Source: an uncultured Roseovarius sp. (GTDB taxonomy: Bacteria; Pseudomonadota; Alphaproteobacteria; Rhodobacterales; Rhodobacteraceae). From it: 64,000 bases of DNA. The translations under genes and the position numbers were made by a program. Positions 1-64,000 of this stretch are shown here, piece by piece. The stretch spans positions 1 through 64,000 of the forward strand of contig NZ_CAJXNN010000017.1 in the NCBI RefSeq assembly GCF_913057115.1, written 5' to 3'. The notes under the pieces are model-generated. The model searched no databases. It was not told where the DNA came from and worked only from the letters and a program-made list of their open reading frames with translations. Each line of letters opens with the position of its first letter. Within the stretch, counting starts at the first letter, position 1.

Positions 1-476
1 CCGTAGCCCACAACGAATGCGTCGGGAATGGTGAAACCGATCCAATCGGCGGTCACCTCGGCCTCGCGGCGTGAAGGCTTATCCAAAAGGGCGATGGTGC
101 GCAGTTTGGCGGGCTGCCGGTTGCGCAGGAGCGTCAGCACATGGGCCAGTGTGTGACCGGTATCCACGATGTCTTCGACGACGAGAACGTCGCGCCCTTC
201 AATATCGCCGCGCAAATCCTTGAGGATGCGCACCTCGCGGCTGGATTCGGTGCTGTTGCCGTAAGACGAGGTTTCAATGAAGTCCACCTCAACCTCCATA
301 TCCAGCCGCCGCACCAGATCGGCGATGAAGATGAAGGAGCCGCGCAAAAGCCCGACGACCACCAGCTTTCGGGTGTCTTGAAACTCTGATTTGATCTCTT
401 GTGCCAGTTCTTCGATCCGGGAGGCAATCTCCGCGCTGCCGATCATCTGGTCGATTACATATGGCTGTTTACTCAT
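1..476 (-). CDS. hpt: Hypoxanthine phosphoribosyltransferase (partial, runs off window start)
   Basis: Minus-strand translation from ATG at 476 reads [28 protein letters not shown]...[19 protein letters not shown]...[14 protein letters not shown], the PRPP-binding motif of hypoxanthine PRTases. Confidence 0.9.
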
Positions 477-554
477 CCCGCCCCCTTGAATTTCGCGGGC
501 CAGTCTATGAAAAAGCCTCGGACTGTCACGCGAAAATCAAGGCCTGCTGCATCA

Positions 555-1001
555 ATGCCCTCCCATTCAGAAAGCCGCCCGCTGCCTTATACGGCGCAAC
601 AGATGTATGACCTTGTGGCCGATGTGGGCAGCTACCCCAAGTTCTTGCCTTGGACAGCCGCGGCACGGGTGCGCAGCGTGACCGAACAACCCGATGGCTC
701 GGAGGTGATGGAGGCCGATCTGGTCATCAGCTTCAAGGTCTTTCGCGAGCGGTTCGGAAGCCGGGTTGTCCTATGGCCCGAAGATCGCAAGATCGAAACC
801 GAATACTTGGATGGGCCCTTCAAATACATGCGCTCGAACTGGCGGTTCGAGGAGGATGGCGAAGGCTGCATCGTGCATTTCGACGTGGATTTCGAATTCA
901 AGAACATGATCCTGCAAAAAGCGGCGGGGTTGTTCTTCTATGAGGCGATGCAGCGGATCGTGCGCGCGTTTGAAGCCCGTGCGCAGGAGCTTTACGGATG
1001 A
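555..1001 (+). CDS. COQ10/RatA-like START-domain protein (ubiquinone-binding)
   Basis: ORF from internal ATG: MPSHSESRPLPYTAQQMYDLVADVGSYPKFLPW... typical of the Coq10/RatA polyketide cyclase family. Confidence 0.85.
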   Translation: MPSHSESRPLPYTAQQMYDLVADVGSYPKFLPWTAAARVRSVTEQPDGSEVMEADLVISFKVFRERFGSRVVLWPEDRKIETEYLDGPFKYMRSNWRFEEDGEGCIVHFDVDFEFKNMILQKAAGLFFYEAMQRIVRAFEARAQELYG

Positions 1002-2287
1002 GTTTGGCCCGACAGATCGCGGCATTCGCCGTTGAGGCCCGCCCGACCGAGGCCGCGTACGGGGTCATGGCGCAATCGCTTTATGATTGGATGGTCTGTG
1101 GCATGGCAGGTGCGTCAGAGCCCGTGGCCGCGATCATGCGCGCGCAGGCGCTTGCGGATGGTGGCAGCGCGCAGGCGGTCATGTTTGGCGGCGGCCATGT
1201 ACCCGCGCGCGCGGCGGCCTTGGCGAACGGGACGATTTCGCACGCTTTGGATTATGACGATACGCATTTCGCCCATATCGGGCATTTGTCTGTGGGTATC
1301 TTGCCTGCGGCAATTGCTTGTGCGCGCAAGGATGGGGCGGGACTGTTGGATGCCGCCTGTATTGGCTTTGAAGTGGCAACGCGTGTCGGCCTCTGGGTAG
1401 GGCGTGGGCATTATCAAGCCGGGTTTCACCAGACGGCCACGGCAGGGGCATTTGGAGCGACGGCCGCCGTGGCGCGTTTGCGTGGTCTTGATGCGGAGCA
1501 GGCGGCCCATGCGCTTGGATTGGCCACCACGCGGGCGGCGGGCCTAAAATCCCAATTCGGGACCATGGGTAAACCCATGAACGCCGGGCTTGCCGCTGAA
1601 TGTGGTGTGATATGCGCCGACCTTGCGGCGCGCGGATTCCTGTCGAGCCCCGAGGCGCTTGATGGACCGCAGGGCTTTGGCCCGACTCATGCCGGTGAGG
1701 CGCAGGCAATAGCATGGGATGGGTTGGGTGACATTTGGAAGATGACCGAGGTATCGCACAAGCTGCACGCCTGTTGTCATGGGCTGCACGCGATGATCGA
1801 AGCCTTGAGCGCCTTGGAAACCAGCCCGGAGCGCGTCGAGCGGGTCGAAATCACCACTCATCCAAGATGGTTGAGTGTTTGCAATCAACCCGCACCGGAT
1901 ACCGGGCTTGGTGCCAAGTTCTCTTATGCCCATGTGGCGGGCATGGTTCTACATGGCTGGAACACCGCTGATATAGACAGTTTCTCCGATGCCTGCGCGC
2001 AGGATGCGACGCTTGTCGCATTCCGCGACAAGGTCCGTGTTGTGGCCCATGACAGCCTTGCCGAGACCGAGGCGCGCGTGAGGCTTGACCTGACGGATGG
2101 TACGCAGCTTTCAGGTCAGCATGATCTGATGGCGGCGCAAGACACAGACCAGAAGTGGCAAGCCCTGCGTCGCAAGGGAGCGGCTTTGTTGGGCGAGCGT
2201 GAGGCGCAGTTGTGGGAAGCCGTAAATCCGGAAGGCGTGCCCGATCTGGAGGCCCTTTCAGAATTGATGCAAATGGAAAGCGTCTAG
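998..2287 (+). CDS. MmgE/PrpD family protein
   Basis: 429 aa ORF with ANGTISHALDYDDTHFAHIGHLSVGILPAAIA and related PrpD signatures; overlaps the previous gene stop. Confidence 0.88.
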   Translation: MSLARQIAAFAVEARPTEAAYGVMAQSLYDWMVCGMAGASEPVAAIMRAQALADGGSAQAVMFGGGHVPARAAALANGTISHALDYDDTHFAHIGHLSVGILPAAIACARKDGAGLLDAACIGFEVATRVGLWVGRGHYQAGFHQTATAGAFGATAAVARLRGLDAEQAAHALGLATTRAAGLKSQFGTMGKPMNAGLAAECGVICADLAARGFLSSPEALDGPQGFGPTHAGEAQAIAWDGLGDIWKMTEVSHKLHACCHGLHAMIEALSALETSPERVERVEITTHPRWLSVCNQPAPDTGLGAKFSYAHVAGMVLHGWNTADIDSFSDACAQDATLVAFRDKVRVVAHDSLAETEARVRLDLTDGTQLSGQHDLMAAQDTDQKWQALRRKGAALLGEREAQLWEAVNPEGVPDLEALSELMQMESV

Positions 2288-2751
2288 TTCAGGGCCCGTT
2301 TGAGGAGCGCCAGAGCATGATCGCGTGACAGGCGGCGGACTTCTGCCCGGCCTTGTGCTCCGAACTCCTTGGTTTCGGTAAAGGTTTTAAGGCCGTTGCG
2401 GGCAAGGCCAAAGCAAACCCGTCCCTCGGGTTTGTGATCCGAAGCGCCGGGCCCTGCGATGCCAGTGATTGAGACCGCAAGATCGGCGTGGGAGTGTGAC
2501 AGCGCACCCTCGGCCATTTCCCGGGCGGTCCGTTCCGAAACTGCACCTTGTGTTTCAAGGGTATCGGGGGATACGCCCAATTGCTCTTTTTTTGCGTTGT
2601 TCGAATAAGTTACGAAGCCACGTTCAAGTACATCCGAAGATCCGGGCAAATCGGTGAGAGCCGCTGATACCATGCCTCCCGTGCAGGATTCAGCGGTGGC
2701 GATCATCACGCCCTGAGCACGGGCGAGATCAAGAATTTCTTGTATGATCAA
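2284..2751 (-). CDS. CinA C-terminal family / nicotinamide-nucleotide amidohydrolase
   Basis: ATAESCTGGMVSAALTDLPGSSDVLERGFVTYSNNAK, typical CinA/PncC domain. Confidence 0.9.
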   Translation of the reverse strand: MIIQEILDLARAQGVMIATAESCTGGMVSAALTDLPGSSDVLERGFVTYSNNAKKEQLGVSPDTLETQGAVSERTAREMAEGALSHSHADLAVSITGIAGPGASDHKPEGRVCFGLARNGLKTFTETKEFGAQGRAEVRRLSRDHALALLKRALN

Positions 2752-3245
2752 AGCCCGAAAACTCCATGCGATAGACCTGCAAATAATAACACACCGAGGG
2801 CCGCAAAGACACCGGCGATGATATCGTCAAGCATCACGCCCAACGCGTCGCCGCGACGGTCAGCCCAGCCGACCGGGCCGGGCTTCCAGATGTCGAAGAG
2901 GCGAAAGAGGACAAAGGCCGTGATCCAACCGGGCCAAAGCGCAGTGAGGGCGGCTCCGGTATGGGCGGCGCCGATGGAGACCGGCAGGAAGGCCAGCCAT
3001 TGGCCCGCAACTTCGTCGATCACGATTTCCGAAGGGTCGTGATCGGATTTACCTTTTGTTTCCAACGCTGTGGCCCACCATCCTAAAGCAAATGACAGGA
3101 TCACGCCAAGGGTCAGAAGGATCGGGCCGCCCAAGGCGTGCAGCCCCCAAGCCACGGGGATAGCGGCGAGAGAACCCCAAGTGCCGGGGGCTGGACGCAG
3201 GTGACCAACATAAAAAAACGTGGCTATAGAGCGGGTTACGGTCAT
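2748..3245 (-). CDS. pgpA: Phosphatidylglycerophosphatase A
   Basis: [21 protein letters not shown]...[17 protein letters not shown], PgpA signatures; likely start MTVTRS at 3245. Confidence 0.88.
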
Positions 3246-4399
3246 ATCTTCACCAAGCATGCACTGGCTTGGGCGGCGATGCCTTCCTCGCGGCCGGTGA
3301 AACCGAGGCGTTCAGATGTCGTGGCCTTGACGGAGATGCGGGAGGCGTCGAGGTCCATGATCTGTGATAGGGTCTCTTGCATGGCCTGTGCATGGGGCCC
3401 GATCTTGGGGCGCTCACATATAAGAGTGATGTCTACGTTGCTGATTTCAAACCCTTTTTCGCGCGTCATCTGAACCGCATGGCGCAGGAAGATGTGACTT
3501 TCGGCGCCTTTCCATTGCGGGTCACTTGGAGGGAAGTGACGGCCAATGTCCCCCAGGGCCAGCGCGCCATATATGGCGTCGGTCAGGGCGTGCATGCCAA
3601 CATCTGCATCTGAATGGCCTTGCAGGCCACGGCTGTGTGGGATCTTGACGCCGCAGAGGAAAACGTGGTCGCCAGCGCCGAAACGGTGCACGTCATAACC
3701 ATTGCCAAGGCGTATATCCATTTGAGATTCCAGTATTTTTTCAGCACGGGCAAAGTCGTGCGTGTGGGTGATCTTGAGGTTGTTTTCATCGCCTTCAATG
3801 ATCCGCACGGGCAAGCCTGCGGTGCGGGCCACCTCGACATCATCGGCGGCGGGCGCATCATGCGCACGATGCGCTTCCAAAATGTCCCCAAAAACAAAGG
3901 CTTGCGGGGTTTGGGCGCGAAAGAGGCCAGTACGATCTTGGGTGCCTGACACCTCACCATCCTGACCGATCCAAAGCGCATCGGTGACGGGCAGAGCGGG
4001 TGCCACGGCGCGCTGTGGACCCTTGTCCAATTCGTACAAAACGTACGAAATATACGCCGGTTTCGTACAACTTCGCGCCACATCATGGATGGCAACGTAC
4101 GAGTCGTACGAAAACCCGCTGTTCGACAGGTATTCGAGCCCAAGGCGTACCGAGTCGGACCGCTCCGCGCCGCCGGTTGTCACCTCGACCCCAACGGGCG
4201 GATCGTAGCGATCGAGATCGTCGGGGTGCAGAACCACGACAATGCGGCTGACCTCGGGGGTGGCTTGGAACGCGGCCACGGTCCAGTCAATCACGCGGCG
4301 CCCGGCGAGGGGTTGCCATTGCTTTGGCTGGTCCCCTCCGGCGCGAGTGCCGCGCCCGGCGGCGACGATGATGGCGGCGCTTTGCATGTCCGAAGACAT
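3242..4399 (-). CDS. ispDF: Bifunctional 2-C-methyl-D-erythritol 4-phosphate cytidylyltransferase / 2,4-cyclodiphosphate synthase
   Basis: N-terminal IspD ([21 protein letters not shown]) fused to IspF ([12 protein letters not shown]...[19 protein letters not shown]). Confidence 0.95.
4033..4112. repeat. CGTACGA palindromic repeat cluster inside ispDF coding sequence
   Basis: CGTACAAAACGTACGAAA (4033-4050), TTCGTACAA (about 4062-4070), CGTACGAGTCGTACGAA (4096-4112). Confidence 0.9.
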
Positions 4400-4548
4400 A
4401 GGCGGAGGTTACGGCAAGCGCAATGCTACAGCGGGGTGCTTAATATTTAAGCATTTGCCTATCGTGTAACACGAAATCCCCTCGCAAATATTGTTGTAAA
4501 CGAGGTAAACGCGTAGAGAGAAGGCATTGCACAAGGATTAAGCACAAG

Positions 4549-5541
4549 ATGCTGCCCATCGCAGACAGACATCTGACACCACCGGTTCTACTGGCCCCGC
4601 TGGCGGGAATCACCGATTTGCCGTTTCGTAACCTCGTGGCGCGGTTCGGTGCCGGGCTGGTGGTCAGCGAAATGGTTGCCAGTCAGGAAATGGTGCAGGC
4701 CAAGCCGGGCGTGCGCGAACGGGCCGAACTGGGCTTTGGCGTGGAAAACACGTCCGTGCAACTGGCGGGTCGTGAGGCGCATTGGATGGCAGAGGCCGCG
4801 CGTATGGTCGAGGCCAATGGCGCACGACTGATTGATATCAACATGGGCTGTCCCGCCAAGAAAGTGACCAGCAGCAGCGGGGCCGGGGCCAGCGGCTCGG
4901 CGCTGATGAAAGATCTGGATCATGCGCTGAGCCTGATCGAGGCGGTGGTGGGCGCGGTTGACGTGCCTGTCACGCTCAAGACGCGGCTGGGATGGGATGA
5001 ACAGCTTATGAATGCGCCGGAGCTGGCGAAGCGCGCCGAAGCGGTGGGCATCCAGATGATCACAATTCACGGCCGCACGCGCTGTCAGTTTTATAAGGGC
5101 CATGCCGATTGGAAGGCCATTCGTTCAGTCAAGGACGCGGTGAATATACCCGTGGTGGCCAATGGCGATATCGTGGATGGCGCAACGGCGCGTCAAGCGC
5201 TGGAGCAAAGCGGAGCCGATGGTGTGATGATCGGGCGCGGCGCGCAGGGTCGGCCATGGCTTTTGGCACAGGTGGCGGCCGAGCTTTGGGGCGCGCCCGC
5301 ACCGCAGGTGCCGCAGGGTGGAGAGTTCGAGGATATGGTGGCGGAGCATTACGAAGACATGCTGCGATTCTACGGCCCGGAGTTGGGCAACCGTGTCTCG
5401 CGCAAGCATCTGGGGTGGTACCTGGACGTGGCCGGGACAGGTATAGAGATGCGCAAGCGGGTCTTGACCAGCCGGGATTGCGCCGAGGTATTGCGCCTGA
5501 TTCCGCAGGCCATTCGTGACGGTGAAAGGATGGCGGCATGA
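4549..5541 (+). CDS. dusB: tRNA-dihydrouridine synthase (NifR3/DusB)
   Basis: APLAGITDLPFRNLVARFGAGLVVSEMVAS...DINMGCPAKKV...TIHGRTRCQFYKGHADW; upstream of ntrBC as in many alphaproteobacteria. Confidence 0.93.
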   Translation: MLPIADRHLTPPVLLAPLAGITDLPFRNLVARFGAGLVVSEMVASQEMVQAKPGVRERAELGFGVENTSVQLAGREAHWMAEAARMVEANGARLIDINMGCPAKKVTSSSGAGASGSALMKDLDHALSLIEAVVGAVDVPVTLKTRLGWDEQLMNAPELAKRAEAVGIQMITIHGRTRCQFYKGHADWKAIRSVKDAVNIPVVANGDIVDGATARQALEQSGADGVMIGRGAQGRPWLLAQVAAELWGAPAPQVPQGGEFEDMVAEHYEDMLRFYGPELGNRVSRKHLGWYLDVAGTGIEMRKRVLTSRDCAEVLRLIPQAIRDGERMAA

Positions 5542-6605
5542 GTGACGAGGCGATCTGGTCATCCTTGCCGGTGCCGGCGCTTGTCTTGGACGCCATGGAC
5601 CGTATCCACCGGGTGAACCCGGCGGCAGAGGGTTTCTTGATGTCATCCTCCAAGGCGCTTCATGGGCAGCCTGTTTGGGACAAGCTGGCGGTGGATGCCC
5701 CGCTTGAGGAGGCCTTTGAGCGGGCGCGGCACAACGATGCGCCGCTGTTCGTGAATGATGTGGACGTCGGGACAGGCGACCGTGCACCGTTGCATTGCAA
5801 CCTGCAAATCGCGCCCTTGGCGGGGGAGGCAGGGCATATGCTGCTCTTGATCTCGCCGCGGGAATTGGCAGGGCGGGTGACGCAGGGCCAATCGGTAAAA
5901 TCGGCGGCGAAATCAGCGATCGGCATGGCCGAAATGCTGGCACATGAGATCAAGAACCCGCTGGCCGGGATAACCGGCGCGGCACAGCTTTTGTCGATGA
6001 ACCTTGAGCCGCAGGATTTGGAACTGACCGATTTGATTGTCAGCGAAAGCCGCCGGATCGTGGGCCTGCTGGAGCAGGTCGAGCAATTCGGCAATGTCAG
6101 CGCGCCCAAGATTCAGGCGGTGAACCTGCATGATGTTCTGGACCGTGCGCGGCGCTCGGCCATCGTGGGCGTGGCGGCCGACATGACGATCATCGAGGAT
6201 TACGACCCCTCGCTGCCCTTGGCACAGGGTGACCCGGACCAATTGTTGCAGGTCATTCAGAACCTTTTGAAGAACGCGGCGCAAGCGGCGGGCGAAGGCG
6301 GCGGGGTGATCCGCCTGCACACTTATTATGAGCAAAGCCTGCGGGTGCGGCGCGATGGCGGCGGCAAGAGCCTGCCATTGCAGATCGAGGTGATCGACGA
6401 TGGCCCGGGCCTGCCCGAGGAGATCGCCGGTGATATTTTCGACCCCTTTGTTTCGGGGCGTGAGAACGGCACGGGGCTGGGCTTGGCCCTCGCGGCCAAG
6501 ATCATTTCCGAACATGACGGCTGGATTTCCGTCAACTCGGTGCCCGGGCGCACGGTGTTTCGGATTTCCCTGCCACGGGCAGGCAAGGAATTGGAGGAAA
6601 GCTGA
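5538..6605 (+). CDS. ntrB: Nitrogen regulation sensor histidine kinase NtrB
   Basis: PAS + HisKA ([22 protein letters not shown]) + HATPase; located between dusB and ntrC. Confidence 0.93.
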
Positions 6606-7966
6606 TGGATGGCACCGTACTGGTCGCCGACGACGACCGCACGATCCGAACGGTTTTGACGCAGGCTCTGACGCGGGCGGGCTGCAAGGTGCATGCCACC
6701 TCGTCCTTGCATACGCTGATGCGGTGGGTCGGCGAGGGCAAGGGCGATGCGGTGATCACCGATGTGATGATGCCCGATGGCAATGGCCTTGAGATGCTGC
6801 CGAAGATCGCCGCTGACAGGCCGGGGCTTCCGGTGATCGTGATCTCGGCGCAGAACACGATCATGACGGCGATTCAGGCCGAAGAGGCGGATGCCTTTGA
6901 TTATCTGCCGAAACCCTTTGATTTGCCCGACCTGATGAAGCGCACCTCGCGTGCCTTGGATGCAGGCGCGCGGCAGCCTGCGCCTGCACCCGCCGACGAC
7001 CGGCCCGAGGAACTGCCGCTGATTGGGCGCACGCCTGCGATGCAGGGGCTTTACCGGGTGGTGGCGCGGTTGATGAACACCGATTTGCCGGTTCTGATCA
7101 CCGGTGAGTCAGGGACGGGAAAGAGCCTGATTGCGCGGGCTGTGCATGATTTTTCCGACAGGCGGACCTTGCCCTTTGTGACCGTCACGCCGTCGGACCT
7201 GTCGGACCTGGAAGGGCCGGCCAAGGTGATGGCGCGGGCCAAGGGCGGGACGATCGTTCTGGACGAAGTCGGCGATCTGGACGCCGAGGCGCAGGCGCGC
7301 GTGGTGCGAATGATGGATGCGCCGGGCGATCACGTGCCGCGCTTCATGGCGACAAGTCAGGGGCGCTTGGCCGAAAAGCTGGAAAACGAGGGGTTCCGCG
7401 AGGATCTTTATTACCGGCTGTCGGGGGCTGTGATTGCCGTGCCGAGCCTGCGGGACCGCGTGGATGACGTGCCGCTGCTGGTCGAGCATTTCCTTTTGCG
7501 GGCCGAACGCGAAGGGCAGCCGCCGCGCCGGTTGTCGGACGACGCCTTGGAATTGATGCGGGCCTATAGCTGGCCCGGTAACGTGCGGCAGCTGGAAAAT
7601 GCCGTGCGGCGGATCGGGTTGACCGCGCGCAACGAAGAGGTCAACCGCACCGAGGTCGAGGCCGTCCTGGGCAACCAGCCCGCCGCGCAGCCGGTGTTGA
7701 AACAAGGATCGGGGGAGACGCTGTCGGCGTCGGTCGAGCGGCACTTGCGGCGGTATTTTGATCTGCATGGCAATGTGATGCCGCCACCGGGCCTGTACAG
7801 CCGGATCTTGCGCGAGGTGGAGCTTCCGCTGATCGAAATCGCCTTGGATGCGACCGGTGGAAACCAAGCAAAATGCGCCGACCTTCTGGGCATTAACCGC
7901 AATACCTTGCGAAAGAAAATCACCGAGTTGGATATTCACGTGACACGCCGCCGCAAGTTGATGTAA
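6605..7966 (+). CDS. ntrC: Nitrogen regulation response regulator NtrC
   Basis: Receiver domain, AAA domain ([20 protein letters not shown]), C-terminal Fis HTH. Confidence 0.93.
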
Positions 7967-8064
7967 AACTGCAACATCAGTGTGGCTTTTGGGGGCTGCC
8001 GCCCCAATCATGGCCATATCTTGCGGAGGCGCCCAAGGGCGCCACAACCTGATGGGGGACATGG

Positions 8065-10335
8065 GTGGCAACCCGGACACGTATACCGTCCATATTGACC
8101 TGGGAGGGCCTGACTCGGGTGCGGCGCAAGCGCCGGTTCCAGACCTTTGCCACGCTGGGCCTTGTGACTCTTGGGCCGATTCTTGCCGTTGTGACCTTTC
8201 TTGTGATGGGGCCGTTGGATCAGGGCGCGTCAAGCCGGGTGCTGCGCGGTGTGATGCTTCTGGACCTGGTCTATGTCATCATCGTCGCGGCCTTGGTCCT
8301 GCAACGGGTGGCGCGGATGGTTGCGGCACGGCGCAGGCGTTCGGCCGGGTCGCGCCTGCACCTGCGACTGACCGGGGTGTTCACCATCATGGCCCTGTTG
8401 CCCACGGTTGCGGTCGCGGTGTTTGCCACGCTTTCGGTCAACATGGGTCTTGAGGCGTGGTTTTCCGACCGCGTTGGCCGCGTGGTCGACAGTTCGGTGG
8501 CCGCAGCCCAGGCCTATGAGGAAGAACATCGCCGTGATCTGATCACCGACGCCCGGGCGCTGGCCTCAGTCATCAACGCCACCAAGCGGGCGGCGGTATT
8601 CATTGACGATGGCGACATCCGGCAAGTCCTGTCGCGTGGACAACGCGAAATTCAACGCGGGTTGCGCGAGGCATTCGTGATTGATGGAACCGGGGATTTG
8701 CGGTCGCGCGGCGAACGCTCCTACCTGTTCGACTATGAAAAACCGACCCCCGAGCAGATCGCCGAAGCACAAGAAGAGGGCGTGCTTGTCATTCAAGATT
8801 GGGACAACAACGAGTTTCGGGCCTTGATGCCGCTGCGGGAGCTTCCTGACCGCTATCTTTATGTCAGCCGCAATGTGGATGGCGATATCCTGAACCTTTT
8901 GGATGAAACGCAGGAAACGGCCGATTTCTACAAGCAGCGCGAAAGCGAGCGTGGTCGTGTCCTTTTCGAATTCGGCCTGCTCTACATCGGCTTTGCCCTG
9001 ATCCTGATACTGGCCTCGATCTGGTTGGGGCTGTGGTTCGCGGAACGTCTGTCGCGGCCTGTGGGGCGGCTGACCAGTGCCGCGCGACGCGTGGGCGAAG
9101 GCGATCTGGACGTGCGCGTGCGCGAAGAGGAGGGCGATGACGAGATCGCCATGCTGTCCACCTACTTCAACCAGATGACCCACCAACTGAAAGGGCAGCG
9201 CGAGGCCCTTTTGGCCAATACCCGGCAAATCGAGCGCCGCCGGCGGCTGTTCGATTCCGTGCTTGGGTCGGTCTCATCCGGAGTTGTCGGCTTGGATGCG
9301 AAGGGGCGCGTGACCTTCGTCAATCGCTCTGCCGAGCGGCTATTGGATTGGCAGGATGATCAGCAATCGCTGGATATAAGCGTCGCGGTGCCCGAATTCG
9401 GAGCCTTGTTCCAGAGATTGCGTGTCTCGCCGGGGGGCTTTGTCCAAGAAGAAATTCGCGTGGCGCGGGCAGGACGGGTCGAGAACCTTCTGGTCCGGAT
9501 GTCGACGCGGCACAGCGAGGAAGGCCGCCGCGAGGGCTATGTTGTGGCCTTTGACGATGTGACCGACCTGGTCACGGCGCAGCGCATGGCGGCCTGGGGC
9601 GATGTGGCGCGGCGCATCGCGCATGAGATCAAGAATCCGCTTACGCCGATTCAGTTGTCAGCCGAGCGCATCAAGCGCAAGTTCTCGCGCCAACTGGAGG
9701 CGGATCAGGCGCAATCGCTTGAGGAATTGACCGATGTCGTGGTGCGTCAGACCAACGACCTGCGGCGCATCGTCGATGAGTTCTCCAAGTTCGCGCGTAT
9801 GCCCGAGCCGGAGACCAAGGAAGAAGACCTTGGCCAGATCCTGCGCGAAGCTGTCCTTCTTCAGGAGGCGGGCCAGCCCGAGGTGCGTTTCAACACCACG
9901 CTGACCAATGACGCGATGCCGGCGGATGTGGACGCCACGATGATCAGTCAGGCCCTGACCAACCTGATCAAGAACGCGGGCGAGGCGATCGAAAGCCTTC
10001 AGGAGGCCGGGGCGCCCGAAGGCCACAGCCCCGAGATCAGGATCGAGAGCCAGATCGACGGCGATAGCGCCATTATTCGGATTTGCGATAATGGCATTGG
10101 CCTGCCCGAGGACCGCACAAGGCTTTTCGAGCCATATGTGACGACACGTGAGAAGGGTACCGGCCTTGGCCTGCCCATCGTGAAGAAGATCATCGAAGAA
10201 CACGGTGGGTCATTGGAATTGGACGATTCACCCGGTTTTGGAGAAGACGGGCATCGCGGGGCGATGGCCGTGGTGCGTCTGCCCTTGAAGGTGACAGGCG
10301 AGAGTACGAGTGACATGGAGCAACAGGCGGTATGA
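8065..10335 (+). CDS. ntrY: Nitrogen regulation sensor histidine kinase NtrY
   Basis: 756 aa, N-terminal TM segments, HAMP, PAS, HisKA ([25 protein letters not shown]) and HATPase. Confidence 0.93.
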   Translation: MATRTRIPSILTWEGLTRVRRKRRFQTFATLGLVTLGPILAVVTFLVMGPLDQGASSRVLRGVMLLDLVYVIIVAALVLQRVARMVAARRRRSAGSRLHLRLTGVFTIMALLPTVAVAVFATLSVNMGLEAWFSDRVGRVVDSSVAAAQAYEEEHRRDLITDARALASVINATKRAAVFIDDGDIRQVLSRGQREIQRGLREAFVIDGTGDLRSRGERSYLFDYEKPTPEQIAEAQEEGVLVIQDWDNNEFRALMPLRELPDRYLYVSRNVDGDILNLLDETQETADFYKQRESERGRVLFEFGLLYIGFALILILASIWLGLWFAERLSRPVGRLTSAARRVGEGDLDVRVREEEGDDEIAMLSTYFNQMTHQLKGQREALLANTRQIERRRRLFDSVLGSVSSGVVGLDAKGRVTFVNRSAERLLDWQDDQQSLDISVAVPEFGALFQRLRVSPGGFVQEEIRVARAGRVENLLVRMSTRHSEEGRREGYVVAFDDVTDLVTAQRMAAWGDVARRIAHEIKNPLTPIQLSAERIKRKFSRQLEADQAQSLEELTDVVVRQTNDLRRIVDEFSKFARMPEPETKEEDLGQILREAVLLQEAGQPEVRFNTTLTNDAMPADVDATMISQALTNLIKNAGEAIESLQEAGAPEGHSPEIRIESQIDGDSAIIRICDNGIGLPEDRTRLFEPYVTTREKGTGLGLPIVKKIIEEHGGSLELDDSPGFGEDGHRGAMAVVRLPLKVTGESTSDMEQQAV

Positions 10336-10342
10336 GGATAAA

Positions 10343-11752
10343 ATGAGTGATATTCTGATTGTCGATGACGAACGGGACATTCGGGAACTGATTGCGGATA
10401 TCCTTGAAGATGAAGGGTTTGGCACGCGGCTCGCGGGAAACTCGGACGAGTGCATGGCGCAATTCGCGGAGTCCCCGCCTGCGCTGTTGATCCTCGATAT
10501 CTGGCTGAAAGACAGCCAGATGGACGGGATCGACATCCTGAAAACCGTCAAGCGCGATTACCCTGACGTGCCGGTGGTGATCATCTCCGGCCATGGCAAT
10601 ATCGAGATCGCCGTGGCGGCGATAAAGCAGGGGGCCTACGATTTCATCGAAAAGCCGTTCAATATCGACCAACTTCTGGTGGTCATCCGGCGCGGCATGG
10701 AAACCAGCCGGTTGCGGCGCGAGAACCAGCAACTCAAGCGGCGTGAAACCGGGCCGATGGAGATGCTGGGCGATAGCCCCGCGTTCCGGACCCTTGTCGG
10801 CCAATTGGACAAGGTCACCAAATCCAACGGTCGGGTGATGCTGAGCGGGCCGGCGGGATGCGGCAAGGAATTGGCCGCGCGGTACATCCATGCCAACTCG
10901 AACCGGGCCGAGGCACCATTTGTCACGGTAAGCTGTGCGGCGGTGGAGCCGGACCGGATGGAAGAGGTCCTGTTCGGTCGCGAGGGCGAAGACGGTGTGC
11001 AGCCGGGCCTTTTGGAAGAGGCCAATGGCGGGGTTCTCTATTTCGACGAGGTGGCGGATATGCCGCTTGGCACCCAGTCGAAAATCCTGCGGGTGCTGGT
11101 GGATCAGACCTTCTTGCGCGTGGGCGGCAGTGGCAAGGTGCAGGTGGATTTGCGCGTGATCTCTTCGACCTCGCGAGATCTGGAGGGTGAGATCGCCGCC
11201 GACAAGTTCCGGCGTGAGTTGTATCACCGCCTCAACGTGGTGCCGATCGACGTGCCGGGTCTGGAAGAGAGGCGTGAGGATATTCCGGCCTTGGCGGCGC
11301 ATTTCATAGAAGGGCTGAACCGGACGCAGGGCCTGCCGCTGCGCGAGTTGAGCGATGAAGCGGCGGCGCTTTTGCAAACCATGCGCTGGCCGGGAAATGT
11401 GCGCCAACTGCGCAACGTGATTGAACGCGTGTTGATCCTTGGCGACAGCAGCGGTGAGATCGAAGCGCGCGAACTGCCGGGCGAAACCCAGGGTGCCACG
11501 GCCGAGGAGGGCCGCGTGGTACTGTCGGGGACGGTGGCCACCATGCCCCTGCGCGAGGCGCGCGAGGCCTTTGAGCGCGAATACCTGATGACCCAGATCA
11601 ACCGCTTTGGGGGCAATATCAGCCGCACGGCGGAATTCGTCGGCATGGAGCGCAGCGCGTTGCACCGCAAGCTGAAGTCCTTGGGTGTTGTCACCGGGGC
11701 CAAGGCGGGGACGAAGACCAACGCCGAGGATGAAGAAACCGCGGCGGGGTGA
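10343..11752 (+). CDS. ntrX: Nitrogen regulation response regulator NtrX
   Basis: Start MSDILIVDDERDIRELIADILEDEGF; NtrC-family AAA domain with degenerate Walker A (SGPAGCGKELAARYIHANS) and Fis HTH. Confidence 0.93.
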   Translation: MSDILIVDDERDIRELIADILEDEGFGTRLAGNSDECMAQFAESPPALLILDIWLKDSQMDGIDILKTVKRDYPDVPVVIISGHGNIEIAVAAIKQGAYDFIEKPFNIDQLLVVIRRGMETSRLRRENQQLKRRETGPMEMLGDSPAFRTLVGQLDKVTKSNGRVMLSGPAGCGKELAARYIHANSNRAEAPFVTVSCAAVEPDRMEEVLFGREGEDGVQPGLLEEANGGVLYFDEVADMPLGTQSKILRVLVDQTFLRVGGSGKVQVDLRVISSTSRDLEGEIAADKFRRELYHRLNVVPIDVPGLEERREDIPALAAHFIEGLNRTQGLPLRELSDEAAALLQTMRWPGNVRQLRNVIERVLILGDSSGEIEARELPGETQGATAEEGRVVLSGTVATMPLREAREAFEREYLMTQINRFGGNISRTAEFVGMERSALHRKLKSLGVVTGAKAGTKTNAEDEETAAG

Positions 11753-12451
11753 TCAACTTGCCAGTTTTGCCTGCGCCGCGAAGGGGCTGAGGCCAAGCCA
11801 GGACTGCATATTGTCGACCAGCACCCTGTCCCCGACCAACACGAGGGCATCGCTGTCGACGGCACTGGCGACACTTCTCAGGCCCATCCAGATTTCCGTC
11901 ATCGTGCGCAGATCGACGGTGGCATAGAGGTCCACGTCGAACCCCGGGTCGATGTGGCACAGGTCGACCGTGCGGTCCGGTTCCACGATCAGCCACCACC
12001 TGCGTTGGGAACTGGGCAACTCGGGATAGATGAATTCGATCACCCTGCGCTGACGTGGCACGGGGTCGGTGTTCAGGTTGCGCCGCATGTCCCACATCAA
12101 GAGCTCGGGGTCGAGGTTTTCCAGCGAAGGCTCGGTTTCGACCCATTTTTGCCCCCACATGCCGATGGATTCCACCACGGGCTGTAGATCGCGCCCTGCC
12201 TTTGTCAGGCGGTAGGCGTCGATTTCGGGCGGGCCCGGGATGCGGTTGCGTTCGACGATGCCGGCGGTTTCCAATTCACTCAAGCGTTTGGAAAGCAAGG
12301 CGGGCGACATGCGCGGCACACCTCGGCGCAACTCGTTGAACCGTGTCGATCCGGCGATCAACTCGCGCAGAAGAACGATTGTCCATCGGGTGCACAGAAC
12401 CTCGGCCGCCATGGCGACGGGGCAGAACTGTTTGTAGCTGGCGTTTGTCAT
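11753..12451 (-). CDS. HxlR-family winged-helix transcriptional regulator
   Basis: MTNASYKQFCPVAMAAEVLCTRWTIVLLRELIAGSTRFNELRRGVPRMSPALLSKRLSELE, HxlR signature. Confidence 0.88.
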   Translation of the reverse strand: MTNASYKQFCPVAMAAEVLCTRWTIVLLRELIAGSTRFNELRRGVPRMSPALLSKRLSELETAGIVERNRIPGPPEIDAYRLTKAGRDLQPVVESIGMWGQKWVETEPSLENLDPELLMWDMRRNLNTDPVPRQRRVIEFIYPELPSSQRRWWLIVEPDRTVDLCHIDPGFDVDLYATVDLRTMTEIWMGLRSVASAVDSDALVLVGDRVLVDNMQSWLGLSPFAAQAKLAS

Positions 12452-12636
12452 GCTGGCCTCCTTTCTTAAAGGCAGGCCCAGTGTGCCACGCCCGGCCCGC
12501 ATGCGGCCAGTTCAGATACTGTATCACCTTGGTTCACTTCGTGAACTGGCCCGACCGCTGCGCCATCTGTCAGCCTGTTCAGGCATCGGATGAAACCGGT
12601 GTTCAACGCAACCGATTGCAAAGAAAGGATAAATCA

Positions 12637-12858
12637 ATGCCTCTTGTTGATATTCAACTCATCGAGGGTGTCTTTGACGACAGCCAGAAACAGAAAATGA
12701 TCCACGACGTGACCGAGGCCATGATCGGCGTCGAGGGCGAGGCCATGCGCAGCGTGACATGGGTTAGGGTCCAGGAGGTTGCCAGTGGTGAGTGGGCGAT
12801 TGGCGGCAAACCCCTGAGCGCTGCCGATGTCAGGGCGGTGCAAGCCGAACCCGCGTGA
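12637..12858 (+). CDS. 4-oxalocrotonate tautomerase-family small tautomerase
   Basis: 73 aa MPLVDIQLIEGVFDDSQKQKMIHDVTEAMIGVEGEAMRSVTWVRVQEV; catalytic N-terminal Pro after Met. Confidence 0.85.
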   Translation: MPLVDIQLIEGVFDDSQKQKMIHDVTEAMIGVEGEAMRSVTWVRVQEVASGEWAIGGKPLSAADVRAVQAEPA

Positions 12859-12902
12859 CTGCACCGACGTCAAAACACCCAGAAAACTGAAAGGAGCGCG
12901 CG

Positions 12903-13304
12903 ATGGCGCAATCACTTGCAAAAGACCTGTGCACGGTATCCTTGTTTGAACGGCTTGGCGGGGCGGCGGGAATTCGGCAGATCGTCGATGGTGCCGTTGC
13001 GGCGCATATGCGCAACCCAGTCATCAAGGACCGCTTTACGCCCTACGAGGACCAGCCGGACCGCGTTGAAGAGATCAAGCAGCACACCTGCGATTTCTTC
13101 GCCGCAGGCAGCGGAGGGCCTGACAGGTACCAAGGCCGCAGCATGGCCGACGCTCATCGCGACATGGATATCGACCCGGCGGAATACGAGGCCGCCTGTG
13201 ACGATATCCTGACGACGATGCAGGCGCTCAACTACCGACGGGATGTCCGCGACGAGGTGCAAGGGATTTTACAGTCCTTGCAGGCCGAGATCATCCACAA
13301 GTAG
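12903..13304 (+). CDS. Group 1 truncated hemoglobin
   Basis: SLFERLGGAAGIRQIVDGAVAAHMRNPVIKDRF...FFAAGSGGPDRYQGRSMADAHRDMDI, trHbN signature. Confidence 0.88.
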   Translation: MAQSLAKDLCTVSLFERLGGAAGIRQIVDGAVAAHMRNPVIKDRFTPYEDQPDRVEEIKQHTCDFFAAGSGGPDRYQGRSMADAHRDMDIDPAEYEAACDDILTTMQALNYRRDVRDEVQGILQSLQAEIIHK

Positions 13305-13475
13305 CCCGGCAAGACAAAGGGAGGGCAGCCCTGTGACACCGCACGATTATTCGAGGCCATGATGCCTATGTTGAGGGCGTGGAACGGATTGAACTTATCC
13401 TGTTCGAAGCCCCCGCCGGGCCTCACTGACACGGCCTGACCAAACAGGTTGCGCGGGCATGTCCGGGGCCGCCTG

Positions 13476-13967
13476 CTACCCGGCTCCCGGTGTCACGATC
13501 TTCCAGCGGCCCGATTTCAGGCGGATGGCGCATGAGCTTTCGGTGAGCGGCGGGAAGGTTCGTGTCGCACTCAAGGGGCGGGCGGCGGCGACTTGTGCGG
13601 AGTCGCATTGCTTGATGCTGACTTTCTCGAAGCCCGCCCCGGCCATGCAAAGCCTCTCGGTTTTGAAGCGCAGGTTTTCGTTGGCATCGTAGCTTTCGTA
13701 GCGACCGGGGGTGATGATGCGCTGAAAGGTATAGCAATGGCCATTGGCATCGCAGCGGGTGTAAGGTGCTGTTGTCGGCGGAATATACCGCGTCAGGATA
13801 CGCGGCGGCACCTTGCGCAGGGCCGTGATCTTGCAGTCGTTGAGGGTCTGCTCCATCGCGGCGACCGAGGCCCCTTGCTTGTAATAGACCGTCAATGGCG
13901 CACAGGCAGCCAAAAGCACGAACATGGCCCCGAGAAGGGCAGGGAGACCGTAGCGTTTCAGTGTCAT
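13476..13967 (-). CDS. Hypothetical lipoprotein
   Basis: Signal/lipobox MTLKRYGLPALLGAMFVLLAACAP; small secreted Cys-containing protein. Confidence 0.65.
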   Translation of the reverse strand: MTLKRYGLPALLGAMFVLLAACAPLTVYYKQGASVAAMEQTLNDCKITALRKVPPRILTRYIPPTTAPYTRCDANGHCYTFQRIITPGRYESYDANENLRFKTERLCMAGAGFEKVSIKQCDSAQVAAARPLSATRTFPPLTESSCAIRLKSGRWKIVTPGAG

Positions 13968-14067
13968 AGCCTCAGTCTACAGGCATGCGGGCCAAGGACA
14001 AAGCAATTGACCAACCATAACCAACCTGTCATGCAACATTTTCGAGACAAGATGAGGCGCAAGACCC

Positions 14068-15444
14068 ATGAAAGTCATCATCTGCGGGGCCGGTCAGGTT
14101 GGCTGGCAGATCGCCCGCCACCTGTCGGGCGAAAAGAACGATGTCACGGTGGTGGACAACAACCCCGATCTGGTGCGGCGGGCCACCGATACGCTGGACG
14201 TGCAGGGCTTGGCCGGCTTTGCCAGCTATCCCGACATTCTGGACCGGGCGGGTGCGCGCGATGCCGATATGATCATCGCCGCCACCTATTCCGACGAGGT
14301 GAACATGGTCACCTGTCAGGTGGCGCATTCGGTCTTTGCCATTCCGCGCAAGATCGCGCGGTTGCGCAGCCAATCCTATTTGGATGCGATTTATTCCGAC
14401 CTTTACCGGCGCGATCACATGCCGATCGACGTGGTGATCAGCCCCGAGCGCGAGGTGGCCGAGGCCGCATTGCAGCGTTTGGCGGCACCTGCGGCTTTCG
14501 ATACCGAGCAATTCCTTGGCGGACGAGCGCAGCTTATGGGCCTGCGGCTGGACGAGGAATGCCCGGTGGTCAACACGCCGCTGCGGCAGTTGAGCGATCT
14601 GTTTTCCACCCTTCGCGTGGTGGTCTTGGCCATCCGGCGCGAGGGGCACTTGTTCGCACCCGAGGCCGGCGACCAGTTGTTCGTCGGCGACGAAGCCTAT
14701 GTTTTCGCCCCGCGCGACGATATTCCCCGCACGCTGGAGGTGTTTGGCAAGCGGCAGGACAAACAGGAACGTCTGGTCATTGTCGGCGGCGGCAATATCG
14801 GGTTGGCTGTGGCGCAGTCCTTGGAAGAGCATCGCACCGGCACCCGCACCAAGATTATCGAACGCGACCGCCGCTGCGCCGAGCGGGCCGCGGATGCCTT
14901 GGAACGAACCATCGTTCTGAATGGTGATGGCCTTGAGACCAGCCTGTTGAAAGAGGCGGGAATCGCACGTGCCGACGCGGTGCTTTGCGTGACAGACGAC
15001 GACAAGACCAACATGCTGACCGCCGTGCGAGCCAAGGCGGCGGGGTGCCCCTATGCGATCGCCCTGATCAACGATCCGACATTGTCCGCGCTGATGGAGC
15101 CACTGGGGATCGACGCCTTCATCAATCCGCGCGCCACGACCGTGAGTTCGATCCTGCGCCATATCCGCCATGGTCGTGTGAAATCGGTCTATTCCATCGG
15201 TGACGCCGAGGCCGAGGTGATCGAGGCCGAGATCATGTCGACCTCCTCCATCGCGGGCAAGGCGATCCGTGATATCGACTTTCCGGAAGGGGTTTTGGTC
15301 GGGGCCGTGCGCAAGGGCGAGGAGATCCGCAAACCCTCTGGCGGCCTCAAGATCGAGGCGGGCGATGTGGTGGTGCTTTTTGCCTTGGCGGCGGATGTGG
15401 GCCGGGTGGAGCAATTGCTTCAGGTCTCGATTGATTTCTTCTGA
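14068..15444 (+). CDS. trkA: Trk potassium uptake system peripheral protein TrkA
   Basis: MKVIICGAGQVGWQIARHLSGEKNDVTVVDNNP, duplicated RCK domains. Confidence 0.95.
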   Translation: MKVIICGAGQVGWQIARHLSGEKNDVTVVDNNPDLVRRATDTLDVQGLAGFASYPDILDRAGARDADMIIAATYSDEVNMVTCQVAHSVFAIPRKIARLRSQSYLDAIYSDLYRRDHMPIDVVISPEREVAEAALQRLAAPAAFDTEQFLGGRAQLMGLRLDEECPVVNTPLRQLSDLFSTLRVVVLAIRREGHLFAPEAGDQLFVGDEAYVFAPRDDIPRTLEVFGKRQDKQERLVIVGGGNIGLAVAQSLEEHRTGTRTKIIERDRRCAERAADALERTIVLNGDGLETSLLKEAGIARADAVLCVTDDDKTNMLTAVRAKAAGCPYAIALINDPTLSALMEPLGIDAFINPRATTVSSILRHIRHGRVKSVYSIGDAEAEVIEAEIMSTSSIAGKAIRDIDFPEGVLVGAVRKGEEIRKPSGGLKIEAGDVVVLFALAADVGRVEQLLQVSIDFF

Positions 15445-15447
15445 GCC

Positions 15448-16968
15448 ATGATTGCCCGGCTGCTCACCTTCCCTTTGATTTTGGTGCTCTGGGGCTTTTC
15501 CGCCTTGGCGATGCTTCTGCCGGCCCTGCACGCCCTGATGCTGGACGATCACAGCGTGGCACAGGCGTTTTTCTATTCCAGCGCGCTTGGCCTGACATTC
15601 GTGGTGATTATCGGCTTGGCGATGTCCGGGCGGCAAACCGGAGAGGCCACGGATATTCAACACCTTGGCGCGCTTTTCCTCGCCTATACCGCGCTGCCGC
15701 TCTATCTGGCCGTGCCGTTTTACGAAGGGTTGGAAACCACCCGCTTTCTCAACGCCTTTTTCGAAATGGTGTCATGCCTCACCACGACCGGGGCCACCTT
15801 GTTTGACAATCCGGGCCGCGTGCCGGAGCCCTTGCACCTGTGGCGCGGGCTTGTCGGCTGGTTCGGCGGCTTGATGATCTGGGTGGCGGCCTCGGCCATT
15901 CTGGCACCTTTGAACCTTGGCGGCTTCGAGGTGACGGCAAGCGCCGAACCCGGACAGGACGCGGCAGGGTTTCAAAGGTTCGAACGCGCGACGGCCACGA
16001 AACGGTTGCACCAGATGACCGGAGCACTGGCACCGGTGTATCTTGGCCTGACGGCGGTCTTGTGCCTGTTGCTCATGGTCAATGGCGAGCGCGCCTTCGT
16101 GGCGCTGATCCATGCCATGTCGACCATGGCAACCAGCGGCATTTCCCCCATCGGTGGCATTCATAACGGGGCGGCGGGCTATGGTGGTGAGGTGGTGCTG
16201 TTCCTGTTTATGCTGTTCGCGCTGTCCCGGCTGACTTTTTCGGCCGACACCTTGACCACCGGGCGACAAAGCCTGCTTGAAGATCCTGAATTCCGGCTGG
16301 GGCTGCTTTTGGTGCTTGGCGTGCCGCTCCTGCTGTTTTCCCGGCACTTCATTGGTGCATTCGACGTGGACGAAATGGAAAACCTGTCGCAAGCGGTCGG
16401 GGCGCTTTGGGGGGGGATGTTCACGGTCCTGTCGTTTTTGTCGACGACCGGCTTCGAAAGCCAGGCATGGGAAGCGGCGCGCGGGTGGTCCGGCCTTGGA
16501 ACCCCCGGTTTGATCCTTTTGGGGCTGGCGCTTGTGGGAGGCGGCGTTGCGACCACGGCGGGCGGGGTAAAGTTGCTTCGGGTCTATGCGCTGTACCTGA
16601 ACGGGCGGCGCGAGATGGAGCGGTTGGTTCATCCCTCGTCGGTTGGGCGCGCGACGGCGGGCAGTCGACGCTTGCGACGGCAGGGCGCCTTCATCGCATG
16701 GATATTCTTCATGCTGTTCGCACTCTCGCTGGCCTTGGTCACGGTTCTGATGGCTGCGCTTGGACAGAGCTTTCAGAACTCCATCATTTTGGCCATATCG
16801 GCGCTCAGTACCACCGGCCCATTGACGCAATCGGCCGCCGAGGTTCCGATTGACTTGCTCTCGATGAGCGCGCCTGCCAAACTCGTGCTGTGCGCGGCCA
16901 TGGTTCTGGGGCGACTGGAAACGCTTGCCATTATCGCGCTTGCCAATCCGGGCCTTTGGCGCGATTGA
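15448..16968 (+). CDS. trkH: TrkH-family potassium transporter
   Basis: 506 aa membrane protein with FFEMVSCLTTTGATL and STMATSGISPIGG P-loop motifs; follows trkA. Confidence 0.92.
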   Translation: MIARLLTFPLILVLWGFSALAMLLPALHALMLDDHSVAQAFFYSSALGLTFVVIIGLAMSGRQTGEATDIQHLGALFLAYTALPLYLAVPFYEGLETTRFLNAFFEMVSCLTTTGATLFDNPGRVPEPLHLWRGLVGWFGGLMIWVAASAILAPLNLGGFEVTASAEPGQDAAGFQRFERATATKRLHQMTGALAPVYLGLTAVLCLLLMVNGERAFVALIHAMSTMATSGISPIGGIHNGAAGYGGEVVLFLFMLFALSRLTFSADTLTTGRQSLLEDPEFRLGLLLVLGVPLLLFSRHFIGAFDVDEMENLSQAVGALWGGMFTVLSFLSTTGFESQAWEAARGWSGLGTPGLILLGLALVGGGVATTAGGVKLLRVYALYLNGRREMERLVHPSSVGRATAGSRRLRRQGAFIAWIFFMLFALSLALVTVLMAALGQSFQNSIILAISALSTTGPLTQSAAEVPIDLLSMSAPAKLVLCAAMVLGRLETLAIIALANPGLWRD

Positions 16969-17101
16969 AGCGGCCTGCAAGCGGCACCCTGCAAGGATTT
17001 GATTTTTGGGGTGGAAATGCACGCGTGACCGCTCCATACTCTGCCAGAGGGAGAGACCGTGCCGATCCGCGGCCAACGCAAGAACAAAGGTTTTCAATAC
17101 C

Positions 17102-17341
17102 ATGGCATCAGACCGACAGAATCTTCAGGACGCATTTCTCAATCAGGTCCGTAAAACAAAAATTCCGGTGACAATCTTCCTTATCAACGGTGTGAAGCTG
17201 CAAGGTGTCATCACTTGGTTCGATAATTTCTGCATCCTCCTGCGTCGCGACGGGCAATCACAACTTGTTTACAAGCATGCCGTGTCCACCATCATGCCGT
17301 CGCAGCCCCTGAGCCTTTACGAAGGCGACGAGCAAGGGTGA
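17102..17341 (+). CDS. hfq: RNA chaperone Hfq
   Basis: [64 protein letters not shown]. Confidence 0.98.
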
Positions 17342-18624
17342 CATCCCCGACGACGACGGAACGCGAAGACACCCGGGCCTGGGTGTTGCACCCAGACATT
17401 CGCGGCCACGAGGCCGCGCGTGACGCCGAGCTTGCCTTGGAAGAGGCGATCTCGCTTGCCCATGCGCTGCCCGGACTTGACGTTGTCGGCAGTGAAGTCG
17501 TGCGCCTGCCCCGACCGCACCCCGGGATGCTGTTCGGCAAAGGCAAGCTGGAGGAGCTGAAAGAGCGGTTGGCGGCGCATGACGTGGGCCTTGTACTGGT
17601 CGATGGGCCGGTCAGCCCCGTGCAACAGCGTAATCTGGAAAAGGCCTTGGGCGTCAAACTCCTTGACCGCACCGGGCTGATCCTTGAAATCTTCAGCGAA
17701 CGCGCCGCGACCCGTGAGGGTGTTCTTCAGGTCGAGATGGCGGCGCTTTCCTATCAGCGCACGCGGCTGGTGCGGGCCTGGACCCACCTTGAACGTCAGC
17801 GGGGCGGGCTGGGATTCGTTGGCGGACCTGGGGAAACCCAGATCGAGGCTGACCGCCGCGCCATTGACGAACAGTTGGTGCGCTTGCGCCGTCAACTCGA
17901 CAAGGTGGTGAAAACCCGCGAATTGCACCGCGCCTCGCGGGCTAAGGTGCCTTTTCCGATTGTCGCCTTGGTCGGCTATACCAATGCGGGCAAATCGACA
18001 CTGTTCAACCGGATGACCGGGGCCAAGGTCATGGCCAAGGACATGCTTTTCGCCACGCTGGACCCCACGATGCGGCGCATCGAACTGCCCGGCGGCGGGC
18101 CCGAGGTGATCCTGTCGGACACGGTGGGCTTTATTTCCGATTTGCCCACTGAACTGGTCGCCGCCTTCCGCGCCACGCTTGAGGAGGTGCTGGCCGCCGA
18201 TCTGATCGTGCATGTGCGCGATATCTCGCACCCCGAAACCGAGGAACAGGCCGAGGATGTGCGCGCCATCATGGACAGCCTTGGAGTGTCCGAGGACACG
18301 CCGCAAATCGAGGTCTGGAACAAGATCGACCGGCTGGATAAGGCTGACCGTGACGCAGTGGTGACCCGCGCCGCGCGCCTGGATCACGTGCAGGCGCTTT
18401 CGGCTTGGACCGGCGAAGGCATGGACTCGCTGATCGAGGCGATCACCGAAGGCATCACCGAGGCCACACATGAAACGCACCTTTCGCTTGGCTTCGACGA
18501 GGGACGCAAGCGCGCATGGTTGTTCGAAAAAGGCGTCGTCGAGGATGAACGCCAGACCGAAACGGGATTCGACCTGACCGTGCGCTGGAGCGCCAAGCAA
18601 CAGGCGCAGTTCGAACAGCTTTAG
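17338..18624 (+). CDS. hflX: GTPase HflX (GTG start)
   Basis: [39 protein letters not shown]; overlaps hfq stop. Confidence 0.95.
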
Positions 18625-18633
18625 GCCGGGATT

Positions 18634-18969
18634 CTAATGCGGTGTGGTGTTCGAGAACAGTTGAATTATCACGATTCCGCCCAGAATCATCCCAGTGCCG
18701 ATGATTGCCGGCATGTCCAGTTTCTGACCGAACATCGCGAAACCGATAATCGCGATAAAGACGATCCCCAAACCGGACCAGACCGCATAGGCGACCCCAA
18801 CGGGAATATACTTGAGCGTCAGCCCGAGAAGATAAAGTGCGACGGCATAGCCGACGACGGCCAAAAGGGTCGGCCCCAGCCGCGTGAACTGTTGGCTGGC
18901 CTGTAGCGCCGAGGTGCCCACGGTTTCAGCGGCAATTGCGAAGATCAGCAGAAGATACACATTGGTCAT
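18634..18969 (-). CDS. Small multidrug resistance (SMR/EmrE-type) transporter
   Basis: MTNVYLLLIFAIAAETVGTSALQASQQFTRLGPT...GVAYAVWSGLGIV, four TM helices. Confidence 0.92.
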   Translation of the reverse strand: MTNVYLLLIFAIAAETVGTSALQASQQFTRLGPTLLAVVGYAVALYLLGLTLKYIPVGVAYAVWSGLGIVFIAIIGFAMFGQKLDMPAIIGTGMILGGIVIIQLFSNTTPH

Positions 18970-19090
18970 GGGCTTGGTCCTTTCGCGTTTCAACGCCTTG
19001 CTACGCGCTTCGTTCTACCGGGGCAATGCGCAAGAAACGGGTCGCTTGAAGGGGGGCGCTCGGGTTGCATGACGGCAAGGAGATGCCGCC

Positions 19091-19687
19091 ATGTCCCAAA
19101 CCCTGATCGCGCTTGTTCTGTTCCTTTTCCCCTTGGCCTATAGCCCCGGGCCGGGGAACCTGTTTTTCGCGGCCAATGGCGCGCGTTTCGGCTTTCGCTC
19201 AACACTCAGGGCGACTGCGGGGTATCATTTGGCCACCTGGGCCGTGACAGCCTTGATCGGGTTTGGCCTTCTGGGCGCGCTTGAACTCGTGCCGGGGGCG
19301 TTTCGCGCCTTGCAACTGGCGGGGGCGGGTTATGTCTTGTGGATCGCTTGGAGGATGCTGCGGGCCGGCGTACTGGAACAAGGGGGCAAGGCGCGCCCGG
19401 CCTCATTCATGGATGGGGTCATCCTGCTTTTGCTCAACCCCAAGGCTTATGTGATCATCACGCTGATGTTCACACAGTTTCTGACCCCCAGCGCGGTCAA
19501 CCATGTGGTTCTGGTGCTGTTGATCACCACGATTTTCACCCTCAACAACCTGATTGCCTTTAGCCTTTGGACCTTGGCAGGTGACAGGCTGGCGGCCCTT
19601 TTCGCCCAAGACAGCAGCGCGCGGCGGCTGAACCTGCTTTTCGGCGGGATGCTGGCGGCGGTGGCCGTCTGGATGGCTTTGGCCTAG
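19091..19687 (+). CDS. LysE-family translocator
   Basis: YSPGPGNLFFAANGARFGFRSTLRATAGYHLATW..., RhtB/LysE topology. Confidence 0.88.
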   Translation: MSQTLIALVLFLFPLAYSPGPGNLFFAANGARFGFRSTLRATAGYHLATWAVTALIGFGLLGALELVPGAFRALQLAGAGYVLWIAWRMLRAGVLEQGGKARPASFMDGVILLLLNPKAYVIITLMFTQFLTPSAVNHVVLVLLITTIFTLNNLIAFSLWTLAGDRLAALFAQDSSARRLNLLFGGMLAAVAVWMALA

Positions 19688-19714
19688 GCTAATGGCAAAC
19701 GCGGGAGAAACGCC

Positions 19715-20086
19715 ATGAGAACCGGACGATGCGAATGTGGCCAAGTGGCCTTTGAGGTTGACGAGGTCCGAGACACGGTGACCATATGCCATTGCAGCCA
19801 ATGCCGTCGGACGAGCGGCCATTTGTGGGGGTCCACCCATGCGCCATTCGCCGCGCTCCGGTTGACACGGGACGACGGGCTTCGGTGGTATGCCTCATCC
19901 GAGATCGCCAAGCGGGGCTTTTGTCAGTTCTGCGGGTCCAGCCTTTTTTACCGGATGAACGGTGAAGACGGTATCGGCATCGCCACGGGCTGTTTGGATG
20001 ACACGCGAGGCCTGGCTGTCAGCAAGCATATCTTCACCGACGACAGGGGTGATTATTATGATCTGGCTGAGGCTCCGGAAACCTAA
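19715..20086 (+). CDS. GFA-family protein (glutathione-dependent formaldehyde-activating-like)
   Basis: GRCECGQVAFEVDEV...CHCSQCRRTSG...KRGFCQFCGSSLF Zn-binding Cys motifs. Confidence 0.9.
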   Translation: MRTGRCECGQVAFEVDEVRDTVTICHCSQCRRTSGHLWGSTHAPFAALRLTRDDGLRWYASSEIAKRGFCQFCGSSLFYRMNGEDGIGIATGCLDDTRGLAVSKHIFTDDRGDYYDLAEAPET

Positions 20087-21288
20087 GCGTATTCCTCGGC
20101 CCTTTCGAGCCGCGTCATCAGCAGCCGCGCCACGCAAACGGCCAGCAAAACGCCCGTCAACAAGGGCAGGGGCGTGCCGTCAAAGGCCAGACCCACGGGG
20201 ATCGTCAGGATGACCGAGCCGACGGTCGCCAAGGCCCCCACGACACTGGCCGCCATGCCCGCCACATGGCCCAAGGGTTCCATCGCCAGCGCGTTGATAT
20301 TGCCCAGTGTCAGGGCCGCTTGAAAAAAGATCGTGGTTTGCCAAACAAGATAGACCGGAAAGCGCAGCCCTTCGGGCAGACCGACAAGGAAAAGGCCAAG
20401 CACCAGCGCGGTAAACCCGATTTGCAGGCCCAAGGTGACCGAGATCATCCGGCGCATGCCCAAGCGCATCACAAGTGCCGCGTTCAGAAGGCTGCCCGTG
20501 CCCGCACAGATCGCCATCATGAAGAACCAAAGCGGGAATTGATCGGCCCGGTCGAAGGTGACTTCGAAAAGCTGCTGGATTGAGCTGATCGAGCTGAAAA
20601 GCGTGGTCAGGCAGAGGGTCTGCACGGCGATGGAGATGCGCACCACCCTGGGGGCCAAAACCGCGCGCAGGGCCTCGATCAAGGCCTTTATGCGAAACGG
20701 GCGACGGGCCTCGGCTGGCAGGGGTTCGGCCAGTCGCAGGGTGAGCCAAATACTTGTGATCGTTGCGAAAATCAGGAAGCTGGCGAAAATCCCGCGCCAA
20801 CCGGTAAGCGCGATGATCCCGCTGCCCACCAAGGGGGCCACGGCGGGGGCGAGGGTGAACACCATCATCACGAAGCTGACGATCCGGGCCATTTCGCGGC
20901 CTGAATAGAGGTCACGGATAATGGCCAGCGGCACCACCCGCGCGGTGGCCGCGCCCAGCCCCTGAAGCACCCGGGCGGCCAGAATCAATTCCAGCGTCGG
21001 GGCCATGGCGGCCAGCGCCGCACCGGCCATGTAAACCGCGGCCCCCCAAAGGATGACCCGTTTGCGCCCGAAGCTGTCCGACAGCGGCCCGGTAAAAAAC
21101 GTGCCCACACCAAGACCAAGGATGAAGGAGGTGATGATCAATTGCGCGCGGTTCAGCGCGTCGGGTGTCAATTCCTGCCCGATGCGGGGCATGGCGGGCA
21201 GCATGGCGTCAATGGAAAAGGCCACCGTGGCCACCAGCATCGCCATGAGGGCCACGAATTCGACGCGGCCCGGGGTTTGGGCGCTCAT
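20083..21288 (-). CDS. MFS multidrug effflux transporter, Bcr/CflA type
   Basis: 401 aa, 12 TM, FTGPLSDSFGRKRVILWG motif. Confidence 0.9.
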   Translation of the reverse strand: MSAQTPGRVEFVALMAMLVATVAFSIDAMLPAMPRIGQELTPDALNRAQLIITSFILGLGVGTFFTGPLSDSFGRKRVILWGAAVYMAGAALAAMAPTLELILAARVLQGLGAATARVVPLAIIRDLYSGREMARIVSFVMMVFTLAPAVAPLVGSGIIALTGWRGIFASFLIFATITSIWLTLRLAEPLPAEARRPFRIKALIEALRAVLAPRVVRISIAVQTLCLTTLFSSISSIQQLFEVTFDRADQFPLWFFMMAICAGTGSLLNAALVMRLGMRRMISVTLGLQIGFTALVLGLFLVGLPEGLRFPVYLVWQTTIFFQAALTLGNINALAMEPLGHVAGMAASVVGALATVGSVILTIPVGLAFDGTPLPLLTGVLLAVCVARLLMTRLERAEEYA

Positions 21289-21659
21289 CGCTCGGAGCTT
21301 TCGGGCGTGTCGGGGTCGTTGGCGGCTTCGGGCTCGGCCTCATGGTCCGGGTGGCGATGGCCCAACCGCGCGATGAGCCATTCGGTATGCTCCTCGCGCT
21401 TGCGCACCGCGAAAGCACCAAACTGCTGGATTGCCACGGCGAAGATGCCAAGTCCCACGAGAATAAAAACCGTGGTGCCGATCTTGCCCATCGGCGTGGC
21501 GGGAACCAATTCGCCGTACCCAACGGTGGAAAGGGTCACGACCGTGAAGAAATAGCTGTCGAGCCACGACCAGCCCTCGACATGGTGAAAAAACACCGTG
21601 CCTCCGGCGATGATCAACACCAGCATCCCCAGAAGGGTCAGGGCTTTGGCTCCGCGCAT
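21285..21659 (-). CDS. Two-TM ion channel family protein (potassium channel)
   Basis: WLDSYFFTVVTLSTVGYGELVPATPMGK selectivity filter TVGYG. Confidence 0.92.
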   Translation of the reverse strand: MRGAKALTLLGMLVLIIAGGTVFFHHVEGWSWLDSYFFTVVTLSTVGYGELVPATPMGKIGTTVFILVGLGIFAVAIQQFGAFAVRKREEHTEWLIARLGHRHPDHEAEPEAANDPDTPESSER

Positions 21660-21663
21660 GGGG

Positions 21664-22308
21664 TTAGCCTTCCTCGGTCATTTGGCCGGTGATCTCGTCG
21701 ATCACCTTGATCCACAAGTCAGGGTCCTGCGCCCCGGGTACCGCATGTTGACCATTGACGATGAAGGTGGGGACCGAGGTAATGCCCATCTCGCGGAATT
21801 GCTTGTCGCGCTCAAGAATTGCCTGCTCATCAGCATCGCTGTCCAGAAGGCGGCGCACCACGGCGGCGTCCATTTCCAACCCATCGGCAAGATCGGCCAG
21901 AACATCGCGGTCGCCAATATCGCGGCCTTGCTCGAAATAGGCTTTGAACAGCGCCACGGCCATGGCCATTTGCCGGTCTTCGATGCCTGCCCAATGGATC
22001 AGGCGGTGCGCGTCCAGCGTGTTGGGCGTGCGTGCGATACCTTCGAAATTGATGTCGAGGCCCGCCTCCTTGGCTTTTTCCACCACCGGCAGATAGGCCT
22101 GCACCGCGCCGTCCTGCCCGCCGAACTTGGCCTCTAGGTATTCGCGGCGGTCCATGCCCTCGCGCGGCATGTCGGGGTTGAGCTGAAAGGGGTGCCATTC
22201 AATGGTGAAGGGGTGATTGGGGCGCTCGGCAAGCGCCTTGTCCAAAAGGGTTTTCCCGATGTAGCACCAAGGGCAGATCGGGTCGGAGATGATATCAAGT
22301 TTGACCAT
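21664..22308 (-). CDS. DsbA-family (FrnE-like) oxidoreductase
   Basis: Start MVKLDIISDPICPWCYIGKTLLDKAL; CPWC active site. Confidence 0.92.
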   Translation of the reverse strand: MVKLDIISDPICPWCYIGKTLLDKALAERPNHPFTIEWHPFQLNPDMPREGMDRREYLEAKFGGQDGAVQAYLPVVEKAKEAGLDINFEGIARTPNTLDAHRLIHWAGIEDRQMAMAVALFKAYFEQGRDIGDRDVLADLADGLEMDAAVVRRLLDSDADEQAILERDKQFREMGITSVPTFIVNGQHAVPGAQDPDLWIKVIDEITGQMTEEG

Positions 22309-23824
22309 GTTGGGCCTTGTAGATCGGCCGCAATGCGCGACGCAGGAGTTTTCCGTTGGCGCCGGTCGGCAGCGCATCGAGGTGGTAAAAGCCGCGCGGG
22401 CGTTTGTAGGCGGCAAGGTTTTGGGTGACGTAGTCCTCAAGCGCGGCGGGATCAACCGGGTCGGGCGCGGTGTAGAAAGCCATGATCACGCGGGCGTCCT
22501 GTTTGACCTCGATGTCGGTCACTGCCGCTTGGGTGATGCCGGGGAAGGCATTGAGCACCGCTTCGACCTCCAGCGGAGAAACCCGAAAGCCGCCCGCATT
22601 CATCATATCGTCGGCGCGGCCCAGATAGGTGATGTCGCCTTGCGCATCCATCATACCTTGGTCGCCGGTGAGGAACCATTCGCCCTGAAACTTGTCGCGG
22701 GTGGCGTCTTCGGCCTTGAGGTAGCCCAGCATCAGGCCCGGATCGGTTTGATGGACCGCAATCGTGCCTTCCTCGCCAATCTCAACCGGGCCATTGTCAC
22801 CGATCACGGCCACGCGCCGTCCCGGTTGCGGGCGGCCCAAAGTGCCGGGGGTGGCCGGATGGTCGGGGCTGGCCGAAATGAAGGTGGAACATTCCGACAT
22901 CCCGTAAGCCTCGTGAATGGCGGTGCCTGTGGCCTTCTCCCAGTGCTGGCGGATGGTGTCGGAGAGTTTTTCACCGGCGGCCAAGCCATGCCGCAGTTTC
23001 GGCAGCGACAGGGGATTGCCCGTCAGCATTTTGCGGTAAACGCCGGGAGCGGCGGCAAAGATCGTCGCGTCATGGCGTTTGAGCAGCAGGGGCAGTTGCG
23101 CAGGTTCGATCCCCGCCTCAGGGATCAGGGCCGTGGCGCCCATCGTCCAAGGGTCCATCAACCCCGTGCCCAGCGTATAGGTCCAGTTGAAGGCCCCGGC
23201 GTGCAAAAGGCGATCCTCAGCGCGCAACCCGTACCAGCCCTGCATCATCATCTGCCGCGCCCAGATCGCGCGATGCGCGTGGCACACGGCGCGCGGCACG
23301 CCCGAGGTGCCGGAGGTATAGATGATATAGGCAAGGCGGTTGGGGTCGCCCATGTCGAAACCGGCGGGAGGCAGGTCGCGCATCGCCTCGAGGTCGGCTT
23401 GGTCGAGGATCGGCACATCCGTGTCGGGGCAGGCGATGCCGGGGCCACGCAGGATAAGCGCAGGCTCCAGCGTATCAATCATCTTGGCCACTTCCGGCGC
23501 GGTCAGCTGGCTTGAGGTGGGCACCGGCACGAGGCCCACGGCAATCGCGCCCAGGTAAGCGATGGGAAACTCCACCGTATTGCCAAGCCGCATCAGGACC
23601 CGGTCACCGGGTTTGAGGCCCATCTGCAAAAGCCCGGTGCCGGTGCCAAGCACAGCCGCCTTCAGGCGCGCATAGCTCCAGCGCTCCGAGCCACTCAGCC
23701 GCAAAACGGCCAGAGCGATCTTGTCAGGCGCGTCATCGGCCCGGCCCAGCACATGCGCGGCCAGATTGAAGGGCGCGGGGCAGGGGGGAAGAACATCGGA
23801 ATGGCTTTCAGACAGCATGCCCAT
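22295..23824 (-). CDS. AMP-dependent acyl-CoA synthetase (benzoate-CoA-ligase-like)
   Basis: YIIYTSGTSGVPRAVCHAHRA, GRADDMMNAGGFRVSPLEVEAVL. Confidence 0.88.
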   Translation of the reverse strand: MGMLSESHSDVLPPCPAPFNLAAHVLGRADDAPDKIALAVLRLSGSERWSYARLKAAVLGTGTGLLQMGLKPGDRVLMRLGNTVEFPIAYLGAIAVGLVPVPTSSQLTAPEVAKMIDTLEPALILRGPGIACPDTDVPILDQADLEAMRDLPPAGFDMGDPNRLAYIIYTSGTSGVPRAVCHAHRAIWARQMMMQGWYGLRAEDRLLHAGAFNWTYTLGTGLMDPWTMGATALIPEAGIEPAQLPLLLKRHDATIFAAAPGVYRKMLTGNPLSLPKLRHGLAAGEKLSDTIRQHWEKATGTAIHEAYGMSECSTFISASPDHPATPGTLGRPQPGRRVAVIGDNGPVEIGEEGTIAVHQTDPGLMLGYLKAEDATRDKFQGEWFLTGDQGMMDAQGDITYLGRADDMMNAGGFRVSPLEVEAVLNAFPGITQAAVTDIEVKQDARVIMAFYTAPDPVDPAALEDYVTQNLAAYKRPRGFYHLDALPTGANGKLLRRALRPIYKAQHGQT

Positions 23825-23883
23825 GGCTTAGGCCGCGTGTCCCTGAGTTGCAAGTGGCCCGGCCTCTGCGTATAGGGTTGAAC

Positions 23884-24507
23884 ATGCAGAAAACGACGCC
23901 CGAAAACCTGATCCGTGTCGCCCGTGAAAACGGCCAACAGGAAGCGGCTGAACCGCTCAACCTTGGCGAGCGGGTGCGCGAGTTGCGCACCGCGCGTGGC
24001 TGGACACTGGAACAGGCGGCCAAACAAGCGGGGCTGGCGCGCTCGACCCTGTCCAAAATCGAAAACGGGCAGATGTCTCCTACCTACGAGGCGCTGAAAA
24101 AGCTGGCCGTGGGTTTGGAGATTTCCGTACCGCAGCTTTTCACCCCGCCGCAGCGCGAACAGGTCAATGGCCGAATGTCGGTGACCAAGGCGGGCGAGGG
24201 CACGCATCAGGCCACCGCCACCTATGAGCACGAATTGCTGGGCGAGGCTCTGACCAAGAAGCAGATGCTCCCTTATCGCGCCCGCATCCGCGCCCGCGAT
24301 ATCGCCGAATTCGACGGCTGGGTGCGCCATGACGGCGAAGAGTTTCTTTATGTCCTCACCGGGGTCGTGCGGCTTTATACGGAATTTTACGAACCCATCG
24401 AGATGCGCCGCGGCGACAGCGCCTATTACGACGCCACCATGGGGCATAACGTGATCTCGGTCAGCGACGAGGACGCGACGATCCTCTGGGTGACCTCGCT
24501 GGTGTGA
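23884..24507 (+). CDS. XRE-family regulator with C-terminal cupin domain
   Basis: HTH LGERVRELRTARGWTLEQAAKQAGLARSTLSKIENGQMSPTYEALKKLA + cupin region; divergent from acyl-CoA ligase. Confidence 0.9.
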   Translation: MQKTTPENLIRVARENGQQEAAEPLNLGERVRELRTARGWTLEQAAKQAGLARSTLSKIENGQMSPTYEALKKLAVGLEISVPQLFTPPQREQVNGRMSVTKAGEGTHQATATYEHELLGEALTKKQMLPYRARIRARDIAEFDGWVRHDGEEFLYVLTGVVRLYTEFYEPIEMRRGDSAYYDATMGHNVISVSDEDATILWVTSLV

Positions 24508-24556
24508 GGCGCGCAAGGGCTTTGCAAAGCCCTTGGCCCTGTTGCAACCGGTATGT

Positions 24557-25861
24557 TTACCGCCCCGGGATCAGACCCCGAGGGCTGAACCGCAGCACCA
24601 GCAGCAAGATCACCCCCATGGTCAGCAGGCGCATATGCGCCGCACTTTCCAGAAGGTGTTCTTTCAGGGCGCTGCCCTCGGACAAGGGGGCGGTGACAGT
24701 TTGCAAGACCCACAGGCCCATCGGCTCCACCTGCACCCAGAGAAACCAGATCAGGAAACCGCCCAGCACCGCCCCGAAATTGTTGCCCGATCCGCCGACA
24801 ATCACCATTACCCAGATCAGGAAGGTGAAGCGCAGCGGTTGGTAGGATGTCGGGATGAACTGCCCGTCCAACGTGGTCATCATCGCGCCGGCGATCCCAC
24901 AGACCGCACTGCCAAGGATGAACACCTGCAAGTGCCGGCGGGTGACGTCCTTGCCCATGGCCCGCGCGGCGGTTTCATTGTCGCGGATGGCGCGCATCAT
25001 CCGGCCCCACGGGCTATTCAGGGCCAATTGCGCAAGAAGCAGGATCACGATGAGCACCACGGCAAAAAGCGCCGCATAGCCCAGTTTCACACTCAGCGAC
25101 GAGGCGGTCACGGGGTCAAACCCCAGTCCCGTCACCCGATCCACGAAGCCGGGATCGTTCTGCAAATCGACCTCGTAAGGGACCGGGCGCGGCAACCCGT
25201 TGACGTTCTTCACGCCGCGCGCCAACCAATCCTCGTTTTTCAGAACGGCAAGGATGATCTCGGCAATCCCGAGCGTCGCAATCGCCAGGTAATCACTGCG
25301 CAGCCCGAGGGCCGCCTTGCCGATGATCCAAGCGGCCCCCGCGGCCAAAAGCCCGCCCACCGGCCAGGCCATCAAGACCGGCAGGCCAAGCCCGCCAAGA
25401 TATCCCGTGGCGGCCGGGTTCACGTCCTCGACCGCCTCGACACCAAGGTCGAACACTCCGCGATAGGCAAAGAAACCGCCAACCAGGATGACGAGCATCA
25501 CAAGAACGCGCAGGCGTCCGGCGGCCATACGATTGTAGGCCAGCCCCGCCGCCACGATCACCGCCGCGCCAAGCAGCAAGCCGGCGAGGACGTTGATACC
25601 TCCCGCCGCCCAGGCCTCGGGCACCGGCGGCATCGAGACCAGAACCGCCGCCAGACCGCCAAGCGCCACGAAGCCCATGACACCGACGTTGAACAACCCG
25701 GCAAATCCCCATTGCAGGTTCAGGCCCAGCGACATGATCGCGGAAATCAGCCCCATGTTCAGGATCAACAGCGCCGTGTTCCAGCTTTGCACAAAACCGG
25801 TGCCGACGATCAAAAGCGCCACCAGCGCGAAGAGGCCCGTGTTTTTCACGCTCTCGCTCAT
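24557..25861 (-). CDS. livM: Branched-chain amino acid-type ABC transporter permease (LivM)
   Basis: LivM-type permease sequence (GRMMRAIRDNETAARAMGKDVTRRHL); adjacent to livH. Confidence 0.9.
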   Translation of the reverse strand: MSESVKNTGLFALVALLIVGTGFVQSWNTALLILNMGLISAIMSLGLNLQWGFAGLFNVGVMGFVALGGLAAVLVSMPPVPEAWAAGGINVLAGLLLGAAVIVAAGLAYNRMAAGRLRVLVMLVILVGGFFAYRGVFDLGVEAVEDVNPAATGYLGGLGLPVLMAWPVGGLLAAGAAWIIGKAALGLRSDYLAIATLGIAEIILAVLKNEDWLARGVKNVNGLPRPVPYEVDLQNDPGFVDRVTGLGFDPVTASSLSVKLGYAALFAVVLIVILLLAQLALNSPWGRMMRAIRDNETAARAMGKDVTRRHLQVFILGSAVCGIAGAMMTTLDGQFIPTSYQPLRFTFLIWVMVIVGGSGNNFGAVLGGFLIWFLWVQVEPMGLWVLQTVTAPLSEGSALKEHLLESAAHMRLLTMGVILLLVLRFSPRGLIPGR

Positions 25862-26880
25862 ACCGCTTTCCCCCTGAAAAGGCCCGTCGGGCGGAACAGA
25901 AGCACGATCAGCAGGATCACGAAGCTGACCGCGAATTTATAGTTGGTCGACAAAAGCTGCACCAGACCATCCGGCTCCAGCGCCTCGGGTGTCAGATAGG
26001 TCAGCACCTTTTTCCACGCATAAGTGATCATCACTTCCGAAAAGGCGATGACGTAGCCACCGGCAATGGCGCCCAAGGGGCTGCCCAACCCCCCAACGAT
26101 CGCCGCGGCAAAGACCGGCAGAAGTAGCTGGAAATAGGTGAAGGGCTTGAAACTCTTGTCCAGCCCGTAAAGTGCACCCGCCACCGTGGCCAAAGCGGCC
26201 ACGATCAGCCAGGTCACCATCACCACCCGGTCAGGGTTGATCCCCGACAAAAGCGCCAGATCCTCGTTGTCGGAATAGGCCCGCATGCTCTTGCCCGTCC
26301 GCGTGCGGTTGAGAAACCAGAACAACAGCGCCACGACGATCACCGCCGTCACCACGGTGATGCCTTGGGTGGTTTTCAGGGCCAGCCCCTCGCGCAGCCC
26401 TGTCATCTCCTTGAAATCCCGGGCCGAAATGATGAAGCGTTCGCCATCGGCGAACCGCTGGTCCCCGGGGCCGATGATGAACCGGACAAGGCCATTCATG
26501 ATGAACATGACCCCGATCGAGACGATCACGAAGATCACCGGCTTGGCTTTCTGATCGCGGTAGAAGCGATAGACCAGCCGGTCGGTCACCAGAACCAGAG
26601 CCATACAGGCCATGATGCCGAAGGGCAGGGCCAAAAGCGCCGTGGGCAGCGGGCCGAAACTCACGCCCCCGGCTTGCAACCCCCATGTCACGAGGATCGT
26701 CACCATGGTGCCGAAGGCCATGGTGTCGCCATGGGCGAAATTGGAAAACCGCAGGATGCCGTAAATCAACGTCACGCCAAGCGCGCCAAGCGCCAACTGG
26801 CTGCCATAAGTCACCGCCGGGACCAGCACAAAGTTCGAAAGCGCCACGATGGCGTTCAGAAAATCGATCATTTCCGGCAT
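25858..26880 (-). CDS. livH: Branched-chain amino acid-type ABC transporter permease (LivH)
   Basis: GALGVTLIYGILRFSNFAHGDTMAFG... IVGGLGSPLGAIAGGYVIA. Confidence 0.9.
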   Translation of the reverse strand: MPEMIDFLNAIVALSNFVLVPAVTYGSQLALGALGVTLIYGILRFSNFAHGDTMAFGTMVTILVTWGLQAGGVSFGPLPTALLALPFGIMACMALVLVTDRLVYRFYRDQKAKPVIFVIVSIGVMFIMNGLVRFIIGPGDQRFADGERFIISARDFKEMTGLREGLALKTTQGITVVTAVIVVALLFWFLNRTRTGKSMRAYSDNEDLALLSGINPDRVVMVTWLIVAALATVAGALYGLDKSFKPFTYFQLLLPVFAAAIVGGLGSPLGAIAGGYVIAFSEVMITYAWKKVLTYLTPEALEPDGLVQLLSTNYKFAVSFVILLIVLLFRPTGLFRGKAV

Positions 26881-26896
26881 TCCCCATGATATCGCA

Positions 26897-27241
26897 TCAC
26901 AATTCCCCCTGACAGCGACCGCTGTAGCGCTTGCCGCGATTACCCCGATACAAGAAGGCTCCGTCGGCCTGCACGATCATCTCATGACGTTCGAACAAGG
27001 GCAGGGTCAGCCGTGTCTCATGCGCCCTGTGCGCAAGCTCGGCCCGATATGGCCCCTGCCGATCGATCCACATGTCCACCCATGCGCCGCGCCGCTTGGC
27101 GACGATCGAAAGGGACGAGGGGGCACACATCCGCTCGGCATCGCCTCGGCATTGCGTCTCGGCCACGCAGGTCAGCGCCATGACGGGCCCGGCGACCGAA
27201 ACCGCCACCAATACGGCGGGGATATGAAATCCACCTCTCAT
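26897..27241 (-). CDS. Hypothetical secreted protein embedded in the liv operon
   Basis: 114 aa with signal peptide-like N-terminus and Cys residues; overlaps livF end by 4 nt. Confidence 0.6.
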   Translation of the reverse strand: MRGGFHIPAVLVAVSVAGPVMALTCVAETQCRGDAERMCAPSSLSIVAKRRGAWVDMWIDRQGPYRAELAHRAHETRLTLPLFERHEMIVQADGAFLYRGNRGKRYSGRCQGEL

Positions 27242-27954
27242 CCGCCAAGGAAACTCTGGCGGACCTCGGCATCGGCCAAGAGTTCCTTGCCCGATCCCGT
27301 ATGCGCATTGCGCCCCTGCACCAGAACATAGCCCTTGTCGGCAATCTCCAGCGCCTGACGCGCGTTCTGTTCCACCATCAACACCGGCAAGCCGGTGCGC
27401 GCCACCTCGATGATGCGGTCAAAAAGCTCATCCATCACGATGGGGCTCACCCCGGCGGTGGGCTCATCCAGCATCAGGACCTTTGGCTGGGTCATCAGCG
27501 CCCGGCCGACGGCCACCTGTTGCCGTTGCCCGCCCGAAAGCTCGCCCGCCGCCTGCGCGCGTTTGTCGCGCAATATCGGGAACAGCTCGAAGACCTGCTC
27601 CATGGTCCCCGAAATGTCGTCCTCGCGAATGAAGGCCCCCATCTCAAGGTTCTCCTCCACCGTCATCGAGGTGAAGATATTACTGGTCTGCGGCACAAAC
27701 CCCATGCCATGGCGCACCCGCTCCTGCGGGCTCAGCGCGGTGATGTCCTGCCCATCCAGCCGCACCTGCCCCTCGCGCAGGTCAAGCATGCCGAAAACCG
27801 CCTTCATCGCGGTGGATTTGCCCGCCCCATTCGGTCCGACAATCACGGCGATCTCGCCACGATCCACGGCAATCGTGCAGTCATGCAGGATATCCGGCCC
27901 ACCCCGGCCATAGCCACCGGTCATCGACTCACCGATCAAGAAGGGATCACTCAC
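27238..27954 (-). CDS. livF: ABC transporter ATP-binding protein (LivF), probable GTG start
   Basis: IVGPNGAGKSTAMKAVFG, LSGGQRQQVAVGRALM. Confidence 0.9.
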   Translation of the reverse strand: MSDPFLIGESMTGGYGRGGPDILHDCTIAVDRGEIAVIVGPNGAGKSTAMKAVFGMLDLREGQVRLDGQDITALSPQERVRHGMGFVPQTSNIFTSMTVEENLEMGAFIREDDISGTMEQVFELFPILRDKRAQAAGELSGGQRQQVAVGRALMTQPKVLMLDEPTAGVSPIVMDELFDRIIEVARTGLPVLMVEQNARQALEIADKGYVLVQGRNAHTGSGKELLADAEVRQSFLGG

Positions 27955-28062
27955 GGCCCATCCCTTCTTCTTCTGTTCTGAAATATCCCGGGGTGTTTGA
28001 GGGGCAGAGCCCCTCATTCCAACAAACCTGAGTGGCGCAGCCACGCCTTTGGATCACATCGC

Positions 28063-28845
28063 TCACGCGCCCACCTGTTCTTTATTCTTCAGTCCCGTGC
28101 CCAGATAGGCCTCGATCACCGCCTCGTTGGCCTTGATCTCCTCCAACGTGCCCTCGGCCAGAACCTTGCCCTCGGCCATGCAGATCACCGGATCACAAAG
28201 CCGGCCGATGAAATCCATGTCGTGTTCGATCACCACGAAGGTATAGCCGCGCTCGCGGTTCAGCTGCTGGATCGCTTCACCGATGGTCTTCAAAAGCGTG
28301 CGGTTCACACCCGCGCCAACCTCGTCCAGAAACACGATCCGGGCATCCACCATCATCGTCCGGCCCAGTTCCAACAGCTTCTTCTGACCGCCCGAAACCT
28401 CGCCCGCCTTGTGGTCGGCCAGATGCTCGATGGTCAGGAATTCCAGAACCTCGTCGGCCTTGGCCTTCAACGCGCGCTCTTCGTCGGCAATCCGCTTGCG
28501 CCCGAACCATGTGTTCCAAAGCCGCTCACCCGATTGCCCGCCCGGCACCATCATCAGGTTCTCCCGGCAGCTCATCGAGGCGAATTCATGCGCAATCTGG
28601 AAAGTGCGCAAGAGCCCCTTGTGAAACAATTCATGCGGCGGCAGCCCGGTGATGTCCTCGCCCGCCATGGTCACCCGGCCCGAGGTGGGCGGCAAAACCC
28701 CGGCAATCACGTTGAACAGCGTCGTCTTGCCCGCGCCATTGGGGCCGATCAACCCGGTGATCGTGCCTTCCTCGATGCGCAGGCTCGCGCCATCCACGGC
28801 GTGAAACCCGCCGAAATGCTTGTGCAGATCTTCGACGACGATCAT
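28063..28845 (-). CDS. livG: ABC transporter ATP-binding protein (LivG)
   Basis: [34 protein letters not shown]. Confidence 0.9.
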
Positions 28846-28943
28846 GCAAGTCCCCCCACAACGGCCATATTGGCCGCCATTTATCGTTGGAACGGCCCCG
28901 CATATCCTACGGGGCCGCCCGATACCTCAGCTTTAAAAGTCGA

Positions 28944-30131
28944 TCAACGGTATTTGACCGTTTCGATCTTGCCGTCTTCGAAAATGATCTCGCGGTAGTT
29001 GCCCGCCGATTCACCCGGGCCAATCAGTTCCACCGCAGTGGCGCCGACGTAATCGACGTCACCACCAGCCGCGATGATCTCCAGCGCCTTGCCCAACTCG
29101 CCGGGATAGATCTTTTCACCGGGCGCATTCGCCACATCCATCACGTGGTCTTTGTAATCCCCCGGTTCGACCGACCCGGCGGCCTGCATCGCCATCATGA
29201 TGAGGGCGGCGGCGTCATAGCTTTCCGGCGCGAAGGGCGAGGTGGCTTCGAAACTGTCGCCGACCATTTCCTGGAACTTGGCCACGCCGGGGCTGTCGGT
29301 GCCCGGGTGCTGGCCGGTCGACCCGTCAATCTCGTCGCCGAAGTTTTCCTCCAGGGCGGTGCCGATCATCCCGTCGGGGAAATGGAAGGTATCGAATGCG
29401 CCTGAATCCAGCGCCGAGCGGACGATCCCGCTGCCGCCCTGATCGACGTAACCGGCTACCACAAGCAGATCGCCACCGCCCGAGGCCAGCGCGCCCACTT
29501 CAGCCGAATAGTCGGCCTTGCCATCCTCATGCGCGGCATTGATGGTGATCGTGCCGCCCTTGTCCTCATAGGCCTTGGCGAAACTGTCGGCCAGACCCTT
29601 GCCATAGTCGTTGTTGGTATAGGTCAACGCGACTTCTTCCATGCCGCGCTCCATCAGGATCGTCGCCATGACCTCACCCTGCCGGGCATCCGACGGGGCG
29701 GTACGGAAAAACAGGCCGTTGTCCTCGGCTGTCGACAAGGCGGGCGAGGTCGCCGAAGGCGATACCATGACAACGCCATTCGGCACCGCCACGTTCGACA
29801 GGATCGCGCCGGTCACGCCCGAGCAATCCGCGCCCATGATACCCTTCACCCCTTCCGAGGTGATCAGGCGTTCCGCGGCGGCGCTTGCAGCACCGGCGTC
29901 GATACAGGTGCTGTCGGCCCGCACCGGCATGACACTCATTCCATCCAGCAGCTTGCCGCTCTCGGTGACCTCGCTCATGGCCATTTCGGCCCCGGCCGCC
30001 ATATGCGGCGTCAGCGATTCGATCGGCCCCGTGAAGCCAAGGATGATGCCCAGCTTCACCTCGTGATCATCGGCCTGTGCAGTCCCGGCCAAAAGCGCGG
30101 CAGCGGCGGTTGCGGTCAAAAGTTTTTTCAT
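28944..30131 (-). CDS. ABC transporter substrate-binding protein (LivK-like)
   Basis: Signal peptide MKKLLTATAAAALLAGTAQA then DDHEVKLGIILGFTGPIESLTPHMAAGAEMA. Confidence 0.9.
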   Translation of the reverse strand: MKKLLTATAAAALLAGTAQADDHEVKLGIILGFTGPIESLTPHMAAGAEMAMSEVTESGKLLDGMSVMPVRADSTCIDAGAASAAAERLITSEGVKGIMGADCSGVTGAILSNVAVPNGVVMVSPSATSPALSTAEDNGLFFRTAPSDARQGEVMATILMERGMEEVALTYTNNDYGKGLADSFAKAYEDKGGTITINAAHEDGKADYSAEVGALASGGGDLLVVAGYVDQGGSGIVRSALDSGAFDTFHFPDGMIGTALEENFGDEIDGSTGQHPGTDSPGVAKFQEMVGDSFEATSPFAPESYDAAALIMMAMQAAGSVEPGDYKDHVMDVANAPGEKIYPGELGKALEIIAAGGDVDYVGATAVELIGPGESAGNYREIIFEDGKIETVKYR

Positions 30132-30292
30132 GTCGTTATCTCCCTGTGGAACGCTTTTCCACAGGGCAGCGTATGAGTTGCGCGTCAAAACGCAAGTGGA
30201 TTCAAAATCACCGCGCCGTCTTGCGTGATTTGACCTTGGGTCACCGCGACCCCATCTTCAAAGGCATGTTTCGGTTTCAAAAGGACATCACC

Positions 30293-31390
30293 ATGCCCCG
30301 CATCGCCCCGGTCATTGCCCTCGTGCTTGGTTTCAGCCTCGGCACCACAGCGCAGGCCATGGATAGCAGCGCAGGCCCGCTCGAAGTCACGCCGATCGCA
30401 ACCGGGCTCGACACCCCCTGGGCGGTGGACACCCTGCCAAATGGCGCGATCCTGATCACCGAACGCAGCGGTCGGCTGCTCGTGGTCCACGACGGTCAAG
30501 CCCGGGATGTCCCCGGCGTCGGTCGCATCGCCGCACGCGGGCAGGGCGGCTTGCTCGATATCCTCGTTCCCAGGGATTTCGCCAAAACGCGAGAGTTGCT
30601 CTTCACCTTTTCGAAGCCACAACAGGGCGGAGCAGGCACCGCCCTGGCTCGCGCGACGCTCTCCGATGATCTTGCCCGTCTCACCGATTGGCGCGTACTG
30701 TGGGAGTTGACACCCGGTTCCGCCGGTGGGCGACACTTCGGCTCGCGTCTGGTCGAAGCGCCGGACGGCACCCTGTTTCTGACCGTGGGCGACCGCGGCG
30801 ACCGTCCCTCGGCCCAGGACCTTACCCGCGAGAACGGCTCGGTCCTGCGCCTCAACCGTGATGGGAGCGTCCCCGCGGACAACCCCTTCACCAGCAGCCA
30901 AGCCGCGCAGCCTGAAATCTGGTCCTACGGACATCGCAACCCGCAAGGCGCGGCTCTCGGCCCGGATGGCGCGCTTTACACCGTCGAACACGGTGCACGC
31001 GGCGGCGATGAGGTCAACCGCATTACCAAAGGCGCCAATTATGGCTGGCCGGTGATTTCCTATGGCCGCCACTATTCGGGCGCCAAGATTGGCGAAGGCA
31101 CCTCCAAAGAGGGCATGGAACAACCCGTTCACTATTGGGACCCTTCGATCGCGCCATCGGGCATGATGTTCCATAATGGACAGGAATTCCCCGAATGGCG
31201 CGGGGATGCCTTTATCGGATCGTTGAAGTTTGACCATATTTCACGACTGTCCGGGAACCCCCTGCGCGAGGTCGAGCGCCTGCAATCTCCCGAAACCCTG
31301 CGGGTGCGCGACGTCATCCAAGGCCCCGACGGCGCGATCTGGTTCCTGTCCGAAGGGCAGGGCGCGCTGTACCGGATCACCACACCCTGA
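30293..31390 (+). CDS. PQQ-dependent sugar dehydrogenase (aldose sugar dehydrogenase/Yli-type)
   Basis: Signal peptide, LDTPWAVDTLPNGAILITERSGRL...WSYGHRNPQGAALGPDGALYTVEHGARGGDEVN. Confidence 0.9.
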   Translation: MPRIAPVIALVLGFSLGTTAQAMDSSAGPLEVTPIATGLDTPWAVDTLPNGAILITERSGRLLVVHDGQARDVPGVGRIAARGQGGLLDILVPRDFAKTRELLFTFSKPQQGGAGTALARATLSDDLARLTDWRVLWELTPGSAGGRHFGSRLVEAPDGTLFLTVGDRGDRPSAQDLTRENGSVLRLNRDGSVPADNPFTSSQAAQPEIWSYGHRNPQGAALGPDGALYTVEHGARGGDEVNRITKGANYGWPVISYGRHYSGAKIGEGTSKEGMEQPVHYWDPSIAPSGMMFHNGQEFPEWRGDAFIGSLKFDHISRLSGNPLREVERLQSPETLRVRDVIQGPDGAIWFLSEGQGALYRITTP

Positions 31391-31392
31391 TC

Positions 31393-31419
31393 TTCATCTT
31401 TCCAAAAATACTCTGGGGG
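31393..31419 (-). repeat. Dispersed intergenic repeat (copy identical to 44763-44789)
   Basis: TTCATCTTTCCAAAAATACTCTGGGGG, 27 bp identical; both copies are followed downstream by GGGGGCAAAGCCCCC. Confidence 0.9.
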
Positions 31420-31532
31420 TGAGGCCCGTCTTGCAAGCGCTCTGGGAGAGCGATTGAGGGCCGAACGGGCGGAGCCCCGGCAAGCGCCCGAAGGGCGACG
31501 GGGGCAAAGCCCCCAATCGGAACCGGGCGGCC

Positions 31533-32540
31533 TTACACCGAAAGCCGCGCCGCCTGCGCGCCACGCTCGCGGTAGGGCGTGGTATTGTAATGCGCGCGGT
31601 AGCACTTCGAGAAATGCGAGGGCGAGGCAAAGCCACAGGCCAGCGCCACGTTGATCACCGTCATATCGGTCTGCATCAACAGGTTGCGGGCCTTTTGCAG
31701 GCGCAATTCCATGTAGTAGCGCTTTGGGCTGCGATTAAGATAGCGTCGGAACAGCCGCTCAAGCTGTCGCGTCGACATGCCCACATCCTTGGCCAGGATA
31801 GAGGGGCTGATCGGCTCCTCGATATTGGCTTCCATCATCTGGATCACCTGGCTCAATTTGGGGTGGCGCACACCGATTCGGGTCGGCACCGATAGCCTCT
31901 GCGTATCCTGGTCGGTGCGGATCGAGGAATAGATCAACTGATCGGCCACCGAATTGGCCAGTTTCTCACCATGGTCGTCGGCAATCAGCTTCAGCATCAG
32001 GTCAATCGAAGAGGTGCCACCAGCGGTGGTCATCCGGTTGCCATCCACCACGAAGACCGATTTGGTCAAATCGACCTCGTCGAATTCTTCCATGAAACTG
32101 TCGTGGTTTTCCCAGTGGATCGTCGCCCGCTTACCATCCAAAAGCCCGGCCCGCGCCAAGGTATAGGCAGCCGTGCACAATCCACCCAATCGCAGACCGC
32201 GCCGCGCCTCGCGTCGAACCCAATTCAGCAGTTTCTTTGTCGTGGATTTCTGGACGTCGGCGCCACCACAGATCAGGACCACGTCATCGCGGTTCAATTC
32301 GCACAAAGGCCCATCCACCTGGAAACGCGATCCGCTGGAGCACGACACCATGCCCTCGTCATCGGCGTCCCCGGTGATAAACCACTCGTAGAGGGTTTGG
32401 CCCGCCATGCGGTTGGCAATCCGCAAGCTATCGACAGCCGACGCAAAACTCAGAAGCGTGAAATTCTCAAGCAACACAAAGACAAAGCGCTTGGGCGCGC
32501 CCGGCGCCTCGAGTGCAACTGTTGATGTCTGCGTGGCCAT
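31533..32540 (-). CDS. GlxA-family transcriptional regulator (AraC HTH)
   Basis: DJ-1/PfpI-like N-terminus (FVFVLLENFTLLSFASAVDSLRIAN) + AraC HTH (LAKDVGMSTRQLERLFRRYLNRSPKRYY). Confidence 0.9.
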   Translation of the reverse strand: MATQTSTVALEAPGAPKRFVFVLLENFTLLSFASAVDSLRIANRMAGQTLYEWFITGDADDEGMVSCSSGSRFQVDGPLCELNRDDVVLICGGADVQKSTTKKLLNWVRREARRGLRLGGLCTAAYTLARAGLLDGKRATIHWENHDSFMEEFDEVDLTKSVFVVDGNRMTTAGGTSSIDLMLKLIADDHGEKLANSVADQLIYSSIRTDQDTQRLSVPTRIGVRHPKLSQVIQMMEANIEEPISPSILAKDVGMSTRQLERLFRRYLNRSPKRYYMELRLQKARNLLMQTDMTVINVALACGFASPSHFSKCYRAHYNTTPYRERGAQAARLSV

Positions 32541-32713
32541 CTGACACAACTCCCGACCGTGGACCTATGGAATCCCTAGCGCAAAGCCTGTTTCACGAAC
32601 ACCCCGTCTTGGCAAGGGTGAAGGCGGAAAAACGCATGAAACGGTAGACTCCACATATGGTCTCTTGTCTTTCGATTTAGTATAGACAGTTTTCGACTGT
32701 CTTTAAGCGGAGA

Positions 32714-34093
32714 ATGACAATGAGCAAATGGCAGAAATCCGACTGGCGCAAGAAACCCCGCGTTCAGATGCCGGATTATACCGATGCGGCCGCCCTGGCA
32801 AAGGTCGAAGACCGCTTGTCTCACTATCCTCCGCTGGTTTTCGCTGGCGAGGCGCGCAAGCTCAAGCGCCAACTCGGCGCGGCGTCGCGTGGCGAGGCCT
32901 TCTTGCTGCAGGGTGGCGATTGCGCCGAAGCCTTCGATCAGTTCAGTGCCGATGCCATCCGCGACACCTTCAAGGTGATGCTGCAAATGGCCATGGTTCT
33001 GACCTACGGTGCCAAGGTTCCGGTGGTCAAAGTCGGCCGCATGGCGGGCCAATTCGCCAAACCGCGCAGTGCCCCCACCGAAACGGTCGATGGCGTGGAA
33101 CTGCCCAGCTACCGGGGCGACATCATCAACGAGTTGGATTTCACGCCCGAGGCGCGCATCCCGAACCCCGAAAAGATGCTGCAAGCCTATACACAGGCGG
33201 CGGCCACGCTGAACCTGCTGCGCGCCTTTTCGACGGGCGGCTATGCCGATGTGCATCAGGTGCACCAGTGGACGCTTGGCTTTACCGAAGGTGAGAAAGC
33301 CGAACGCTACCGCGATCTGGCCAACCGGATCACCGACACACTGGATTTCATGAAGGCCGCCGGCATCGAGAGCGATCAGGCCCATACCCTGCAATCGGTC
33401 GATTTCTACACCAGCCATGAATCGCTCCTGCTGGAATACGAAGAGGCGCTTTGCCGCCTCGATTCCACCTCCGGCAACTGGCTGGCAGGCTCGGGCCACA
33501 TGATCTGGATCGGCGACCGCACGCGGCAGCCCGACGGCGCGCATGTGGAATTCGCCCGTGGGGTGCTCAACCCCATCGGTCTCAAATGCGGGCCGACCAT
33601 GGAAAGCGAAGACCTCAAGCGCCTCATGGCCACGCTCAACCCCGAGAACGAGGCCGGACGCCTGACCCTGATCGCGCGCTTCGGCGCGGGCAAGGTGGCA
33701 GACCACTTGCCGCGCCTGATCCGCACGGTCAAGGAAGAGGGGGCGAATGTGGTCTGGGTCTGTGACCCGATGCATGGCAACACGATCAAATCCGCCACCG
33801 GCTACAAGACGCGGCCCTTCGATAGCGTGCTGCGCGAGGTGCAGGATTTCTTCGCCGTCCACCGCTCCGAAGGCACCACCCCCGGCGGTGTGCATTTCGA
33901 GATGACCGGGCAGGACGTGACCGAATGCACCGGCGGCATGCGCGCGGTGAGCGAGGAAAACCTCTCCGATCGCTACCACACCGCCTGTGACCCACGCCTC
34001 AATGCCAGCCAATCGCTGGAACTGGCCTTCCTCGTGGCCGAGGAACTGTCGAACCTGCGCAGCAGCCGCGAAGCCGCCGCCCAGGCAGGCTGA
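32714..34093 (+). CDS. Class II 3-deoxy-7-phosphoheptulonate synthase (DAHP synthase)
   Basis: [36 protein letters not shown]... and [19 protein letters not shown]. Confidence 0.95.
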
Positions 34094-34113
34094 TCCAGCA
34101 CCGCAGCTGACGG

Positions 34114-34142
34114 AAAGGCCGCGCCCAAAGCGCGGCCTTTTG
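34114..34142. terminator. Rho-independent (likely bidirectional) terminator after DAHP synthase
   Basis: AAAGGCCGCGC-CCAAA-GCGCGGCCTTTT stem-loop between convergent genes. Confidence 0.85.
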
Positions 34143-34787
34143 TTATTTCACGATGCGCAGGTAAGGCCGTTCCGAAGGATGCGACACAGGGGCGACTGGC
34201 GCCACATTGGCCGCAAGGGAAAAACCGTCCACCCCGATTGGCCGCGTTTCAATCCCGGCAATGCGAAACCGGCGCGGCGTACGCCCAATCGGCCCTTGGA
34301 CCACCAAACACCCAAGCGCACGGCTGACATCGCCCATATCGCTGCGCAACGGCAGCAAAAGCATCCGCCCGGTCAACGCGGGGCGGCCAAAACCACCCTC
34401 GGCCTCAAGCGCTACCGTAACCCGTGCGGGCCGGTCGAAAAGCTCCACCAACCCGGAGGCAAAACGTTCACGGTCTTGCGGCGCGATCAGGCAGGACAGC
34501 GGCATCGCCCGCACCTCCATGCCCATGATATCGGAAAGATGCATCCCGGCGATCCTGAGCCGTGCCATGCCCGACGCGACCCGCTCACAGACGAAGGCAT
34601 TGGACAAAAACGCCTCGATTCCGCGCGGGTCGATCTGCGACCGGTAGGGGATATCGCCATCGGGGCACTTGCTGGCCCAATACCCCTCGAAACTGGTCAA
34701 GTCCGCGGTCCGCTCCGGCTCTTCCATCCGGCGAAACGGGGTCACCCCATTCAGTTCACGCAACTTGTTTTTGACATCGTCCAACAT
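34143..34787 (-). CDS. PAS-domain protein
   Basis: MLDDVKNKLRELNGVTPF...DLTSFEGYWASKCPDGDIPYRSQIDPRGIEAFLSNAFV; PAS_5-like protein. Confidence 0.7.
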   Translation of the reverse strand: MLDDVKNKLRELNGVTPFRRMEEPERTADLTSFEGYWASKCPDGDIPYRSQIDPRGIEAFLSNAFVCERVASGMARLRIAGMHLSDIMGMEVRAMPLSCLIAPQDRERFASGLVELFDRPARVTVALEAEGGFGRPALTGRMLLLPLRSDMGDVSRALGCLVVQGPIGRTPRRFRIAGIETRPIGVDGFSLAANVAPVAPVSHPSERPYLRIVK

Positions 34788-34968
34788 CGGCTCACCCTTG
34801 CCTTTACCTCTACGCCCCCAAGCACGGGCCCTGTCTTGGCCCCACCATTCTTTTGCCACATTTCGGTCAGAATCCCTCAAACATTCTGAACAATTGGTTA
34901 ATGCCGCCGCGCCTTGCCAGCACGCGCAAGACGCTCTAGGACGTGAAAACCCAAGGCCCGGAGGACCC

Positions 34969-35859
34969 ATGCTCAGATCAATGACCGCATTCGCCAGCGC
35001 CAAGGGCGCGACCGGGGGCTTCAGCTGGACTTGGGAATTGCGCAGCGTCAACGGCAAGGGGCTGGACCTTCGCCTGCGCGTGCCCGATTGGATCGAAGGG
35101 CTGGAAGCGGCCCTGCGCGCAGGGCTGTCAAAGGCGCTGACACGCGGCAACGTCAACCTGGCCCTCCGGGTGCAGGCCGAGGATCAGACCGGGCGCTTGG
35201 CACTCAATGCCGGACAATTGCATGACGTCCTGACCGCCATGGCCGAGGTGGAGGCCCAAGCCATGGACCGTGGCCTGTCGCTGGCACCCGCTACCGCTGC
35301 CGATATTCTGGGTCTGCGCGGGGTGCTGGATGCCGGGGCAGGGGCACAGGATACCACGGCCCTGCGCGCGGCCCTTCTGGAAGATTTCGAGGCGCTGCTT
35401 GCCGCCTTTGTCGAGATGCGCGAGACCGAAGGTGCCGCTTTGAAGGAGGTGCTGGACGACCAGTTGGATCAGATCGCCACGCTGACAGAACAGGCTGCGA
35501 AGGCCGCCGAGGCCCGCCAGCCTGAAATGCAAAAGGCCACCCGAGCGGCGCTTGTCCGGGTGATGGAAAATACCGACGGCGCGGATGAGGCGCGCGTCGC
35601 GCAGGAACTGGCGCTGATTGCCGTGAAGGCCGATGTGACCGAGGAAATCGACCGCCTGCGCGCCCATGTGCAGGCAGCCCGCGGTCTACTGGCCCAGGGC
35701 TCCCCAATCGGGCGAAAAATCGACTTTCTGTCACAAGAGTTTAATCGTGAGGCCAATACATTGTGTTCCAAGGCGCAGAATGCCGGGCTCACCAGTGTCG
35801 GGCTCGACCTCAAGGCCGTGATCGACCAGATGCGCGAGCAGGTACAGAACGTTGAATAG
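34969..35859 (+). CDS. YicC-family endoribonuclease-like protein
   Basis: MLRSMTAFASAKG...WELRSVNGKGLDLRLRVPDWIEGLE; C-term SKAQNAGLTSVGLDLKAVIDQMREQVQNVE; precedes gmk. Confidence 0.93.
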   Translation: MLRSMTAFASAKGATGGFSWTWELRSVNGKGLDLRLRVPDWIEGLEAALRAGLSKALTRGNVNLALRVQAEDQTGRLALNAGQLHDVLTAMAEVEAQAMDRGLSLAPATAADILGLRGVLDAGAGAQDTTALRAALLEDFEALLAAFVEMRETEGAALKEVLDDQLDQIATLTEQAAKAAEARQPEMQKATRAALVRVMENTDGADEARVAQELALIAVKADVTEEIDRLRAHVQAARGLLAQGSPIGRKIDFLSQEFNREANTLCSKAQNAGLTSVGLDLKAVIDQMREQVQNVE

Positions 35860-35943
35860 GCGGCAAATGCCCCGCCACGGGGGTTCCACCCCCGGACCCC
35901 CGGGGGTATTTTGGCCAAGAAAAAGCAGGAAAGACCTTAACAC

Positions 35944-36582
35944 ATGACGCGGCGCGGCCTTTTGATCATCCTCAGCTCGCCTTCGGGGGCGGGCAAATCC
36001 ACCCTGACCCGGCGCTTGCGCGATTGGGATTCATCCTTGAGTTTTTCGGTCTCGGCCACCACCCGCACCCCGCGCGAGGGCGAAGTGGACGGCAAGGATT
36101 ATCACTTCATGTCTCAGTCGGAATTCCAACGGCAGGTGGCCGATGGCGGCATGTTGGAACACGCCCATGTCTTCGGCAATTTCTATGGCTCGCCGCGTGG
36201 TCCGGTGGAGGAGGCGATCAACCAGGGCAATGACGTGCTTTTTGACATCGACTGGCAAGGCGCGCAGCAAATCCAGAACTCGGCCCTTGGGCAACATACC
36301 CTGTCGATCTTCATCCTGCCGCCCTCGATTCGCGAATTGCACCGGCGCTTGGTGACGCGCGGACAGGACAGTGACGAGGTGATCGCCAAGCGGATGCGCA
36401 AAAGCTGGGACGAAATCAGTCATTGGGCGGAATACGACTATGTCCTCGTCAATGACGATCTGGAGGCCACCGATAAACGGTTGAAAACCATCGTTGAGGC
36501 GGCACGCCTCAAACGCTTGCAACAACCGGGGCTGAATGCCCATGTCAAAGCCCTGCATTCTGAGTTCGAGGAAACCCAATGA
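35944..36582 (+). CDS. gmk: Guanylate kinase
   Basis: [19 protein letters not shown]...[20 protein letters not shown]. Confidence 0.97.
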
Positions 36583-37100
36583 CCCTTTACATGCTGGATG
36601 GCCATAGCCCGAAAATCGCCCGCGACACATGGATTGCGCCTGATGCCAACCTGATTGGCAAGGTGGTGGTTGAGGAGGCCGCCTCGGTCTGGTTCGGCTG
36701 CACGCTGCGCGGCGACAACGAGGAGATATTGATCGGCGCGGGCAGCAACGTGCAGGAAAATACCGTCATGCACACCGATATGGGCTATCCGCTTGTCATC
36801 GGGGCGGGCTGCACCATTGGGCACAAGGCGATGCTGCACGGCTGTACCTTGGGTGAAAACACCCTGATCGGCATGGGCGCAACCGTTTTGAACGGCGCCA
36901 AGATTGGCAAGAACTGCCTGATTGGCGCCGGGGCCTTGGTGACCGAAGGCAAGGAAATCCCCGATGGCAGCCTTGTGATGGGCGCACCCGGCAAGGTGGT
37001 GCGCGCGCTGGACGAAAAGGCAATCGCGGGCCTGCGCGCCTCGGCCCTGCATTATCAGGAAAACATGCGTCGCTTCCGCGACGGATTACAGGCGATTTAA
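36579..37100 (+). CDS. Gamma carbonic anhydrase family protein
   Basis: Left-handed beta-helix hexapeptides, [35 protein letters not shown]. Confidence 0.92.
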
Positions 37101-37106
37101 CCCGGG

Positions 37107-38159
37107 ATGGATCAATCCACGATCCCCGCGCTGTTGCAGGCCATTCCACTGCCCTCGGTGCTGATCGGCCGGGGGGAGCGGATTCTGGGGGCCAATCAAG
37201 CGGCACTGACACTGCTGGGGCAGGGCATCGTTGGGCGGCATTTCATCACCGCGATCCGCCAGCCCAATGTGCTGGACGCAATTGAAACGACCCTGCGCGA
37301 ACGCGGCCAGCGCAGCGCGCGCTACCTCGGCGCCGACGGAGATCAGGAGACAACCTTCAACGTCACCTGCTCCAAGGTGCAGACCGATCTGGGCAGCGGG
37401 GTTCTGGTCTGTTTCGAGGATGTCACGCATCTTGAAAAGGCAAGCCAGATGCGGCGCGATTTCGTGGCCAACGTCAGCCACGAATTGCGCACGCCGCTGA
37501 CCGCTTTGATGGGGTTTATCGAAACCCTGCAAGGCCCTGCAAAGGGCGATATCGCCGCCACCGAGCGGTTCCTCGGGATCATGGCGGGCGAAGCGGCGCG
37601 GATGGAGCGGCTGGTGCAGGACCTTTTGTCGCTCAGCCGGGTGGAGGCGGATGAACGGGTGCGCCCGACCGACCGGGTCGACCTTGGCGCGGTTCTGCAA
37701 TCCGTGGTGCATTCCATCCGCCCGCTTGGCGAGGAGGCTAAGGTCGAGATCGCGGTCACGCTTCCCGGGGAAACCGTGATCATCCCCGCCGAGGACGATC
37801 AGATCCGGCAGGTGTTCACCAACCTCATCGAAAACGCCATCAAATACGGCGGCAGCGGCAAGACGGTTCATGTCACCCTGCGCACGCATGATCACGCGCC
37901 CTCGCTGCGCGGGCCCGGTGCCGTGGTCGAGGTGCGCGACGAAGGCCCCGGCATAGACCCCATCCACATCCCTCGGCTTACCGAACGCTTTTACCGCGTT
38001 GACAGCCACCGCTCGCGTGAAATGGGCGGCACGGGGCTTGGCTTGGCCATCGTCAAACACATCATCAGCCGCCACCGGGGCCGTCTTCGCATCGAATCGG
38101 AGCCAGGGAAAGGCAGCACGTTTCGGGTGATTCTCCCGCGGGTTGTAACAAACGCCTGA
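37107..38159 (+). CDS. phoR: Phosphate regulon sensor histidine kinase PhoR
   Basis: RRDFVANVSHELRTPLTALMGFIETLQG; upstream of pst operon. Confidence 0.9.
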   Translation: MDQSTIPALLQAIPLPSVLIGRGERILGANQAALTLLGQGIVGRHFITAIRQPNVLDAIETTLRERGQRSARYLGADGDQETTFNVTCSKVQTDLGSGVLVCFEDVTHLEKASQMRRDFVANVSHELRTPLTALMGFIETLQGPAKGDIAATERFLGIMAGEAARMERLVQDLLSLSRVEADERVRPTDRVDLGAVLQSVVHSIRPLGEEAKVEIAVTLPGETVIIPAEDDQIRQVFTNLIENAIKYGGSGKTVHVTLRTHDHAPSLRGPGAVVEVRDEGPGIDPIHIPRLTERFYRVDSHRSREMGGTGLGLAIVKHIISRHRGRLRIESEPGKGSTFRVILPRVVTNA

Positions 38160-38244
38160 CCACGCTTCACCACAGCCAAAAATGGACAAATTTCCCAGTT
38201 GTCTAATGGCCCGGTTTTCTTGGGTTTTAGCATCTTCTTTCAGC

Positions 38245-38277
38245 CTGTCATAAAACCGTTACAAAACTTTAACAAAA
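38245..38277 (+). promoter_or_regulatory. Pho box array upstream of pstS
   Basis: Three head-to-tail 11-bp repeats CTGTCATAAAA / CCGTTACAAAA / CTTTAACAAAA. Confidence 0.85.
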
Positions 38278-38356
38278 GGGTCGCGAAACGCGCCTAGCAG
38301 GCAGGGCGAGGCCATCGAGACCGGTGGCTGAAACCAGAAAAACTCAGGAGCTCTAC

Positions 38357-39397
38357 ATGTCCTTTCTGAAACTCACCGCGTCCGCGACTGCCATCGCAGC
38401 GCTTTCCACCACCGCCGCTTTCGCCCGTGACAACGTGCAGGTTGCCGGTTCGTCGACCGTTCTGCCCTACGCGTCGATCGTGGCCGAACTCTTCGGCGAC
38501 AACACCGACTTCCCGACCCCGGTCGTCGAATCGGGCGGCTCCTCGGCGGGCCTCAAGCGCTTCTGCGAAGGCGTGGGTGAGAACACCATCGACGTGGCCA
38601 ACGCCTCGCGCGCCATCCGCGAAAAAGAAATCAAGGCCTGCGCCGAGAACGGTGTCACCGACATCATCGAAGTGCGCATCGGCTATGACGGCATCGTCTT
38701 TGCCAGCCAACAGTCGGGCCCCGCGTTCACCGCATTCGAGCCGGCTGACATCTACAACGCCATTGGCGCCACCGTCCTGAAAGACGGCGAGTTGGTCGAC
38801 AACCCCCACAACAGCTGGGCCGAGTTCAACGCCGACCTGCCCGATGCCGAGATCGCCATGTTCATCCCCGGCACCAAGCACGGCACCCGTGAAGTCTTCG
38901 AAGAAAAAGTCTTGCTGCAAGGCTGTGAAGACACCGGCGCCGTTGCCGCCATGGAAGAAAAAGGCATGGATGAAGACGCCATCGAAGACGCATGTTTCGA
39001 CGTGCGCCAGGACGGCAAGTCGGTCGACATCGACGGTGACTACACCGAAACTCTGGCCCGCATCGACGCCAACACCAACGGCATCGGCGTGTTCGGTCTC
39101 GCGTTCTACGAGAACAACACCGACAAGCTGAAAGTGGCCACCATGTCGGGCGTGTCGCCTTCGACCGAAACCATCGCCTCGGGCGAATACCCGGTCTCGC
39201 GTCCGCTGTTCTTCTACGTGAAGAAAGCCCACATCGGCGTGATCCCCGGCCTGAAAGAATACGCTCAGTTCTTTACCGCTGACGAGATCGCAGGCCCCGG
39301 TGGTCCGCTGTCGAACTACGGCCTGGTTGCTGACCCGGAACTGGCCAAGACCCAAGCCAAAATCGCTGATGAAGTGACCATGGGCGAAGGCATGTAA
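38357..39397 (+). CDS. pstS: Phosphate ABC transporter substrate-binding protein PstS
   Basis: Signal peptide MSFLKLTASATAIAALSTTAAFA; DNVQVAGSSTVLPYASIVAELFG...ESGGSSAG. Confidence 0.93.
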   Translation: MSFLKLTASATAIAALSTTAAFARDNVQVAGSSTVLPYASIVAELFGDNTDFPTPVVESGGSSAGLKRFCEGVGENTIDVANASRAIREKEIKACAENGVTDIIEVRIGYDGIVFASQQSGPAFTAFEPADIYNAIGATVLKDGELVDNPHNSWAEFNADLPDAEIAMFIPGTKHGTREVFEEKVLLQGCEDTGAVAAMEEKGMDEDAIEDACFDVRQDGKSVDIDGDYTETLARIDANTNGIGVFGLAFYENNTDKLKVATMSGVSPSTETIASGEYPVSRPLFFYVKKAHIGVIPGLKEYAQFFTADEIAGPGGPLSNYGLVADPELAKTQAKIADEVTMGEGM

Positions 39398-39415
39398 TCG
39401 AACCGATTACGGTCA

Positions 39416-39450
39416 GGGGGCGGCACATTCCGCCGCCCCCTTTTCCTTTT
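39416..39450 (+). terminator. Terminator/attenuator between pstS and pstC
   Basis: GGGGGCGGcacattccgCCGCCCCC followed by TTTTCCTTTT. Confidence 0.85.
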
Positions 39451-39481
39451 AGGACCTTTTCAATAAATCGACGGGGGGCAC

Positions 39482-40954
39482 ATGCCACTTTTCTGGCTTA
39501 TCTTGATCGTGCTTGCGATTGCGGCGGGGGGCTTTCTCCTTGGGCGGCAACGCAGCTTGGCCAGTGCAGGCGGCGATAACCGCGAACTGCACTCCTTGCC
39601 CTCCTACTATGGCTGGAACGTGGCACTTAAGGCGGCGGTTCCGGCAATGCTGCTGATCGTCGTCTGGCTTCTGGTACAGCCGCTCTATGTCGGCTCGACG
39701 GTGTCGTCGATGATTCCCGATCACGCGGTGGATGATAACTCTTCTCGCGGGCTGGTCATGGCCGAGGTGCGCCGCACCGCCGAGGGCCTCGATAATGCAG
39801 TCTCCGAGGGCATCATGACCGAGGATTATGCCCGCGACCTGCGCGCCGACATCACCGATGTCACCCAACGCCTCAAGGATGCGGGCCAGATCGTCACCTC
39901 CGAGGTTACACAGCCGATCCTGAACGCCGCGCAGCGCTTCCGCGTGATGAATGCCGCCGGCAACCTCTACATGTCCATCGCGGCCATCGTGCTGGCCGCC
40001 TTGGGCGCGTTCTGGGGGCTCAAGGAAGCGCATTTCGATTTCCGCGCCCGCAATGTGGTGGAACATGGTATTCGCGCTATCCTCGTCGGCGCGGCCTCCA
40101 TCGCCATCCTGACAACCGTGGGCATCGTGCTCAGCCTCGTCTTCAACACGATCGAGTTCTTCCGCCTCTATCCGGCATGGGATTTCTTCACCGGCCTCAA
40201 CTGGGCGCCCAGCTTCTCTGGCCGGGGCGGCAGTTCAGATCTGGGCGTGATCCCGCTGCTCTGGGGGACCTTCTACATCTCCATCGTCGCGCTTGCCGTG
40301 GCCGTGCCGATCGGGCTGTTCTCGGCGGTTTACCTGTCTGAATACGCCAGCCGCCGGGTTCGGTCCGTCGCCAAACCGATGCTTGAAGTTCTGGCCGGTA
40401 TCCCCACCATCGTCTACGGCCTTTTCGCCTTGCTCACCGTTGGCCCGCTCCTGCTGTCGGTCTTTGGCCGCGATGGGCTTGGCTGGATGCAAGCCGGGAC
40501 CGCCGTTATGACCGCCGGGCTTGTCATGGGCATCATGCTCATTCCCTTCGTAAGCTCGCTGTCGGATGACATCATCAACGCCGTGCCGCAGGCCATGCGC
40601 GATGGCTCCTACGGGCTTGGTGCCACCAAGTCGGAAACCATCCGTCAGGTGGTGCTGCCCGCCGCATTGCCGGGCATCGTGGGGGCCATCCTTCTGGCCG
40701 CTTCACGGGCCATTGGCGAGACCATGATCGTGGTACTCGGGGCCGGGGCCGCCGCGAAACTCGCGCTCAACCCCTTCGAGGCCATGACGACGGTGACCGC
40801 CAAGATCGTGTCACAGCTGACTGGCGACGCCGATTTCGCCAGCCCCGAGGCGCTTGTCGCCTTCGCCCTCGGCATGACCCTCTTTGTCATCACCCTGGGC
40901 CTCAACGTTCTCGCCCTTTACATCGTGCGCAAATACCGGGAGCAGTACGAATGA
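39482..40954 (+). CDS. pstC: Phosphate ABC transporter permease PstC
   Basis: PstC permease motifs (AVYLSEYASRRVRSVAKPMLEVLAGIPTIVYGLFAL). Confidence 0.93.
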   Translation: MPLFWLILIVLAIAAGGFLLGRQRSLASAGGDNRELHSLPSYYGWNVALKAAVPAMLLIVVWLLVQPLYVGSTVSSMIPDHAVDDNSSRGLVMAEVRRTAEGLDNAVSEGIMTEDYARDLRADITDVTQRLKDAGQIVTSEVTQPILNAAQRFRVMNAAGNLYMSIAAIVLAALGAFWGLKEAHFDFRARNVVEHGIRAILVGAASIAILTTVGIVLSLVFNTIEFFRLYPAWDFFTGLNWAPSFSGRGGSSDLGVIPLLWGTFYISIVALAVAVPIGLFSAVYLSEYASRRVRSVAKPMLEVLAGIPTIVYGLFALLTVGPLLLSVFGRDGLGWMQAGTAVMTAGLVMGIMLIPFVSSLSDDIINAVPQAMRDGSYGLGATKSETIRQVVLPAALPGIVGAILLAASRAIGETMIVVLGAGAAAKLALNPFEAMTTVTAKIVSQLTGDADFASPEALVAFALGMTLFVITLGLNVLALYIVRKYREQYE

Positions 40955-42279
40955 CCGACGCATCGCTCAACTCTTCGGACGCCCCGCGCAAAGGGTCGCT
41001 CCATGTGCAGGACGCGCAAACCACGCGCCGCAACCGCGCCGAGGCCCGCTTCAAGGGCTATGGCATCGCCGCCATCCTCGTGGGCCTCTTCTTCCTCGTG
41101 GTGCTCGCGGTCTCTATCGTGCGCTCGGGCGCGCCCGCCTTTACACGCACCGTGGTGGATGTGCAGTTCACCATGAGTTCCGCACAGGTTCAGGCCGCAG
41201 AAAACGAATTGTTCAAGACCAAGGCCTATCAAACCGCCTTCATCGACGCGCTGAAAACCCAGCTTGATGCGCGTGGTATGCAGGTCGAGTTCGACAACGC
41301 GGCCATCGAACGCCTGCTGGGCAAGATCGGTGGCGATCTGCGAACCTTCTACGCCGAAAACCCCGACCAGATCGGGCAGGAGGTCTCGTTCCAGCTTCCG
41401 GCCTCGTCGCGCGTTGATCGCTACCTCAACGGCGACCTGACCCGTGATGACATCGAAGACAGCCGTTTCCTGATGAAAGCCGACCTTGATCTGGTCGATG
41501 CACTGGAAGAGGCCGGGATCATCCGTGGCGCCTTCAACTGGACCTTCATCACCGGCACCGACTCAGGGGTGGATAACCCCGGCGGGGCAGGGCTTGGGGC
41601 CTCCGTGATCGGCTCGTTCTTCATGATGCTGGTGGTTCTGGTCCTGTCGCTGCCCATCGGCGTCGCCGCCTCGATCTATCTCGAGGAATTTGCGCCGCAA
41701 AACAAGTTCACCGACCTGATCGAGGTGAACATCTCGAACCTCGCCGCCGTGCCGTCGATCGTTTTCGGTATCCTTGGCCTTGCGGTCTTCATCCAGTTCA
41801 TGCACCTGCCGCAATCCGCGCCGCTCGTGGGTGGCCTCGTGCTGACGCTGATGACCCTGCCAACGATCATCATCTCGACCCGCGCCTCGCTCAAATCCGT
41901 GCCGCCCTCCATTCGCGACGCGGCCCTTGGGGTCGGGGCCTCGAAAATGCAGGCGGTCTTCCACCACGTCCTGCCGCTCGCGATGCCCGGTATCCTGACC
42001 GGCACCATCATCGGCTTGGCCCAGGCGCTTGGCGAAACCGCGCCGCTACTACTCATCGGCATGGTCGGCTTTGTCGCCCGTGGCTACCCCGACGGCGTCA
42101 TGGCCGGCTTCACCGAAGCCAACTCCGCCATGCCCGCGCAAATCTACACATGGGCCGCCCGCGCCGACGCCAGCTTCTACGAGAAAGCCTGGGGCGGGAT
42201 CATCATCCTGCTGGCCTTCCTGCTCACCATGAATATCATCGCCATCATCCTGCGCCGCCGCTTCGAGCGCCGCTGGTAA
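40951..42279 (+). CDS. pstA: Phosphate ABC transporter permease PstA
   Basis: [42 protein letters not shown]. Confidence 0.93.
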
Positions 42280-42296
42280 TCCGAGGGACAAACCCC

Positions 42297-43094
42297 ATGT
42301 ACGACGCACCAAACCTGGAGAGAACCGTGGCCCAAGACGACATCAAATTCGCCGCCCGCAAGGTGCAGGTCTACTACGGCGACACCCACGCCATCAAAGA
42401 CGTGGATGTCGACATCCAAGACAAGACCGTCACCGCCTTCATCGGTCCCTCGGGCTGCGGCAAGTCGACCTTCCTGCGCTGCCTCAACCGGATGAACGAC
42501 ACCATCGACGTCTGCCGCGTCGAAGGCGATATCAAGCTCGACGGCGAAGACATCTACGACAAGCGCGTCGACCCGGTGCAACTGCGCGCCAAGGTGGGCA
42601 TGGTCTTCCAGAAACCCAACCCTTTCCCCAAGTCGATCTACGACAACGTCGCCTACGGCCCGAAAATCCACGGCATGGCCAAGAACAAGGCCGAACTGGA
42701 CGAGATCGTCGAAAAGGCCCTGCGCCGCGGCGCCATCTGGGACGAGGTGAAAGACCGCCTCGATGCCCCCGGCACCGGCTTGTCGGGCGGTCAGCAACAG
42801 CGGCTCTGCATTGCCCGCGCCGTGGCCACCGAACCCGAAGTGCTGCTGATGGACGAGCCCTGCTCGGCGCTTGACCCGATCGCCACCGCACAGGTCGAGG
42901 AACTGATTGACGAGCTGCGCCAGAACTACTCGGTCGTGATCGTCACCCACTCCATGCAACAGGCTGCACGTGTAAGCCAGAAAACCGCCTTCTTCCACCT
43001 CGGCAACCTCGTCGAATTCGGCGAAACGGGCCATATTTTCACCAACCCCGAGGATGAGCGCACCGAAAGCTACATCACCGGCCGGATCGGCTAA
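42297..43094 (+). CDS. pstB: Phosphate ABC transporter ATP-binding protein PstB
   Basis: [37 protein letters not shown]. Confidence 0.96.
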
Positions 43095-43105
43095 GGATAT
43101 TTGAG

Positions 43106-43831
43106 ATGAGCACCGACCAACACATCGCATCGGCCTTCGACCGCGACCTCGAAACCATTCAGGCCCAGATCATGAAAATGGGCGGACTGGTCGAAGAGGC
43201 GATCCTCAATGCCGCCAAATCGCTCGAAACCCGCGACGAGGAACTGGCCGAGGAGGTGCGCAAACGCGACAGCGCCATCGACCTGCTCGAAGAACAGATC
43301 AACGAGGAAGCCGCCCGCGTCATCGCCCTGCGCGCGCCCACCGCGATTGACCTGCGCCTGATCCTGTCGGTCATCAAGATTTCCGGCAATCTGGAACGTA
43401 TCGGTGACTACGCCAAGAACATGGCCAAACGCACCACCGTTCTGTCCAGCATGCCGCAAATCAATGGTGCCACCGCCGCCCTGCGCCGCATGGCGCGGGA
43501 AGTCGAACGCATGCTGCGCGATGTGCTGGATGCCTATATCCAACGCGATTCCGATCTGGCACAGGACGTCATGCACCGCGATCACGACGTCGATCAGATG
43601 TACAATGCGCTGTTCCGCGAATTCATCACCTTCATGATGGAAGACCCGCGCAACATCACCCCCTGCATGCACCTGCATTTCATCGCCAAGAACACCGAGC
43701 GCATGGGCGATCACGTGACCTCCATCGCCGAACAGGTGATCTATCTGGTCACCGGCGAAATGCCCGAAGACCCGCGCCCCAAAAGCGACAAGACCTCGCT
43801 GAACCCCGAATACTCCGAGCCCAAGGCGTAA
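43106..43831 (+). CDS. phoU: Phosphate signaling complex protein PhoU
   Basis: IQAQIMKMGGLVEEAILNAAKSL...RIGDYAKNMAKR. Confidence 0.95.
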   Translation: MSTDQHIASAFDRDLETIQAQIMKMGGLVEEAILNAAKSLETRDEELAEEVRKRDSAIDLLEEQINEEAARVIALRAPTAIDLRLILSVIKISGNLERIGDYAKNMAKRTTVLSSMPQINGATAALRRMAREVERMLRDVLDAYIQRDSDLAQDVMHRDHDVDQMYNALFREFITFMMEDPRNITPCMHLHFIAKNTERMGDHVTSIAEQVIYLVTGEMPEDPRPKSDKTSLNPEYSEPKA

Positions 43832-43849
43832 TTCTCAGGAAGTCCAAGC

Positions 43850-44539
43850 ATGTCCTCCGATCAACCCACCGTCCTGCTTGTCGAGGATGAACCGGCCCAA
43901 CGCGAAGTCTTGGCCTATAACTTGGAGGCCGAAGGCTTCCGCGTTTCCCGTGCCGAAAACGGCGAGGAAGCGCTGATGCTCGTCGAGGAGGGCGCGCCCG
44001 ACCTGATCGTGCTGGACTGGATGCTGCCCAATGTCTCTGGCATCGAGGTCTGCCGCCAACTCAAGACCCGCTCCGATACGCGCGGCGTGCCGATCATCAT
44101 GCTCTCGGCCCGCTCCGAGGAGGTGGACCGCGTGCGCGGCTTGGAAACCGGGGCTGACGACTACGTGGTCAAACCCTATTCCGTGGTCGAACTCATGGCC
44201 CGCGTCCGCGCCCAACTGCGCCGCTCCCGGCCCAGCACCGTGGGCGAACGTCTGGAATACGAAGATATCGTGCTCGATTCCGAAACCCACCGCGTCACCC
44301 GCGACGGCAAGGATCTCAAGCTCGGCCCGACCGAATTTCGCCTGCTGTCGACCTTCATGGAAAAACCGGGCCGCGTCTGGAGCCGCGAACAATTGCTCGA
44401 TCGCGTCTGGGGCCGCGACATCTATGTCGATACCCGCACCGTCGATGTCCATATCGGACGGCTGCGCAAAGCGCTCAGCAAACACGGCGGGGCCGACCCC
44501 CTGCGCACCGTGCGCGGCGCTGGCTACGCCTTGGGATAG
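43850..44539 (+). CDS. phoB: Phosphate regulon response regulator PhoB
   Basis: Receiver + OmpR/PhoB winged helix (LGPTEFRLLSTFMEKPGRVWSREQLLDRVWG). Confidence 0.95.
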   Translation: MSSDQPTVLLVEDEPAQREVLAYNLEAEGFRVSRAENGEEALMLVEEGAPDLIVLDWMLPNVSGIEVCRQLKTRSDTRGVPIIMLSARSEEVDRVRGLETGADDYVVKPYSVVELMARVRAQLRRSRPSTVGERLEYEDIVLDSETHRVTRDGKDLKLGPTEFRLLSTFMEKPGRVWSREQLLDRVWGRDIYVDTRTVDVHIGRLRKALSKHGGADPLRTVRGAGYALG

Positions 44540-44542
44540 GAT

Positions 44543-44624
44543 TTCGTACGACTCGTACGAAGGTCCGTCATGCCGTGTGGATTCTCGTACGAAACCCTTT
44601 GGGTAGGCGTACGACTCGTACGAA
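44543..44624. repeat. CGTACGA palindromic repeat cluster (three units) downstream of phoB
   Basis: TTCGTACGACTCGTACGAA (44543-44561), TCGTACGAAA (44585-44594), CGTACGACTCGTACGAA (44608-44624). Confidence 0.9.
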
Positions 44625-44732
44625 AACGCGCTGACATGAATACTTCGGCAAAACTGCATAACTGGCGCGCGCCAGCATATGACTTTTTCGCAAATGCTCC
44701 TTACGGACCTCTCATGATCTGCCTTGGGGATT

Positions 44733-44822
44733 GGGTATTCTTGCCAAGAAAAGCCGAAGCTATTCATCTTTCCAAAAATACTCTGGGGGAGGCGCCCGCA
44801 GGGCGGCGGGGGCAAAGCCCCC
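44733..44822. repeat. Dispersed intergenic repeat, two half-copies in inverted orientation plus GGGGGCAAAGCCCCC stem
   Basis: GGTATTCTTGCCAAGAAAAGCCGAAGC then TTCATCTTTCCAAAAATACTCTGGGGG and GGGGGCAAAGCCCCC (44808-44822). Confidence 0.85.
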
Positions 44823-44846
44823 AAAAAAATCCACCACCTCAATCCC

Positions 44847-45755
44847 TTAGCGGGGCAGGGGGTCTTCATCCTCGGTTTGGGTTGCCAGCCAATCGCGGAA
44901 CTTTACCAAAGCCGCATCGCGGGATTTCTCCACCGGCCAGACAAGGTGATAGGCCCCGGGGCTTTGCGTCGGCCCGCCCCAAGCGCGCACAAGCCGCCCA
45001 GTGGCCAAATCCTGCTCGGCCAGATAGTCGGGCAGAAGCGCCACGCCCAAGCCATGCAAGGCCGCCTGCGTGATGGTCGAAAACTGGTCATAGATCGTGC
45101 CGGTCACCTGCACGCCCTCGATACCATGGGCGGCAAACCACGCGGGCCAGGCCTCGGGCCGGGTTTCGATATGTAGAAGCGGCAGGCGCAGCAGGTCTTT
45201 CGGCTCGCCCGGGCTGAAATCGCGCCGCAACTCGGGCGCACAAACCGCCACCACCGCCTCGGATTTCAGGCGCATGGCCTGCGTGCCGGGCCAATCGGCT
45301 TGGCCAAAATGTATAGCTGCATCAAAGCCTTCTGAGGCAAAGTTAAACGGCTTTAGCCGGGTGGACAGGTTGATCGTGACCTCCGGATGCCGCCGCGCGA
45401 AATCGGCCAGGCGCGGCACCAGCCAGCGCATCCCGAAGGTGGGCAGAATAGCCAGATCAAGGCTACCGCCCGCCGGGTTCACCGTCAGTTTCATCGAGGC
45501 CTGTGAGATTTTCTGCAAGGCGCCGCGCACCTCGGCGGCATAGTCGCGCGCCTCGGGCGTCAGCCACATGCGACGCCCTTCGCGAATGATTATCTCCACC
45601 CCCAACTGGCTTTCCAGCGTCTGCAACTGGCGGCTTACGGCACTTTGGCTGAGGTTCAGTTCTTCCGCCGCAGCCGTCGCACTTCCCAGACGGTCCAGCG
45701 CTTCCAGCGCGCGCAGCGCAGTGGTTGAGGGCAGGAAGCGGCGGACAGGGGGCAT
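44847..45755 (-). CDS. LysR-family regulator (GcvA-like)
   Basis: LPSTTALRALEALDRLGSATAAAEELNLSQSAVSRQLQTLESQLGVEII. Confidence 0.92.
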   Translation of the reverse strand: MPPVRRFLPSTTALRALEALDRLGSATAAAEELNLSQSAVSRQLQTLESQLGVEIIIREGRRMWLTPEARDYAAEVRGALQKISQASMKLTVNPAGGSLDLAILPTFGMRWLVPRLADFARRHPEVTINLSTRLKPFNFASEGFDAAIHFGQADWPGTQAMRLKSEAVVAVCAPELRRDFSPGEPKDLLRLPLLHIETRPEAWPAWFAAHGIEGVQVTGTIYDQFSTITQAALHGLGVALLPDYLAEQDLATGRLVRAWGGPTQSPGAYHLVWPVEKSRDAALVKFRDWLATQTEDEDPLPR

Positions 45756-45860
45756 ATATGCGTTTACCTCATAGATGGTTGCAGAATTCGCGATATTTCT
45801 TAGCTGAAAGTTAAGCTATCGTACAGAAAACACGCAATTTCCGCATAAGGAGTGTGCCGT

Positions 45861-47084
45861 ATGAGCCTCGACGCCCCGAAACTCGCCCCGAAAGACAAGC
45901 CAGACCTTGGCTCTTTCGATTGGGCCGACCCGTTTTATCTTGAAAATCAACTGCTTGAAGAAGAGCGGATGATCGCGCAAAGCGCCCGCACTTTCGCGCA
46001 AGAAAATCTTCAGCCCCGTGTGATCCGCGCCTATGCCGAGGAACAGACCGACCCCGAGATCTTCCGCGAGATGGGCGAAATGGGCCTTTTGGGCACCACG
46101 ATTCCGGAAGAATATGGTGGATTGTCAGCGGGTTACGTCAGTTACGGCCTTGTCGCGCGCGAGATCGAACGCGTCGACTCCGGCTACCGCTCCATGATGA
46201 GTGTCCAATCCTCATTGGTCATGTATCCCATCTATGCCTACGGCAGTGAAGAGCAGCGCGCTAAGTACTTGCCGGGATTGGCAAAAGGCGAGTTGATCGG
46301 CTGTTTCGGCCTCACCGAACCCGACGCCGGATCGGACCCCGCCGCGATGAAAACCCGCGCCGAGAAGGTCGACGGCGGCTATCGAATCACCGGCTCCAAG
46401 ATGTGGATTTCCAACTCTCCCATCGCCGATGTTTTCGTCATCTGGGCCAAGTCCGATTCGCATGACGGCAAGATACGCGGCTTTGTTCTCGAAAAAGGAA
46501 TGAAGGGGCTCAGCGCCCCGAAAATCCAAGGAAAACAAAGCCTTCGCGCCTCGATCACAGGCGAGATCGTGATCGATGGCGTCGAAGTGGGCGAGGACGC
46601 GCTTTTGCCCAATGTCGAAGGTCTCAAGGGGCCTTTCGGATGCCTTAACCGTGCGCGCTATGGCATCGCCTGGGGCGTCATGGGCAGCGCCGAATTCTGC
46701 TGGCACGCCGCAAGACAGTACGGTTTGGACCGCCAACAGTTCCGTCGCCCTCTGGCGCAAACCCAACTTTACCAGAAAAAGCTTGCCGATATGCAAACAG
46801 AGATCGCACTGGGTCTTCAGGCGGCGTTAAGGGTTGGCCGCCTCATGGATGAGGCGAATGCCGCACCCGAGATGATTTCACTGATCAAGAGGAACAATTG
46901 CGGCAAGGCGCTCGACATCGCACGACAGGCCCGAGACATGCATGGTGGTAATGGAATTTCTGAGGAATTTCAGGTCATTAGGCATATGATGAACCTGGAA
47001 ACGGTCAACACCTACGAGGGCACGCACGACGTGCACGCCCTTATTTTGGGCCGTGCGCAAACAGGGTTGCAGGCGTTTTTCTGA
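45861..47084 (+). CDS. Acyl-CoA dehydrogenase, glutaryl-CoA dehydrogenase-like
   Basis: [49 protein letters not shown]...[18 protein letters not shown]. Confidence 0.92.
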
Positions 47085-47191
47085 ACATGCCTCTTGCCAT
47101 GGATGGCAGGGCCGATACCTTGCCGTCCAAAAGACGCACAGAGCTGTGAAATGAATAATCGCAATGCAAATTTTGCCACGAAGAGACAGCC

Positions 47192-48451
47192 ATGAACGGG
47201 CTCGAATCCCTTTGGGCAGAAAGCACAGCCGAAAGAGTCTCGGCACAACGCTTGCGGGGCGACGATACCGCCGATCTGGCCATCATCGGAGGCGGTTTTA
47301 CCGGCTGCTCCGCCGCTCTTGAAGCTGCGGGGCAGGGGGCTGACGTTGCCCTGATCGAAGCGCAAACCATCGGGTACGGCGGGTCCGGGCGTAACGTCGG
47401 TCTGGTCAATGCGGGTTTGTGGCTGCCGCCCGATGACGTTTGCAAAATTCTGGGGCCAGAGGCGGGCGAGCATCTGAACCGCGCTTTGGCCGAAGCACCC
47501 GGTGCGGTTTTTGACATTATAAACCAATACGATATCGCCTGCGAACCCAAGCGGCAGGGCACATTGCACCTGGCCCATGCGCCCTCTGCCATGGCCCAGC
47601 TTGAATCGCGATACGCGCAAATGGAGGCGCGCGGCGCGCCCGTCACCCTGTTGGATGAAAACGAGGCCCAGGCCCGCACTGGGACGCGCCAAGTCCACGG
47701 TGCGCTTCACGACGCCCGCGCCGGGACAATACAGCCCTTGGCCTACGCGCAGGGCCTCGCCCGGGCAGCGCAGGGGCAGGGCGCGCGCATCTATGAGAAC
47801 ACGCCCGCGCTCTCGGCCGCGCAACATGGCGGGCAGTGGGTCATTCGCACAGCCAGCGGCAAACTCCGTGCGAAACGCCTGCTGGTGGCCACCAATGCTT
47901 ACCACGAGGGCATCCAGAATTTGACCATACCATCAACCTCGCGGGTGAATTTCTTCCAGTTGGCGACGGAACCCCTGGGCGACAATATCGCCAAAGATAT
48001 CTTGCCAGGGGGCGAAGGATGTTGGGATACCGGGCTGATCATGTCGTCACTGCGCCGTGACAACGCCGGCCGCATCATTCTGGGCGGCATGGGCGACGAC
48101 AAGGGGGTACAGGCGAACTGGGCGCGGCGCAAGCTGACCAAACTTTTCCCCGAGCTTTCCGCCGTCGAGGTCACGCATGCTTGGGCCGGACGCATCGCCA
48201 TGACCTTCGATCATCTGCCGCGCATCTTGAACATTGGGTCAAACGGCTTGGCCGTCTTTGGCTATTCTGGCCGCGGCATCGCGCCAGGTACGCTTTTCGG
48301 TGCCAGTACAGCGCGCGCGCTTCTCAGCGGGGACCACCGCGGATTGCCGATCGCACCGGTAGATTATCACCGTGAACGCCTGACGGGTATGAAATCGGCG
48401 ATCTTCGAGGCAGGGGCGCGGCTACGGCATATGATTGAAGGGCGGTGGTAG
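47192..48451 (+). CDS. FAD-dependent oxidoreductase (DAO/glycine oxidase-like)
   Basis: DLAIIGGGFTGCSAALEAAGQGADVALIEAQTIGYGGSGRNVGLVNAGLW. Confidence 0.9.
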   Translation: MNGLESLWAESTAERVSAQRLRGDDTADLAIIGGGFTGCSAALEAAGQGADVALIEAQTIGYGGSGRNVGLVNAGLWLPPDDVCKILGPEAGEHLNRALAEAPGAVFDIINQYDIACEPKRQGTLHLAHAPSAMAQLESRYAQMEARGAPVTLLDENEAQARTGTRQVHGALHDARAGTIQPLAYAQGLARAAQGQGARIYENTPALSAAQHGGQWVIRTASGKLRAKRLLVATNAYHEGIQNLTIPSTSRVNFFQLATEPLGDNIAKDILPGGEGCWDTGLIMSSLRRDNAGRIILGGMGDDKGVQANWARRKLTKLFPELSAVEVTHAWAGRIAMTFDHLPRILNIGSNGLAVFGYSGRGIAPGTLFGASTARALLSGDHRGLPIAPVDYHRERLTGMKSAIFEAGARLRHMIEGRW

Positions 48452-48630
48452 AGCCGATTGGCTCAACCCAAAATGCGCATAATCAGTATTATGTTGATTA
48501 TTGTGCAGCCCAAGAAAGTGCCCATCACCGGAAACTTCCTCAATACCCGCAGGCCCTTAGACCAATACCCTAAAGCTCTGGACGCAGATACCCCTAACGG
48601 TCTATCACTGGAATAAAGGGATGGTGATTT

Positions 48631-49065
48631 ATGACCTCAATTCTGATCCTCAATGGTCCGAACCTGAATTTGCTCGGCACGCGCCAGCCCGAGGTTTATG
48701 GGCAAACGACGCTTGCCGACATTCAAGCGCTCTGCGCCGAGACCGCCAAGGAGCTCGGTTGCGACATCACCTTTGAACAAAACAACTCTGAAGGCGCGCT
48801 CATTGATCTGATCCACGCCGCCCGCGAAACACACGACGGTATCATTCTCAACGCCGGGGCCTACACGCATACCTCGGTCGCCCTGATGGACGCCCTCGCC
48901 TCAGTCGAATTGCCCTGTATCGAGTTGCACCTGTCGAACATTCATGCACGCGAAGAGTTTCGCCACACCTCCTATATCTCGAAAGTGGCGCTTGGCGTGA
49001 TCTGCGGGTTTGGCGCCCAAGGCTATCCGCTGGCGATCCGCGCCTTACATGGCCATCTGGGGTAA
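48631..49065 (+). CDS. aroQ: Type II 3-dehydroquinate dehydratase
   Basis: [21 protein letters not shown]...[17 protein letters not shown]. Confidence 0.97.
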
Positions 49066-49069
49066 CCAC

Positions 49070-49813
49070 ATGATTGATCCGGCTCGTCTCAACAATCTGC
49101 TGAACGCGCCCGGTATCGAAGCCCTCTGGGACATGCATTGCCGACAGATGGCAGAATTCGGGTTCGACCGGTTGCTATATGGCTTTACCCGTTACCGCAC
49201 AGCAACAACGCTTGGAGATCCCGAGGATTTCGTCCTGCTCAGCAACCATGAGCCGGCCTATATCACAGGTTTCATCGAAGACCGGCTCTATGCCGATGCG
49301 CCGATGGTGAAATGGGCGCTGGAAAACGATGGCGCGTGCTCATGGTCGTGGATCCAGTCACTTGACCTGACACCCGCAGAACAAAACGTCTTGGCCTTCA
49401 ACAAGGCGCATGACGTCACGGCGGGCTATTCCGTCAGCTTCAAAAGCGTCTCACCACGCGCCAAGGGCGCCATCGCACTCACGGCTACGCCTGATCTCGA
49501 CCAGCAAGCGGTGGATGAGCTCTGGGCCGAACAAGGGGAAATCATCACTGCGCTCAATACCGTTGTCCATCTGCGCATCCTGTCCCTGCCCTATAATCCG
49601 CCCGGCCGCGCCTTGACGAAACGCCAGCGCGAGGTTCTGGAATGGGTCGGCGACGGAAAAACCGTGCAGGACACCGCACTCTTGATGGAACTGACCCCGG
49701 CCACCGTCGAAAAGCACCTCCGCTTGGCCCGCGAGGCGCTCAGCGTCGAGACCACCGCACAGGCGGTTCTGAAGGCGGCGTTTCACAATCAGATGTTCAT
49801 CGTCGAACGCTGA
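49070..49813 (+). CDS. LuxR-family regulator with autoinducer-binding-like domain (solo)
   Basis: N-terminal autoinducer-binding-like domain and C-terminal HTH LTKRQREVLEWVGDGKTVQDTALLMELTPATVEKHLRLAREAL; no luxI-like gene in the window. Confidence 0.85.
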   Translation: MIDPARLNNLLNAPGIEALWDMHCRQMAEFGFDRLLYGFTRYRTATTLGDPEDFVLLSNHEPAYITGFIEDRLYADAPMVKWALENDGACSWSWIQSLDLTPAEQNVLAFNKAHDVTAGYSVSFKSVSPRAKGAIALTATPDLDQQAVDELWAEQGEIITALNTVVHLRILSLPYNPPGRALTKRQREVLEWVGDGKTVQDTALLMELTPATVEKHLRLAREALSVETTAQAVLKAAFHNQMFIVER

Positions 49814-49929
49814 CCGAACCACGGCCCAATCTGCCGCTCGGAACTGCCTGGGACATGGGTCCGAAACCCTCTTTATACCTGGGGGGTAAGGAATCCCTGA
49901 CTTACATTACCTAAGGTAAACAGAGCAAA

Positions 49930-50141
49930 GTGACAGCGTTCCGTGAGTGGTGGCTTTAGCCTGGGAACATAAGGGATGCATTACCCCGGTATTTCGCGGC
50001 TCTGCATCTCTCGTCCTACTTGGACATCTGGTCGTCGGTTCTATTTTTCGAACCGGCGGTCAGGGTCACGACCGGCCCACTCATCCCCAAATACGGGCAG
50101 GTCAAAAATTAAGGTGCCGCCAAAACTGGCGGCACCTTTTT
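49930..50141 (+). ncRNA. Candidate structured RNA between luxR and tsf
   Basis: Nested complementary segments (TGAGTGG/CCACTCA, GATGCA/TGCATC, GTCC/GGAC, GGTCGT/ACGACC, CGGTTC/GAACCG) followed by a Rho-independent terminator. Confidence 0.4.
50113..50141. terminator. Bidirectional Rho-independent terminator (downstream of tsf)
   Basis: GGTGCCGCC-AAAACT-GGCGGCACC with TTTTT on + strand; T-rich flank also on - strand. Confidence 0.9.
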
Positions 50142-50164
50142 CTTTTTCAATTAGGAAGAAGAGC

Positions 50165-51040
50165 TTAGCCTTGAGCGGCCTTGGCGACCTCAGCGGCGAA
50201 ATCTTCTTCTTTTTTCTCGATGCCTTCGCCCACTTCAAGGCGAATGTATCCGATGATCTCGGCACCCGCTTCCTTGGCCGCAGCCTCGACCGTCAGGTCG
50301 GGGTTGATGACAAAGGACTGGCCCAGAAGCGTGACTTCCGACATGAACTTCTTCATGCGACCAACGATCATCTTTTCGATCACGTTGTCGGGCTTGCCGG
50401 ATTCCTTCGCGATGTCGATCTGAACCTGACGCTCTTTCTCGACCACGGCGGGATCCAGCGAGGCCTCGTCCAGCGCGGCGGGGTTGGTCGCCGCGATATG
50501 CATGGCAACCTGCTTGCCAAAGGATTCGTCACCACCTTTCAGGGCCACCAGAACGCCGATCTTGCCCATGCCGTCGGCCATGGCGTTGTGCACGTAGCTG
50601 ACAACGGTCTCGCCTTCGACTTTCGCCATTCGGCGCACGGACATGTTTTCGCCGATGGTGGCGATCTTGTCGGTGATGGTATCGGCCACGCTCTTGCCAC
50701 CAAGGTCAGCAGCGGTCAGCCCCTCCATGTCGTCAACGCCAAGTGCGGCGTTGGCGATGTCGCCAACCATGCTCTGGAACTCGGCGTTCTTGGCAACAAA
50801 GTCGGTCTCGGCGTTCACCTCGACGGCCACACCTGTGCCGCCGTCCACCTTGACGGCCACAAGGCCCTCGGCAGCGGTCCGGTCAGATTTCTTGGCGGCC
50901 TTGGCAAGGCCCTTGGTGCGCAGCCAATCGGTGGCGGCTTCCATGTCGCCATCGTTCTCGGACAATGCTTTTTTCGCGTCCATCATGCCTGCGCCCGTCG
51001 CGTCGCGCAGTTCTTTCACCATTGCAGCTGTGATCGCCAT
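50165..51040 (-). CDS. tsf: Translation elongation factor Ts
   Basis: [51 protein letters not shown]. Confidence 0.97.
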
Positions 51041-51114
51041 ATCGGCTCTCCTTGAAAGTCAGGGAATGCGGGGCGTGGTATGCCCACGCCCCATGTCAAA
51101 TTCGTGAAAGCGGA

Positions 51115-51897
51115 TCAGCTTTCCGCAGGGGCTTCAGTCGCGGCCTCTTCGGCGGCTTCCTCGGCAGGCGCTTCCGCCATCGCGCCGACGTCGACACCAG
51201 CAGCGCCAAGTTGCGCGGCGGTCCCGTCCAGCGCGGCACGGCTCACCAGATCGCAGTAAAGCGAGATGGCGCGCGCGGCGTCGTCGTTGCCGGGGATGAT
51301 ATAGTCGATGCCATCGGGCGAGCAGTTGGTGTCAACCACGGCGACAACCGGGATGCCCAGCTTGTTGGCTTCAGCCACAGCCAGAGCCTCTTTCTTGACG
51401 TCGATCACGAACAGCATGTCCGGCACGCCACCCATCTCGCGGATACCGCCAAGGCTGGCTTGCAGTTTCTCTTGGTCACGCTCGATGCCCAGACGCTCTT
51501 TCTTGGTCAGACCCTCACCACCTGCGGCCAGGATCTCGTCGATCTCGTTCAGGCGCTTGATCGACTGCGAAACGGTTTTCCAGTTGGTCAGCGTACCGCC
51601 CAGCCAGCGGTGGTTCATGTAGTATTGCGCGCATTTCTCGGCGGCTTCGGCGACCGGGCCGCTGGCCTGCCGCTTGGTGCCGACAAACAAAAGGCGGCCA
51701 CCCTTGGCAACACATTCCCGCACGGCATTCAGCGCCGCGTCCATCATCGGGACGGTCTGCGTCAGGTCGACAATGTGGATGCCGTTGCGCGCACCATAAA
51801 TGAACTCGCCCATACGGGGGTTCCAGCGCTGCGTTTGGTGACCAAAGTGAACGCCAGCTTCCAACAGCTGACGCATGGAGAATTCGGGAAGACCCAT
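51115..51897 (-). CDS. rpsB: 30S ribosomal protein S2
   Basis: [48 protein letters not shown]. Confidence 0.97.
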
Positions 51898-52122
51898 GTC
51901 GTTTTCCTTTTCCGGTTTTCGCCTCGGCACGGGGTGAGAAGCGGATGCTTCAACCGGTGGACCGCCGGGGATGTCTCCCCCGATCAGCCCGCCCATACCT
52001 GCGGATTGAATGCCGCGCGTATAGACCTATTCCCCGCCCCGCGCAACCCCCCTGCCCTTGAGGGCTTCATAAGGCCAAATGCGGGGTGCGTGCCGCATGA
52101 CCACCCCTACCAGAATTTCCCT

Positions 52123-52761
52123 CTAGAGCCCCAAAAGACCAGACACCTCCTTTGCCAGCGCGCGCACTTCATCCGTCGCCGCCGCCGACCGCTTCGCTTC
52201 CATCACCCCCAGACCGCGCCCCAAGGCTTCGGCATAGACCACCCGATTGGCCAGCGTCGCCTGCAAGGGCTTGGCCTCAAGGCCGGCCACCGATTTTGCC
52301 ACATCCTCGCCAACCCGCGTGCCGGTGCGTGTCCGGTTCATGACAATATGCGTCGGTGTCCCAACCCGGTCCGCCAAGTCCAAAACATCATGGGTGGCCC
52401 AGACATCCGCCTGACTGGCGGATACAGGGATCAGCACCAAATCCGCCTCGCGCAAGACCTGCCGTATATCGCTATCGGCCTTGGGCGGCGTATCGACCAA
52501 AATGACATCGGCCACATCCCCCACCCCTCTGAGGGCGCGCGAAATGCCATAGGCCGTCGCGGTCGCAAAGCGCAGGTTGTCATCCTCTCCCAAAGCCTCT
52601 TCACGAATATCCAGCCATTTGCCAAGACTGCCTTGCGGGTCAGTGTCCAAGAGACCAACGCGCTTGCCCTCCGCCAGATACGCGATTGCCAAATTGGACA
52701 CGAGCGTCGTCTTCCCCGCGCCACCTTTCTGTTGCGCCACGCAGATGATTTGACTGCTCAT
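52123..52761 (-). CDS. ParA-family ATPase (orphan, no adjacent parB)
   Basis: IICVAQQKGGAGKTTLVSNLAIAYLAEGKRVGLLDTDPQGSLGKWLD; deviant Walker A KGGAGKTT. Confidence 0.92.
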   Translation of the reverse strand: MSSQIICVAQQKGGAGKTTLVSNLAIAYLAEGKRVGLLDTDPQGSLGKWLDIREEALGEDDNLRFATATAYGISRALRGVGDVADVILVDTPPKADSDIRQVLREADLVLIPVSASQADVWATHDVLDLADRVGTPTHIVMNRTRTGTRVGEDVAKSVAGLEAKPLQATLANRVVYAEALGRGLGVMEAKRSAAATDEVRALAKEVSGLLGL

Positions 52762-52939
52762 GTTTCGATCCTCCAGATACCATTCTGCAGTGCAGCATAT
52801 ATTGTCTGGGGCATAAAGGCGATAGCTCCGTCGGAGTGTGACTTAAAGGCGAACCCGCCGTGGCTCTATCTGACGCAGTTGATGCGACCTCGCCGCTTTT
52901 CGCCGCAAGCCGGTTACCTGCTCCATCCACGTCCACCAA

Positions 52940-52970
52940 CGTACGAAACACCCGTACAAAACGTACGAAA
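52940..52970. repeat. CGTACGA repeat cluster upstream of orphan parA
   Basis: CGTACGAAACACCCGTACAAAACGTACGAAA; 18 bp CGTACAAAACGTACGAAA identical to 4033-4050. Confidence 0.9.
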
Positions 52971-53010
52971 GTGGCCGCGCGGCGTGTTAACCTTGCGGTA
53001 TTCGGGAAGA

Positions 53011-53042
53011 AATACCGACGCAATACCGACGTTTTACCGATG
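53011..53042. repeat. Three 11-bp phased direct repeats upstream of orphan parA / psuG
   Basis: AATACCGACG (53011-53020), AATACCGACG (53022-53031), TTTACCGATG (53033-53042). Confidence 0.75.
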
Positions 53043-53118
53043 TGATGCAGACTGGGGTTTTTCCTGTTAATCAAGGGCTTAGTGCCGATTCGCGCCTCAT
53101 TCGCAAAAGGACACCGCC

Positions 53119-54039
53119 GTGACCCGCATCTTCACACCCAGCCCTGAGGTGCAAGAGGCCCTCACCCATGACCGCCCCGTGGTGGCGCTGGAATCCACCA
53201 TCATCACCCATGGCATGCCCTATCCCGACAACCTCCAAACCGCGCAACAGGTCGAAGAAGATGTACGCCAAGCCGGGGCGATACCGGCGACAATCGCCGT
53301 GATAGACGGTGATCTGCGCATAGGGCTTGAAGCCCAAACCCTTGAAAAACTGGCCAAATCCAAAAGCGCCGCCAAGCTCTCGCGCGCCGATCTGGCGGTG
53401 TGCATGGCCCGGGGCGGCACCGGCTCCACCACCGTATCCGCCACCATGATTGCCGCCCATCTGGCCGGTATCAAGGTCTTCGCCACCGGCGGCATCGGCG
53501 GTGTGCATCAAGGGGCCGAGCAAACCTTCGACATCTCCGCCGACCTGCAAGAACTGGCGCAAACCCCCGTCACCGTGGTCTGCGCCGGGGCCAAGGCCAT
53601 TCTGGACCTGCCCAAGACCTTGGAAACATTGGAAACTCTGGGCGTGCCTGTTATCGCCTATGGCCAAGATGCCCTGCCCGCCTTCTGGTCGCGTGACAGC
53701 GGCTTGCCCGCGCCTCTTCGCCTTGATGATCCGGCGCAGATCGCCAAGGCACAGCTCATGCGCGCGCACCTCGGTCTGCCCGGTGGTCAGCTTGTCGCTA
53801 ACCCGATCCCGCCGCGCGATGAAATACACTCCAGAATTCTTGCGCCACTGATTGCGCAGGCCCAATCCGAAGCCGCCGCGCAAGGTCTCAGCGGCAAGAG
53901 TGTGACCCCTTTCCTCCTGCAAAGGCTTTTCGAGCTAACCAATGGCCAATCCCTCACGGCAAATATCGCGCTTATCCGCAACAATGCCCGCCTCGCCGCC
54001 GGGATCGCCATGGAATTGACCGCCCAAAGCCCGGCCTGA
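53119..54039 (+). CDS. psuG: Pseudouridine-5'-phosphate glycosidase
   Basis: RPVVALESTIITHGMPYPDNLQTAQQVEEDVR...FATGGIGGVHQGAEQTFDISADLQEL. Confidence 0.95.
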   Translation: MTRIFTPSPEVQEALTHDRPVVALESTIITHGMPYPDNLQTAQQVEEDVRQAGAIPATIAVIDGDLRIGLEAQTLEKLAKSKSAAKLSRADLAVCMARGGTGSTTVSATMIAAHLAGIKVFATGGIGGVHQGAEQTFDISADLQELAQTPVTVVCAGAKAILDLPKTLETLETLGVPVIAYGQDALPAFWSRDSGLPAPLRLDDPAQIAKAQLMRAHLGLPGGQLVANPIPPRDEIHSRILAPLIAQAQSEAAAQGLSGKSVTPFLLQRLFELTNGQSLTANIALIRNNARLAAGIAMELTAQSPA

Positions 54040-54163
54040 CCCATCCCGATTGCATATTTTACAAGCAAAAGCCCCATTATTTCGCGGCGGGTGACCTCGG
54101 CCCATTGTGACCTTCCGCGTTTCTGCTTAGATACGCCTGAAATTCACAGGCTCGTATCGCCCC

Positions 54164-54865
54164 ATGAACACCCCATTCGACGAAGAACCACAGCACACCC
54201 GCAAACCCGGCATGTTGGCCGGCCTACGCGCCAGCTTCCTGACAGGGATTGTCGTCATCGCTCCGGTGGCGCTGACCGTATGGTTCGTCTGGGCGCTCAT
54301 GGGCTGGGTCGACAGCGTGGTTTTGCCGCTGATTCCCTCCAGCTTCCGCCCGGAGCATTATATCGGCATTAACCTTCGCGGCGTAGGCGTGATCATCTTT
54401 CTGGTGTTCACCATTGTCGTGGGTTGGATCGCCAAGGGCCTGATCGGCAAATCGCTGATTCTTTTCGCGGAATCGCTGGTGGACCGCATGCCGGTCGTTC
54501 GCTCGATCTATTCGGGCGTCAAACAAATCGCCGAAACGGTCTTCGCGCAAAGCGAACGCAGTTTCGAAAAGGCCTGCCTGATCCAGTATCCACGCAAGGA
54601 TATCTGGGCCATCGGCTTCATTTCCACCTCCGCCAGAGGCGAGGTGAATGCAAAGGCCGAATCCGGTTCGGACCTTCTGAGTGTCTTCGTGCCGACCACG
54701 CCAAACCCAACCAGCGGCTTTTTGTTGTTCTTTCCCAAGGAAGATGTGATCGAACTGGACATGAGTGTCGAAGATGCCGCCAAGCTGGTGATCTCGGCCG
54801 GGCTCGTCTACCCCGGCCAGGTAGACCCAAACGACCCGCGCCTGAAATCCAAGGGTAAAGGCTAA
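54164..54865 (+). CDS. DUF502 family membrane protein
   Basis: LRASFLTGIVVIAPVALTVWFVWALMGWVDSVV...DRMPVVRSIYSGVKQIAETVFAQ. Confidence 0.9.
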   Translation: MNTPFDEEPQHTRKPGMLAGLRASFLTGIVVIAPVALTVWFVWALMGWVDSVVLPLIPSSFRPEHYIGINLRGVGVIIFLVFTIVVGWIAKGLIGKSLILFAESLVDRMPVVRSIYSGVKQIAETVFAQSERSFEKACLIQYPRKDIWAIGFISTSARGEVNAKAESGSDLLSVFVPTTPNPTSGFLLFFPKEDVIELDMSVEDAAKLVISAGLVYPGQVDPNDPRLKSKGKG

Positions 54866-54877
54866 CAAAATCTCAAT

Positions 54878-54891
54878 TTGAGATAGATCAA
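54878..54891 (+). promoter_or_regulatory. FNR/DNR-type box upstream of octaheme cytochrome operon
   Basis: TTGAGATAGATCAA (consensus TTGAT-N4-ATCAA, one mismatch), about 73 bp upstream of ATG. Confidence 0.65.
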
Positions 54892-54901
54892 TGCGGCCCG
54901 C

Positions 54902-54937
54902 ATGGAATCACATTCCATTTTAAATATGTGATTCCAT
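54902..54937. promoter_or_regulatory. Perfect 12-bp inverted repeat in octaheme cytochrome leader
   Basis: ATGGAATCACAT-N12-ATGTGATTCCAT. Confidence 0.8.
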
Positions 54938-54957
54938 TTGCCTAGCGGGGTGCGCCC

Positions 54958-56577
54958 ATGATCAGAGCGATTGTTTTTATAGGGCTCACGTCCCTCGCCT
55001 CCCCTGTTTTCGCCCAAGACACCGCCCCCGGAGTCCCCGGCTCGGGCAGCACCGCAGACCATTCCAAATTCGAAGTCCTGCAAAAGGAATTCTCTTCCGG
55101 TCCCGAGGTGACCAAGGCCTGCCTGTCATGCCACACCGAAGCCGATGACCAAGTCATGCATTCCATCCATTTCAAATGGGAATTCGAGCATCCGGAAACC
55201 GGGCAGAGTTTAGGAAAACGCAACGTCATCAATGCCTTCTGCGGTGCCGTCGCCGGGAATGAGCCGCGCTGCACCTCCTGTCATGCGGGCTACGGCTGGG
55301 AGGATATGCAGCAATCCTCTGCACAGGCGCAGGCCACCCCGGATTGCCTTGTCTGCCACGACACATCGGGACAATACACCAAAACCGCCACCGGCGCGGG
55401 CCACCCGCCGCTTGATCCGGTGCCGCCCAATTCGAAAACCATCACAGGTGCCAAATCATGGCCCGTCGACCTTGGCAAAGCCGCGCGCAGCGTCGGAGAG
55501 CCGACCCGTGCCAACTGTGGCAACTGCCATTTCTACGGCGGCGGCGGCGATAACGTGAAGCACGGTGATCTGTCCTCGGCCCTCTATAATCCTGCCCGCG
55601 CCGTCGATGTCCACATGTCCCCCGAGGGCGAGGATTTCACCTGCTCCACCTGCCATGTCAGCGACCAACACGACTGGGCCGGTTCGCGTTACCTCATGCA
55701 GGCCAGTGATCCGCATGGGCAGGGCAAACCCGGCGCGGCCCGAAATGCCGCCACCTGCGAAAGCTGCCACGGCAACGCCCCGCATGAGGCCAACCTCAAA
55801 GGCCTCAAACTCAACGATCATACCGATACACTGGCTTGCCAAACCTGCCACATCCCCGAATTCGCCCGTGGCGGCGTGGCCACCAAAACCGTCTGGGATT
55901 GGTCCACCGCGGGCAAGCTGGATGAAGACGGCAATGCCATGGCCATCTCGGACTACCTCGAATCCGATGGCGACCACCGCCATACCTACATGTCCACCAA
56001 GGGCGATTTCGAATGGGGCGAGGACGTCCCACCCGTATACGCCTGGTTCAACGGCGTGGTCGAATACACCACCGGCGACCGCAAGATCGACCCGACCCAA
56101 ACCGTTGAGATCAACCCCATCCACGGCCGCCCCGACGCCGCCGACAGCCGTATCTGGCCCTTCAAACGCATGGAAGGCCGCCAAGCCTATGACAGCGTGA
56201 TGAACGAACTGGTCTACACCCACGTCTGGGGCCCCGACACCGATACCGCGCTTTGGACCAACTTCGATTGGGCCAAGGCGATCAAGGCGGGCATGGAGGC
56301 GGCGAGCGAAGACTATTCCGGCGAATATGACTTCGTGGATACCTACATGTATTGGCCCATCACCCACATGGTTGCCCCTGCCGAAGACGCGCTCGATTGC
56401 GCCACCTGCCACGCCAAGGATGGCCGCATGTCCGGCATCACCGGCGTCAACATGCCCGGAACCACCCCCTTCAATGCCGCTGGTCTTCTCGGCCTCGCCA
56501 TGGTCATCGCCGCCCTCGCCGGTGTCGTGATCCATGCCCTGATCCGCATCACTCGCAAAGGAGGCTCCCATGGCTGA
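54958..56577 (+). CDS. Octaheme c-type cytochrome, tetrathionate-reductase (OTR) family
   Basis: Signal peptide plus eight CXXCH motifs (CLSCH, CTSCH, CLVCH, CGNCH, CSTCH, CESCH, CQTCH, CATCH). Confidence 0.88.
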   Translation: MIRAIVFIGLTSLASPVFAQDTAPGVPGSGSTADHSKFEVLQKEFSSGPEVTKACLSCHTEADDQVMHSIHFKWEFEHPETGQSLGKRNVINAFCGAVAGNEPRCTSCHAGYGWEDMQQSSAQAQATPDCLVCHDTSGQYTKTATGAGHPPLDPVPPNSKTITGAKSWPVDLGKAARSVGEPTRANCGNCHFYGGGGDNVKHGDLSSALYNPARAVDVHMSPEGEDFTCSTCHVSDQHDWAGSRYLMQASDPHGQGKPGAARNAATCESCHGNAPHEANLKGLKLNDHTDTLACQTCHIPEFARGGVATKTVWDWSTAGKLDEDGNAMAISDYLESDGDHRHTYMSTKGDFEWGEDVPPVYAWFNGVVEYTTGDRKIDPTQTVEINPIHGRPDAADSRIWPFKRMEGRQAYDSVMNELVYTHVWGPDTDTALWTNFDWAKAIKAGMEAASEDYSGEYDFVDTYMYWPITHMVAPAEDALDCATCHAKDGRMSGITGVNMPGTTPFNAAGLLGLAMVIAALAGVVIHALIRITRKGGSHG

Positions 56578-57232
56578 GCGTTTCGTCAAGGTCTACCCCC
56601 GCTTTGAACGCTTCTGGCACTGGTCGCAAATGGCGCTGATCATGGTGCTGCTCTTTACCGGGCTGGCCCTGAATGGCCTGCATGGGCTGATCCCCTTTGG
56701 TCCGGCCACCATGCTGCATATCATCGCCGCGCTGGCCCTGATCGTGCTCTGGGTTTTCGCGATCTTTTGGCACCTGACCACCGGCACGTGGAAACACTAC
56801 GTCCCCACCCGCAAAGGCCTCCTGCGCGTCGCCAAGTTCTATGTCTGGGATATCTTCAAGGGTGATCCCCACCCCTACCGCAAGGCCTATTGGCGCAAAC
56901 ATAATCCACTACAGGCGGTGACTTATCTGGCTCTCAAGGTCCTGCTTTTCCCCGCCATCTGGATCACCGGCCTGCTCGCCCTCGGCTGGAACTTTTGGGA
57001 GGATATCCCCAACGCCCCAATGCTGGGCGCGCTGGTCTCCAATATCCATCTGCTGGCCGCCTATGCCATCGCCGCCTTCGTCATCGCCCATGTCTACCTT
57101 CTGACCGTGGGCCACTCCTTCCGCGAGCACGTGAAACCGATGATCACCGGCTTCGACAAGATCGACCTCACGCCTGCGGAAGAGGCCTATCTCGAAGCCG
57201 ACGAACCCGGCCGCCTCAAACCCAAGGGGTAA
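56570..57232 (+). CDS. Cytochrome b/b6-domain membrane protein, electron-transfer partner
   Basis: YPRFERFWHWSQMALIMVLLFTGLALNGLHGLIPFG; four TM-like segments with His residues; overlaps OTR stop. Confidence 0.88.
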   Translation: MAERFVKVYPRFERFWHWSQMALIMVLLFTGLALNGLHGLIPFGPATMLHIIAALALIVLWVFAIFWHLTTGTWKHYVPTRKGLLRVAKFYVWDIFKGDPHPYRKAYWRKHNPLQAVTYLALKVLLFPAIWITGLLALGWNFWEDIPNAPMLGALVSNIHLLAAYAIAAFVIAHVYLLTVGHSFREHVKPMITGFDKIDLTPAEEAYLEADEPGRLKPKG

Positions 57233-57332
57233 AGCCTTTCCAGTCATTGTTGCATCACCAATACCCTGCCAGGCCTACGGCCTTCTCGGGACATTGGCGA
57301 TGCAGTTTGAGTCAAGGTGAACTGGAAACGCT
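57233..57332. repeat. 100-bp nested inverted-repeat element between convergent stop codons
   Basis: Outer arms AGCCTTTCCAGT/ACTGGAAACGCT, middle arms TGCATCACCAAT/ATTGGCGATGCA, tip AGGCC-TAC-GGCCT. Confidence 0.75.
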
Positions 57333-58355
57333 CTAACCATACATCGCGGCCATATCCACGGTGCTGCCCTGCCCCAGATCGTCCCTGTGCGCCGCAAGAA
57401 ACCGCTCCGTTGCCGCATAGCCCGCATCATGCAACCGATGCAGAGTCACCGGCGACGGAACCAGCTTGGTCGCCACCGACAACTCCCGCATCAGCGCGTC
57501 ATCGGCAATCATATGCACATAAAGCCGCTTCATTGTGCCTTGGTTCAGCGCGCCATCGTCCAACAAACGTTGCACGAAATGAATCGCCCGCAACTCCCGT
57601 AACAGCGAGGAGTTGAAACTGATCTCGTTGATCCGGTTCTGAATGTCCTGCGGGCTTCTCGGCACCTCCTCGCGTTCCAGCGGGTTGATATGCACGATCA
57701 AAATGTCGCTCGGCAAATCCCCCTCGAACAGCGGAAAAAGCGCCGGGTTGCCGGTATATCCGCCGTCCCAATAATGCGCGCCCTCGATCTCCACCGCCTT
57801 GAACAATGTCGGCAAACAGGCCGAGGCCAAAAGCGCCTCGGTCGAAATCTCCGCCCCACGAAACACCTTGATCTTGCCGGTATGCACATTGGTGGCACCC
57901 ACGAAAAATGCAGGGCCGTCCTCGGCACAAACCGTGTCATAATGAAATTGCTCCACGATACGCGTCAGCGGATTGGCATAAAACGGCCCATAGGCATAGG
58001 GGCTCACCACCCGGCTCATGGCATCAGCGAAAAGATAGGGCGGTGACAATTCCAGCGCGCCGCTAAAGGCCTCCGGCTGCGGCATGACCCCCGCCATCCA
58101 GGCGGGCATCCGCATATCCTGCACCGCGCCCATCTGCTCCCACAACCACTCCAGGTTGGCCCGCGCTCCGTCGCGCCCGCCTTCCAGCAAGCCGGATTTC
58201 ACCGCTGCCCCGTTCAAGGCCCCGGCCGATGTCCCCGAAATCCCGGCAATCTCGATGCCCTCATCTTCCAAAAGACGATCCAGAACACCCCAGGTAAAGG
58301 CGCCATGCGCGCCGCCACCCTGAAGCGCCAGGTTGATCCGCTTCACATTAGACAC
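57333..58355 (-). CDS. Patatin-like phospholipase family protein
   Basis: NLALQGGGAHGAFTWGVLDRLLEDEGIEIAGISGTSAGALNGA (GXSXG). Confidence 0.95.
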   Translation of the reverse strand: MSNVKRINLALQGGGAHGAFTWGVLDRLLEDEGIEIAGISGTSAGALNGAAVKSGLLEGGRDGARANLEWLWEQMGAVQDMRMPAWMAGVMPQPEAFSGALELSPPYLFADAMSRVVSPYAYGPFYANPLTRIVEQFHYDTVCAEDGPAFFVGATNVHTGKIKVFRGAEISTEALLASACLPTLFKAVEIEGAHYWDGGYTGNPALFPLFEGDLPSDILIVHINPLEREEVPRSPQDIQNRINEISFNSSLLRELRAIHFVQRLLDDGALNQGTMKRLYVHMIADDALMRELSVATKLVPSPVTLHRLHDAGYAATERFLAAHRDDLGQGSTVDMAAMYG

Positions 58356-58447
58356 GTGACCCTCATCTTCTTCTGTTCATAAATATCCCGGGGGTCCGGG
58401 GGCAGCGCCCCCGGCCGGTCGGATCGCGTCAGCGATCCGAGACATCC

Positions 58448-59221
58448 TCACATCGCGGTCCAGCCGCCATCGACACTGATCGTGGTACCCGTCACCTGCG
58501 CCGCCGCATCCGAGCACAGGTAAAGCGCGGTGCCGCCCAATTGTTCGACCGTGGCAAATTCCTTCGACGGTTGCCGCTTGAGCATGACATCCTTGATCAC
58601 ATCCTCGCGGCTCATGTCGTATTCTTTCATCGTATCGGGAATCTGCGCTTCCACCAGCGGCGTCAGGACATACCCGGGGCAGATCGCATTGGCGGTAATC
58701 GGCTCCTGCGCGGTCTCAAGGGCGGTGACCTTGGTCAGGCCGACAACCCCGTGCTTGGCCGCCACATAGGCCGATTTGAAGGGGCTGGCGCGCAACCCGT
58801 GGGCACTGGCGACATTGATCACCCGGCCCCAGCCCGCCTTGCGCATCATCGGCAGCGCGGCGGCAGTCGTGTGAAAGGCCGAACTCATGTTAATGGCAAT
58901 GATGGCATCCCATTTGTCGACTGGAAATTCCTCGATCCCGGCGACATGTTGGATACCGGCGTTGTTGACCAGAATATCGCAGGCCCCCGCCTGTTCGATC
59001 AGGGCGCGGCACTCGTCAGGCTTGGACATATCCGCCTTGATGTAACGCGCCTCGACCCCGTGCTCCTTGCCAATCCGCTCGGCGAGGGCGTGATCCTCGT
59101 CGCTATCGGTGAAGGAATTCAGAACCACCTTGGCCCCGGCCTTGGCCAATTCCTCGGCGATGCCCAGCCCGATACCCGAGTTCGATCCGGTGATAATCGC
59201 TGTCTTGCCTGTGACGCTCAT
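58448..59221 (-). CDS. bdhA: 3-hydroxybutyrate dehydrogenase
   Basis: MSVTGKTAIITGSNSGIGLGIAEELAKAGAKVVLNSF...NNAGIQHVAGIEEFPVDKWDAIIAINMSSAFH. Confidence 0.92.
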   Translation of the reverse strand: MSVTGKTAIITGSNSGIGLGIAEELAKAGAKVVLNSFTDSDEDHALAERIGKEHGVEARYIKADMSKPDECRALIEQAGACDILVNNAGIQHVAGIEEFPVDKWDAIIAINMSSAFHTTAAALPMMRKAGWGRVINVASAHGLRASPFKSAYVAAKHGVVGLTKVTALETAQEPITANAICPGYVLTPLVEAQIPDTMKEYDMSREDVIKDVMLKRQPSKEFATVEQLGGTALYLCSDAAAQVTGTTISVDGGWTAM

Positions 59222-59322
59222 GTCGTGTCTCCCGTTGCTTTGCGATTGCAGCATAAATGCCGCGCCCGCGAATTGCACCGGGAAAGACAGGTTCCTTTTG
59301 CCCCTGCCCTCTGATTGTGAGA

Positions 59323-59354
59323 ACAAAAAAAAACGCCGGCACGAAGCCGGCGTT
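59323..59354 (-). terminator. Rho-independent terminator on minus strand upstream of bdhA
   Basis: GC-rich 9-bp stem with 5-nt loop followed by a run of T on the minus strand. Confidence 0.9.
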
Positions 59355-59401
59355 AAGTTATTGAGGCAGGTTTCATACAGGCAAGAAACCTATCGAGCAG
59401 T
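59325..59401 (-). ncRNA. Candidate trans-acting sRNA
   Basis: Minus strand: TTGGAT-N17-TATAAA promoter, AGGTTTC/GAAACCT hairpin, AACGCCGGC-TTCGT-GCCGGCGTTTTTTTTT terminator; no ORF. Confidence 0.65.
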
Positions 59402-59516
59402 GCACTCTTTATAAGCAATCTGACGCCATGATCCAAGCTAAAAGTTTGAAAAGGCAAGAATCCCTGTCTACGGTCCTGCCCCAAGCATATAAAGGCCCCG
59501 GGGGATTGTTGCCAAA

Positions 59517-61343
59517 ATGAGACCAGATTTTTTCCGTCTTGCAGGCATCGCAGCCACGTTATTTTTACTGGTCTTCGGCACGCTGCCCGGCCACGCAGAG
59601 AAGGCGCATGGCATAGCTATGTATGGCCAACCCGCCCTTCCACCTGATTTTGTGTCATTGCCATACGTCAATCCAGATGCGCCCAAGGGCGGGCGGGTCG
59701 TAACAGGCAACGTCGGCAGCTTCGATTCGCTCAATCCTTTCATCCTCAAAGGCAGTGCGCCGTGGCAGCTTCGCTACCTCACTCACGAATCTCTCATGGG
59801 CCGATCCTGGGATGAACCCTTCTCCCTTTACGGCCTTCTCGCCGAATCGATCGAGACAGGTCCGAATCGCGAATGGGTGGAATTCACCCTCCGTGAAGAG
59901 GCCCGATTCTCCGATGGAAGCCCCATCACCGTCGAAGATGTCCTCTGGTCCTATGAGGTCTTGGGCACCCAAGGGCACCCACGCTACCGCGCCTTTTGGG
60001 ACAAACTCGCGTCGATTGAACAAACCGGCCCGCGAAGCCTGCGCCTCACCTTCACCGAAGAGGATCGCGAACTCGCCCTCATCGCCGGTCTGCGCCCTAT
60101 CCTCCAGAAATCCCAATGGCAGGGCAAGGAATTCAGCGAAGGCACGATCAATGACATTCCCCTCGGTTCCGCCCCTTACGTTGTGGAGGACTTCGAGGTG
60201 GGCCGCCACGTCACCCTCAAACGCAACCCCGACTACTGGGGCAACGCCCTGCCCCTGCGCCAAGGTGTGCATAACTTCGATGAAATCCGCATTGAGTTCT
60301 ACGGCGACAACACCGTGTTGAAAGAAGCCTTCAAAGCCAAGGCCATCTCCTACATCCGCGAGTTCAACGCCGAACGTTGGGAGAGCCAGTATGATTTTCC
60401 GGCCGTGCAATCCGGTGAAATCGTCAAATCCGAGATTCCACACCGCAAACCCTCGGGCATGACCGGCTTTGTCATGAACACCCGCAACCCACCGCTTGAT
60501 GACTGGCGCGTGCGCGAGGCATTGATTCAGGCGTTTAACTTCGAGTTCATCAACGACACGCTCACCGGCGGGCGACAACCGCGCATCACCTCCTATTTCT
60601 CGGGCTCCGAACTGGCCATGCAGCCCGGCCCGGCCAAGGGGCCGGTGCGCGATTTGCTGGAACCCTTCGCCGATAGCCTCCTGCCCGGCACGCTGGACGG
60701 CTATGAGCTGCCGCAAAGCGATGGCTCCAAACGCAATCGCCGCAACCTGCGCCGTGCCATGAAGCTGCTGAACGAGGCCGGTTGGACCGTACAAGACGGC
60801 CTGTTGCGCAACGCAGCCGGCGAGGTGATGGAGCTTACAGTGCTTTTGCAGCAAGACGCGCTCATCCAGCAGGCTACGGCCATCATGGATATCTATGCCC
60901 GCGCACTGGAACGGCTTGGCATCATCCTCACCTTGCAATCCACCGACAAGGCGCAATACAACGAACGCCAGCGGGTCTATGATTTCGACCTCACATTCGC
61001 CCGTTGGTCGCTCAGCCTCAGCCCCGGCAACGAACAACTCTATTACTGGGGCACCGAGGCCGCCGACCAACCCGGCAGCCGCAACCTTATGGGCATGAAA
61101 AGCCCCGCCGCCGAGGCCATGGTCCAAGAAATGCTGACCGCCCGCACCCAAGAAGGCTTCACCGCCGCCGTGCGTGCCTTGGACCGGGTGTTGATTTCAG
61201 GTCGCTATGTGATTCCAATTCACTCTTATGCCGTTGGCCGCATTGCCCATTTGCGCGAATTGCGTTATCCACAGGATCGCTTGCCGATCTACGGGGATGG
61301 CATCGGCTTTCTCCCGACGGTTTGGTGGCACGAGGCAGAATAA
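59517..61343 (+). CDS. ABC transporter substrate-binding protein (peptide/oligopeptide, SBP_bac_5)
   Basis: AEKAHGIAMYGQPALPPDFVSLPYVNPDAPKGGRVVTGNVGSFDSLNPFILKG. Confidence 0.93.
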   Translation: MRPDFFRLAGIAATLFLLVFGTLPGHAEKAHGIAMYGQPALPPDFVSLPYVNPDAPKGGRVVTGNVGSFDSLNPFILKGSAPWQLRYLTHESLMGRSWDEPFSLYGLLAESIETGPNREWVEFTLREEARFSDGSPITVEDVLWSYEVLGTQGHPRYRAFWDKLASIEQTGPRSLRLTFTEEDRELALIAGLRPILQKSQWQGKEFSEGTINDIPLGSAPYVVEDFEVGRHVTLKRNPDYWGNALPLRQGVHNFDEIRIEFYGDNTVLKEAFKAKAISYIREFNAERWESQYDFPAVQSGEIVKSEIPHRKPSGMTGFVMNTRNPPLDDWRVREALIQAFNFEFINDTLTGGRQPRITSYFSGSELAMQPGPAKGPVRDLLEPFADSLLPGTLDGYELPQSDGSKRNRRNLRRAMKLLNEAGWTVQDGLLRNAAGEVMELTVLLQQDALIQQATAIMDIYARALERLGIILTLQSTDKAQYNERQRVYDFDLTFARWSLSLSPGNEQLYYWGTEAADQPGSRNLMGMKSPAAEAMVQEMLTARTQEGFTAAVRALDRVLISGRYVIPIHSYAVGRIAHLRELRYPQDRLPIYGDGIGFLPTVWWHEAE

Positions 61344-61376
61344 GAAGCAGTCTTGATAAACAAGAGGCACAAAGCC

Positions 61377-61490
61377 ATGAAGAAACTGATCGCTTTCTCG
61401 CTGATCGCGGCCCTCGCCGGCTGTGCTACAGTTGATGGCGTCGGACGCGATATCTCGGGTGCGGCGCGCGGGGTTCAAAGCTGGTTCTGA
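61377..61490 (+). CDS. Entericidin-like small lipoprotein (37 aa)
   Basis: MKKLIAFSLIAALAGCATVDGVGRDISGAARGVQSWF; lipobox LAGC; below the ORF-track length cutoff. Confidence 0.75.
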   Translation: MKKLIAFSLIAALAGCATVDGVGRDISGAARGVQSWF

Positions 61491-61515
61491 TCCGAACCTG
61501 ACCCTAGGCTTTCGA

Positions 61516-62148
61516 TCACCGAAACGGGCGCAGGGCTTGCCTGATGCGCCCTTTCTTCGTGTTCTGACGGTTCTTCTGCGGAAGGTGCCGCAAGAGGCGT
61601 CTGGACACGCCAAGCTCCATGACCGGACTCAACAAATCCCGCATCAGGCTTGGCTGATGTGCGTATAGGCTTTCCTCTTCGGAGGGTCCCAGCTTCAATC
61701 GGTTCTCCAGCAAGGTGCCAAGGATACGCTCATCCAGTATCCACCGGCCACGCCGCCCCTCCTCGCGATCCGTCTGCTGAAACTCGAGCCAGCGCGCGAC
61801 ACGCTTTCGCGCCGCGATGTCCTGATTGGGGTAGGCAAGATAAAAGCCACTGTTCACCCGTAGACAGATATTGTCCAGAACCCGTGCCGCCCCACGAAAT
61901 TCCGACGGCACATCCATCTTGCGCATGTAATTGAAGCGCTCCGGCTCGCCGTTGAAGAAAACTTCCAGTGCGACGCCAAGGTCAATGCCCTTTTGCGCCA
62001 TGACCCAACCAAGAACGGCTTCGGGATGCATGGACCAATCGTATTGACGGGCCAGACGAGGCAACTCCTCGCGCGCCATCTTGCGCGCCTGCGCAAGATG
62101 CTCCTTGTCCGTGCCAGTGCTCCAATCGAACGCGCCGAAAGAATGCAT
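61516..62148 (-). CDS. Hypothetical protein
   Basis: 210 aa ORF, MHSFGAFDWSTGTDKEHLAQARKMAREELPRLARQYDWSMHPEAVLGWVMAQKG; sensible codon usage, family not recognised. Confidence 0.7.
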   Translation of the reverse strand: MHSFGAFDWSTGTDKEHLAQARKMAREELPRLARQYDWSMHPEAVLGWVMAQKGIDLGVALEVFFNGEPERFNYMRKMDVPSEFRGAARVLDNICLRVNSGFYLAYPNQDIAARKRVARWLEFQQTDREEGRRGRWILDERILGTLLENRLKLGPSEEESLYAHQPSLMRDLLSPVMELGVSRRLLRHLPQKNRQNTKKGRIRQALRPFR

Positions 62149-62183
62149 TCCGTTTCTCCGAAACCGCAGCTAAGTTCGCCCCC

Positions 62184-62951
62184 ATGGTGAACACCCCTGA
62201 AGATGACCTGCGAAAACGATCAGAGTTGGGAGCAATTGTGTCCCTCTTGCGGCCATTTCTCCGGTTGGGTCATCTGGTAATGGTTTTCGGGCTGCTCGCC
62301 GCCGGTCCGGGCGCAGCACAAGGCGTTCATGTCGCCCGATATGACAGCTTGCAACGCGAACTTGATGCACGCATTACGTTTGACAGCCTGCCAAAACGCG
62401 CCGAACCGGGGCTCAACTTCAATGCCCCCATGCGCATGGGCCGCGCCCAGCTTGGACAGCATTTCGAAGGCCAGATCCCGGAGTTTGCCGATGGCTTTGA
62501 CCGGATTTCCGGCGCGCCCACCGAGCCTTTGACCCTCCGCCCCGGTCAATCCGGCCAAAACCTGTCGGTCGCAATGCATCGCGGCTTCGAAAGCAACGCA
62601 CTCTTTCCGCTTGGGCGGGCCGGATTTCCGGCGCTGGATGCCCGCGGGGAAGGCGCGCTCGCCATTCTTTTCGACCAAGGGCAAAGGGCCATCGCGCTGC
62701 GCATCCATTCTGATTACCCTGCCCCGCTCGGGGGCGCACCGAAGCCGGGTCATGTCACCTTGAAGCTCTTTACCCGGCAAGGTCACCTTGTTGCCCGCCA
62801 CAAGGCCCAGCTTTCCACCGGCATTACCGAGATCGGTCTGCGCCGCACGGGCGGCCTTCCCGATATCGCCGGCGTCATCATCACCAATGACGATCCGGGC
62901 GGGATTGCCATTGACGATATCCTCTATCAAACTGCCCCGGCGGCGTTCTGA
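62184..62951 (+). CDS. Hypothetical exported protein
   Basis: 255 aa with hydrophobic N-terminal segment ending AAQG; C-term VIITNDDPGGIAIDDILYQ resembles secreted beta-sandwich proteins. Confidence 0.65.
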   Translation: MVNTPEDDLRKRSELGAIVSLLRPFLRLGHLVMVFGLLAAGPGAAQGVHVARYDSLQRELDARITFDSLPKRAEPGLNFNAPMRMGRAQLGQHFEGQIPEFADGFDRISGAPTEPLTLRPGQSGQNLSVAMHRGFESNALFPLGRAGFPALDARGEGALAILFDQGQRAIALRIHSDYPAPLGGAPKPGHVTLKLFTRQGHLVARHKAQLSTGITEIGLRRTGGLPDIAGVIITNDDPGGIAIDDILYQTAPAAF

Positions 62952-62968
62952 TAAGAAAGGGCCAAAAC

Positions 62969-63115
62969 ATGCCGAAAGGTTATCGGGTGGGTCACATGGA
63001 TATCGACGATCCCCAGCAAGACGACTCCCATAAAGCCCCCAATTCCGCGCCAGTCGGTGAATGCGGCGCAGGCCTCCCGGCGTGCGTTGGCCACTTTCAA
63101 AGCCACAAGGGTTAA
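62969..63115 (+). pseudogene. Probable truncated DUF1330-family remnant (48 aa)
   Basis: MPKGYRVGHMDIDDPQQDDSHKAPNSAPVGECGAGLPACVGHFQSHKG aligns by eye with the start of DUF1330 proteins (MPKGYW...VDV.DP..Y..Y..AN...). Confidence 0.45.
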
Positions 63116-63118
63116 GCC

Positions 63119-63568
63119 ATGTTCCAAGGCATTCTGAACGCCCTCAAGGCACCCAAGCCCGAACCGCTTCCAGAACCCGATGCCAAACTGGCCCTCGGGG
63201 CGTTGTTGGTTCGCGTGGCGCTGTCCGATCATCGTTACCGGGTCGAGGAGATAGGCCGCATAGACCGCCTTCTTGGCCGTTTGAACGGCCTGAACCCCGT
63301 CGAGGCGGCGAAAATGCGCGCCACCTGCGAAAAACTCGACAAACAGGCTCCCGACACCGAGGACTTCGCCCATCTCATCCGCGAAGCCGTCAGTTTCGAG
63401 GCCCGGATAGACGCTCTCGAAGCGATGTGGGAAGTCGTGCTTGCCGATGGCGTGCGCCGCGATGAAGAGGTTGCCGTGATCGCCGCCGCGCAAGAGGCGC
63501 TTGGACTTTCCCAAACCGACAGTGACGCCGCCCGTGCGCGCGCCGAGTCGGAAATGAAACACGGCTGA
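63119..63568 (+). CDS. TerB-family tellurite resistance-like protein
   Basis: LALGALLVRVALSDHRYRVEEIGRIDRLLGRLNGL...EARIDALEAMWEVVLADGVRRDEEVAVI. Confidence 0.8.
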   Translation: MFQGILNALKAPKPEPLPEPDAKLALGALLVRVALSDHRYRVEEIGRIDRLLGRLNGLNPVEAAKMRATCEKLDKQAPDTEDFAHLIREAVSFEARIDALEAMWEVVLADGVRRDEEVAVIAAAQEALGLSQTDSDAARARAESEMKHG

Positions 63569-63605
63569 AACTGGCCTGAGGCTCCATAAGGTTTACATCA
63601 CTCCC

Positions 63606-64000
63606 ATGTTTGCAGATTTCATCAAATCCCTCCTCCAGGAGAACCCCGAACCCCTGACCGATACCGATGCGCGTATCCCGCTCACCGCTCTGCTTGTGCG
63701 CATCGCCCGGTCAGACAATGACTATGCCGCCTCTGAAATGATCCGCATCGAAGAGATCGCGCAAACCCGCTTCGGCCTCAGCAAGACCGAGGCCGCGCGC
63801 CTGCGCGCCGACGCCGAGCAATTCGAATCCGAGGCCCCCGATACCGTCCGTTTCACACGCGCCATCAAGGATGCCGTGCCCTACGAGGCCCGCATCGGTG
63901 TGATCGAAGCCCTGTGGCAGGTCGCTCTCGCCGATGGCGAGCGTGATCAGCACGAAGATGCCCTGATCCGCCTTGCCGCCAACCTTCTTGGGGTAAACGA
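63606..64000 (+). CDS. Second TerB-family protein (partial, runs off window end)
   Basis: MFADFIKSLLQENPEPLTDTDARIPLTALLVRIARSDNDYAASEMIRIEEI...EARIGVIEALWQVALADGERDQHEDALIRLAANLLGV. Confidence 0.8.
   Translation, partial: MFADFIKSLLQENPEPLTDTDARIPLTALLVRIARSDNDYAASEMIRIEEIAQTRFGLSKTEAARLRADAEQFESEAPDTVRFTRAIKDAVPYEARIGVIEALWQVALADGERDQHEDALIRLAANLLGVN

Follow-up and report, generated by a model that had tools for sequence, protein, structure and literature searches.

The window analyzed here, a stretch of 64,000 nucleotides of a Roseovarius genome, contains two full copies of an array that we call the grid element, one directly downstream of a phoB-like gene and one within the coding sequence of an ispDF fusion gene (Table 1). 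The grid element is an oriented array of about 95 bp, in which CGTACG units occur at offsets 0, 9, 41, 63, and 72, with an optional sixth unit at 54, and are separated by spacers that are fixed in length, not in sequence. Its rough consensus can be written as TTTCGTACGACTCGTACGA-N20-CCCCCGATTTTCGTACGAAAATCGGGGGTAAGCGTACGACTCGTACGAAAA. The end with the offsets 0 and 9 is named the U1 side and the opposite end the U5 side. The spacers are weakly conserved, and their C- and G-tracts are often substituted, the right tract by an extra CGCGTACA unit. The copy after phoB begins 2 bp past the stop codon and has no mismatch over the 30 unit positions used in a grid scan, and the ispDF copy has two mismatches; the two represent a single element in its two orientations. 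Just beyond the U1 end of several elements (L046, L051, and L056), additional TCTGTACAGA or CTGTACA palindromes lie off the main grid. The inverted repeat 3′ of phoB is also present at the orthologous place in a second Roseovarius genome, G007.

Table 1. Genes, repeats, and skew domains in the 64,000-nt window.
Feature	Position	Strand	Details
ispDF fusion gene	3242-4387	-	product with IspD and IspF (YgbB) domains
Full grid element	4030-4113	-	units at 4105, 4096, 4064 (CGTACA), 4042, 4033 (CGTACA)
U1-side domain of the 4030-4113 element	4114-24000		GC skew +0.13 beside the element, dropping to ~+0.03 (4-kb windows)
U1-side domain of the 44542-44625 element	24001-44541		GC skew negative in the mean, -0.10 beside the element (4-kb windows)
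phoB-like gene	43850-44539		
Full grid element	44542-44625	+	CGTACG units at 44545, 44554, 44586, 44608, 44617
GC-rich inverted repeat	44786-44828		GGGGGAGGCGCCCGCAGGGCGGCGGGGGCAAAGCCCCC
ParA/MipZ-like ATPase gene	52123-52761	-	
Three-unit sub-array	52940-52967	+	CGTACG, CGTACA, CGTACG; 13 and 9 bp apart, matching grid offsets 41, 54, 63
Second repeat family	53012-53092	+	three 11-bp ACCGACG-type repeats, then GTTAA...TTA box and GATTCG; adjoins the sub-array
psuG-like gene	53119	+	

A sequence-only reading of this DNA had described CGTACG clusters at 4033-4112, 44543-44624, and 52940-52970, and all of the sequences it quoted were found at these places. That reading had not recognized the grid, the polarity, the link to GC skew, or the species dialects. 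The first two clusters are full grid copies, and the third is a sub-array that belongs within a separate repeat family, as revealed by comparison with 11 similar sites of the source genome. It had also suggested that the 4096 and 44608 copies share a flank past the palindrome. However, conservation stops a few bases beyond the last unit, so that most of the shared AAAAC[C/G]CGCTG falls outside the conserved columns, and the similarity joins opposite ends of the two elements; for both reasons it is largely coincidental.

The third cluster sits between the ParA/MipZ-like ATPase gene and the psuG-like gene. The dispersed family to which it belongs is approximately 130–170 bp long and consists of CGCGC..TGTTAA, three or four 11-bp ACCGACG repeats, a GTTAACC..TTA box, and GATTCG, which is a CcrM-type GANTC site. 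The GTAC triple in front is present in some copies and absent in others. At least 10 copies are found in the source genome (L134 near 1995, L135 near 3889, L186, L188-L193, L196, L198, and 52940-53092 of the window).

A genome-wide count had been proposed as a check on the motif, and the excess holds. In the window, TTCGTACGA occurs five times against 0.17 expected from dinucleotide shuffles. In the 3.44-Mb source genome, the counts are 254 for CGTACGAAA and 23 for the same word reversed. When one mismatch is allowed and both strands of this near-palindrome are counted, CGTACGACTCGTACG gives 215 compared to 0. A grid scan over 1.19 Mb of the source genome detected 55 elements and only one in the reversed sequence; the genome thus carries at least 55 grid elements, and chance is ruled out by the shuffles, the reversed-word counts, and the scan. 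Most of the 55 are perfect over the 30 positions (41), and the others have one (9), two (3), or six (2) mismatches, so that nearly all copies show 0–2 mismatches or are absent, with few decayed. Roseovarius genomes contain about 60 or more copies, approximately 60–75 per genome, each species having its own spelling.

The conservation of the element was examined in 35 orthologous pairs between the source genome and G007 or a third genome, G046, with both copies within eight mismatches. Core units are 97.2% identical, whereas the spacers are 60% and 69% and the near flanks 46% and 69% identical; between non-orthologous copies, spacer identity is 36–44%. Ascertainment is unlikely to explain the contrast between units and spacers because the element scores are strongly bimodal. 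The units and their spacing are under strong purifying selection, and the grid copies are old and orthologous between species.

The spelling of the element varies among species. Exact CGTACG is abundant in three of 71 Roseovarius genomes (the source genome, G007, and G046), with a few variant matches elsewhere, while the shared right-hand pattern GTACRAAANYCGCGTAC is found in 14 of the 71 and in none of the other sampled genera of the family. The flanking spellings include TGTACA (G028), GGTACAAA (G056), CGTACAAAAC (G033), and others. In G033, the left palindrome is replaced by the unrelated TTGCGTCC-ATGATGGACGCAA at about the same distance (L203, L215, L224, and L267-L293), which looks as if one module of a complex had changed its specificity. 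A comparison with relatives, which had also been proposed, shows that two places, the phoB 3′ flank and rpoA-rplQ, are common to different dialects; an orthologous full element follows phoB in G007, and diverged GTAC arrays are present there in G046, G056, G021, and G033. In the rpoA-rplQ gap of genomes of other genera (G150, G162, and G226; L295, L297, and L307), GTAC or TATGCACG array-like sequence lies directly after the rpoA stop codon. That the element family extends beyond Roseovarius is only suggested by these arrays.

With gene ends taken from a purpose-made codon-usage gene caller, a stop codon facing the element was found no more than 30 bp away for 79 of 106 copies, compared to 5% of random positions, and the neighbors are unrelated core genes. 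The earlier view that the motif is not the operator of a single gene is borne out by its genome-wide occurrence and by these neighbors. A set of operators or terminators of a transcription regulon could account for the palindromic units and for some copies near gene starts, but this explanation is scarcely credible, since most copies abut stop codons of functionally unconnected genes and the skew described below is left unexplained. No Rfam family was found for the window and one 20-kb locus. A terminator or RNA hairpin is rejected because exact DNA words are kept rather than pairing, and fold z-scores are only -0.9 to -3.3.

The ispDF copy encodes residues ~92–119 of the fusion enzyme, and the ispDF gene of G007 has a homologous element. 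The ispDF gene of G052, a genome in which no element was detected, lacks it, and the homologous stretch differs by a few residues in length, with no 95-bp insertion. The nearly equal length indicates that the element of the source gene was spelled in place and not inserted; empty-site comparisons at other loci were not clean. This bears on the possibility of a mobile or repeat element of the MITE or REP/PATE type, with strand-preferring insertion at gene ends. Such an element would fit the inverted-repeat-like ends, the many copies, and the orientation bias relative to skew, and REP/BIME, ERIC, and PATE sequences are likewise dispersed, have palindromic parts, and occur at gene ends. However, the grid element differs from them in its unrelated spacers despite exact words and unit spacing, in its dialects, in its link to skew, and in its copy in coding DNA, which replaces homologous codons. 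Its copies are orthologous across dialects, and few are decayed. A search of plasmid or phage collections found no similar DNA; four exact 17-mer matches in viral contigs are about the chance level. A palindromic family spread by copying, one of the earlier suggestions, is thus disfavored by the unrelated spacers, the old orthologous copies, and the ispDF copy, and we regard a mobile origin as very improbable.

On the 2.89-Mb contig of G007, at least 59 sites are present, with a mean spacing of 47 kb among the matches listed. Among these matches, the spacing is more even than random (CV 0.66 vs. 0.97, p = 4e-4), and the orientations form 19 runs compared to 17.1 expected (p = 0.80). A relation of position and strand to the replichores, which the sequence-only reading had proposed to plot, is therefore not seen as orientation blocks in G007, and replichore polarity of the elements is ruled out. 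The even spacing, together with the retention of sites at gene ends and the purifying selection on units, would suit a role in chromosome architecture, in which a nucleoid or condensin-type protein binds the dispersed sites, the borders of loops or domains are set there, and skew is affected indirectly. This role is unlikely, because it predicts neither a one-sided mutational gradient of ~20 kb nor dialects at constant positions.

Bacterial GC skew is usually read as a record of replication from ori to ter. In the genomes analyzed here, each element marks a one-sided domain of strand-asymmetric composition, which lies on its U1 side and decays over ~20 kb. The local skew is negative on the element strand in 91 of 106 elements (p = 2e-14), with values of -0.099 on the U1 side and -0.023 on the U5 side, and an upward jump in skew is seen at 60 of 66 elements (p = 2e-11). 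Both full copies in the window are flanked by such domains (Table 1), and the skew is ~-0.02 in the 4-kb window starting at 44000. Contig C1 shows +0.14 beside a minus-strand element at 73 kb, zero near 140 kb, and -0.22 beside a plus-strand element at 188 kb, past which it is back to ~0. Between tandem elements, the skew drifts back toward zero and is not flat. A one-sided source model, in which skew is emitted on the U1 side of each element with ~20-kb decay, was fitted in 2.5-kb windows over ~1 Mb and explains 53% of the skew variance (R2 0.53), the U5 term being near zero. The observed fit was reached in none of 2000 randomizations under each of three null models, namely random places, random orientations, and circular shifts (30-kb setting). 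Gene direction as the cause is ruled out, since gene orientation accounts for 3% of the variance (0.03) compared to 53%. The second repeat family showed no clear effect on skew at six sites.

The negative skew on the element strand is also found at 29 of 29 sites in G033 and at 19 of 20 sites in other species and dialects. The matching loci of the element-less G052, a control of one genome and ~400 kb, show no jump (-0.08 to +0.03). G052 has its own saw-tooth skew domains without a recognizable element (L247-L266, C1:1840001-2240000, with jumps near 2023000 and 2101000), and a motif search at these jumps found nothing common to them. These domains suggest either a dialect there that we do not read or the existence of other causes.

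The skew effect peaks at four-fold sites (-0.191 vs. -0.071) and is weak at the first and second codon positions, and this preference for silent sites means that mutation or repair drives it. GC skew and AT skew run in opposite directions (r of about -0.6 to -0.7 in the source genome; weaker in G007, -0.29), the pattern that C-to-T change confined to a single strand should leave. On the U1 side, the strand depleted in C and rich in G and T has its 5′-to-3′ direction pointing away from the element. This polarity would be expected of a fork that departs from the element, of DNA transfer with a 5′ end in the lead, or of break-induced copying with its long nascent single strands.

The first of these possibilities corresponds to a unidirectional start of replication, or a restart following a stall or break, in which a protein array launches a fork (or break-induced replication) toward U1 and leading-strand bias generates the skew. 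Consistent with it, the strand poor in C is the leading strand of such a fork, the skew jumps on one side and then fades gradually, much as in replication domains, and the effect is greatest at silent sites. However, ~60 or more origins per chromosome have no bacterial precedent, the return of the skew toward zero between tandem elements is not what replication would leave, and, unless transfer acts as a drive, it is difficult to see how dialects could arise and every copy be rewritten. We place this explanation second and hold it to be rather doubtful. A bidirectional origin is ruled out, as both of its sides should be strongly skewed, with opposite signs, and the values on the element strand are -0.10 at U1 and -0.02 at U5.

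A packaging-type signal, which had been among the earlier suggestions, could be a pac-like start for a gene transfer agent (GTA), with one-way headful packaging from the element and transfer spreading it. For the GTA of Dinoroseobacter shibae, packaging shows discrete peaks that have not been explained (PMC11841831), and its packaging starts, inferred from coverage peaks, are dispersed sites of a directional process in Rhodobacterales, as grid elements may be; moreover, most Roseovarius genomes have a GTA, including the source genome, G007, and G046. The D. shibae sites differ from grid elements in having no known sequence. That known GTA small terminases are without a DNA-binding domain (PMC11841831) counts against this explanation. 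Packaging sites should be confined to genomes that have a GTA cluster or had one until recently, but G033, with ~50 elements and the cleanest orientation signal, lacks the GTA tail gene PF09343 and matches PF13547 only in part, whereas G006 has GTA and no detected element. GTA packaging is disfavored by these two genomes and appears quite improbable, although G033 may have lost its GTA recently and G006 may use an unread dialect. Only a partial GTA_TIM match in an open frame of 840–893 residues, with no DUF2460, was observed in G003, G012, G016, G033, G034, and G052, in which the GTA cluster is apparently missing or reshaped; G006 is a near relative of G012 and G052.

Two of the functions suggested earlier are plausible, namely a signal of the uptake type and recognition by an unknown protein. 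The closest functional precedent is provided by the DNA uptake sequences DUS of Neisseriaceae and USS of Pasteurellaceae, which, like the grid element, have many exact copies, conserved words, and species dialects (PMC3630211), are often at gene 3′ ends, and have copies in coding DNA too. The grid element shares with DUS that an overrepresented exact word is under selection. However, DUS and USS are 9–12 bp long and occur in ~1000 or more copies per genome, at ~1 copy per 1–2 kb, whereas the grid element has five to six units in ~95 bp, at approximately one copy per 47 kb among the G007 matches listed, and is accompanied by a one-sided skew domain. KOPS/FtsK, Chi/RecBCD, and Ter/Tus resemble it in polarity, as oriented sequences read by a DNA machine, but these sequences are short (8–23 bp), and KOPS and Chi follow the replichore. 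The element thus lacks the defining features of DUS (size and density), KOPS and Chi (replichore polarity), mobile repeats, and operators, and we infer that it works like a transfer signal, with uptake as a candidate function.

The explanation that we put first, with a probability of roughly 40%, is that the element is a polar DNA-import or recombination signal resembling uptake sequences. A dedicated protein complex would bind each element, which would be the fixed start of directional homologous DNA transfer or recombination, working like a DNA uptake sequence, except that it would be large, sparse, and polar. The same strand would always be single-stranded or newly copied on the U1 side, so that C-to-T change on it could gradually build up the skew. 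If copies that match better were transferred preferentially, this would maintain the elements at fixed positions, rewrite all copies jointly into a species dialect, and account for an element spelled within the essential ispDF coding sequence. These three features, the joint change of units, the fixed places, and the copy in the gene of an essential enzyme, suggest that a drive is at work, for instance biased DNA transfer. Also in favor of this explanation, we count the conserved grid, the one-sided and silent-site skew with its agreement in other dialects, the missing jumps at the G052 loci, and the even spacing. The U1 flanks are slightly more alike between species than the U5 flanks (86.7% vs. 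83.9%), which fits more exchange, or more conserved genes, on that side. The ComEC domain PF03772 is present in 24 of 24 genomes tested, with and without detected elements, which is consistent with import but does not discriminate. The main weakness of an import signal is that DNA entry from the element with the 3′ end first predicts a bias on the opposite strand. Furthermore, its size and rarity are far from those of known uptake sequences, no receptor or binding protein was found, and the G052 skew domains without a recognizable element also count against it. We know of no uptake specificity in Alphaproteobacteria.

Local GC-skew peaks that are independent of the replichore and rich in core genes have been described in Rhodobacterales without a cause (PMC9836097). 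That study, in which only long repeats of >800 bp were examined, found no sequence element (PMC9836097); the Roseovarius domains are of the same kind but are tied to one. Core genes are places at which homologous exchange is possible, in line with an import signal. No description of the CGTACG grid element was found in the literature examined. Since about half of the variance in local skew is predicted by the element, whatever the replichore and the direction of genes, an undescribed directional process probably starts there. We lean toward the view that these arrays represent an undescribed class of polar chromosomal landmarks, possibly Rhodobacteraceae-wide, with fast-changing dialects, from which a directional process, either import and recombination or replication, starts approximately every 47 kb and shapes strand composition. 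If true, the GC-skew peaks of Rhodobacterales would have found their cause. In their effect, the dialects are reminiscent of the barriers between species that uptake sequences create, and thus the element may help to determine the partners of DNA exchange. It offers a sequence-level handle on the cause of the skew peaks of marine Rhodobacterales and on whether gene exchange starts at preferred places.
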